IMG/VR virus record: IMGVR_UViG_3300030116_003621 | Location: 1 to 30,500 of that record | Direction: 5' to 3' (one strand) | DNA length: 30,500 bases | DNA from: a virus | Shown: positions 1 through 30,500 of the stretch, piece after piece | How the letters are laid out: every line of letters starts with the position of its first letter | Position numbering within the stretch: position 1 is the stretch's first letter | Program-made: the position numbers and the translations under genes | The notes under the pieces: model-generated | The model's input: the letters and a program-made list of their open reading frames with translations, nothing else | What the model was told of the DNA's origin: nothing | Database searches by the model: none

Positions 1-413
1 GCATTGATAAAGTTTTGAATTGGAATCTGCTGACCATTTCCAAAAGGTGGAAGATGTGTAATCGTTATACCAAAGTCGTGTCCAGATGCTTTGTCTAAAG
101 AATTATTATTTCGGACACCAATAATGTCTTCTTCACTCTCAAAGAACTCAGTCATTGGTCCAGTGACAACAGCATCAGCATCCAAATGAACAACCATATC
201 ATATTCCTCGACAAAAGGAAGACAGGTGGCTGCCATCATCCAGATAGGTTTCATCCATGGCATTTCAGAGTGTATTTGTTCAGTCATCTTTGTGTCAAAA
301 ATAACATGATCTACCTCTGGATGAAAATACTTAATTGAGTTAGCTAGTTTTTCCACACCCAAAAGTTCTGAGTAATCATCAGTACACCAAGTAGAAACTA
401 AAATCTTTTTCAT
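1..413 (-). CDS. GT-A-type glycosyltransferase, C-terminus cut by window edge
   Basis: About 137 codons are visible, starting at ATG 413; the 3' end lies outside the window. The protein opens MKKILVSTWCTDDYSELLG and carries an acidic DxD-type motif in the context VVHLDADAVVTGP, as expected for a metal- and nucleotide-sugar-binding GT-A fold transferase. Its ATG overlaps the TGA of the upstream methyltransferase (ATGA), so it is translationally coupled to it. It is the last visible gene of the sugar cassette that begins at 4288. The donor and acceptor sugars cannot be read. The family assignment is by motif only. Confidence 0.7.
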   Translation of the reverse strand, partial: MKKILVSTWCTDDYSELLGVEKLANSIKYFHPEVDHVIFDTKMTEQIHSEMPWMKPIWMMAATCLPFVEEYDMVVHLDADAVVTGPMTEFFESEEDIIGVRNNNSLDKASGHDFGITITHLPPFGNGQQIPIQNFIN

Positions 414-898
414 TTTTCCCCCATAGCCATGAATGCGTTATTTAGATCAACACCTGATACGAAGACATTATCATATCCTTTATCAATCATGTAATCACGG
501 ATAAACTCTGGTTTCAAACAGTGCTTATGTCTCCTGTTATTCCAAGGTCTCCAATACTTTTGACTGTAATCAGGAAGATAAAGAAATAATGTACCACCTA
601 CTTTAAGTCTTGAATACCAATAGTCCATTGTAGCAACCCAGTCGGGAACATGCTCTAAACAATGACTTGAAAAAATATAATCAGGATCAATAGGTGGTAA
701 TTTATCTGCTTCCCATCCATTATTGAATGACAGATCGATAGGAACAGAATTAGGGAAAGCCCATTCTTGCTTCATACATCCTACATCATATCCATATCCA
801 TTACAAACATGCATAGCAAATGGGATGGCAAACTGCGATGCATTACCAATAGTTTGAAAGTGTGGATATGTGTCCCCTTTATAATCTACTACTTGCAT
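410..898 (-). CDS. SAM-dependent class I methyltransferase, 162 aa
   Basis: A short methyltransferase-like protein. A glycine-containing loop (GYGYDVGC, about residues 34-41) resembles SAM motif I, and DYIFSSHCLEHVPDW (about residues 73-87) matches the strand-4 region of class I methyltransferases of the Methyltransf_11 type, where the EH pair is typical. The ATG at 898 overlaps the TAG of the gene before it by 10 bases. Set among glycosyltransferases, it probably methylates a sugar or glycan, but that is inference. It is shorter than usual for the family (200 or more residues). Confidence 0.65.
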   Translation of the reverse strand: MQVVDYKGDTYPHFQTIGNASQFAIPFAMHVCNGYGYDVGCMKQEWAFPNSVPIDLSFNNGWEADKLPPIDPDYIFSSHCLEHVPDWVATMDYWYSRLKVGGTLFLYLPDYSQKYWRPWNNRRHKHCLKPEFIRDYMIDKGYDNVFVSGVDLNNAFMAMGEK

Positions 899-1602
899 AT
901 CATTTCATGTGGTGTACTGAAAAGGTAGTCAATCTCTTTTTCATTCTGTTCATTATGTGCAACAACCACATATCTCTCATATGAAGTGTCTAGAGTGTCA
1001 ATAATATAATTCAAAGAAGTGTTGATTGTAAACACACTCTTTGCTTTCTCAAAGACTTTACACCAATCAAGCAGTGTAAATCCATCAATATATTGAAGTT
1101 CTACAACTGGCAAGTCATAGTTTTCTGGACGCATCAGTTGACAATTTCTATTTTCATTGTAGAGATTGTTAATGAACACAAACTCAGAATCATCCTTGAG
1201 ACCAAGAACATTATAGTACAGATCATTCTCCTTATCAAACTTTCTATCAAAAGTAAACCCACTCTTCCAGTCAGTATGATCCATGTTAAGGATACTATAC
1301 TTAGAAGACATAATCTTATCATCACCAATACCCCACAGGTGAGGTCTCATGATGCCAAGGTATACAAAGTTAGGAGTGATAATAACGGAGTCCTGTCCGT
1401 AGTATTCTTTGCCAGGGAAGTTATCACTTCTAGAACAGAAAGTAATACCTTTGATGTAATCACCCAACCATAAAATATCATCCCTAAGAGGCCAGATAAT
1501 TTGATACCCCATAGAGATGTATTTCTTTGCAACTGACTGGAGATAAAAGATATCTCCAATACCAGCCCAATGATGTATAAGACAGATTTTACCCAATTTC
1601 AA
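889..1602 (-). CDS. GT-B-fold glycosyltransferase-like protein (heptosyltransferase-like), 237 aa
   Basis: The N-terminal HHWAGIGDIFYLQSVAKKY resembles the GxGDxxxxxP/Axxxl start of ADP-heptose:LPS heptosyltransferases (GT9), and VFTINTSLNYIIDTL near residue 190 resembles the C-terminal nucleotide-binding half (in GT9 often a T/S-x-x-x-H-x-A stretch). The only start upstream of these motifs is TTG at 1602, 14 bases inside the end of the GT10 gene. The family similarity is weak and the catalytic state unknown, so this could be a degenerate or specialised transferase. It belongs to the same coupled cassette as its neighbours. Confidence 0.5.
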   Translation of the reverse strand: MKLGKICLIHHWAGIGDIFYLQSVAKKYISMGYQIIWPLRDDILWLGDYIKGITFCSRSDNFPGKEYYGQDSVIITPNFVYLGIMRPHLWGIGDDKIMSSKYSILNMDHTDWKSGFTFDRKFDKENDLYYNVLGLKDDSEFVFINNLYNENRNCQLMRPENYDLPVVELQYIDGFTLLDWCKVFEKAKSVFTINTSLNYIIDTLDTSYERYVVVAHNEQNEKEIDYLFSTPHEMICK

Positions 1603-2434
1603 AATACGTCTCCCAAATAAAATCTTCTAACATTTCCATCTTCATTGCACGTTCAAAGTTATCTTTGATCGCAGATTCCATAGACTTATAAAGATCCTCA
1701 TCTAGTTCTTCAATATCAAATCCATCTTCAAGAAACACAATACCATCTGGGTTAAACCACTTTGTAATACTAGGAGTTCCGTAGTAGATAGGAACAGTTC
1801 CAGTCAAGAAACAATCAAGGATCTTTTCTGTAAACCAATCATCAGCATTCTCAATAGCAACTGAGAACATATAATCTGCTAGTGCTTCCTCTTTATATTC
1901 TACTTCATTAAATCCACGTCCAAACAAAGGAGCATAGTCCTTCAGTTGTTCCAGCATGTGCATCCTCTGCTGGTGACCAGGAAGATGAGACTTATTAGAT
2001 GCAATGATAGAAACTAGTTTGTTCTTAGGATAGATCTGTGGTTCACGGATCCAAGATCCATTACCAGGAATCCAGCAGAACTTCTCATGTAGTTCACACA
2101 GTTCTTCATTCCAAGTAAAGATCTTCTCATATGCATTTACATACGTATCAAGATTATTCTTAATTTCTTCAAAGAGTGGATTGAGAATCCAGCAGCACTC
2201 AAGAAGAATAGCATACTTCTTCTTACTCACGTTATCCTGTAGTCCTGCAGGGATATACCTATCAACATAAAATGTTTCATCGCCAGGAGTTAGATTATTG
2301 AACGTGAGTTGCTGCTTACCTTCACCCTCATGAATCCACTTTATATACTTAGATTCTTTCCCATGAGTTGAATATCCTTTATTCCCATTAGAAAGGTGAA
2401 TGAAGGTATCGTTTAGCAGTTTAAAATTTTTCAT
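1589..2434 (-). CDS. GT10 family fucosyltransferase-like glycosyltransferase, 281 aa
   Basis: The signature block of alpha-1,3-fucosyltransferases is present: FSVAIEN (190-196), DDWFTEK (198-204) and GTVPIYYG (212-219). GT10 enzymes transfer L-fucose from GDP-fucose to a glycan, and this region binds the GDP-sugar. The start ATG 2434 overlaps the TGA of the FkbM gene (ATGA). The same cassette encodes a GDP-mannose 3,5-epimerase, whose product GDP-L-galactose differs from GDP-L-fucose only at C6, so the real donor may be GDP-L-galactose (inference). No membrane anchor is visible; the protein is probably cytoplasmic. Confidence 0.85.
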   Translation of the reverse strand: MKNFKLLNDTFIHLSNGNKGYSTHGKESKYIKWIHEGEGKQQLTFNNLTPGDETFYVDRYIPAGLQDNVSKKKYAILLECCWILNPLFEEIKNNLDTYVNAYEKIFTWNEELCELHEKFCWIPGNGSWIREPQIYPKNKLVSIIASNKSHLPGHQQRMHMLEQLKDYAPLFGRGFNEVEYKEEALADYMFSVAIENADDWFTEKILDCFLTGTVPIYYGTPSITKWFNPDGIVFLEDGFDIEELDEDLYKSMESAIKDNFERAMKMEMLEDFIWETYFEIG

Positions 2435-3165
2435 TTCAGTAAATACTTTTCCCTATTGAATGGATCTAGTTCTCTATCGTTTCTCACAAAAACAGAATCA
2501 CCCCACTGCTCATAACTATAAGAATCTGACATCTCCTTAAGACTAAAGTTTCTTTTATCTAACCACTCTACAATAACATCATGAGATGCACCAGTATTAT
2601 TTCTATCGTCAAGTGAAGTTTCTAGAAAAATAGTATTGATATATTTAAGATTATCTTCAAAACCTTTCAAGATTTCAAGTTCAGCACCTTCAACATCAAT
2701 ATTCAAAAAATCATATTGATTCATATCAATATTGTTTTCTTTGATCAATGTGGATAACTTCTTTGTTGTGACATCAACATAACTACCTCTAGAGAGTTTT
2801 GCTGACAGATGAGCAGAGTATGCAACTGGGTTCAGTGTCGAACAATCATTTGCAAGAAAAAATTGTTTCTTTAGTCCATCCTCACTATAAAGACATTCAT
2901 TAAAACAAAGATATCCACACTCATCAGCAACTGGTTTTGCCATTGTATCATAGACAAACTTGTTGGCCTCTACACCAACAACTCTAGTTCCAACAAGTTT
3001 TGTATAACAATCATGCTCAGGAAAGTCATACAATCCAACATGGATGATTCCCTTTACATCTATGTTTAATCTTTCAAAAATACCAGTATATTCTGCGGTT
3101 GGGTGATCCCATGTAGCATATCCAGTTTCTTTATCGTAGGAGGCATATGGTCCTAATTTACTCAT
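2431..3165 (-). CDS. FkbM-family SAM methyltransferase, 244 aa
   Basis: The motif DFLNIDVEGAELEILKGF in the second half is the hallmark of FkbM methyltransferases, and IIHVGLYDFPEHDCYTKL earlier is a diverged SAM loop. These enzymes O-methylate sugars or other small acceptors. The open frame continues upstream to 3327, but that part overlaps the epimerase gene and has no family match. ATG 3165 falls one base after the epimerase stop and is the natural start. It probably methylates a sugar added by the neighbouring transferases. Confidence 0.8.
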   Translation of the reverse strand: MSKLGPYASYDKETGYATWDHPTAEYTGIFERLNIDVKGIIHVGLYDFPEHDCYTKLVGTRVVGVEANKFVYDTMAKPVADECGYLCFNECLYSEDGLKKQFFLANDCSTLNPVAYSAHLSAKLSRGSYVDVTTKKLSTLIKENNIDMNQYDFLNIDVEGAELEILKGFEDNLKYINTIFLETSLDDRNNTGASHDVIVEWLDKRNFSLKEMSDSYSYEQWGDSVFVRNDRELDPFNREKYLLK

Positions 3166-3166
3166 A

Positions 3167-4288
3167 TCAAACGGGGTGGTAGAATGGAACGTATGGTTCA
3201 GAACTTTTAATCTGAGATTGAATCCAATCGTAGGTAGTACGAATACCTTCTTCAAGTGTTTGTGAATAATCCCAATCAAGATTTTCTCTAATGAGATCAT
3301 TGTTAGAGTTACGACCACGCACACCAAGAGGTGCGTCTAATTTATGAATCTTCTGTACTTTTTTATTAGCAACATGAGCAGCAGTTTCTACCAATTCATT
3401 GATAGTGACCATTTCCTCAGATCCAATATTTACAGGACCCATGAAGTCAGAATCCATCAATCTCCTAGTTGCTTCAATGCATTCATCAATGAACAAGAAG
3501 GAACGAGTTTGTAAGCCATCTCCCCACACCTCGATTGCTCCACCTTCCTCAGGAAGATAGGCGACCTTACGGCAGATTGCAGCCGGTGCTTTCTCTCTTC
3601 CACCTTCCCAGGTTCCTTCTGGTCCGAAGATGTTGTGATAACGAGCAACCCTAACAGGGATACCGTGATTACGGTTATAAGCAAAGTAAAGTCTTTCTGA
3701 GAAGAGTTTTTCCCAACCGTACTCCGAATCAGGGTTAGCAGGGTACGCAGATTCTTCACGACAATCGGGGTTATCAGGATCAAGTTGATTATGTTCTGGA
3801 TACATGCAAGCAGATCCAGAGTAGAAAATCTTGGTGGGTTGTTCTAACTCAGGACGATTACATTCTGTCCACTGCTTTACATCACCATTGAATGTCTCAT
3901 TAAGTTTACGAACTTCCTCAAGTACATTCAGGTTAATGGTGACAGAGTTGTGCATGATGTCTGCATCGTTCTCACCACTGAAAACAAACCCTGCACCACC
4001 CATATCAGCAGCAAACTGATAGATCTCATCAAAGGGACGGATCAAACGATAGGGAATTTCATTAAAGAAGTTACCTTGCTCACCTTTGTATTGAATGACC
4101 CGACGAACAAAATCCACGTCACGCAGATCACCCTGCACAAACTCATTTGCTTCTGTTTCAGAATACTCTGGATACTTAAGGTCCACACCACGCACCCAGT
4201 ATCCCTCGGAACGTAGTCGTTTAACCATATGACTTCCGATAAAGCCACCAGCACCAAGCACTAGTGCTGTCTTACTATATTCAGACAT
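3167..4288 (-). CDS. GDP-mannose 3,5-epimerase-like extended SDR, 373 aa
   Basis: An extended short-chain dehydrogenase/epimerase: NAD-binding GAGGFIG at 12-18, SGSACMYPE at 157-165 and catalytic YGWEK with Y190 and K194. The stretches FGPEGTWEGGREKAPAA, VWGDGLQTRSFLFIDEC and PVNIGSEEMV closely resemble plant GDP-mannose 3,5-epimerase (GME), which makes GDP-L-galactose. ATG 4288 is the first gene after a strong sigma70-type promoter (4313-4341) and heads the sugar cassette. The specific substrate is inferred from similarity recalled from memory; another NDP-sugar epimerase is possible. Confidence 0.85.
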   Translation of the reverse strand: MSEYSKTALVLGAGGFIGSHMVKRLRSEGYWVRGVDLKYPEYSETEANEFVQGDLRDVDFVRRVIQYKGEQGNFFNEIPYRLIRPFDEIYQFAADMGGAGFVFSGENDADIMHNSVTINLNVLEEVRKLNETFNGDVKQWTECNRPELEQPTKIFYSGSACMYPEHNQLDPDNPDCREESAYPANPDSEYGWEKLFSERLYFAYNRNHGIPVRVARYHNIFGPEGTWEGGREKAPAAICRKVAYLPEEGGAIEVWGDGLQTRSFLFIDECIEATRRLMDSDFMGPVNIGSEEMVTINELVETAAHVANKKVQKIHKLDAPLGVRGRNSNNDLIRENLDWDYSQTLEEGIRTTYDWIQSQIKSSEPYVPFYHPV

Positions 4289-4312
4289 TAATAAAAAAGT
4301 TTCTTTCTATAT

Positions 4313-4341
4313 ATCATACAAAAAAAGACCCTTGGTGTCAA
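4313..4341 (-). promoter_or_regulatory. sigma70-type promoter for the sugar cassette
   Basis: On the minus strand TTGACA (4341-4336), a 17-base spacer and TATGAT (4318-4313) match the bacterial housekeeping promoter at 11 of 12 bases. The predicted start is near 4306, 18 bases before the epimerase ATG at 4288. The -35 lies in the loop and descending arm of the terminator hairpin at 4320-4349, so terminator and promoter share DNA. Confidence 0.8.
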
Positions 4342-4349
4342 GGGTCTTT
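4320..4349 (-). terminator. Rho-independent terminator after the 4455-4667 gene
   Basis: A perfect 10-bp inverted repeat (AAAGACCCTT with AAGGGTCTTT) has a 6-base loop and, on the minus strand, is followed by a run of seven T. It ends transcription coming from the gene at 4667 and overlaps the promoter of the next operon. Confidence 0.9.
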
Positions 4350-4366
4350 ATAAGGTCTTACATGCA

Positions 4367-4452
4367 CGCCACTTGCTCTTTAACCTGAAGCAAGAAACAG
4401 GGCGGGAGTGTTACCTCCATCCGCACCACTTGCTCTTAGGAAAAGCAAGAAA
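4367..4452 (-). repeat. two direct repeats, each forming a CTTGCT/AGCAAG hairpin, in a 3' untranslated region
   Basis: Copies at about 4367-4398 and 4424-4452 share cacttgctctt and aagcaagaaac. Each folds into a 6-bp stem (4372-4394 and 4429-4449). A third, imperfect hairpin (gcggg with ccgc) lies between them. The set sits between the stop of the small gene at 4455 and the terminator at 4320. No function is recognised; a structured 3' UTR or small RNA is possible. Confidence 0.6.
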
Positions 4453-4454
4453 CC

Positions 4455-4667
4455 TCAAAGTTCTTTGAAGACTGCAGGAAATTTGGATTTGAGTAGACCA
4501 ATAACTCTATCGAGTTTTGCTTCTAACTCAGATGTATCTCCACCTGCTGCAGGAGCAGGTGCTGCTGCCTTTGCTTCTAATGCTTTCAGTCTTGCTTCGA
4601 CTTCCACATCATACTTGGACATTGCTGCCCCACTTGCAGACTTTGCTGCTGTTCCTTTAGTTGCCAT
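4455..4667 (-). CDS. small Ala-rich coiled-coil protein, 70 aa
   Basis: Unrecognised. The N-terminus is Ala/Lys/Ser-rich (MATKGTAAKSASG). A helical stretch YDVEVEARLKALEAKAAA is followed by a Pro-Ala linker (APAPAAGG) and a second amphipathic helix SELEAKLDRVIGLLKS. Such helix-linker-helix small proteins are common among cyanophage structural or accessory proteins. A late-type motif CTAAATA lies 26 bases upstream and a strong terminator follows, so it is probably a separate, late-expressed unit. This is inference from context. Confidence 0.65.
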   Translation of the reverse strand: MATKGTAAKSASGAAMSKYDVEVEARLKALEAKAAAPAPAAGGDTSELEAKLDRVIGLLKSKFPAVFKEL

Positions 4668-4692
4668 TGCATCAAAAAATTAACTCTCAAAG

Positions 4693-4699
4693 TATTTAG
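4693..4699 (-). promoter_or_regulatory. candidate late promoter (CTAAATA)
   Basis: ACTAAATAC on the minus strand resembles the T4 late promoter core TATAAATA read by the gp55-type sigma factor. It lies 26 bases before ATG 4667, similar to the spacing at 18703, 21696 and 22930. Confidence 0.45.
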
Positions 4700-4776
4700 T
4701 TTTTAGAGGGTCTAATGACTCCACCAGTGCTGTTATAGTCCATCCGTGACTAGGGGGTATCCCGACCAGGGCTAGT

Positions 4777-5010
4777 TTAACGACTTACCGAGTCTTTGAT
4801 ATAACAAGGAACACGTTCTGGATCTAACCATTTTGTGTATTCAAAGTCATCAATCGCAGTCAGAAGTTGCATCTGATTATCAAGAAGATACATGTCACTA
4901 TACCGTTTAGTGTAGTGATGTGCTTTTTGAATGCGATAGTCTGGCATACCATTTTCAAGTGTGCCAGACTCGACATAACGATACGGAAAACGTTCTAGAA
5001 GAACTTTCAC
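4777..5010 (-). CDS. hypothetical protein, 77 aa
   Basis: Unrecognised soluble protein rich in Tyr, Arg and Asp (FPYRYVESGTLENGMPDY; YSDMYLLDNQMQLL). The start is GTG at 5010, inside a GTGA overlap with the stop of the gene before it, so the two are coupled. It shares the promoter at 5245-5273. The 109 bases that follow, up to 4667, hold only the CTAAATA motif and a weak CTAG-flanked inverted repeat near 4750-4774. Confidence 0.65.
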   Translation of the reverse strand: MKVLLERFPYRYVESGTLENGMPDYRIQKAHHYTKRYSDMYLLDNQMQLLTAIDDFEYTKWLDPERVPCYIKDSVSR

Positions 5011-5222
5011 ACTACCTCCACAGATTCAAGATCAACAGCAACTTGCTCCATCAGAATATCATAATCATCAAGAGGGTCACCAGAAAAAACGACTCCATTG
5101 TTCTCATAATAACGACGGATCTTTTTGAGAAGTTTCGGATTCTTCACATCCAGAAAAAAGTCACCATTGACAGCACCACGAAGGGTTTGAATGTCTTTCT
5201 TAAACTTACTAGTCAGTGTCAT
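5007..5222 (-). CDS. hypothetical protein, 71 aa
   Basis: Unrecognised, charged and soluble. The N-terminal half is basic (MTLTSKFKKDIQTLRGAV) and the C-terminal half acidic (DPLDDYDILMEQVAVDLESVEVV). The open frame reaches 5273, but ATG 5222 is chosen because the promoter's -10 element at 5245-5250 leaves a start near 5238, downstream of the earlier candidate start. It is the first gene after the tRNA-Met. Confidence 0.65.
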   Translation of the reverse strand: MTLTSKFKKDIQTLRGAVNGDFFLDVKNPKLLKKIRRYYENNGVVFSGDPLDDYDILMEQVAVDLESVEVV

Positions 5223-5244
5223 TGTCTTGCGTGTTGACCTTAGT

Positions 5245-5273
5245 ATTATAAGGGTTTGACGGAGATCCGTCAA
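5245..5273 (-). promoter_or_regulatory. sigma70-type promoter directly after tRNA-Met
   Basis: TTGACG (5273-5268), a 17-base spacer and TATAAT (5250-5245) on the minus strand, predicted start near 5238, 16 bases before ATG 5222. The -35 begins one base beyond the tRNA-Met discriminator base. A perfect palindrome (5256-5273) covers the -35 and half the spacer. Confidence 0.8.
5256..5273. repeat. perfect 8-bp inverted repeat across the -35 element
   Basis: TTGACGGA-GA-TCCGTCAA. As DNA it could be an operator over the promoter; as RNA it would form a tight hairpin immediately 3' of tRNA-Met that could guide 3' processing or stop the tRNA transcript. There is no U tract on the minus strand directly after it. 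Confidence 0.75.
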
Positions 5274-5346
5274 TAGAGGATGCGAGGATCGAACTCGCCT
5301 TAGGCAAATTATGAGTTTGCTGCATTCACCAGATTGCTAATCCTCC
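5274..5346 (-). tRNA. tRNA-Met (CAT)
   Basis: Acceptor GGAGGAT/ATCCTCT with one G-U pair, 3-bp D stem, anticodon loop CTCATAA on a GCAAA/TTTGC stem, T arm GCGAG-TTCGATC-CTCGC and discriminator A. CCA is not encoded. The shape fits elongator Met. A CAT anticodon could also be a lysidine-modified Ile2 tRNA, but a separate Ile-TAT gene lies next to it. Confidence 0.9.
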
Positions 5347-5350
5347 AAGG

Positions 5351-5422
5351 TAGGACTGCTGGGAGTTGAACCCAGGTCACACCGTTATAAGCAGTGGGCC
5401 TTGACCGTTAGGCGACAGTCCC
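5351..5422 (-). tRNA. tRNA-Ile (TAT)
   Basis: Acceptor GGGACTG/CAGTCCT, D stem GCC/GGC, anticodon stem CACTG/CGGTG with loop CTTATAA (anticodon TAT), T arm CTGGG-TTCAACT-CCCAG and discriminator A. Reading AUA with a UAU anticodon is unusual in bacteria, which mostly use a CAU tRNA modified by TilS. Confidence 0.85.
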
Positions 5423-5596
5423 TCAAGATGCCTCATTATTGAGGTCTCTATAGATGCGTATGATTTCATCATCCGCTGGTGTCATTACTGCTTTATCTCC
5501 TTTATCATTTTCTATACCTATTGTCTCTCCCTTCTCCACTCTGTCCATAAGAGTTTCCCAATTCTTTTGCCAGTATTCCACAGAATAGAAGTGCAT
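5423..5596 (-). CDS. Phd/YefM-like antitoxin protein, 57 aa
   Basis: Residues 13-40 (ETLMDRVEKGETIGIE and following KGDKAVMTP) fit the core of the prevent-host-death/YefM antitoxin fold, in which a helix ending in DRVExGE leads into two strands (compare LLDRVEEGETVIITRNGKPVAVLVP, the common pattern of the family). These antitoxins bind DNA and neutralise a RelE, YoeB or Doc toxin. No toxin gene lies nearby. ATG 5596 is the first start after tRNA-Pro and shows no clear ribosome site. The stop codon ends exactly where tRNA-Ile begins. It lacks most of the usual toxin-binding C-terminal tail (families are often 75-90 residues). Confidence 0.65.
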   Translation of the reverse strand: MHFYSVEYWQKNWETLMDRVEKGETIGIENDKGDKAVMTPADDEIIRIYRDLNNEAS

Positions 5597-5616
5597 AGTT
5601 GTAATATGTATGCGAA

Positions 5617-5690
5617 TCGGGGTGACAGGATTTGAACCTACGGCCGCCCGCTCCCAAAGCGGGTGCTCTACCAAACTGAGCTACACCCCG
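5617..5690 (-). tRNA. tRNA-Pro (TGG)
   Basis: Acceptor CGGGGTG/CACCCCG, anticodon loop TTTGGGA on a CCCGC/GCGGG stem, T arm TAGG-TTCAAAT-CCTG and discriminator A. It is the first product after the consensus promoter at 5834-5862. Confidence 0.92.
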
Positions 5691-5699
5691 TAAATAATA

Positions 5700-5731
5700 C
5701 GTCAGTGATATCCTGCAGAATAACACTGACG
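5700..5731 (-). repeat. 8-bp hairpin just upstream of tRNA-Pro
   Basis: CGTCAGTG (5700-5707) pairs with CACTGACG (5724-5731) around a 16-base loop. On the minus strand it is followed by TATTATTTA, too weak a T run for a clear terminator. It lies in the leader between the promoter at 5834 and the tRNA. Confidence 0.6.
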
Positions 5732-5756
5732 GGCTCAAGAAGGATCCCACTTCTCT

Positions 5757-5803
5757 CTCACATGGGTTGTTGTTCCGATTCTTTTTTCTCTCGGAGATGT
5801 GAG
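5757..5803 (-). repeat. nested inverted repeats in the tRNA-Pro leader
   Basis: CTCACAT (5757-5763) pairs with ATGTGAG (5797-5803), and inside it CCGA (5775-5778) pairs with TCGG (5791-5794). It forms an extended hairpin in the leader of the 5834 promoter transcript. Confidence 0.45.
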
Positions 5804-5833
5804 CCAGGATGCATTCCAGTCCCTTATGTGTTT

Positions 5834-5862
5834 ATTATAACCCTACTTATGTCCTCTGTCAA
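5834..5862 (-). promoter_or_regulatory. fully consensus sigma70-type promoter
   Basis: TTGACA (5862-5857), a 17-base spacer and TATAAT (5839-5834) on the minus strand, all 12 bases matching consensus. It overlaps the last codons of the gene ending at 5843. The transcript would begin near 5827 with a leader of about 137 bases carrying two hairpins before tRNA-Pro, then the Phd-like gene, tRNA-Ile and tRNA-Met. Confidence 0.85.
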
Positions 5863-6004
5863 ATGGTGCCCAGTGTTCCCATCCATATTTGTGAACTGCC
5901 CACATTCCAAGAATGGGAACGAACACTAATGCCACACACAATGATCCTAATGTGTAAGGATTGTTGAGAACATAAGCAGCAAAGTGTGAAAGTTTATGAA
6001 TCAT
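5843..6004 (-). CDS. small single-helix membrane protein, 53 aa
   Basis: Unrecognised. A hydrophobic segment YTLGSLCVALVFVPILGMW (about residues 16-34) is a likely transmembrane helix, followed by the polar tail AVHKYGWEHWAPFDRGHK. The start is set at ATG 6004, overlapping the end of the 40-residue ORF by 11 bases; a longer frame to 6040 would overlap it further. Its 3' end contains the -35 and spacer of the promoter at 5834. It is the last gene of the PTOX-gnd-zwf run. Confidence 0.65.
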   Translation of the reverse strand: MIHKLSHFAAYVLNNPYTLGSLCVALVFVPILGMWAVHKYGWEHWAPFDRGHK

Positions 6005-6116
6005 CTTCTTCTGGTTCGTAAAGTGGGCAAGGTTCTTCAAAAAGATGTTCCATCCTAAGTTGTTTAATCCTTTCTCTGAGTCCCTTGTAGAACTCCCTCT
6101 TTTCGTCTTTGTCCAT
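5994..6116 (-). CDS. small charged protein, 40 aa
   Basis: Too short for routine ORF calling, but it fits exactly between zwf and the next gene: ATG 6116 follows the zwf TAA by three bases and its TAA overlaps the next start. The sequence begins MDKDEKREFYKGLRERIKQL, a basic amphipathic helix, and ends in an acidic tail (YEPEEDDS). No family is recognised. Support comes from packing and codon-like composition only. Confidence 0.55.
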   Translation of the reverse strand: MDKDEKREFYKGLRERIKQLRMEHLFEEPCPLYEPEEDDS

Positions 6117-6119
6117 AGG

Positions 6120-7463
6120 TTATGCTGGATAATCCCAGTCGGTAATTTGTTGTACTTTATGCCAAGGACCCCAAGTACCAGTATTGTAGATATAAGGTGT
6201 AGTTCTTACCGGACATTTTTCACCAGTACAAAGAAGATCGTCAACAATACGCCAAGACTCAAGCACTTCCTCAGAGTGAACAAAGTGCGATTGATCTGCA
6301 TTTAACGCATCATATAAAAGTTTTTCATAACCATCAACACCCAACCAATCAGGGTATCGATGAGTGAGGGTTGCAAGTTCAACTTGCTCACTCATGCCAG
6401 GAGATTTTACATCAATCTGAATATCAAGGTGTGCGTGAGGTTGTAAACGCATAACAATACGTCCAGGTGTTTCACCCTCAAACAATCCGACAGGTGGCGC
6501 CTTAAGTTTGACAACAACCTCTACACATTGATATGGCATCTTCTTACCGGTCAAAAAGTAAAAAGGAACACCTTGCCACCTCCAGTTGTCAATGTAAATG
6601 TCACCTGCAGCAAAAGTTTGAGTGCTGGAATCTGGTCCAACACCTTGTTCATTACGATAACCTTCATACTGTCCAGTAACAAGTTTTCTACCAAGTCTTG
6701 TTGCAGAAAGAACTTTAGTCTTCTCTCTACGAATTTCAACAGCATTCATCCTACAGGGTGCTTCCATTGCAATTAAAGAAAGAATCTGAAGCATATGGTT
6801 TTGCAACATATCACGAACCACACCCGCACCCTCATAGTATTGAGAACGACCCTCACATCCTAAAGTTTCAGTTGCAAAGATTTGAACTTCACTTATGTAC
6901 TCCCGATTCCAAAGTGGTTCCAGAAGAACATTACCAAATCTCGTAGCAAGAATATTGTTAACAGTATCTTTACCGAGATAATGATCAATGCGATAGACTT
7001 GCTTCTCGCGTAAATATCTCCCCACCACAGACTGTAGATGATTAGCAGATTCAAGATCGTACCCAAAGGGTTTCTCAATAACAACACGGGAGCGGTCTGG
7101 GTCTTCGAGGAATCCTGTTTCTTTGAGGTTGATGATTGCATTTTCGTATCTCTCTGGTGGAACAGACAGGAAATATGTTGTATCTGCACTCTTATCATGA
7201 AGTTTTTTCAAACTTTCTTGACAGTCAAGATCAGCTGATACAAAATCTAACCAATGTGTAAACTCTAGTGGGTAATCACCAAGGGTTTCCAACCAAGTTT
7301 CTTTGGGAAGATCCCTACGGGATGCACCAACAATCAAAATATTTTGTGGAAGAAGTTCTTTTTTCCACAATTCAAAGAGTGCTGGAATCAATTTTTTCTT
7401 ACATAGATCTCCAGTAGCACCGAAGATAACTATGCGTCTAGTGAGCGGTTCCGTTTCCGTCAT
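6120..7463 (-). CDS. zwf: glucose-6-phosphate 1-dehydrogenase
   Basis: It oxidises glucose 6-phosphate to 6-phosphogluconolactone with NADP+, the entry step of the oxidative pentose phosphate pathway. The NADP-binding motif RIVIFGATGDL lies near the N-terminus, and RIDHYLGKDTVNN holds the catalytic His and the substrate-binding Lys. VVIEKPFGYDL is another family block. From ATG 7463 the protein has 447 residues, near the usual 450-510. The frame is open to ATG 7556 (478 aa, TAATG junction with gnd), but the added residues (YAYPLYYPQY and so on) match nothing in the family. It directly follows gnd, so the phage carries both NADPH-making steps. Confidence 0.95.
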   Translation of the reverse strand: MTETEPLTRRIVIFGATGDLCKKKLIPALFELWKKELLPQNILIVGASRRDLPKETWLETLGDYPLEFTHWLDFVSADLDCQESLKKLHDKSADTTYFLSVPPERYENAIINLKETGFLEDPDRSRVVIEKPFGYDLESANHLQSVVGRYLREKQVYRIDHYLGKDTVNNILATRFGNVLLEPLWNREYISEVQIFATETLGCEGRSQYYEGAGVVRDMLQNHMLQILSLIAMEAPCRMNAVEIRREKTKVLSATRLGRKLVTGQYEGYRNEQGVGPDSSTQTFAAGDIYIDNWRWQGVPFYFLTGKKMPYQCVEVVVKLKAPPVGLFEGETPGRIVMRLQPHAHLDIQIDVKSPGMSEQVELATLTHRYPDWLGVDGYEKLLYDALNADQSHFVHSEEVLESWRIVDDLLCTGEKCPVRTTPYIYNTGTWGPWHKVQQITDWDYPA

Positions 7464-7555
7464 ATTTGTCTGAGTCGTAGTAATTATTTTCACCCTTTCG
7501 TAACCCGAAATATATTGTGGATAGTACAAAGGGTATGCATAAGATCGCAAGGGCA

Positions 7556-8593
7556 TTACCGAACATTGTGTCCTCCAAACATGAAACGCATACCATTCAA
7601 GACTTTGTTTGCAAACTCTCCGAGTCGTCTTGATCCGAATCGTTCAAATAAGGCAGTAGAGATAACAGGGGCAGGCACACCAAGGTCCACAGCAGCGTGA
7701 ACAGTCCAACGACCCTCACCACTATCGCTAACTCCCCCACCGAACTTGCTAAGCTCTCTATCGCTGCGTAGTACATCAGCGGTAAGGTCAAGCAACCAAG
7801 AACCAACCACACTGCCACGACGCCATAACTCAGCCACTTCAGCAACGTCAATATCGTAGCAGTAATCTTTCGGGTTTTCCATCGGAGCAACCTCAGCATC
7901 GCCCTCTTTAACGTAAGCTGCCCCAGCATCAGCTTCATGCAGGATATTAAATCCTTCTGCGTATGCTTGCATGATTCCATACTCTACACCATTATGAACC
8001 ATTTTGACAAAGTGTCCTGCACCTGGTGGTCCGCAGTGTAACCAACCGTACTCTGCAGATGTTGCACGACTGGTTGGATCTGTACGAGGGGCAGATCCGA
8101 TACCTGGTGCGAGTGCCCTAAAGATAGGAGAGCAGACGGATACTGCAGTATTTGCACCACCAACCATAAGACAGTATCCACGGTCCAAACCGTAAACACC
8201 ACCACTAGTACCGCAGTCAATATATTGGATGCCCAATTTTTCAAGCCGTTCTGCCCTGCGTCTAGAATCTTTAAAGTTGCTATTGCCATGGTCAATAATA
8301 ATATCCCCGTCGCCAAGTAATGGTAGTAACTCATTGATGGTGTCCTCTACTAGTTCTGCGGGAATAACAAGTTGAAAGATACCTGGTGATTTACCAACCA
8401 TACCTTCCTGTTCGTGTACTACTTGAACAAGGCTTTCCAAAGAATCTGCAGCTGCAGTAATATACCCGTTATCTGCTGCTTCTTGTGCCTTAGTAATGTT
8501 TCTTCTGTATCCATAAACTTCAATTCCTGCTTTTAGCATTCGACGGGACATCCCTTCTCCCATCCTTCCTAATCCGATTAATCCTACTTTCAT
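7556..8593 (-). CDS. gnd: 6-phosphogluconate dehydrogenase (decarboxylating)
   Basis: It converts 6-phosphogluconate to ribulose 5-phosphate and CO2 with formation of NADPH or NADH. The N-terminal dinucleotide-binding motif GLIGLGRMG is clear, the substrate loop GTSGGVYGLDRGYCLMVGG follows, and GAGHFVKMVHNGVEYG carries the catalytic Lys and the HN pair. At 345 residues it is of the short type rather than the long (about 470) one. ATG 8593 overlaps the stop of the preceding small gene (ATGA). The 92 bases after its stop hold no clear promoter. Confidence 0.95.
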   Translation of the reverse strand: MKVGLIGLGRMGEGMSRRMLKAGIEVYGYRRNITKAQEAADNGYITAAADSLESLVQVVHEQEGMVGKSPGIFQLVIPAELVEDTINELLPLLGDGDIIIDHGNSNFKDSRRRAERLEKLGIQYIDCGTSGGVYGLDRGYCLMVGGANTAVSVCSPIFRALAPGIGSAPRTDPTSRATSAEYGWLHCGPPGAGHFVKMVHNGVEYGIMQAYAEGFNILHEADAGAAYVKEGDAEVAPMENPKDYCYDIDVAEVAELWRRGSVVGSWLLDLTADVLRSDRELSKFGGGVSDSGEGRWTVHAAVDLGVPAPVISTALFERFGSRRLGEFANKVLNGMRFMFGGHNVR

Positions 8594-8736
8594 GGGTTTC
8601 TAGGGTCAATGTTTAATTCTTTTAGATAATCAATCCACCATTGTGGATCTTTTTTTAATTTCCAATCTGGAACTGGAAGATCTTCATCAGAATAATACTC
8701 ACATATGGCATCATTTAAAATCTGTGCGATCTCCAT
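8590..8736 (-). CDS. small acidic protein, 48 aa
   Basis: Unrecognised. It begins MEIAQILNDAICEYYSDED and ends with a Trp-rich tail (WKLKKDPQWWIDYLKEL). ATG 8736 is preceded by GAGGAGGAAGAGGA, a strong ribosome site; the frame is open to 8817, but that would overlap the upstream gene by more than 100 bases. It overlaps gnd by four bases (ATGA). Confidence 0.65.
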   Translation of the reverse strand: MEIAQILNDAICEYYSDEDLPVPDWKLKKDPQWWIDYLKELNIDPRNP

Positions 8737-8923
8737 ATTCCTCTTCCTCCTCATCAACGTCTGCATATGCGTCTGCCACATAGGGTCCTCGTTTACGAAA
8801 AGGTTCTTGTTTAACATAATCCGATTCGGAATTTACAGCGGACATCCATACTGCTAGTTTTAACACTATGTAGATAATCGCAAGAGGTGCAAAACAAAGT
8901 ACAAGTGTTAGTTGATACTTCAT
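8711..8923 (-). CDS. small membrane protein with acidic tail, 70 aa
   Basis: From ATG 8923 (ATGA overlap with the previous stop) it begins with MKYQLTLVLCFAPLAIIYIV, a signal-anchor-like hydrophobic segment, then LKLAVWM. The C-terminus is polar with a run of acidic residues (ADVDEEEEEYGDRTD). No family is recognised. It is one of several single-helix proteins around PTOX; location in thylakoid or plasma membrane is inferred only. Confidence 0.65.
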   Translation of the reverse strand: MKYQLTLVLCFAPLAIIYIVLKLAVWMSAVNSESDYVKQEPFRKRGPYVADAYADVDEEEEEYGDRTDFK

Positions 8924-9156
8924 CCTTGAACCTCTTTTTGAAAATACTCTGGTAATGGGCATCCTTTAAAATCGTTTATTGTATCGACTGATAAAACAAA
9001 CATAGTGCAAAAACCAAGGCAGAAAGCAAAAAGCATTTGAGGAAAATTATAGTTCCCCATGTGTGCAGTAGGATCAGGTTCATCATCATGTGGATGAATG
9101 TGTTTAGAGATCTTCTCTACTACTTTTTTTCTTTCTTCCTCGGTTTTCTTTGACAT
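8920..9156 (-). CDS. single-helix membrane protein, 78 aa
   Basis: A charged N-terminus with a His-Pro-Asp patch (SKHIHPHDDEPDPTAH, about residues 17-32) precedes a transmembrane segment FPQMLFAFCLGFCTMFVLSV (about 38-57) and a short polar tail. The HxHPHDD cluster could bind a metal (inference). ATG 9156 starts immediately after the TAA of the 27-residue ORF. No family recognised. Confidence 0.65.
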   Translation of the reverse strand: MSKKTEEERKKVVEKISKHIHPHDDEPDPTAHMGNYNFPQMLFAFCLGFCTMFVLSVDTINDFKGCPLPEYFQKEVQG

Positions 9157-9157
9157 G

Positions 9158-9241
9158 TTAACCTCGGTATCTCCCTGGCCATGTTAATTGCATCCCAATA
9201 GTTAGCAATGTAATAAGTGCAAATGCATACAAAACTGTCAT
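9158..9241 (-). CDS. 27-residue single-helix membrane peptide
   Basis: Too short for standard ORF calling. Its ATG at 9241 overlaps the PTOX TGA as ATGA, and its TAA ends one base before the next ATG, so it fills the gap exactly. The peptide starts MTVLYAFALITLLTIGMQL, one hydrophobic helix, and ends WPGRYRG. Its size and shape recall the small one-helix subunits of photosystems and cytochrome b6f, but I cannot match it to any of them. Ribosome site: a GAGATAA stretch in the PTOX 3' end. Confidence 0.55.
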   Translation of the reverse strand: MTVLYAFALITLLTIGMQLTWPGRYRG

Positions 9242-9741
9242 TTGATTATCTCTATTGCATTATGTAGTTCTTGAGAGTGCAATATTTCATCATTCATAAT
9301 TCTAACAATATCATCATCATTTGGGTGTATATTAAGATACTTTTCATAAGTTTCTGCGGCATGAAGTTCTATTTCATATGACAGATGGTATGCAGAGCGA
9401 GGAGCCACCCAATAATAAACCACGTTGACCCAATAGTAGAGGAGTACGAGGTGTCTGGCAACAAAACGATCAATCCAATAACGATTACCACCCCGACTTT
9501 CCATATACTCCAAATGCTCTGTCTCATTAACTGTCTGCCCGAAGTGTTCCTTCATTAAGTATAAATGCCAGGCACCTCGTAAACCTAAAGATTCACGTAA
9601 ATGTAACACACTCAAAAATGCAAAATAAGGTGCTCTTGCAATCTCTTCAAGCACCCAAAAACGTTGAAAGTCCCTCCCTCTGTAAAGATAATCGATAATT
9701 GAAACTGTGAAATTTAAAAACAGTGAGTTAATTTTTTGCAT
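9238..9741 (-). CDS. ptox: plastoquinol terminal oxidase (PTOX, alternative oxidase family)
   Basis: It moves electrons from plastoquinol to oxygen, making water, at the thylakoid membrane. Di-iron ligands are visible: LEE at 31-33, NETEH with E73 and H76, an IELHAAETY block with E125 and H127, and DEILH with E152 and H155. The stretches EIARAPYFAFLSVLHLRE and APRSAYHLS are typical of PTOX. At 167 residues it is shorter than plant forms but lacks no ligand block. ATG 9741 overlaps the previous gene by 14 bases. In infected cells it is thought to relieve an over-reduced plastoquinone pool when CO2 fixation is shut down (established for cyanophages in general). Confidence 0.93.
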   Translation of the reverse strand: MQKINSLFLNFTVSIIDYLYRGRDFQRFWVLEEIARAPYFAFLSVLHLRESLGLRGAWHLYLMKEHFGQTVNETEHLEYMESRGGNRYWIDRFVARHLVLLYYWVNVVYYWVAPRSAYHLSYEIELHAAETYEKYLNIHPNDDDIVRIMNDEILHSQELHNAIEIIK

Positions 9742-9910
9742 TTTTTATCACCTCTTCGACCCTTAGACGCATTCTCTCAAGGTCTCTCTTTATATATTTT
9801 TGTGAATAACCTTGTTTTTGATGTAATATCATGGTTCCCTGATAAAACATCGTGGCAGCAAATACTAAAAGTAAAACTATTCCGATTACTTCAATGTGAT
9901 GTGTAGCCAT
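9728..9910 (-). CDS. small membrane protein, 60 aa
   Basis: An N-terminal hydrophobic helix (HIEVIGIVLLLVFAATMFY, about residues 5-23) precedes a basic helical tail (KRDLERMRLRVEEVIKNAKN) that looks coiled-coil-like. It overlaps PTOX by 14 bases and the gene before it by 25. Unrecognised; co-translation with PTOX suggests a related role. Confidence 0.65.
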   Translation of the reverse strand: MATHHIEVIGIVLLLVFAATMFYQGTMILHQKQGYSQKYIKRDLERMRLRVEEVIKNAKN

Positions 9911-10104
9911 GGGAAAAGTGGTGGTATTACTCCAATAAGTCTAAGAAGACCTTCAGAGAAAAGTGCAAGAACAACCCAACCAACACAGAAACTAATAATT
10001 GAAGCATTACGATTGTGTTTTCGTATAGCATCATCAATCATCATCTGACACTCTTCTTTTGTGATGTAATGAGCAGGTTTGATTTCATCCATCCTGTGAC
10101 TCAT
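9886..10104 (-). CDS. small membrane protein, 72 aa
   Basis: A polar N-terminus (HYITKEECQMMIDDAIRKH) precedes a hydrophobic segment ASIISFCVGWVVLALF and a second weaker one (LLRLIGVIPPLFPWL). ATG 10104 is used; ATG 10092 is an alternative nearer the upstream stop at 10085. No family recognised. It overlaps both neighbours. Confidence 0.65.
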   Translation of the reverse strand: MSHRMDEIKPAHYITKEECQMMIDDAIRKHNRNASIISFCVGWVVLALFSEGLLRLIGVIPPLFPWLHITLK

Positions 10105-10339
10105 TTTCTAACTTCACCAAGATTTTCATTCTGTCTTCCCATGTTACTCCACCTTCTTCACCTTTGCAAGGATTTATGCAGGTTTCATCACCATGATTAT
10201 TACAGACTAATCCAGCAAGATCCATTTCATTTCCAGTCTTACCGGTGTACCAATAATGCTGTCCGTTTATCCATGTTGCTTGACATTTTGGACACGTTCT
10301 TGTTTCCAATGACAAAGATTGTTGGTCATTAGATGGCAT
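10085..10339 (-). CDS. Cys-rich probable zinc-binding protein, 84 aa
   Basis: CPKC at 16-19 with later Cys at 46, 54 and 58 suggests one metal site. Aromatic residues cluster at WINGQHYWYTG (about 23-33) and the C-terminus is a soluble helix. ATG 10339. It lies 69 bases after tRNA-Ser and starts the overlapping run leading to PTOX. The gap holds an imperfect inverted repeat around agtatgatact but no consensus promoter. Confidence 0.65.
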   Translation of the reverse strand: MPSNDQQSLSLETRTCPKCQATWINGQHYWYTGKTGNEMDLAGLVCNNHGDETCINPCKGEEGGVTWEDRMKILVKLENESQDG

Positions 10340-10408
10340 TTTTCTTAGTGTGTAACAGTATGATACTATTTACAGATTTAACTGTTTCTAAATGTTTGTG
10401 TTTCTTAA

Positions 10409-10495
10409 CGGAAGAGGTGGGATTTGAACCCACGGAGGACTTGCACCCTCGCTGGTTTTCAAGACCAGTGCCATAAACCACTCGACCACTCTTCC
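10409..10495 (-). tRNA. tRNA-Ser (TGA)
   Basis: 87 bases with a long variable arm (CGAGGGTGCAAGTCCTCCG) as expected for Ser, acceptor GGAAGAG/CTCTTCC, anticodon loop CTTGAAA on CTGGT/ACCAG, T arm GTGGG-TTCAAAT-CCCAC and discriminator G. Confidence 0.93.
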
Positions 10496-10743
10496 TATTT
10501 GACTTCAAAGTCCAGTCTACGAACCTTGCGTCTACGTCTCTCCTCTTGATAGAGAAGTTCCGATCTAGAGAAATGACTATCAATCTTATTCTCTATTTTA
10601 TTTGATACCATTACGACTTTATCTAAGTCAACAGCACCAACTTTATTGTCCACAACTCTCATTTGGTTGGAACAACCACAGAACTGAACTTTACTAGTGC
10701 TTGTTAGTTCTGTTCCGCATTCTTTGCATCTTACGGTAATCAT
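10495..10743 (-). CDS. zinc-ribbon-like small protein, 82 aa
   Basis: CKECG at the N-terminus (C6, C9) and FCGC (C22, C24) form a likely four-Cys zinc knuckle. The rest is charged, with a basic stretch EERRRRKVRRLD near the C-terminus that could bind nucleic acid (inference). ATG 10743. The last base of its TAG stop is the first base of tRNA-Ser. A TAATAAATA motif lies 21 bases upstream, overlapping the stop of the previous gene, but the ribosome site is weak. Confidence 0.7.
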   Translation of the reverse strand: MITVRCKECGTELTSTSKVQFCGCSNQMRVVDNKVGAVDLDKVVMVSNKIENKIDSHFSRSELLYQEERRRRKVRRLDFEVK

Positions 10744-10762
10744 GATACAGGATTTAAGTGAT

Positions 10763-11323
10763 TTATTTATTAAAGTAAATATTAGTTGAAAGTGTCTTTC
10801 TCATGATATCAGAACCATGTGCTGATACTCCATGAAGCATATTACCAGGAAATATTAAAACATCTCCAGCAGATACATTCAGAAAAGATGAATTATCATA
10901 ACCATTGAATTGATTAAGCACTTTTGTAAGATTCATACTTACATTTGTATTGTTTCTATCTTTGACATAAAATCCTGAAAAATCTTTTCCTTCATTTACA
11001 AAGAATACCATTGCAAGATCAGCAGGGTAATGATCATGAACCTCTTGAAATCCATGCTTTTTATAAAAGTTTAGCCAAGGAATGTCCATTCCCATTCCAC
11101 CAGAATAATTTAATTCTTTTCCAATACGATTCATGATGGGACGAAAATATTTTCCCAAATCCATACCACTTAAAACTACTCTATCAACTTTACAATAATC
11201 ACCCCAAGACCACGTATAATCATCCACAGTGTCAAGAGTAACTCTTTCAAGTTCCGAAATAAACTTATCAGCATCTGGGTGCTTAAACTTAATCAAAAAG
11301 TTTGACTGAAAAATATATTCCAT
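10763..11323 (-). CDS. 2-oxoglutarate/Fe(II)-dependent oxygenase, 186 aa
   Basis: The fold signature is present: [15 protein letters not shown] (H96, H98) with the distal [17 protein letters not shown] (H164 or H169) and R175 for 2-oxoglutarate. The HxHP form fits the putative 2OG-Fe(II) oxygenase family (PF13759) that is abundant in cyanophages. Substrates are unknown. ATG 11323 is preferred; the frame opens at TTG 11329. It lies directly after tRNA-Val and is the second such oxygenase in the window (see 27785). Confidence 0.82.
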
Positions 11324-11338
11324 AATCAAAAAATTATA

Positions 11339-11410
11339 TGCTTGAAGAGGGGATCGAACCCCCGACCGCCTCCGTGTAAAGGAGATGCTCTACCGCTGAG
11401 CTATTCAAGC
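11339..11410 (-). tRNA. tRNA-Val (TAC)
   Basis: Acceptor GCTTGAA/TTCAAGC, anticodon loop TTTACAC on TCTCC/GGAGG, T arm CGGGG-TTCGATC-CCCT region and discriminator A. Confidence 0.92.
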
Positions 11411-11413
11411 AGA

Positions 11414-11486
11414 CTCCTCAACCTGGGCTTGAACCAGGGACATTCTGATTAACAGTCAGACGCTCTGCCAACTGAGCTATTGAGGA
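11414..11486 (-). tRNA. tRNA-Asn (GTT)
   Basis: Acceptor TCCTCAA/TTGAGGA, anticodon loop CTGTTAA on TCTGA/TCAGA, T arm CCTGG-TTCAAGC-CCAGG and discriminator G, normal for Asn. Its first ten bases overlap the end of the 55-codon ORF. Confidence 0.92.
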
Positions 11487-11644
11487 TTATCTGGTTGTTC
11501 CTTCTTTAGTTTGAAATACAGTTTGTAATACTTATCACACATAGCACGGAGAATAGCGCAGTCTTGATCAAAACCAAGTTTCTTTGTGTGTTGATAAGAA
11601 CCTTCTAGCTCTGAGATAAGCAGAAGAATTTCAACTGGTTTCAT
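11477..11644 (-). CDS. small hypothetical protein, 55 aa
   Basis: An ORF between tRNA-Gly and tRNA-Asn, starting at ATG 11644 after a TTTAGGAAC ribosome site. It begins MKPVEILLLISELEGSYQH and ends KLKKEQPDNPQ, a soluble helical protein with no recognised family. The stop TAG is made by bases 8-10 of tRNA-Asn. Coding is likely because it fills the gap and has a ribosome site, but it could be a spacer ORF. Confidence 0.6.
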   Translation of the reverse strand: MKPVEILLLISELEGSYQHTKKLGFDQDCAILRAMCDKYYKLYFKLKKEQPDNPQ

Positions 11645-11660
11645 GTTCCTAAAGAAGGAA

Positions 11661-11732
11661 AGCGGAGTATCGGAATCGAACCGACGACATCTAACTTGGA
11701 AGGATAGCGTTCTACCGCTGAACTAACTCCGC
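11661..11732 (-). tRNA. tRNA-Gly (TCC)
   Basis: Acceptor GCGGAGT/ACTCCGC, D stem GTTC/GAAC, anticodon loop CTTCCAA on CTATC/GTTAG with one T-T mismatch, T arm GTCGG-TTCGATT-CCGAT and discriminator T. Confidence 0.9.
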
Positions 11733-11748
11733 GGGTCGGGTCTTACAT

Positions 11749-11774
11749 GAGAGAGGAGGTGGTGGTGGTCTCTC
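11749..11774. repeat. short inverted repeat with G-rich loop between tRNA-Arg and tRNA-Gly
   Basis: GAGAGA (11749-11754) and TCTCTC (11769-11774) flank a ggaggtggtggtgg-type run on the plus strand. It is probably a tRNA spacer hairpin; the four GG pairs are only a weak quadruplex candidate. Confidence 0.4.
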
Positions 11775-11785
11775 CCAATGCCCAG

Positions 11786-11859
11786 CGACTCAGATAGGAT
11801 TTGAACCTATGACCGACTGCTTAGAAGGCAGTTGCTCTATCCAGCTGAGCTACTGAGTC
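11786..11859 (-). tRNA. tRNA-Arg (TCT)
   Basis: Acceptor GACTCAG/CTGAGTC, anticodon loop CTTCTAA on ACTGC/GCAGT, T arm ATAGG-TTCAAAT-CCTAT and discriminator G. First tRNA of the cluster. Confidence 0.93.
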
Positions 11860-11860
11860 A

Positions 11861-11897
11861 TTAGTGGTTCCTATCGCCGCTAATCCTGAACCACTAA
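11861..11897 (-). repeat. 10-bp perfect hairpin between a gene and tRNA-Arg
   Basis: TTAGTGGTTC (11861-11870) pairs with GAACCACTAA (11888-11897) around a 17-base loop. It lies directly 5' of tRNA-Arg and 3' of the hypothetical gene stop (11916). There is no T run after it, so it is a processing or barrier hairpin rather than a classical terminator. Confidence 0.65.
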
Positions 11898-11915
11898 GGG
11901 GATTACCGCAGTTGA

Positions 11916-12146
11916 TTATGCTCTTTCGATACCGTCTGAATAATCAACAAAGTCATCATACTGCTCTCTTGAGATTTCGTCAAGTGATACAACCTCTAAA
12001 TCTTCTTTGGGATCAAACCATTCATCAAACTCTGCCATGATTGCAAATTGATCATAAATTCTTTCTATACCTTTACCATTGTACTCTTGAACTTTATTGA
12101 TTGCCCACTGTCGAACGTCGGCAACGATTTCTTCAGTCTCCATCAT
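11916..12146 (-). CDS. hypothetical acidic protein, 76 aa
   Basis: From the ATG pair at 12146/12143 the protein begins METEEIVADVRQWAINKVQ and ends in an acidic tail (EQYDDFVDYSDGIERA). The frame is open to 12362, but that part overlaps the endonuclease gene and its low-complexity sequence (NSSSTESSPNP) looks like a shadow frame. A promoter at 12184-12212 lies just upstream and supports the short form. No family recognised. Confidence 0.65.
   Translation of the reverse strand: MMETEEIVADVRQWAINKVQEYNGKGIERIYDQFAIMAEFDEWFDPKEDLEVVSLDEISREQYDDFVDYSDGIERA
11955..11983 (-). promoter_or_regulatory. candidate sigma70-type promoter for the tRNA cluster
   Basis: TTGACG (11983-11978), a 17-base spacer and TATGAT (11960-11955) on the minus strand. 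It lies inside the 3' end of the small acidic gene; a start near 11948 would lead into the hairpin at 11861 and tRNA-Arg. It may be chance, but it matches the spacing of the other promoters here. Confidence 0.55.
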
Positions 12147-12567
12147 AGTAGTCTTTTCGGAAGTACCTGCTGAGGATGTTACTATTGTAGTATGCAGGTC
12201 CTCCTGTGTCAAGGGATTCGGTGAGGACTCCGTGGATGAAGAGTTGTCTCGTCTCTTCAAAGTTTGTTTTGCCAGCTGTTTTATGAAGGCTGAGGATAGT
12301 CCTACTAAAATTATGTTTGCCGATTCTTTCAATATCTTCCCTAAGTTCTGGACAAGACCCATAATACTTTTTCCAATCAGATTCTTTTTTTACTCGGCGT
12401 TTCTTCCCCGGAGGTTTTCGATGACTCCAAAAATACTTTCGCCCAATGTATTGTCGTTGGTTGGTGAGATTGGTAATGTTATACACAAAACCATAAAAGT
12501 CGTGAATATCGTCACTAGTAAAAGGTCTCTCACCATATCTCCATGGATTTTCATAATCGATACTCAT
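12133..12567 (-). CDS. GIY-YIG family endonuclease (homing-type), 144 aa
   Basis: The domain is clear: GFVYNITN at 26-33 as the GIY strand, QYIGRK at 39-44 as the YIG strand with catalytic R43, then DWKKYYGSCPEL and IGKHNFSRTIL, with E104 or E105 in TNFEETRQLF as the metal-binding Glu. Such small enzymes are related to the Seg homing endonucleases of T4 and cut DNA to spread themselves. ATG 12567 is used (a TTG at 12570 precedes it). It lies two genes after nrdB, a common place for such elements. There is no intron. Confidence 0.8.
   Translation of the reverse strand: MSIDYENPWRYGERPFTSDDIHDFYGFVYNITNLTNQRQYIGRKYFWSHRKPPGKKRRVKKESDWKKYYGSCPELREDIERIGKHNFSRTILSLHKTAGKTNFEETRQLFIHGVLTESLDTGGPAYYNSNILSRYFRKDYYDGD
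12184..12212 (-). promoter_or_regulatory. sigma70-type promoter upstream of the 12146 gene
   Basis: TTGACA (12212-12207), a 17-base spacer and TACAAT (12189-12184) on the minus strand, predicted start near 12177, about 31 bases before ATG 12146. It lies inside the 3' end of the endonuclease gene. Confidence 0.75.
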
Positions 12568-12712
12568 CAATTGCGTCCAGCACCATATTGAGATATTTAT
12601 GTGCTAGGTTTCTAGATTCTTCACTGTATTGGTGTTCCTCCCAAAAGAGTTCATTCTTTATCTTTAGAACTCTTGTCTTAAATTCAATTGCAGAAATTTG
12701 ATTTCTTGGCAT
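12551..12712 (-). CDS. small helical protein, 53 aa
   Basis: Unrecognised. ATG 12712 gives MPRNQISAIEFKTRVLKIK followed by a Glu- and His-rich helix (FWEEHQYSEESRNLAHKYL). The frame is open to 12763, but that part reads through the GC-rich hairpin after nrdB and overlaps nrdB. The start abuts the hairpin with no normal ribosome site between them. It overlaps the endonuclease gene by 17 bases. Confidence 0.6.
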   Translation of the reverse strand: MPRNQISAIEFKTRVLKIKNELFWEEHQYSEESRNLAHKYLNMVLDAIDEYRL

Positions 12713-12734
12713 TAGGGGGATGCGTCTCCCCCTA
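12713..12734 (-). repeat. 8-bp GC-rich hairpin between nrdB and the next start codon
   Basis: TAGGGGGA (12713-12720) pairs with TCCCCCTA (12727-12734) around a 6-base loop; the ATG of the next gene follows at once. There is no T run, so it is more likely an mRNA stability or translation-control element than a terminator. On the minus strand the GGGGGAG arm is the only purine-rich ribosome-site-like sequence near that start. Confidence 0.7.
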
Positions 12735-12746
12735 TTTAAGCAAAAA

Positions 12747-13895
12747 TCAGAGTTGAAAACCACTGAATGTGTCTTTTTTCACATCTTGCTTAATACCACC
12801 AACCACATAAGACTCAACTTCTGTCTCTTGCGGTGCTACCTGAAGACCCTTAGAAGAGATCCAGTGCTGTGTCCAGGGCAGTGGGTTGTTCTTAGCAGGA
12901 ACATCATACTGTCTCTTCAATCCGATTGCTACCAATCGACGATTGGCAATCCACTCAACATATTGCTGTAGGAGTTTGTCATTTAGACCAATCATCGATC
13001 CATCTTTGAACAGATAGTCTGCCCAACGTTTCTCTTCGTTGACAGCATTGTCAAATGCCTTATAAGTCCACTCCTCCTCTTCCTTCATAATCCTCTTCAT
13101 TTCAGGATCATCACCCTGTGCCCACTTGTTCAAAATGTTTTGAGTGATGGCGAGGTGTTGGTTCTCATCCCGTGCAATAAGGGAGATGATTTTGGCAGAA
13201 CCTTCCATGAGTTTAAGTTCACCAAAAGCAAAACTACAAGCAAAAGAGACATAAAAACGGATTCCTTCCAGTATGTTGACATTTGCAACTGCTCTATAAA
13301 GTTTACGTTTCAGTTCATAACGGTCGAATTTACCTGCAATATGACCCTCATTAGCAAGTTGCCACATGGTGCTATTGTCATACTGATGAGCACTACCAAT
13401 AAAGTCATCGTATGCTGCTGTAACACTGCTTGCACGTTCCAAAATGCGATCATCAGTTACGATCTTGTCAAAGACCTCTGAGGGGTCACTGTAGACATTC
13501 TTAATAATGTAGGTATAGGAACGACTATGGATCATTTCCATGAATCCCCAGACCTCCATACATGCCTCTAGTTCAGGTAGGCTGCAGTAAGGGATAAAAG
13601 CCATCCCAGGACCACGCCCTTGAATGGAGTCAAGCATAATCTGGTACTTGAGGTTAGAGGTATAGATATGCTTTTGTTCTGGACGAAGTGTTTGATAATC
13701 CCCACGGTCCTTCTGCAGTGAAACTTCTTCTGGTCTCCAGAAATAACCCAACTGTTGTGTAGTGAGTTTATCGAAGACTGGATATTTGTAAGAATCATAC
13801 CTCTGTACTCCCAGAGGTTGACCAAAAAACATTGGTTGCTTTTTAGTATTTACTTGTTCAGTGTTAAAGACCGTCATGCCCTTAACTTTAGTCAT
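12747..13895 (-). CDS. nrdB: ribonucleotide reductase class Ia small subunit
   Basis: It holds the di-iron tyrosyl radical that starts ribonucleotide reduction in NrdA. EVWGFMEMIHSRSYTYI contains the metal ligands E and H and the radical Tyr four residues after the His, and ARDENQHLAI is the second ExxH ligand block. ATG 13895 is chosen because AGAGGA precedes it by about eight bases; the frame opens at GTG 13940 inside the nrdA end. 382 residues is normal. The C-terminal tail (VKKDTFSGFQL) should dock to NrdA. Confidence 0.95.
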   Translation of the reverse strand: MTKVKGMTVFNTEQVNTKKQPMFFGQPLGVQRYDSYKYPVFDKLTTQQLGYFWRPEEVSLQKDRGDYQTLRPEQKHIYTSNLKYQIMLDSIQGRGPGMAFIPYCSLPELEACMEVWGFMEMIHSRSYTYIIKNVYSDPSEVFDKIVTDDRILERASSVTAAYDDFIGSAHQYDNSTMWQLANEGHIAGKFDRYELKRKLYRAVANVNILEGIRFYVSFACSFAFGELKLMEGSAKIISLIARDENQHLAITQNILNKWAQGDDPEMKRIMKEEEEWTYKAFDNAVNEEKRWADYLFKDGSMIGLNDKLLQQYVEWIANRRLVAIGLKRQYDVPAKNNPLPWTQHWISSKGLQVAPQETEVESYVVGGIKQDVKKDTFSGFQL

Positions 13896-13920
13896 ATTGT
13901 TATCCTCTACGGATGAAATC

Positions 13921-16218
13921 TTAAACTGCACAGGATTCACACTCTCCCTCCTCGGCTTGTTCTAATTCGTTTAACAGGTTATCTAAATTTGGTTTTTCTT
14001 CTACTACCTCATCATTCTTCATATCATGAGTATTTTGATAGTAGGAGGTTTTCCAACCGTACTTATATGTAGTCAAAAAGTCTTGTGCCATGGTGGACAC
14101 TGGAACCTCATTATCAGGATACCTCTCAGGATTGTAACTCCAGTTACCAGAAATTGCCTGGTCAAAGAATTTCTGCATCACAGCAACAACATTAATATAA
14201 CCACGATTGGACTCCATATCCCAAAGGAGCGTATAACTGTTTTTAAGAGATCCATATTGAGGGACAATCTGTTTAAGAGGCCCCTTTTTTGACTTCTTAA
14301 CGGACAGGTAGTCTCTAGGTGGTTCGATTCCATTTGTTGCGTTAGACACAACGGAACTGCTCTCCGATGGCATCTGTGCGGACAGTGTTGAGTGCCGTAA
14401 ACCGTATTCGGAGATAGATGCTCTAAGAGACTCCCAATCATGTTCTAACTCCTGTGGAGAAATTTCGTCTACATCCTTCTTGTATGTATCGATGGGAAGG
14501 ATTCCATCAGCATACTTAGTGCGACCAAAGTCTGCACACCAACCTTTCTCTTTAGCCAATGCGTTTGAAGACTTCAGAAGGTAATACTGGAAAGATTCAG
14601 AGAGTCCATGAACTGCATCCCATGCCTCTTGTGAATCATAATTAAACCCAAGTTTAGCAAGATAGTGTGCCAGACCAATAAAACCGATTCCAAGGGATCT
14701 CCGTGCCTTTGTAGCACGTTCTGCTGCCCTTACAGGATACTCTTGATAGTCAATCAATTCTTCCAGTCCACGAACCGATAGATCACAGAGGTTTTCTAGT
14801 TCTTTATCAGATTGAACTTTTCCAACGTTGATAGCAGAAAGGATACACAGTGCAATCTCACCATACTCATCATCAATATGATTGATAGGATCCGTGGGAA
14901 GAGTGATCTCCTGGCAGAGATTACTCATGTTTACTTTATCCTTAAATGAAGAGTGAGAATTACAATGATCGATATTCATGATATAGACACGACCAGTCTC
15001 TGCACGTTCTTTTAGGAGGTCCAGAATGAGTTTCTGTGCTCCGATAGTCTTTCTTGGAATAGACTCATCTGATTCATAACCCACATAGAGATCGTCAAAT
15101 GAATCAGTACCAAAAGCATCATACAAACCTGGTACGTCATGCGGTGAGAATAAGCTAATTTCTCCATCCGCAATGAAACGTTCGTAGAAAAGTTTTGAAA
15201 TCTGGATTGAATAGTCAAGTTTGCGAACCCTATTGTCTTCTGTGCCTTTGTTATTCTTAAGAACGATAATGTCCTCTATTTCTTGATGCCAGATTGGAAA
15301 GTGGACAGTCGCTGACCCACCTCGGATACCGTTTTGTGTGCAGCATCGCACAGTTGATTCAAACTTTTTGAGGAAGGGGACCACACCTGTGTGTTGAACC
15401 TCTCCGCCTCGGATCTTGCTGTTGATACCACGGATTCTACCCGCGTTAATACCGATTCCCGCTCTTTGTGCAACATATTTGCCAATTGCCATATCAGAGC
15501 TAAAGATACTATCGAGGGTGTCATCAACATCAACAAGAACACAGCTAGCAAATTGTCGAAGTGGAGTTCGCACTCCCGCCATGATAGGTGTGGGAATGTT
15601 GAGTCGGTGTCTGGAGATTGCGTCATAGTACCTCTTTACGTATGACATGCGAGTATCTTTTGGGTACTCAGCAAAGATTGTGAGGGCAATCATAATATAC
15701 ATGAATTGTGGAGTCTCATAGACTCCTCCACAACTTCTGTCCTGTACTAGATATTTATCTACAACTTGACGTAAGCCAGCATAGGTGAAGTCAAAATCTC
15801 GACCATGATCAATCATGGAATTTGCCTTATCAATTTCCTCCTTTGAATACTTGAGAAAAATATCCTTATCATAAACTTCTTTAGTGGTGCAGTCCATGAT
15901 GTGATCCTCTAAATGAGGAAGTTCTCTTATCTTGCCATATAGACTCTTGCGAAGACTAAACAAAAGAAGACGTGCTGCTACGAACTGATAGTTAGGATGC
16001 TCTAAATCAATCAGATCAGAGGCAGAACGAATCAAAATTTCTTGGATTTCTGCAGTGGTAATTCCGTCATAAAATTGAATACCGGACTGGATCTCAACTT
16101 GACTTGCAGAGACCCCTGCAAGACCCTTTGTTGCCTCTTCAACCATCAAATGCATCTTTTCTAGGTCAAGAGGTTCAATTCTTCCGTCTCTCTTTTTAAC
16201 CTTGGTGCCATTCGTCAT
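13921..16218 (-). CDS. nrdA: ribonucleotide reductase class Ia large subunit
   Basis: It reduces ribonucleoside diphosphates to deoxyribonucleotides. An N-terminal ATP-cone begins KVKKRDGRIEPLDLEKMHLM, so allosteric activity control may remain. The active-site region NLCQEITLPT and the C-terminal TLSAQMPSESSSVVSNATNG are family signatures, and the chain ends ECESCAV with the redox Cys pair that passes electrons to the active site. 765 residues is full length. ATG 16218 overlaps the primase stop (ATGA). No intein or intron is visible. Confidence 0.96.
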   Translation of the reverse strand: MTNGTKVKKRDGRIEPLDLEKMHLMVEEATKGLAGVSASQVEIQSGIQFYDGITTAEIQEILIRSASDLIDLEHPNYQFVAARLLLFSLRKSLYGKIRELPHLEDHIMDCTTKEVYDKDIFLKYSKEEIDKANSMIDHGRDFDFTYAGLRQVVDKYLVQDRSCGGVYETPQFMYIMIALTIFAEYPKDTRMSYVKRYYDAISRHRLNIPTPIMAGVRTPLRQFASCVLVDVDDTLDSIFSSDMAIGKYVAQRAGIGINAGRIRGINSKIRGGEVQHTGVVPFLKKFESTVRCCTQNGIRGGSATVHFPIWHQEIEDIIVLKNNKGTEDNRVRKLDYSIQISKLFYERFIADGEISLFSPHDVPGLYDAFGTDSFDDLYVGYESDESIPRKTIGAQKLILDLLKERAETGRVYIMNIDHCNSHSSFKDKVNMSNLCQEITLPTDPINHIDDEYGEIALCILSAINVGKVQSDKELENLCDLSVRGLEELIDYQEYPVRAAERATKARRSLGIGFIGLAHYLAKLGFNYDSQEAWDAVHGLSESFQYYLLKSSNALAKEKGWCADFGRTKYADGILPIDTYKKDVDEISPQELEHDWESLRASISEYGLRHSTLSAQMPSESSSVVSNATNGIEPPRDYLSVKKSKKGPLKQIVPQYGSLKNSYTLLWDMESNRGYINVVAVMQKFFDQAISGNWSYNPERYPDNEVPVSTMAQDFLTTYKYGWKTSYYQNTHDMKNDEVVEEKPNLDNLLNELEQAEEGECESCAV

Positions 16219-17183
16219 ATCTTCTTCCAGGTGGTAAATTTAAGTTTTGCTTCTAGTCCAGAGTATGTGTTTGATTCTATCACAGACTGCACATCCAGTC
16301 CATTCATTACCATATCATTTATGTCTTTATCATCTATGCTCTCTGGCCAGATGACTACCGACTGACCAGAATCGATGGTCCTAGATATTCGGTTTGTAAT
16401 TTCTCTGTTGCGGGGTTCGTTATCATAAATCCACACAGGATTGCTAATCCCCCAACGACTGATATCAGCATCAGCTCCGCACATAGCAATCGAGTTGCGA
16501 ATGAACGTGCTGTCGAATGGTCCTTCTGTAATATAGACTGGAGCATCTCTTCTGATGTTATCCAATCCGTAGATTTTTGGTGCGTCATCATCAAGCATCA
16601 CGGTAATGTATTTAACAGGGCTAGGATTTATAGATCTCCCCTGAAGTCCAATTAAGTTCTTTTCATAATAAAGTGGAATGATTATTCTCTCTTCATCATG
16701 CTTTGTGTCATCAAAAGTAGGTTTGAGACTGTTTACAAACTCTTTAAAGTTCTGTGCATAATAAAACTTATCAGGATCAAGTTGTCTTGCAGTTAGATAT
16801 CCAGAAGATTTAGGATTTTCAGATGCTTTAGGCAACTTCAGTTTCTTCTTAAACTTAGGTGCCTCAAACTTAAAATTAGGTTCTTCTACTACTGTTGTTC
16901 GACCAGTTTTACCCTCTTTAAATCTTTCAAACACATATTGTTTATGAAGAATAGGATCTTGTTTTTTTAAGAAACTACTAAACGTCATCGAAGCACCACA
17001 GTTGTGACACTTATAGTTAACATCTGCTTTTACTGAGTAAAGGTAACCTCTTGTCTTTGACTTATTCTTATGCGAGTCTCCACAAATTGGACACCGAAAG
17101 TTGTATAGGTTTGGTTTTACTCTTTTAAACCTTTGTAGTTTTGCGGAAAGAAGATTAATAAACTTTGAATCAACGTGATTCAT
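16215..17183 (-). CDS. gp61: DNA primase, T4 gp61-like
   Basis: It makes RNA primers for lagging-strand synthesis with helicase gp41. The N-terminal zinc site is CPIC at 31-34 with YKCHNC at 58-62. The Toprim core starts near VYITEGPFDSTFIRNSIA, where EGPFD gives the metal-binding Glu. 322 residues is close to T4 gp61 (342). ATG 17183 overlaps the preceding stop by 14 bases. Confidence 0.9.
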   Translation of the reverse strand: MNHVDSKFINLLSAKLQRFKRVKPNLYNFRCPICGDSHKNKSKTRGYLYSVKADVNYKCHNCGASMTFSSFLKKQDPILHKQYVFERFKEGKTGRTTVVEEPNFKFEAPKFKKKLKLPKASENPKSSGYLTARQLDPDKFYYAQNFKEFVNSLKPTFDDTKHDEERIIIPLYYEKNLIGLQGRSINPSPVKYITVMLDDDAPKIYGLDNIRRDAPVYITEGPFDSTFIRNSIAMCGADADISRWGISNPVWIYDNEPRNREITNRISRTIDSGQSVVIWPESIDDKDINDMVMNGLDVQSVIESNTYSGLEAKLKFTTWKKI

Positions 17184-17571
17184 TCACAGACGCTACCACT
17201 GGTCGCACTATAGCACTTTCTGCTGACGAAAGCAATGGTTTGATCATCTTGATGGATTGCGGATTAGTAATTATCAGTACTGCTCCCAGTGCTCCGATGC
17301 CAATCCAAAGTTTCCGTTCCAGTAATGATAATCGTTGAGTAACGTTGTCATGATCGCTGTCCATTTTATCACGGAGTTTGTCGATCTTATCAAACAATAT
17401 TTCGTCGATCTCTTCCTGCTTCGTAATTCTCTGCTCATGGACGGCTAACATCCTAGACACATTATTATTTACCTCTGCAATTTTTTCTATGGCAGAGTCT
17501 AACCTTGTGACTAGTGTCTCAAAGTTTTCTAATCTTGTTTCTAGAATTGCAACCTTAACTTCTTCTTCCAT
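17170..17571 (-). CDS. coiled-coil protein with one C-terminal membrane helix, 133 aa
   Basis: Residues about 8-95 are heptad-like and charged (LETRLENFETLVTRLDSAI; DKLRDKMDSDHDNVTQRL), followed by a hydrophobic segment LWIGIGALGAVLIIT and a short tail. The layout resembles tail-anchored phage membrane proteins, but no family is certain; a spanin or holin partner is possible yet unsupported. ATG 17571. Confidence 0.65.
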   Translation of the reverse strand: MEEEVKVAILETRLENFETLVTRLDSAIEKIAEVNNNVSRMLAVHEQRITKQEEIDEILFDKIDKLRDKMDSDHDNVTQRLSLLERKLWIGIGALGAVLIITNPQSIKMIKPLLSSAESAIVRPVVASVNESR

Positions 17572-17755
17572 CGTCGGGTTTCCACATTTTTCTTAGACCC
17601 TTTTGATAGATATATCTTTTTTTCTTTTTGACAGGAGGGTCGTCCCCTGCCTCAACAGTGCCAGCAATCTTTCCACCACCAACATTATTAGTTGGTTGCT
17701 CATACAAGTTAGAACGAATAATGTCTAATACTTTATCAATTGCTTTGTTTTGCAT
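17555..17755 (-). CDS. small basic protein, 66 aa
   Basis: Unrecognised. A helix (KAIDKVLDIIRSNLYE) precedes a Gly-rich linker (NNVGGGKIAGTVEAGDD) and a basic tail (PPVKKKKRYIYQKGLRKMW). It overlaps the following gene by 17 bases and the preceding one by 20. The basic tail could bind nucleic acid (inference). Confidence 0.6.
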   Translation of the reverse strand: MQNKAIDKVLDIIRSNLYEQPTNNVGGGKIAGTVEAGDDPPVKKKKRYIYQKGLRKMWKPDDGRRS

Positions 17756-18128
17756 TGTAGATTTTGTAAAGTTCAGTCAAACATAACATATCTACTTGAA
17801 TATCATGAATATCAGAATGTGGATATTCAGGAAATCTGCCAAGAAAAACAATAAAGCTTTTCATGGCAGACCATAATTCTCTTTCGATTTTGAAAAATAA
17901 CATCGGAGTTGTTGCTTCACCAAAGATGTTATAAAGAATAATAAAGTGATTTAAAAGAAGATGGGTCTTAAGTTGACCTGTATTCTTATATCGTTTCAAT
18001 AGTCTTTTGATGTATTTGAAATGATTTAAATCCCTATCAAAATCTTCCTTTGTGACCGCTTGAGGATTTTCATAATGTTTAATGGCAAACAAAAGGAAGT
18101 TATCCTCATTCAACTCATTAAAAATCAT
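17736..18128 (-). CDS. hypothetical protein, 130 aa
   Basis: Unrecognised, all-alpha looking and rich in aromatic residues (FNELNEDNFLLFAIKHYENP; KTHLLLNHFIILYNIFGEA). ATG 18128 follows the virion-type gene stop by 17 bases. The ribosome site is poor. It heads the small-gene group before the primase. Confidence 0.65.
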   Translation of the reverse strand: MIFNELNEDNFLLFAIKHYENPQAVTKEDFDRDLNHFKYIKRLLKRYKNTGQLKTHLLLNHFIILYNIFGEATTPMLFFKIERELWSAMKSFIVFLGRFPEYPHSDIHDIQVDMLCLTELYKIYNAKQSN

Positions 18129-18145
18129 ATATCATTACGTATCAA

Positions 18146-18703
18146 TTACTTAGCATCAGGGAAAGCAGGTACGTTGCCAGTCGTGATTCCAGACATTGCA
18201 ACCAAGACTTCTTTCTTAACTCTCAGAGTTCCGTGCTGGTCAGTGTAAGTAGTAATACCAACCCAACCTACACCAGTTTCATATGCAGTGGCATTCGCAT
18301 TCTGAGCACCAGTGGTAGAAATACCATAAACAAAGGTGTCCTTGTCACCATTAAGTTGACTATAATTTGAATCAACAATAGTGCTCTTAGGACACTGAGA
18401 AATAGTAAATGATGTGCCAATTGGTCCAATTGCACCACCAGTTAAGTTCGCAGTCGATCCAATCGTTAATTGAGTTGTACTTGCGATACCAACAATTACA
18501 GCATCACCAAAATAAGTAGTAAACCCATTAGATGTATCAGCGTCTCTAATTCCAAATCTGATGATATCACCAACTTGTGCTTCAGTATGTCCAGCACCTG
18601 CTGCACCAAAAGTGGTTCCTGTGCCAGTTACTACGTTAGTGCTGTAGTCAAGGGTCACAGTGCCATTAGAGTTCAGGTTATCATTATTGCCCCAGAGTGC
18701 CAT
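18146..18703 (-). CDS. probable virion structural protein, 185 aa
   Basis: A Gly/Thr-rich, beta-looking protein (MALWGNNDNLNSNGTVTLDY; VVTGTGTTFGAAGAGHTEAQ), the style of cyanophage virion proteins. ATG 18703 has GGAAGAG before it and a perfect late promoter core TATAAATA 33 bases upstream, so it is expressed late. I cannot say which virion part it forms. Confidence 0.7.
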   Translation of the reverse strand: MALWGNNDNLNSNGTVTLDYSTNVVTGTGTTFGAAGAGHTEAQVGDIIRFGIRDADTSNGFTTYFGDAVIVGIASTTQLTIGSTANLTGGAIGPIGTSFTISQCPKSTIVDSNYSQLNGDKDTFVYGISTTGAQNANATAYETGVGWVGITTYTDQHGTLRVKKEVLVAMSGITTGNVPAFPDAK

Positions 18704-18735
18704 GTTTCTCTTCCGAAAATTTATTTGCTATAAGA

Positions 18736-18743
18736 TATTTATA
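18736..18743 (-). promoter_or_regulatory. late promoter TATAAATA
   Basis: An exact T4 late promoter core on the minus strand, 33 bases before ATG 18703, overlapping the T run of the terminator at 18741-18774. Confidence 0.75.
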
Positions 18744-18774
18744 AAAAAGGAGACCTTGTAATTTGGTCTCCTTT
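18741..18774 (-). terminator. Rho-independent terminator after the 18778 gene
   Basis: A perfect 10-bp stem AAAGGAGACC/GGTCTCCTTT with a 9-base loop is followed by T residues on the minus strand. The T run is shared with the late promoter. Confidence 0.9.
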
Positions 18775-18777
18775 GAA

Positions 18778-18987
18778 TCATTCTGCTGCTTCTTCGCGTG
18801 TTTTAATTGCTTTAGAAACAACTTCTAGAAGTTGATCATCCATATCTGTCTTAGTCAACTTAACTGCCTTAGCAAGAATAACAAGACAAATCTCAATGAG
18901 TTTCTCACCCAATTCTTCATTCTCTGGAATCTTTTTGACCGCATCAGAAATTACCTTTGATGCTATTGGGAGTAAAAATGCAAGCAT
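18778..18987 (-). CDS. small helical protein, 69 aa
   Basis: Unrecognised. It begins MLAFLLPIASKVISDAVKKI, a hydrophobic N-terminus, and continues as amphipathic helices (LGEKLIEICLVILAKAVKL). GAGGTT lies before ATG 18987. A strong terminator follows directly. A single membrane-associated helix is possible. Confidence 0.65.
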   Translation of the reverse strand: MLAFLLPIASKVISDAVKKIPENEELGEKLIEICLVILAKAVKLTKTDMDDQLLEVVSKAIKTREEAAE

Positions 18988-19018
18988 GATGAACCTCGGT
19001 AGTATATTCTATATATCG

Positions 19019-19879
19019 TCAATCTTTATTAGAAACGTATCTACCTAACTTTTTGTCGTAACGTTTGACTTCACCAGGACGAAGACGATTCTTTGCTTCC
19101 TTTGCTTTATCATAAAACTTACCAAACTTCATCTTACGGTCTGCTTTAGCAAACTGTTTCTTCTCCTTGTCATACCTATCATACTTAGTTTCTTCAGAAA
19201 CTTTCTTCTTTCTACCTTGACAGTGTGCTCTCTGAGAAAATCCTTTTGGATTATTACAGTCGATAGATTTCTTATATTTGTCAGACCAACCCTCATTCAT
19301 TTTCTTGGTCTTCTTTTTCATTGAGTTGATATATTTTCTATAAACTGCTGCTTCTGAAGTCTTTCCCATTTCTCTTGCTCTCTGTTCCATGGCAACTGCT
19401 GCCTGGATTTTATGAGCATGAGATCTAGATGAATTGCGAATCTTCGTTACAGATGCTTTGGCAGTTGCAACATCCTTGAATCCTAAACCATGAATAGTTC
19501 CCTTGGGATTCTCGTCAGTGTAAAGATCAGAATGCTTCTTAGAGTTTGCGGGTTGTCCTTTCTTTCTAGGAATACGAGGATTTGATTCCTCGTTTACATC
19601 ACCAGACGCATCTTTCTTGTGTAGTCTACTATAGAGATGCTTATGAAGAGGTTTTGCTCTCTTCATAATCTTATCTCTTTCAGAAAAATCTGCTGCTTCT
19701 TTTGCAACTTTCTTCTCAGGGAGTTTCTTATGCTTGGTAGATGCAAAATCTTTTACATCACTCTTTTTCATGTCAGCAGCTGCCTTCGCAGTCTCAGGAG
19801 TAGTAGGTGCCATCTCACCTTTTTGAATGGCACGAACTATTCCGAAGAACCGTTGCTGCTTTTTAGATACCGCAGGCAT
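19019..19879 (-). CDS. DUF3008/DUF5824-like protein, 286 aa
   Basis: The N-terminus (MPAVSKKQQRFFGIVRAIQK) matches the short DUF3008-type motif of phage proteins. Residues about 98-190 (PRIPRKKGQPANSKKHSDLY, then TIHGLGFKDV and AMEQRAREMGK) match a domain I recall from algal-virus and cyanophage proteins (DUF5824); the numbers are from memory. The rest is Lys-rich, ending KRYDKKLGRYVSNKD. Function unknown. ATG 19879 overlaps the previous TAA by one base (TAATG). It is in the late block and could be a capsid-internal protein. Confidence 0.65.
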   Translation of the reverse strand: MPAVSKKQQRFFGIVRAIQKGEMAPTTPETAKAAADMKKSDVKDFASTKHKKLPEKKVAKEAADFSERDKIMKRAKPLHKHLYSRLHKKDASGDVNEESNPRIPRKKGQPANSKKHSDLYTDENPKGTIHGLGFKDVATAKASVTKIRNSSRSHAHKIQAAVAMEQRAREMGKTSEAAVYRKYINSMKKKTKKMNEGWSDKYKKSIDCNNPKGFSQRAHCQGRKKKVSEETKYDRYDKEKKQFAKADRKMKFGKFYDKAKEAKNRLRPGEVKRYDKKLGRYVSNKD

Positions 19880-21696
19880 TACTTCTTCTTGGTATCGATA
19901 ATGGCACCCTTACCATACTTAGATGTGATGGATGCTCTTACAAAGTCCATTGCTCTGGATGATGCTTCTCTTGACTTTTTCTTTTCAGCATCAGACATGG
20001 GACCGGTTTTTACACCCTTGGCAGGACGATCATAACGTTGATTACCAGCAACCCCACCACGTTCCATACGACGATCTTTCATCGCATCCGATGCTTCTTC
20101 ACCCATTGCCTTGACAGGTTCTGCTTTTGTCTTATCAAGTTGCTGCTTTCTCTTCATAGCAATCATCTTATCAAGAGTTGCCTTCTTTTTCTGCATTTGT
20201 ATTTCTTGAGGAGACATTTCCTCACCCATATGGTCAGCAGCCTTATAACGCTTGTCACCTGCTTTATATCTCTGATATGCAGGAGTATTTCCTTTCTTGT
20301 CAGCAGCAGTGACTACCATACGATTGTCCTTTGGTGCTTCCTTCTTAGCAGGAGTTCCACCATAAACTGCCTCATCCATCTTACGTGCTACGTTTCTAGC
20401 ACCTCTAGATACTGCTCTTGCTGCTTTACCAATACCTCTCTTGAGTTTAGCACCAATTCTGCTAAGCATTCCTGGTCCTTTCTTCTTAGGAGCAGAAGAT
20501 GATGATGAATCAGAATTCGAGGATGAAGAATCAGAGGATCCAGAAGAACCTGTACTTCCTCTCTCATATCCTTTAGAGAACTCTCTACCTGCTGCTTTTG
20601 CTCCTCTTACTGCAGCACCAGCAGCATATCCAGCACCTCTTGCTACTGCCTTACCTGTTTTCTTAACAGCAGACTTTACTCTGTCCATGACAGATGCTCT
20701 AGAAGGACGACTCATTAATCGCTTACGTGCTTCTGCACCAGCATCTTGCTCCAGAAGAATACTGATTGATAAATCAATTGATTCGCAAAGATTTTGCTGA
20801 AGAACCTCAAGATCCTCATCTTTCTCCACTGCTTCAGCAAAGAACTCCTCTACAACTTCATTAATCATTTTATCAGAGATGAATCTCAGTTCTTCATCAG
20901 TGATCTCTTCAAGGATATCAAAGATTTCAACTGCTTCAATTAGTTCACCACCAATCTCTTCTACAGATTCACCCATTTTAGGATTAATCTTAACAATATT
21001 CTTTACTTTCTTTTCCTTGATGGGTTTTTCATCCATACTATCTGTCATGACTTCAGGGATGTATTCCTCTTTCTTATACTCAGGATGATCATCCATCTTC
21101 ATACCACGTTTCTTTTCAAGACGTGCCTTTCTTTCAGCAGTTCCTTTCTCAGGATCCATGTCACGAACACCTTCGGACATCTTACTCTTGATTGCCTTAC
21201 CGATTGCCTTACGACGCTTCATCAAGTATGAGTCGGTGCTATCTTTTTTACCATCGTTATTGACATCACCATCTTCCTTACCGACAGGATCAAGTCCTTC
21301 CTTCTGAGTTTTCTTACCAACAAACTTATCAAATTCTGCTTGCTGCCTCTTTTTACGCTCAGCAGAAGAAATACCATAGTCATGACCAAAGTCTTGACCA
21401 GTTGAGGAGGTGCCCATTTTCTTTCTTTGTGCGGCAAGACGTTTCTCTCTTCTTGCTTGCATTGCTGCTAAAGAATCTGCCTCGGTAACCTCAACTTCCT
21501 CAGAGGACATACTACCTGTTGGACCATCTCCAAAGTGTGGGTTGCTCATAGAACCCATCTTCTTCATATCTTTACGTGCCTTTTCATTATTTTTCTGACG
21601 TTTTTTCATATCAGTTTCAAGATATGAATCGTCTTTCTTCTCTGCAATCTGTTCTTTATAGACCTTAGAGAGATCTTTCAAATGAATTCCAGACAT
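19879..21696 (-). CDS. large basic low-complexity protein, candidate capsid-internal protein, 605 aa
   Basis: No family recognised. It is mostly Lys, Arg, Glu and Ala, with an EF-hand-like loop at 144-155 (DVNNDGKKDSTD), an acidic helical part (EIFDILEEITDEELRFI) around 250-300, a histone-H1-like Lys/Ala/Arg stretch (KKTGKAVARGAGYAAGAAVR) near 340-380, a long Ser-rich linker, and a second basic stretch (KLKRGIGKAARAVSRGARN). TAATAAATA lies 31 bases before ATG 21696, so it is late. The composition suggests a DNA-binding core or internal protein; this is inference. Confidence 0.65.
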   Translation of the reverse strand: MSGIHLKDLSKVYKEQIAEKKDDSYLETDMKKRQKNNEKARKDMKKMGSMSNPHFGDGPTGSMSSEEVEVTEADSLAAMQARREKRLAAQRKKMGTSSTGQDFGHDYGISSAERKKRQQAEFDKFVGKKTQKEGLDPVGKEDGDVNNDGKKDSTDSYLMKRRKAIGKAIKSKMSEGVRDMDPEKGTAERKARLEKKRGMKMDDHPEYKKEEYIPEVMTDSMDEKPIKEKKVKNIVKINPKMGESVEEIGGELIEAVEIFDILEEITDEELRFISDKMINEVVEEFFAEAVEKDEDLEVLQQNLCESIDLSISILLEQDAGAEARKRLMSRPSRASVMDRVKSAVKKTGKAVARGAGYAAGAAVRGAKAAGREFSKGYERGSTGSSGSSDSSSSNSDSSSSSAPKKKGPGMLSRIGAKLKRGIGKAARAVSRGARNVARKMDEAVYGGTPAKKEAPKDNRMVVTAADKKGNTPAYQRYKAGDKRYKAADHMGEEMSPQEIQMQKKKATLDKMIAMKRKQQLDKTKAEPVKAMGEEASDAMKDRRMERGGVAGNQRYDRPAKGVKTGPMSDAEKKKSREASSRAMDFVRASITSKYGKGAIIDTKKK

Positions 21697-21706
21697 GGTG
21701 ATACAA

Positions 21707-22930
21707 CTACTTCTTTTTCTTATACTTATTTATTAAATTCTTTATACCAGCAGTTCCCGTTAGTCTCATTACATATTCACGATGAGCATCAGTTCCTACA
21801 AGTCTTTGATCAGAGGGAACACCAGATGGACCTGGATAGTTTTGTACTGCCTCCATCACATCACGAATCCAGGATTTAAACATATAATCTTCTTTGGTAA
21901 CGCAGATAAGATGATTTGTTCCACGACGAACAATCTTACCAATCAAACCAGTATGAAGACTTTCTACTATATCACCAATATTAAAAATGTTTCCTGAGAC
22001 ATAATTATCTCTTAAACCTTTAGGATCACACTTAGGAGCAATCTCCCACATTTCTTTAACTTCTTTCTTTGCTTTAACTCCCATACCAGATCGGACTGCA
22101 TCAAACAACGCCCGAGTATCACCGTCATTTAGATCTTTTGGAGTCCCACGACGGAAAGCATCAAAATCTCCATCAACAACTGCCTTTCTCATCTTGGATG
22201 CTGACATTCCCTCAACACCTTCAGCATCTGCATCTCTTACACCTGCAGAGATAACACGAATGTTTTCAAAGTCATAAAGATCACCATTGTACTTGTTTGC
22301 AAGGTTCTCAAACTCTGCTTGACGATCCGATCCTACAATAATATTTACATCTTTATATCCACCCTCGGATGCTGTGGTAAGAACATTAAAAATAGATCTC
22401 ATCTCATCATCATTAACAATGTTCTCTGAATAATCAGGGAACATCTTTTTCATAAAAGAAATCTTCATATCAGGATCCAACGGATTTTTCTTAGCATCCT
22501 GCGATCGTGAGGGATATATTTTTAAGTCTCCACCCTCTGATGCTTTCTTTGCAGCAGATAGAAGTTTACCGTGACCTACAGTTGGAGGATTAAAACGTCC
22601 AAATGCAACAGTCAGAACCCCTGAAGTCTTTGCATCAATCTTCTCTCCCTCACCTGCTTTTGCTGCCACCGTACTAGTTTTTTTAAGTGCAGTCTTCTTA
22701 GGTTCTTCCTTAGGTTCTGGTTTTGCTGCTCTGGGTCTTGCAGTTGGTTCATCTTCTACTTTCTTTTTCTTTTTATCAACAAACTTCAGTTTACCATCTT
22801 CAGTAGTCGCAACAAATTTTCCACGGGAGTCTAACCAACCACCGTGACCATCACTCTTGAGGTTCAGTTTTTTCGCCTGCATTGATGCTTGCGACTGCGC
22901 CTCATTCAGAAACTGAAAGAAACTTTTCAT
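21707..22930 (-). CDS. nucleotidyltransferase-like protein with capsid-targeting N-terminus, 407 aa
   Basis: GRFNPPTVGH at 111-120 is the HxGH-type nucleotide-binding motif of cytidylyl/adenylyltransferases, and GMSASKMRKA near 240 corresponds to the ISxTxxR block. These enzymes join a nucleotide to a small phosphorylated substrate; the substrate here is unknown. The first residues MKSFFQFLNEA mirror the targeting peptide of T4 internal proteins (MKTYQEFIAEA, cleaved after xxE by the gp21 protease). A Lys/Pro-rich linker (about 52-100) joins the two parts. CTAAATA lies 24 bases before ATG 22930. Confidence 0.75.
   Translation of the reverse strand: MKSFFQFLNEAQSQASMQAKKLNLKSDGHGGWLDSRGKFVATTEDGKLKFVDKKKKKVEDEPTARPRAAKPEPKEEPKKTALKKTSTVAAKAGEGEKIDAKTSGVLTVAFGRFNPPTVGHGKLLSAAKKASEGGDLKIYPSRSQDAKKNPLDPDMKISFMKKMFPDYSENIVNDDEMRSIFNVLTTASEGGYKDVNIIVGSDRQAEFENLANKYNGDLYDFENIRVISAGVRDADAEGVEGMSASKMRKAVVDGDFDAFRRGTPKDLNDGDTRALFDAVRSGMGVKAKKEVKEMWEIAPKCDPKGLRDNYVSGNIFNIGDIVESLHTGLIGKIVRRGTNHLICVTKEDYMFKSWIRDVMEAVQNYPGPSGVPSDQRLVGTDAHREYVMRLTGTAGIKNLINKYKKKK
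21727..21735 (-). promoter_or_regulatory. candidate late promoter TAATAAATA
   Basis: Minus-strand TAATAAATA lies inside the last codons of the nucleotidyltransferase-like gene, 31 bases before ATG 21696. Confidence 0.55.
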
Positions 22931-22953
22931 CTATATTGATAATCCTTATACAT

Positions 22954-22960
22954 TATTTAG
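22954..22960 (-). promoter_or_regulatory. candidate late promoter CTAAATA
   Basis: TCTAAATAA on the minus strand overlaps the stop of the previous gene, 24 bases before ATG 22930. Confidence 0.45.
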
Positions 22961-23778
22961 ACTTCATATCTAATAGAGATTGCATTTTGCCTAACTCCAT
23001 TCTTTTTACCACGACCCTTAAGTGAGAGTCTAACTCCAGCAATTTTCATAACGTCTCTGACAACTTTGTCTGTGATTGGTTTAACACCATCTTCAGTAAA
23101 TAAATGATCAGCTGCTCTATCGTCTCCATTAAAAAGCATATTACCTGTCATACATTCTTTTGTTAATTCAAACTTGAAAGTTTCATATGCAACATCCCCT
23201 GTTGGTGCTTTCTTTGATCCTAAAACCTCTTGAAGTTGTTCATTAATTCCACCAGATTTTTTAACATCACCCATCAATCTCTTTGCTGTGGATTGATCCA
23301 TGGTTCCCATTCTATTTTCAAATTTATTTGATATATTTTCAAATATCAATTGCAAATTTCCAAGAGAATCGATACTCATATTATTAGTACCAAGATCTTG
23401 TGCAACTTTTTTTAAGACCTTGGTGAAAACTTGAATGGATTTATCAACTCCAGCACTAGTTAATTGATAAGACTTTCCCCACTTCATTGAGCACTTATAT
23501 TTTTTATTACCTACCTTAAAAAGTATATCAGTTTTAGGTTCCTCACCACCACCACTCATTTTTTTAAATGATCCAAAATAGTCTTGACGATTTCTTTCAC
23601 CATTAGGAGCTAATTCTAAAACTATATCTTCAGCCTTTTTCTTTATATCTGCTGGTATCAGAGACCATCTATTAGCAGCATCAGCAAAGTTTGATTCTTG
23701 CTCAGCATTTCTTTGTAGGATTCTAGATGTTGCAACATACATTACTGCATGTTCAAATTGTAGACCCTTGTTTGCCAT
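22957..23778 (-). CDS. PD-(D/E)XK nuclease-like protein, 273 aa
   Basis: Not a recognised named gene. PKTDILFK (D84) followed by KYKCSMKWGKSYQLTSAG (S97, K99, Q105) resembles a PD-(D/E)XK core, in which a first acidic residue is followed by (D/E/S)xK on the next strand. An early Glu (QFEHAV, E9) could be the helix-A acid. Cleavage activity is not proved: the D/E of DxK is Ser here. ATG 23778 lies only nine bases from a TAATAAATA motif. It sits next to a second protein with the same kind of motif. Confidence 0.55.
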   Translation of the reverse strand: MANKGLQFEHAVMYVATSRILQRNAEQESNFADAANRWSLIPADIKKKAEDIVLELAPNGERNRQDYFGSFKKMSGGGEEPKTDILFKVGNKKYKCSMKWGKSYQLTSAGVDKSIQVFTKVLKKVAQDLGTNNMSIDSLGNLQLIFENISNKFENRMGTMDQSTAKRLMGDVKKSGGINEQLQEVLGSKKAPTGDVAYETFKFELTKECMTGNMLFNGDDRAADHLFTEDGVKPITDKVVRDVMKIAGVRLSLKGRGKKNGVRQNAISIRYEV

Positions 23779-23787
23779 TTTTATCTT

Positions 23788-23796
23788 TATTTATTA
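23788..23796 (-). promoter_or_regulatory. candidate late promoter TAATAAATA
   Basis: Minus-strand TAATAAATA includes the TAA stop of the 23794-25224 gene. It is close to ATG 23778, which would give a very short leader, so this one is weaker than the others. Confidence 0.4.
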
Positions 23797-25224
23797 TGAT
23801 ATCTTTGCGTGAGGTGAGAATCTTTTCCCTACTTTCATACCAAGATATAACATATCAGTCCAGAACTCTTTATCTTTAGAATTATTTTTTAAAGAGTCGT
23901 GAAAAAAGTTAAGTGTCATCAGTTTAACAATTGCATTTCGTTTATCCTTACTATACACAGCATAAAGATTACTCTCAAATTCTGAGTAAGGAACAGATTT
24001 TTTAAAATATTTCCCTAAAAATTTATACATTTCTGAATATTTTTTTGCCTCTTTTTGATATTCTACAATAGATTGTGGATATTTGTTATGATCATTGATG
24101 AATGAAGTTGGTCCAGATTTTTTCAAAATATCTTGAATCATCTTAACAGGTGCTTGACCACCTTGAGCTGCAGGTGTTGCTTTAATTGCAGTATTGAAAC
24201 TTAAGTTTTGTCCTGCTCTTGTGATATTAATTGAATATTCACCTTGCCTTCCCAGTTTTACATATGTTGTTACTTTATCTCCGATAAAAATATTATCAAT
24301 ATCAAATGATATATCTTTCATATCGAAAGTTTCAATTTCACCTATTTTCATGGTAGATGTGTCGATATTAACAAATTTTAATTTAGCAGATTTATTAGAT
24401 GCAATTTTTTTAAGAGACAATCCAATTAGTTTTTTCTCTTTAAATAAATTTATGAGTAGATTATTTAATTCAACTAAATTTTGAGTCTTTGGATTAATAT
24501 TTTTTTCTATTTCTTTTTTAACTTTATCTCCCTCATAGACAGCCCAAATATCAGATGGATTCCAAGTCGTGTAGTTTCCTACTGGTTTTATTGGATCAAG
24601 TGATCTGGCAACATTTTTTATTTGTTTAGAAAAGAAAGTAACAAAATCATCCTTTCCATATACAAAGACATCCCACTTCGCACTTTGAAATTTTTTTAAG
24701 AATTCTCTTTGTTGCTCAAAGTAACTATGCGTCCACTCTTTTAACCTGCCTTCATACTTTTTACCAAATAATTTTTTCAATTCTTTGGCAGTCTCCGAGT
24801 CATCCAGTATGTCTTCTTTTTTATCAAATTTTTTATTATTATGCAATACTTGATTTAAAACAACTGTGGTTCCCTCTTCTTGAATTTTTGTAGGTATGAC
24901 TCCACCACCTCCAATATCTACATCCTCTTCTATATCAAAAGTGATAGTTTGCGGACCCACTTTAACATATGGCACACCATCATTTTTAAAAATATTAATG
25001 CCCGTAAACTTACCCTTTATTTCATTTACTATTCCGTTTCTAAATTTATTCAATTCACTTTTTTTACCAGGAGGATTTTCGACGTATATTTCTAAACCTC
25101 CTCTACTTTTATAAACTTCAAACAACGTTTTATTATATGACACCTGTTCTTTAGTATTTACAGGACCAATTTCATATAAAAAATCCTCAAGATTTGATAT
25201 ATTTGCTTTAATTTTTGGTGCCAT
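23794..25224 (-). CDS. PD-(D/E)XK nuclease-like protein, 476 aa
   Basis: Not a recognised named gene. WNPSDIWAVYEG at 221-232 (D225) and LIGLSLKKI at 266-274 (S270, K272) fit the PSD...GxSxKK pattern of restriction-type nuclease folds. The long N-terminal part includes a Gly-rich loop (DVDIGGGGVIP), and the C-terminal third is alpha-helical and Lys-rich. ATG 25224 is preceded by a TAATAAATA motif and a short inverted repeat (25225-25243). A head-packaged or late nuclease is one reading; a structural use of the fold is another. Confidence 0.55.
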   Translation of the reverse strand: MAPKIKANISNLEDFLYEIGPVNTKEQVSYNKTLFEVYKSRGGLEIYVENPPGKKSELNKFRNGIVNEIKGKFTGINIFKNDGVPYVKVGPQTITFDIEEDVDIGGGGVIPTKIQEEGTTVVLNQVLHNNKKFDKKEDILDDSETAKELKKLFGKKYEGRLKEWTHSYFEQQREFLKKFQSAKWDVFVYGKDDFVTFFSKQIKNVARSLDPIKPVGNYTTWNPSDIWAVYEGDKVKKEIEKNINPKTQNLVELNNLLINLFKEKKLIGLSLKKIASNKSAKLKFVNIDTSTMKIGEIETFDMKDISFDIDNIFIGDKVTTYVKLGRQGEYSINITRAGQNLSFNTAIKATPAAQGGQAPVKMIQDILKKSGPTSFINDHNKYPQSIVEYQKEAKKYSEMYKFLGKYFKKSVPYSEFESNLYAVYSKDKRNAIVKLMTLNFFHDSLKNNSKDKEFWTDMLYLGMKVGKRFSPHAKIS

Positions 25225-25243
25225 AATACTTTTTAAAAGTATT
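25225..25243 (-). repeat. AT-rich 9-bp inverted repeat at the start of the 25224 gene
   Basis: AATACTTTT and AAAAGTATT with one base between, placed between the late motif and the ATG. It would form a hairpin in the 5' leader. Confidence 0.5.
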
Positions 25244-25248
25244 TATTA
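25240..25248 (-). promoter_or_regulatory. candidate late promoter TAATAAATA
   Basis: CATAATAAATA on the minus strand, directly after the tRNA-Ala 3' end and 16 bases before ATG 25224. The same ten-base context (ATAATAAATA) precedes the gene at 23778. Confidence 0.55.
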
Positions 25249-25321
25249 TGGAGTTATGGGGACTCGAACCCCAAACCTCCTGCGTGCAAAGCAGGCGCTC
25301 TACCAGTTGAGCTATAACCCC
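25249..25321 (-). tRNA. tRNA-Ala (TGC)
   Basis: Acceptor GGGGTTA/TAACTCC with the G3-U70 pair that identifies Ala tRNAs, anticodon loop TTTGCAC on CCTGC/GCAGG, T arm TGGGG-TTCGAGT-CCCCA and discriminator A. Confidence 0.95.
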
Positions 25322-25336
25322 GTGAACCCCGAAGGG

Positions 25337-25528
25337 TCAGTGATCGTGATCTTCAGGAAGATTTGCTTCAATCTGTTCATCCAGTTGTCGGATGAACTCA
25401 CGGATAGTTGATGCTCTTTGTGATGGAAATTCGTAACTATCTTGTCTGGTATATTGGAACAAAGCAGAACGAATCAATGCTGCATCGTGAATATTCAGTT
25501 TCAGATCAATGTTAATGTCGCAACTCAC
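25337..25528 (-). CDS. small helical protein, paralogue of the next gene, 63 aa
   Basis: Starts at GTG 25528 inside a GTGA overlap. LNIHDAALIRSALFQYTRQD aligns with MNNAVLLRHTLFMYTKDHPD of the 25525 gene, and STIREFIRQLDEQIE aligns with LKIREISNQLDKEIE, so the two arose by tandem duplication. The C-terminus is His/Asp-rich (PEDHDH). Function unknown; the helical pattern could form a dimer. Confidence 0.7.
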   Translation of the reverse strand: MSCDINIDLKLNIHDAALIRSALFQYTRQDSYEFPSQRASTIREFIRQLDEQIEANLPEDHDH

Positions 25529-25710
25529 AGGTTCTCCTCCTTTTGTTTAATGTCAAACTCTCTTTCAATTTCTTTATCTAACTGGTTAGATATTTCTCTG
25601 ATTTTTAGAATAGCACTATCAGAGAAGAAATCAGGGTGATCTTTTGTGTACATAAAAAGAGTATGACGTAGAAGAACTGCGTTATTCATACTCATCTCTA
25701 GATTGATCAC
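25525..25710 (-). CDS. small helical protein, paralogue of the previous gene, 61 aa
   Basis: Starts at GTG 25710 (GTGA overlap with mazG) or at the ATG four codons later. Shares NNAVLLRHTLFMYTK and IREISNQLDKEIE with its neighbour. No known family. It is cotranscribed with mazG. Confidence 0.7.
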   Translation of the reverse strand: MINLEMSMNNAVLLRHTLFMYTKDHPDFFSDSAILKIREISNQLDKEIEREFDIKQKEENL

Positions 25711-26111
25711 AAATCTCCCTCCTTACGATTTTCAGATTTATGAACATCAAACTCACCACCAGGATAACGTGCTTTGAGTTTGTCCACATTCATTTCTAGC
25801 ACCTCATCAAAGGATGTGTCAAGTGCCATACATGCCTGTGCCAGATACCAGCAGATGTCACCCAGTTCACGTTTCATATGAAAAACATTATCTTCATTAT
25901 ATGGTTTACCTTGGAAGAGAATTTTTTTCACAACTTCAGTAAACTCACCAGACTCTGCGGTAAGACCAAGAGCAGCAGTGAGCAACTGAGATGTATTAGT
26001 TCCAGTTACTTCAAGTTCTGCAAGACGAGATCCCATGGCACCATAGTCAAGACTAGGTTCACTGGTAACTCCTTTTACAAATTCAACATACTTTTCGGTG
26101 TCTACAGTCAT
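25707..26111 (-). CDS. mazG: MazG-type nucleotide pyrophosphohydrolase, 134 aa
   Basis: It hydrolyses (d)NTPs to monophosphates and, in some MazG proteins, affects (p)ppGpp; it is widespread in cyanophages. The metal-binding ExxE...ExxD pattern is E53, E56 and E82, D85 (LTAESGEFTEV; KRELGDICWYL). The C-terminal KARYPGG turn is also typical. ATG 26111 overlaps the previous stop (ATGA). Early expression is likely from the promoter at 26470. Confidence 0.9.
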   Translation of the reverse strand: MTVDTEKYVEFVKGVTSEPSLDYGAMGSRLAELEVTGTNTSQLLTAALGLTAESGEFTEVVKKILFQGKPYNEDNVFHMKRELGDICWYLAQACMALDTSFDEVLEMNVDKLKARYPGGEFDVHKSENRKEGDL

Positions 26112-26425
26112 TTTAAATCAATAGGTTTAGAATTAGATTGGGGAAGGTTTTGTTGAGTTGGTAGTTTCACACCACCAACTTCAATATACTCTACTTCTTT
26201 CCAGCTACCACCAACACCACCGTCCATATTGACTACTATGTCACGGGTGGGAAGTTGCCTGCTATTAGAAACATCAATGATGTCACCGGGCAAAGGATTG
26301 AACATAAAATAGTGTCCATCCCAGTATTTGTTTCTTGTACTCATGAGATTGACTGCATCTCTTTCGATACCGCAGTCAGCAATCTTTTTACCGTCTGGAT
26401 CGAAGACAGAGTAGTATCCGTTCAA
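26108..26425 (-). CDS. hypothetical protein, 105 aa
   Basis: Unrecognised. Starts at TTG 26425 inside TTTTGA, the gp41 stop, with GAGGG as ribosome site about ten bases before. The N-terminus (GYYSVFDPDGKKIADCG) suggests a small beta-rich domain. The first in-frame ATG lies 27 codons in. It is the first gene after the promoter at 26470. Confidence 0.6.
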   Translation of the reverse strand: MNGYYSVFDPDGKKIADCGIERDAVNLMSTRNKYWDGHYFMFNPLPGDIIDVSNSRQLPTRDIVVNMDGGVGGSWKEVEYIEVGGVKLPTQQNLPQSNSKPIDLK

Positions 26426-27798
26426 AACTTAAATCCCTCAAATGATTTCCTTGGTTTTGCTTCCTCGTAATTATACTCTTCCTCCTTACCACTGTCAATG
26501 ATATCATCTTGTGCTGACTGCTCACAATCATACAGACGCATCTTAGCACGATCAATACCAACCACAAACCTCTTAGAAATGGTTGGATCATTATATCGAT
26601 TCTTCAACTGCTTCACCATAATTTGTCCAAGCCCCTCAAGGTCTTCAGTTGAAATAAGGGCAAACATAAGATCAGCAGTAGCAGGGAGACCAAAGGACTC
26701 AGAAGTATCAGTAAGCTCAACATCAGAGCTCCCATAACCAGAACGAGTGGTTTGAGTAGCAGAGACGATTGGTACGTTTGCTTCGCAAGCGAGTCCTCGA
26801 AGTTCTTCAGCAATTGCTTTGACAACTGTATATGAATTGACATTACTGCCTGCGCGATACCTTTCGGAAGCACATATATTAAGGTAATCAACGAAAATAA
26901 TATCAGGTCTAAATGATTTCTTAAGTGCAAGTTCATTAAGAAGTGACCTAAAGTGTCCTGCATGTGCAGATGCCGTTGGATATTCTTTAATAATTAGGGA
27001 TCCTTGAGTTCTGTTTGCAAGTTTTGTCACCTTATCCTCAAACATTACCTTGGGTAGTTCTGTTATCTCCTGGATAGGCACATTGAGAAGATTAGCATCG
27101 ATTCGCTCTGCAATTTTCTCCTCAGCCATTTCAAGCGTGATATATAATACGTTTTTCCCTCCCAAGAGTGCGGAAGATGCCACATGGCACATAAACAAAC
27201 TTTTACCGACACCAGTGCCAGCAAGAGCAATGTTAAGTGTCTTGTTCGGAAGACCACCCTTCGTAATCTTGTTGAAGTACTCAAGGTCGAACGGGATGAG
27301 GTCTTCTTTTTTGTGATATGCTTCGTATCTTTCTTCATAATCAATCAGGTAGTCGTGACCGATATGTGTGTCAAATGAAACTGCTAAAGCATTTGACAGA
27401 ATGCTAGGAATAGCACCCCTATCTTTTTCTTTACTTTCTCCATCTGCAAGAGCAATGGATTCCATCAGTGCCAAATAGATAGCACGATCCCGACACCACT
27501 TCTCTGTAGTGTCACACAACCAATCATAGTCAGTAGGAACATCCTCAAGATAACTAATCAACTTAGTGATTTCTTGAAAGGTAGTGTCATTAATGTCTTG
27601 TCGTTTTTCTACTTCAATGCAGAGTACTTCTTTGGTTGCTGGTTGATTGTATTCATGAACAAACTTCTCAATCTCTTCAAACACAATCCTCTGGTTTGAA
27701 TCCTCATAATAATCTGCTTTGATAAAAGGAATAACCTTACGAAGATACTCCTCATTGTATAGTAGATTTCTTAGGATTAAAATTTCAACTTTGTCCAT
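26422..27798 (-). CDS. gp41: replicative DNA helicase, T4 gp41-like (DnaB family)
   Basis: It unwinds DNA 5' to 3' at the fork as a hexamer and loads with primase gp61. Walker A is NIALAGTGVGKSLFM, the Walker B region is RPDIIFVDYLNIC, and RGLACEANVPIVSATQ is the next helicase motif. From ATG 27798 it has 458 residues; the frame is open to 27816. It overlaps the hydroxylase gene by 14 bases. Its 3' end carries the promoter at 26470. Confidence 0.93.
   Translation of the reverse strand: MDKVEILILRNLLYNEEYLRKVIPFIKADYYEDSNQRIVFEEIEKFVHEYNQPATKEVLCIEVEKRQDINDTTFQEITKLISYLEDVPTDYDWLCDTTEKWCRDRAIYLALMESIALADGESKEKDRGAIPSILSNALAVSFDTHIGHDYLIDYEERYEAYHKKEDLIPFDLEYFNKITKGGLPNKTLNIALAGTGVGKSLFMCHVASSALLGGKNVLYITLEMAEEKIAERIDANLLNVPIQEITELPKVMFEDKVTKLANRTQGSLIIKEYPTASAHAGHFRSLLNELALKKSFRPDIIFVDYLNICASERYRAGSNVNSYTVVKAIAEELRGLACEANVPIVSATQTTRSGYGSSDVELTDTSESFGLPATADLMFALISTEDLEGLGQIMVKQLKNRYNDPTISKRFVVGIDRAKMRLYDCEQSAQDDIIDSGKEEEYNYEEAKPRKSFEGFKF
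26470..26498 (-). promoter_or_regulatory. fully consensus sigma70-type promoter inside the gp41 3' end
   Basis: TTGACA (26498-26493), a 17-base spacer and TATAAT (26475-26470) on the minus strand, all 12 bases matching. The start near 26463 leads into the 26425 gene, mazG and the paralogue pair. Confidence 0.85.
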
Positions 27799-28327
27799 GA
27801 GGGATATCAAATACAAATGTTATGCGTGTCTCGTCACCGATATTAACGGTGCCATGAGGTAGTTTGTTATTGAACCAGAGAAGAGTTCCTGGTTCAACAA
27901 TGACAGTTTCTTTGCCGCAGAAATACTGATACCTTCCAAGTATAGAAAGGTGATACCTGTTTCTGCTCAGGTAATAAGTTCCCTCGTCAATATGTGCTCC
28001 TACAATCTCATCTACAGGGAGTGAAAGAAAACCGCATCTGTGAATGTCTGCATTCTTAAATTGCTTACGTATGATCTTTCGGATCTCACTATGATGAGCA
28101 TAGGCAGGAGTTTTGATGTTGATCTCAGAGTCTCCCACAAAGTCTTCTTTGTGTTTGACCCCACCTATTATAAGCTGAAGAGCACTGACTGGCAAGTCAT
28201 CAAATCCTCTATCAACTAAGGATTGAGACCCTTCCAGAGTTTTCTGGTGATCCCAATCCTGTGGATATTTCTTTAGTTGTTGTACTACTTTGTCAACGTT
28301 GATCCCAGTCTTGAGAACCTTAATCAT
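27785..28327 (-). CDS. aspartyl/asparaginyl beta-hydroxylase-like 2OG-Fe(II) oxygenase, 180 aa
   Basis: Iron ligands HID (H112, D114) in GAHIDEGTYYL and distal H158 in NNKLPHGTVN, with R168 (ETRITFVFD) for 2-oxoglutarate, fit the PF05118 family. NRYHLSILG is a further family block. It hydroxylates an unknown target, possibly a protein side chain. ATG 28327 overlaps uvsX (ATGA). It sits between uvsX and gp41 in a replication operon, so the substrate might be a replication protein or nucleotide (speculative). Confidence 0.82.
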   Translation of the reverse strand: MIKVLKTGINVDKVVQQLKKYPQDWDHQKTLEGSQSLVDRGFDDLPVSALQLIIGGVKHKEDFVGDSEINIKTPAYAHHSEIRKIIRKQFKNADIHRCGFLSLPVDEIVGAHIDEGTYYLSRNRYHLSILGRYQYFCGKETVIVEPGTLLWFNNKLPHGTVNIGDETRITFVFDIPHGQS

Positions 28328-29328
28328 GAACCGTAACTAAACTCTTCCTTAGCAATCTCGTCCAGTTTTTCCATTACCTCAGGGGTAAAATATGCTTCTG
28401 GATCTTTGTAGATTGCTTTGGCATAGACTTTCTTGCCGTCTATCTCATAACGACCTGCCACATTTTTCCAGAGACCACCAATCTCTCCCAACTCAAGAAG
28501 ACCATAATATCGATCAAGACCACGCTCGTCGTAATAAAGACGCACCGTAACATCTTTGTTCTCCTTACTTAGACGCGACTTAGCAGTCTTAGCCTTGATA
28601 AGATTTCCGACGATTTCTGTTCCATCCTTCTCTTTCTTTTTGCTGAGATAGATGATTGAACTTGCTGCATACTTGAGGCCACTGCCTCCTCCCATTTCCT
28701 TTGTAGGTACATAAGCGCCAATGACATCGTAGGTGTGATTCGTAACGATCATAGGAATGTTTGCTTGTCCCAGTTTCAGAGTCAACATTCTGAATGCACC
28801 TTTGACCAGTTGGGATTTGGTCATATCACGAACTTGTTTGTCATTCAGTGCGTCAGTGATCTCCTTCTCTGTGGATAGCATACCCAGAGAGTCTAACACA
28901 AACATGCAAGGTCTGCGTTCGTCTTCTGGTTTCTTAAGGTATATATCTACTGCCTTCAAGGCTTTGGTCCTAAACTCTTCAATTGTAACAACGTTTACAA
29001 CAACCAGACGATCTAGGTCGATCCCACGACTTGCGATAAGAGACTTGTTAACAGCGGCTTCAGTGTCAAAATATAAACAATACCCATCAGGGTTAGCATC
29101 AAGGAAGTTCTTGACGACAGCAAGAGAGAAAAAAGTTTTTCCAGTGCTAGACTCACCAGCAATGGCAGTAATCTTATTCCCAGATACACCACCAAATATA
29201 GACCCTGAAACAAGTCCGTTAAAAATGTACGAACCTGTGTCAACAAAGTTTTCAGTTTCGTCAATGTCTCTTGCGACTTTTGTGAAGTCATCTCCAATCT
29301 CTTTTACAATTTCTTTTAAAAAATCCAT
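28324..29328 (-). CDS. uvsX: RecA-like recombination protein UvsX
   Basis: It forms filaments on single-stranded DNA and drives strand exchange, repair and recombination-dependent replication. Walker A is GESSTGKT at 58-65, Walker B RPCMFVLDSLGML, and IPMIVTNHTYDV is a RecA-type loop. 334 residues; T4 UvsX has about 390. ATG 29328 overlaps the previous TAA by one base (TAATG). The C-terminus ends EEFSYGS. Confidence 0.93.
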   Translation of the reverse strand: MDFLKEIVKEIGDDFTKVARDIDETENFVDTGSYIFNGLVSGSIFGGVSGNKITAIAGESSTGKTFFSLAVVKNFLDANPDGYCLYFDTEAAVNKSLIASRGIDLDRLVVVNVVTIEEFRTKALKAVDIYLKKPEDERRPCMFVLDSLGMLSTEKEITDALNDKQVRDMTKSQLVKGAFRMLTLKLGQANIPMIVTNHTYDVIGAYVPTKEMGGGSGLKYAASSIIYLSKKKEKDGTEIVGNLIKAKTAKSRLSKENKDVTVRLYYDERGLDRYYGLLELGEIGGLWKNVAGRYEIDGKKVYAKAIYKDPEAYFTPEVMEKLDEIAKEEFSYGS

Positions 29329-29498
29329 TAAATTACAAATCCAAATTCTTCACGGGCAGTTTTCTTGTATGGACCACCAGGATTGGCGTCACGAATCTCT
29401 TTGATCTTATTCAGTTTCTGATAAAGTGCTGCATCACCACCCAATCGTAATGCACTGACAATAGTAGCAAGTTCTTTATCGTTAATAGGGAGGTCCAT
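29328..29498 (-). CDS. small hypothetical protein between gp43 and uvsX, 56 aa
   Basis: ATG 29498 overlaps the gp43 stop as TAATG; the frame is open to 29543. A helical N-terminus (MDLPINDKELATIVSALRLG) precedes a basic stretch (YQKLNKIKEI) and a Gly/Pro-rich tail (NPGGPYKKTAREEFGFVI). No family recognised. Exact coupling to both neighbours suggests a replication or recombination accessory role, inferred from context only. Confidence 0.7.
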   Translation of the reverse strand: MDLPINDKELATIVSALRLGGDAALYQKLNKIKEIRDANPGGPYKKTAREEFGFVI

Positions 29499-30500
29499 TA
29501 GGAGAAAAATAGTTCTAGGTTTACAGTTTTTTCGACATTCCAACCGATAGCATCGAGGATTGCCTTTAGTGGTTCGACAAAGGACTTTTCAAATTGTAGG
29601 TCATAGTCAACATACTTGTCAAGATTGAGTTCCCGTGGAAAGTCCTGGATAAAAGAGATAATATTCTCATGAATAATATTTGGTTTTTTCAAATAACAAA
29701 ATTTAATCTTTTCACCATTTTGAATCAAGGAATACTTATTAGTAAGTTTTTTCTCTTTAATGTAGTGATTAAATAACAGTGCTCCACGAATGTGAATAGG
29801 AGTTCCTTTGATGTAAATGTCAGAAGAGGATTTGTACTTTACAACATCAGAAGCAGAACGAGGGAATGACACCTGCTCTGGTGGAAGTTTCTTAAACTCC
29901 TCACGACTCTTATCAATAAATGCAATCATGTCATCTTCAGTTCCAGTCATGAGAATCTGAAATGCATCCTTGAGCATCTTGCGGCAGGGTGCTGGAGTTG
30001 ATGATTTTACGGACTCAATACCCATGACTTTAAGTTTGGGTTCTGCATATGCAACACCCTCACTGTTCCACACATTTAAGATATATCTTTTCTTTGCAGT
30101 CCAAATACCACGATCAGCAATATTCTCACGTTTCATTTGCATTTTTTGATCGTATGCCGAAACATACGTCGCCAAGTTCTGATAACATGTATCGATGTAC
30201 GGTTCCAGTTTGTCTTGGCAGATCTTGTCAAGTAATTCCACAACTGCAGTTTTATCACCAGACTTATGACCAAGAAATTTATCAACAATAGGTCCGAGAT
30301 TAAGATAAATTGAATCTGTGTCAGATGCAATAACGTAATCCTCTTCGGTTGTAGACAACAGTTTATTTAGATAGTCATTCATCTTCTGCTCAATCCAACG
30401 GATAGAGACTTGACCAGAAAGCGTAATCGCCTCCGCATTGGCCAGTTTATAGTACCTAAAATACTGATTACCGATAGCACCATAAGCAGAGTTGAGTGAG
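29498..30500 (-). CDS. gp43: DNA polymerase gp43 (family B), C-terminal part only
   Basis: The frame runs to the window edge; the N-terminal exonuclease part is outside. SLNSAYGAIGNQYFRYY is polymerase motif B (NSxYG) and VIASDTDSIYLNLG is motif C with the catalytic DTD. The order and spacing match T4 gp43 (INSLYGALGN, GDTDS). An ATG at 30382 is internal and should not be taken as the start. About 334 codons are visible, ending at TAA 29498-29500. Confidence 0.95.
   Translation of the reverse strand, partial: SLNSAYGAIGNQYFRYYKLANAEAITLSGQVSIRWIEQKMNDYLNKLLSTTEEDYVIASDTDSIYLNLGPIVDKFLGHKSGDKTAVVELLDKICQDKLEPYIDTCYQNLATYVSAYDQKMQMKRENIADRGIWTAKKRYILNVWNSEGVAYAEPKLKVMGIESVKSSTPAPCRKMLKDAFQILMTGTEDDMIAFIDKSREEFKKLPPEQVSFPRSASDVVKYKSSSDIYIKGTPIHIRGALLFNHYIKEKKLTNKYSLIQNGEKIKFCYLKKPNIIHENIISFIQDFPRELNLDKYVDYDLQFEKSFVEPLKAILDAIGWNVEKTVNLELFFS

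Follow-up and report, generated by a model that had tools for sequence, protein, structure and literature searches.

Our analysis shows that the gene immediately upstream of an NMNAT-like gene in T4-like cyanophages is an exchange slot, which is new here, and that the NMNAT-like protein itself starts with a peptide that quite probably works as the capsid-targeting peptide of T4 does. On balance, we favour the view that the block of genes around the slot is a late-expressed virion-cargo module, while delivery of its proteins into the cell is possible but somewhat doubtful.

Late-promoter motifs of the block

The window, that is the whole stretch of 30,500 nucleotides analysed, is a T4-like cyanophage contig close to S-SM2, Bellamy and S-SCSM1. 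The block includes seven genes:

23794..25224, minus strand: slot protein 1, 476 aa, phrog_1462 (invariant E116, P223-x-D225 and S270-x-K272)
22957..23778, minus strand: slot protein 2, 273 aa, phrog_22045 (invariant E9, D84 and S97-x-K99; HinP1I/HhaI-like fold predicted)
21707..22930, minus strand: NMNAT/cytidylyltransferase-like protein, 407 aa, pI 9.3, phrog_395 (S-SM2 orthologue T4-GC190)
19879..21696, minus strand: basic protein with H1-like stretch, 605 aa (same-position genes S-SCSM1 ORF92 and S-SZBM1_139)
19019..19879, minus strand: very basic protein, 286 aa, pI 10.1 (DUF3008-like start, below cut-off)
18778..18987, minus strand: acidic protein, 69 aa, without late motif (ORF list, motif scan)
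18146..18703, minus strand: acidic protein, 185 aa, phrog_3086 (weak match to the head-protein family phrog_613)

An earlier note on this DNA had claimed late-promoter motifs for the main genes of the block, and the counts agree with it. ATAAATA or CTAAATA is found at most 60 nt upstream of five of the seven block genes (those for the 476-aa, 273-aa, NMNAT-like, 605-aa and 185-aa proteins) against two of 31 other ORFs taken as genes (Fisher p = 8e-4); within the same 60 nt, the 286- and 69-aa genes have neither form. The five sites are:

25240..25247, minus strand: AATAAATA, 476-aa gene (motif scan and relatives)
23788..23795, minus strand: AATAAATA, 273-aa gene (motif scan and relatives)
22954..22960, minus strand: CTAAATA, NMNAT-like gene (motif scan and relatives)
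21727..21734, minus strand: AATAAATA, 605-aa gene (motif scan)
18736..18743, minus strand: TATAAATA, 185-aa gene (motif scan)

The motif NATAAATA occurs seven times on the coding strand, where four copies precede block genes, and not at all on the other strand. In the loci of relatives, each taken singly with relatedness ignored, the late motif precedes the NMNAT gene in 78 of 78 and the gene next upstream in 72 of 73, and it is found before mazG in none of 69 and before gp41 in none of 53; the NMNATs of S-N03 and MA01 do not have it within 60 nt. In S-SCSM1, 24 of 48 genes labelled as virion protein carry it versus 18 of 234 others (p = 5e-11), and a control with its reverse complement gives 1 of 48 and 0 of 234, respectively. 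Since the promoters carry the published NATAAATA motif, the block is almost certainly expressed late, and promoters of the late type (gp55-type sigma) would turn it on together with the head genes. For the sigma70 promoters that had been ascribed to the neighbouring blocks, no enrichment supports the claim, with 47 sigma70-like sites at 11900-30500 versus 50.6 expected by shuffling. A few sigma70-like sites are strong (12/12 at 26498-26470).

A capsid-targeting peptide on the NMNAT-like protein

NMN adenylyltransferases have active-site motifs of the (H/T)xGH and SxxxxR type. The NMNAT-like protein of the window keeps these motifs intact (GRFNPPTVGH at 111, with TVGH at 117, and SASKMR at 243). 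Its scores miss the curated family cut-offs, with 17 bits versus 21 for CTP_transf_like, 18.7 versus 27.7 for TIGR00125 and 13.6 versus 112.45 for TIGR00482, so the protein is filed only as NMNAT-like; a PDB sequence search with it returned nothing useful. The start MKSFFQFLNEA, to which the earlier note had drawn attention, is confirmed, and no other ATG-started ORF of the window matches the scanned motif. Two features are located here:

22901..22930, minus strand: T4-type capsid-targeting peptide MKSFFQFLNE, residues 1-10, followed by A, with proposed cleavage after E10 (motif match, conservation)
22781..22888, minus strand: DGHGGW module, about 36 residues, behind the targeting peptide (sequence comparison)

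The peptide has the form of that on T4 IPI, IPII and IPIII, namely ten N-terminal residues with an aromatic residue (or Leu) at 4, Phe7, Leu/Ile8 and Glu10, mostly followed by Ala11. Mutagenesis in T4 assigned residues 4 and 7 to targeting and residues 8 and 10 to processing (PMC9026906), and exactly these four are conserved in the NMNATs. All 80 contig NMNATs compared, the best 80 of 227, start with MKxxxxFxxE[AT]. Among the 75 distinct ones, F7 and E10 reach 100%, L8 95%, F4 93% and the residue at position 9 52%, with a mean entropy of 0.42 bits at residues 1-11 versus 2.0 in the linker 51-104. For isolates, 11 of 14 NMNATs fit the strict pattern, and in two of the remaining three it is displaced by one or two residues; the peptide is absent from the NMNAT of S-H9-1 (185 aa). 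The NMNATs of S-SZBM1 and S-CREM2 keep the peptide without the DGHGGW module. Other cyanophages have this module on a kinase, on an 892-aa protein and on a family of proteins labelled 'Cas9'.

A degenerate DNA pattern for the motif gave 21 matches in 17 whole records versus none for the reversed pattern. The matches are 12 NMNATs, T4 ipII, ipIII and 61.1, five other ORFs, and one 51-residue ORF that is probably there by chance; T4 ipI is not among them. T4 gp61.1 starts with MKTFKEFIKE and is encoded between gp41 and gp61, the interval of the cyanophage block. It has 54 residues and no enzyme domain, and beyond the peptide it shows no likeness to the cyanophage NMNAT.

The cyanophage NMNAT is a published core gene and virion protein, and related NMNAT/cytidylyltransferases have already been reported in virions of S-SM1, S-SCSM1, S-SZBM1 and S-CREM2; presence of the NMNAT-like protein of the window in virions is very probable. 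The accessible parts of these accounts name no targeting signal, and the T4-type peptide supplies one. In S-CREM2, which was not a blind choice in that relatives of tagged S-N03 proteins were already known among its detected proteins, the pattern fits four of 52 proteins detected by mass spectrometry versus none of 167 others (p = 0.0029). The four, gp6 ('SAM hydrolase'), gp13, gp14 (kinase) and gp154 (cytidylyltransferase), are otherwise unrelated, and gp12 has the peptide at residues 19-26; all five stand in the published virion table. With the motif allowed anywhere in the first 32 residues, the counts become 6 of 52 versus 1 of 167, the match in gp122, a baseplate protein, being probably due to chance. 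ORF30 of S-SCSM1 carries the peptide yet has no virion label.

Two other explanations bear on these results. Abundant late proteins might stick to virions or co-purify with them, their actual work being done late in the cell that produces the phage, where they could, for instance, break down host DNA or supply NAD. Those who published the S-SCSM1 and S-CREM2 proteomes raise co-purification of abundant proteins as a possibility, and the reported cytidylyltransferase peptides are few (three in S-CREM2, two in S-SZBM1). However, contaminants would not be expected to conserve precisely the residues used for targeting and processing, or to show the agreement between peptide and detection seen in S-CREM2, where the undetected neighbours gp8 and gp11 have no peptide, and we regard this explanation as unlikely. 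The peptide might also be a head-assembly anchor, such that its bearers form a minor part of the head structure, have enzyme domains only as vestiges and remain in the empty head. This would fit T4 gp61.1 in the same interval, the cyanophage genes annotated as head proteins adjoining the block, and the few structural-module ORFs with the peptide (the S-SCSM1 ORF30 family). It is nevertheless quite improbable, given that the nucleotidyltransferase motifs are intact, that an S-N03 kinase whose start resembles the peptide still matches the kinase family weakly (22.3 bits against a cut-off of 31.7), and that in T4 the peptide is cut off and tagged cargo reaches the cell (PMC9026906).

We prefer targeting as in T4. 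The NMNAT-like enzyme would enter the prohead through the peptide, lose its first ten residues to the prohead protease, cleaving after Glu10, and leave with the DNA, and at entry it would likely maintain NAD, e.g. against NAD-depleting defences. The block resembles the T4 internal proteins in its late-promoter motif, its basic proteins and, considering other cyanophage proteins, the variable cargo behind a constant tag. Unlike in T4, the proposed cargo includes an NMNAT-like enzyme here and, in other cyanophages, kinases and the 'Cas9'-labelled protein, the NMNAT is a core gene of cyanophages rather than hypervariable, its cleavage is proposed from sequence, and the slot proteins are untagged.

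The exchange slot upstream of the NMNAT-like gene

The slot lies between the NMNAT-like gene and a tRNA gene that abuts its late promoter:

25249..25321, minus strand: tRNA-Ala(TGC) (tRNA scan)

Among the 80 NMNAT loci, 77 have an upstream ORF of at least 100 aa and 74 a slot protein of at least 200 aa within 70 nt; together with 14 reference proteins, the latter form a set of 88. Comparison sorts the 74 proteins into ten families that share no detectable similarity; every one of the proteins is basic. In the whole set 88 of 88 have a pI above 8.5, versus 12 of 119 S-SCSM1 plus-strand ORFs of at least 200 aa. A single family for all slot proteins was considered and rejected, for in profile comparison nothing but clusters 0+4+5 and clusters 8+12 came together. 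The proteins share a conserved D…(S/E)xK, a loose motif with a free gap, which may reflect a common fold or convergence. Of the slot proteins scanned, none can be credibly assigned to a family in Pfam, NCBIfam or PADLOC. The exchange is seen in closely related phages: 16 of 45 locus pairs with NMNAT identity of at least 95% hold slots of different superfamilies.

Such a pattern might also arise if the slot genes were selfish homing-type cassettes, whose nuclease cuts genomes with another allele so that recombination copies the cassette in, with virion presence being incidental; tRNA-Ala/mazG and NMNAT would be the conserved arms. The dissimilar alleles between conserved flanks, with the 16 of 45 differing pairs, favour it. 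The architecture is also compatible, with tRNA-Ala(TGC) in 43 of the 55 loci scanned (of 80) and one locus (L042) ordered tRNA-gene-tRNA-gene. In addition, the bacterial homing endonuclease I-Ssp6803I, whose fold we take to be PD-(D/E)XK, is among the structural matches of the 273-aa model (Z 4.2). On the other side stand the late motif before nearly every slot gene, the uniformly high pI as compared with S-SCSM1 ORFs, and the virion label of S-SCSM1 ORF90, and we judge homing rather unlikely.

The earlier note had also singled out two proteins with nuclease-like motifs, and both indeed have an invariant D...SxK in alignments. In the 273-aa protein, D84 and K99 are invariant in 41 sequences, and Ser97 takes the place of the acidic residue of (D/E)xK. 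Its model (pLDDT 88.7) gave in a second structural look HinP1I with Z 9.8 and 8.9 and HhaI with 6.2, the next row being 5.2 and the rows from there down unrelated; the HinP1I match has 186 aligned residues at rmsd 4.7, and Z 9.8 is only moderately higher than the best Z of 7-8 typical for models without a clear match. A HinP1I/HhaI-like PD-(D/E)XK core fold is predicted from the model. The likeness to these type II restriction endonucleases (PD-(D/E)XK) lies in the predicted fold and the conserved catalytic-type D and K, while the 273-aa protein differs in having no sequence match, Ser for the acidic residue, no methylase so far recognised beside it in the window, and its place as a virus late gene. 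The 476-aa protein appears nuclease-like by its motif, the SxK variant, with E116, D225, S270 and K272 kept in all of 31 sequences; its model has pLDDT 74.5, and its second-look rows are below Z 6, mostly over residues 7-106. Foldseek against the PDB gave no significant match for either model, and PDB sequence searches with both slot-protein profiles nothing useful. A PADLOC SspH match of the 476-aa protein was set aside (13.7 bits over 67 residues).

Nuclease activity of the slot proteins, basic and PD-(D/E)XK-type (mostly SxK) in about ten families, is likely. Within the first 32 residues, one of the 88 slot proteins has a peptide match (0.19 expected), namely the 476-aa protein. This candidate, LEDFLYE at 12-18, was rejected, being VEDFLYE in one relative (L066) and lost in three others (L186-L188).

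Virion presence of the block proteins

The earlier inference that the block is head cargo is well supported for the NMNAT. Beyond it, support is partial because the nuclease-like proteins are untagged and because slot packaging has one labelled relative versus one undetected; moreover, the 185-aa member seems to belong to the head itself. In S-SCSM1, seven of the nine block genes ORF89-97 are labelled virion protein, although the genome has 48 such labels versus 45 stated in the paper, so that labels and mass spectrometry are not one to one. The slot protein S-SZBM1_142 and S-SZBM1_141 are absent from the 30 proteins detected in virions. We see packaging of the slot proteins as evenly balanced; the route, if any, would probably be co-packaging independent of the peptide.

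As to the 605-aa protein, S-SCSM1 ORF92 at the same position is labelled virion protein, and S-SZBM1_139 was detected by mass spectrometry. The histone-H1-like stretches noticed earlier hold as a basic K/A/G/S-rich region (residues 345-605, net charge about +34), while Pfam gives no histone match. Prohead-protease sites in this protein were dropped, as the same-position proteins do not keep them. The start of the 286-aa protein resembles, by eye, that of S-SCSM1 ORF93, labelled virion protein. The 185-aa member is annotated 'head protein' in S-IOM18, and it is probably head structure, not cargo.

Meaning for cyanophages

Tentatively, the locus may be read as a rotating arsenal, in which about ten dissimilar families of basic PD-(D/E)XK-type nucleases replace one another at a fixed late locus among phages that are nearly identical, share the capsid with a CTS-tagged enzyme that makes NAD, and are shot in along with the DNA as weapons of counter-defence or against competitors. 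In the cargo view that we favour, the slot proteins would act early in infection on host or rival nucleic acid; as nuclease-like proteins they can be expressed and tested. The T4-type peptide would explain the recurrent NMNAT-like proteins in cyanophage virions, whose entry route has so far been unstated, and would allow cargo to be predicted from sequence, as four S-CREM2 proteins suggest. The peptide may further serve as a simple tag by which proteins of choice are loaded into cyanophage heads. The exchange slot, in turn, suggests that marine phages are engaged in a rapidly turning arms race at a single defined locus.

Gene order and late promoters of the block

By its sequence, the window, which is the entire 30.5 kb virus record and may be a fragment, comes from a T4-like cyanophage. 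The features considered here are the following:

18146-25248 (-), block of seven genes, encoding proteins of 476, 273, 407, 605, 286, 69 and 185 aa
23794..25224 (-), 476-aa protein
22957..23778 (-), 273-aa protein
21707..22930 (-), NMNAT/cytidylyltransferase-like protein of 407 aa, below called NMNAT

The block DNA is closest to the Synechococcus phages S-SM2, Bellamy and S-SCSM1, with matches that span 37-47% of the query at 73-78% identity. The flanking genes, identified by eye and from the S-SM2 order, are mazG, gp41 and uvsX on one side and gp61, nrdA and nrdB on the other, and the order gp41/mazG, block, gp61/nrdA is found in S-SM2, S-SCSM1, S-IOM18, Bellamy, S-SM1, S-ShM2, P-SSM2, S-SZBM1 and S-H9-1; in ACG-2014d and S-RIM8, for which the stretch compared covers the gp41 side only, the block adjoins that side. 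The gp41-gp61 interval of T4 contains gp61.1, with the N-terminus MKTFKEFIKE. Elsewhere in the window, positions 5273-11859 hold eight further tRNA genes, together with genes judged by eye to be like zwf, gnd and plastoquinol oxidase, which are usual cyanophage host-metabolism genes.

The late-motif block proposed in the earlier note is borne out by counts of ATAAATA or CTAAATA within 60 nt upstream of the start (the late motif). In the window the motif precedes five of the seven block genes vs 2 of the 31 ORFs outside the block that were counted as genes (Fisher p = 8e-4). Among the 80 contigs with an NMNAT relative (best 80 of 227), it is found before NMNAT in all 78 usable cases, before the gene just upstream in 72 of 73, and it precedes neither mazG (0 of 69) nor gp41 (0 of 53); the reverse-complement control gives 0, 1, 0 and 0, respectively. 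The motif also precedes 24 of 48 virion-labelled genes in S-SCSM1 vs 18 of 234 others (p = 5e-11), occurring among ORFs 83-101 only at ORFs 89, 90, 91, 92 and 95, and the S-CREM2 counts are 29 of 52 mass-spectrometry-detected proteins vs 24 of 167 others (p = 9e-9). The NMNAT genes of S-N03 and MA01 have no such motif in the 60 nt before the start. The late-promoter sequence published for S-PM2 and related cyanophages is NATAAATA (PMC2984593); from this sequence and the motif counts, the block is predicted to be late-expressed, set inside the replication region. The sigma70 promoters formerly ascribed to the neighbouring blocks find no support in the form of an enrichment of sigma70-like sites.

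A probable capsid-targeting peptide on NMNAT

The start MKSFFQFLNEA noticed earlier on NMNAT is present as described, and MKxxxxFxxE[AT] opens the protein in 80 of 80 contig relatives (best 80 of 227). Across 75 distinct NMNATs, Phe7 and Glu10 are invariant, Leu8 is kept in 95% and Phe4 in 93%, residue 9 in just 52%, and the mean entropy is 0.42 bits at residues 1-11 vs 2.0 bits in the linker 51-104. For T4 IPIII the first ten residues are sufficient, with positions 4 and 7 serving mainly targeting, and 8 and 10 processing (review, PMC9026906); the positions conserved in the cyanophage peptide are these same 4, 7, 8 and 10. In its sequence, NMNAT has the features of the cargo family of the T4 capsid-targeting sequence. 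Among the 14 isolate NMNATs, 11 match a strict pattern (fixed at 4, 7, 8 and 10, with a basic residue 2); the peptide is shifted in S-SZBM1 (MRFRQFIIEA) and ACG-2014f (MAMRSFLTFLTEA), and absent in S-H9-1. The latter phage has a catalytic gene without the peptide and a separate 84-aa gene (locus L100:5546-5800), which looks like the NMNAT-family C-terminal domain and has the peptide-like start MKDFKKLREEA.

The search for the N-terminal motif across cyanophages, as the earlier note suggested, was run with one degenerate DNA pattern on the full records of 16 cyanophages and of T4, 17 in all, and yields 21 matches, the reversed pattern yielding 0. The T4 matches are ipII, ipIII and 61.1 only, and the 18 others comprise 12 NMNATs, three members of a family of ~106 residues, PSSM2_115, S-CREM2 gp6 and one 51-residue ORF, which is probably a chance match. 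The ~106-aa family (L010:1716-2036, and loci L200 and L201) has the peptide in the form MK[TS][FY]xxF[IML]SESVNISGDFNGNLY; its S-SCSM1 copy is close to the terminase gene, and the two copies checked have no late motif in the preceding 60 nt.

The virion proteome table of S-CREM2 has 52 detected proteins (PMC10665884). The strict pattern picks four of the 219 S-CREM2 proteins, namely gp6 ('SAM hydrolase'), gp13, gp14 (kinase) and gp154 (cytidylyltransferase), that is, 4 of 52 detected vs 0 of 167 undetected (p = 0.0029, a value that flatters because the phage was not a blind choice, relatives of tagged S-N03 proteins being already known among its detected proteins). Within the first 32 residues, the reversed motif occurs in none of the 52 detected proteins and in 3 of the 167 undetected ones. 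A near-identical pattern, applied to S-SCSM1 before any S-CREM2 sequence was examined, picks two of 282 ORFs: ORF91 (NMNAT, virion-labelled) and ORF30 (no virion label). S-CREM2 gp12, labelled Cas9 and virion-detected, has FASFMAEA at residues 19-26. The label of this 'CRISPR-associated Cas9' protein (L195:7704-10313) looks doubtful: a Pfam scan of its S-N03 relative gave no Cas9 match.

Behind the NMNAT peptide lies a conserved module of ~36 residues (DGHGGW; consensus DGHGxWxD…VAxT…GxL). Its profile matches 21 times, in 14 of the 17 records, the rows used to build it matching by construction. The carriers are NMNATs, the kinase of S-N03, MA01 and S-CREM2 (two copies each), the gp12-type protein of the same three phages, and an 892-aa protein of ACG-2014f; among the 17 records, T4, S-SZBM1 and S-H9-1 have no copy. 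Peptide and module are separable, because the NMNATs of S-SZBM1 and S-CREM2 have the former without the latter. In ACG-2014f, three genes annotated as DNA methyltransferases and one for an RpoD-type sigma factor lie in the slot region, described below (L013:3430-9978), next to the 892-aa protein, which has both peptide and module.

An exchange slot upstream of NMNAT

The position just upstream of NMNAT, here called the slot, is considered the most novel part, as an exchange slot of nuclease-like late proteins. The slot gene lies 30-49 nt upstream of NMNAT and differs among close relatives. By blastp, the 88 slot proteins compared (74 from 77 loci, plus 14 references) sort into 13 clusters, which profile comparison reduces to ten (also ten for the 74 alone). 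Different slot superfamilies are seen in 16 of 45 locus pairs with NMNAT identity of at least 95%, in 22 of 35 at 90-95% and in 65 of 89 at 85-90%. All 88 proteins have pI >8.5, vs 12 of 119 S-SCSM1 plus-strand ORFs of at least 200 aa.

Two slot proteins, of 273 and 476 aa, are present in the window. The former has 88 relatives in viral contigs (80 of them kept) and ten matching isolate records, with E9, D84, S97 and K99 invariant in 41 aligned sequences; in the latter, E116, D225, S270 and K272 are invariant in 31. Asp followed by (S/E)xK, a loose motif with a gap of any length, is present in all rows of both families (41 + 31) and in every row of the nine other clusters that have two or more members. 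The 273-aa model (mean pLDDT 88.7) has no significant Foldseek match. A structural second look, in which according to the tool models lacking a clear match usually still reach a best Z of 7-8, has HinP1I in its top two rows (Z 9.8 and 8.9, with 186 residues aligned at rmsd 4.7), followed by HhaI (Z 6.2) and an unrelated row (5.2), with the nucleases I-Ssp6803I, Hjc and HincII in lower rows. The 476-aa model is weaker (pLDDT 74.5); Foldseek gave no significant match for it, and its second-look rows, all below Z 6, fall mostly on residues 7-106, outside the putative nuclease core at about 105-300. On the whole, the slot proteins are probably nucleases. The 273-aa protein lacks the targeting peptide; residues 12-18 of the 476-aa protein resemble it, with poor conservation.

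The main rival explanation takes the slot genes as a homing-type selfish cassette and not as head cargo. In S-SZBM1, slot protein _142 and _141 are not among the detected virion proteins (PMC9146016); S-SCSM1 ORF90, which shares a blastp cluster with the 476-aa protein, has a virion-protein label.

Of the 55 loci scanned, 43 have a single tRNA type, tRNA-Ala(TGC), in most cases directly before the slot's late motif, and 12 have none. Locus L042 (3000-5968) has the order tRNA, 462-aa gene, tRNA, slot gene, both tRNAs being tRNA-Ala(TGC), as if units of tRNA plus late gene could be duplicated or stacked. A second gene, T4-GC71, can sit between slot and NMNAT (L006:7844-8818, L007:6094-7014, L004:8719-9627) and is absent there in the window, S-SM2, Bellamy and S-SCSM1. 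This gene has a ligase-like KWDG motif, and its S-SM1 copy is Pfam DUF6267 (1.6e-91).

Presence in virions and proposed role

The presence of NMNAT in virions is already known from print, NMNAT/cytidylyltransferase being detected in S-SM1 (PMC3037559), S-SCSM1 (PMC9602691) and S-SZBM1 (PMC9146016), and cytidylyltransferase in S-CREM2 (PMC10665884); the S-SCSM1 and S-CREM2 authors allow for co-purification. Our open-access literature search found no paper tying virion NMNAT to a targeting sequence. In the S-SCSM1 block, ORF89-97, seven of nine genes are labelled virion protein, a label near, not identical to, detection, because the record labels 48 genes vs 45 reported (PMC9602691). The proteins detected in S-SZBM1 virions include _140 (NMNAT), _139 and _136 (PMC9146016).

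The observation in the earlier note thus holds; its reading of the whole block as cargo packed in the head is supported in part. Support is strong for NMNAT, whose peptide is conserved and which occurs in relatives' virions, moderate, via same-position proteins, for those of 605 and 286 aa, and weak for the nuclease-like slot proteins; there is none for the 185-aa protein, which is probably a head-type protein. In the best reading, the late module would load enzymes into the head, in a system predicted to work like the T4 internal proteins, with NMNAT as the tagged member: the peptide would target it, cleavage would follow Glu10, and it would exit with the DNA. Like the T4 internal proteins, described as basic (PMC9026906), the nuclease-like slot proteins are basic; they might be packaged by binding to DNA or through a partner that carries the tag.

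Cyanomyoviruses are reported to be without alt, modA and modB (PMC2984593), and therefore would have no T4-type injected ADP-ribosyltransferase. The NMNAT-like protein scores below curated NMNAT family cut-offs; NAD supply at entry by such an enzyme would fit NAD-depletion defences, which are described together with phage NAD restoration (PMC12774641). Since the slot proteins exchange rapidly, our analysis suggests that their targets change, for example host defences or rival phages.
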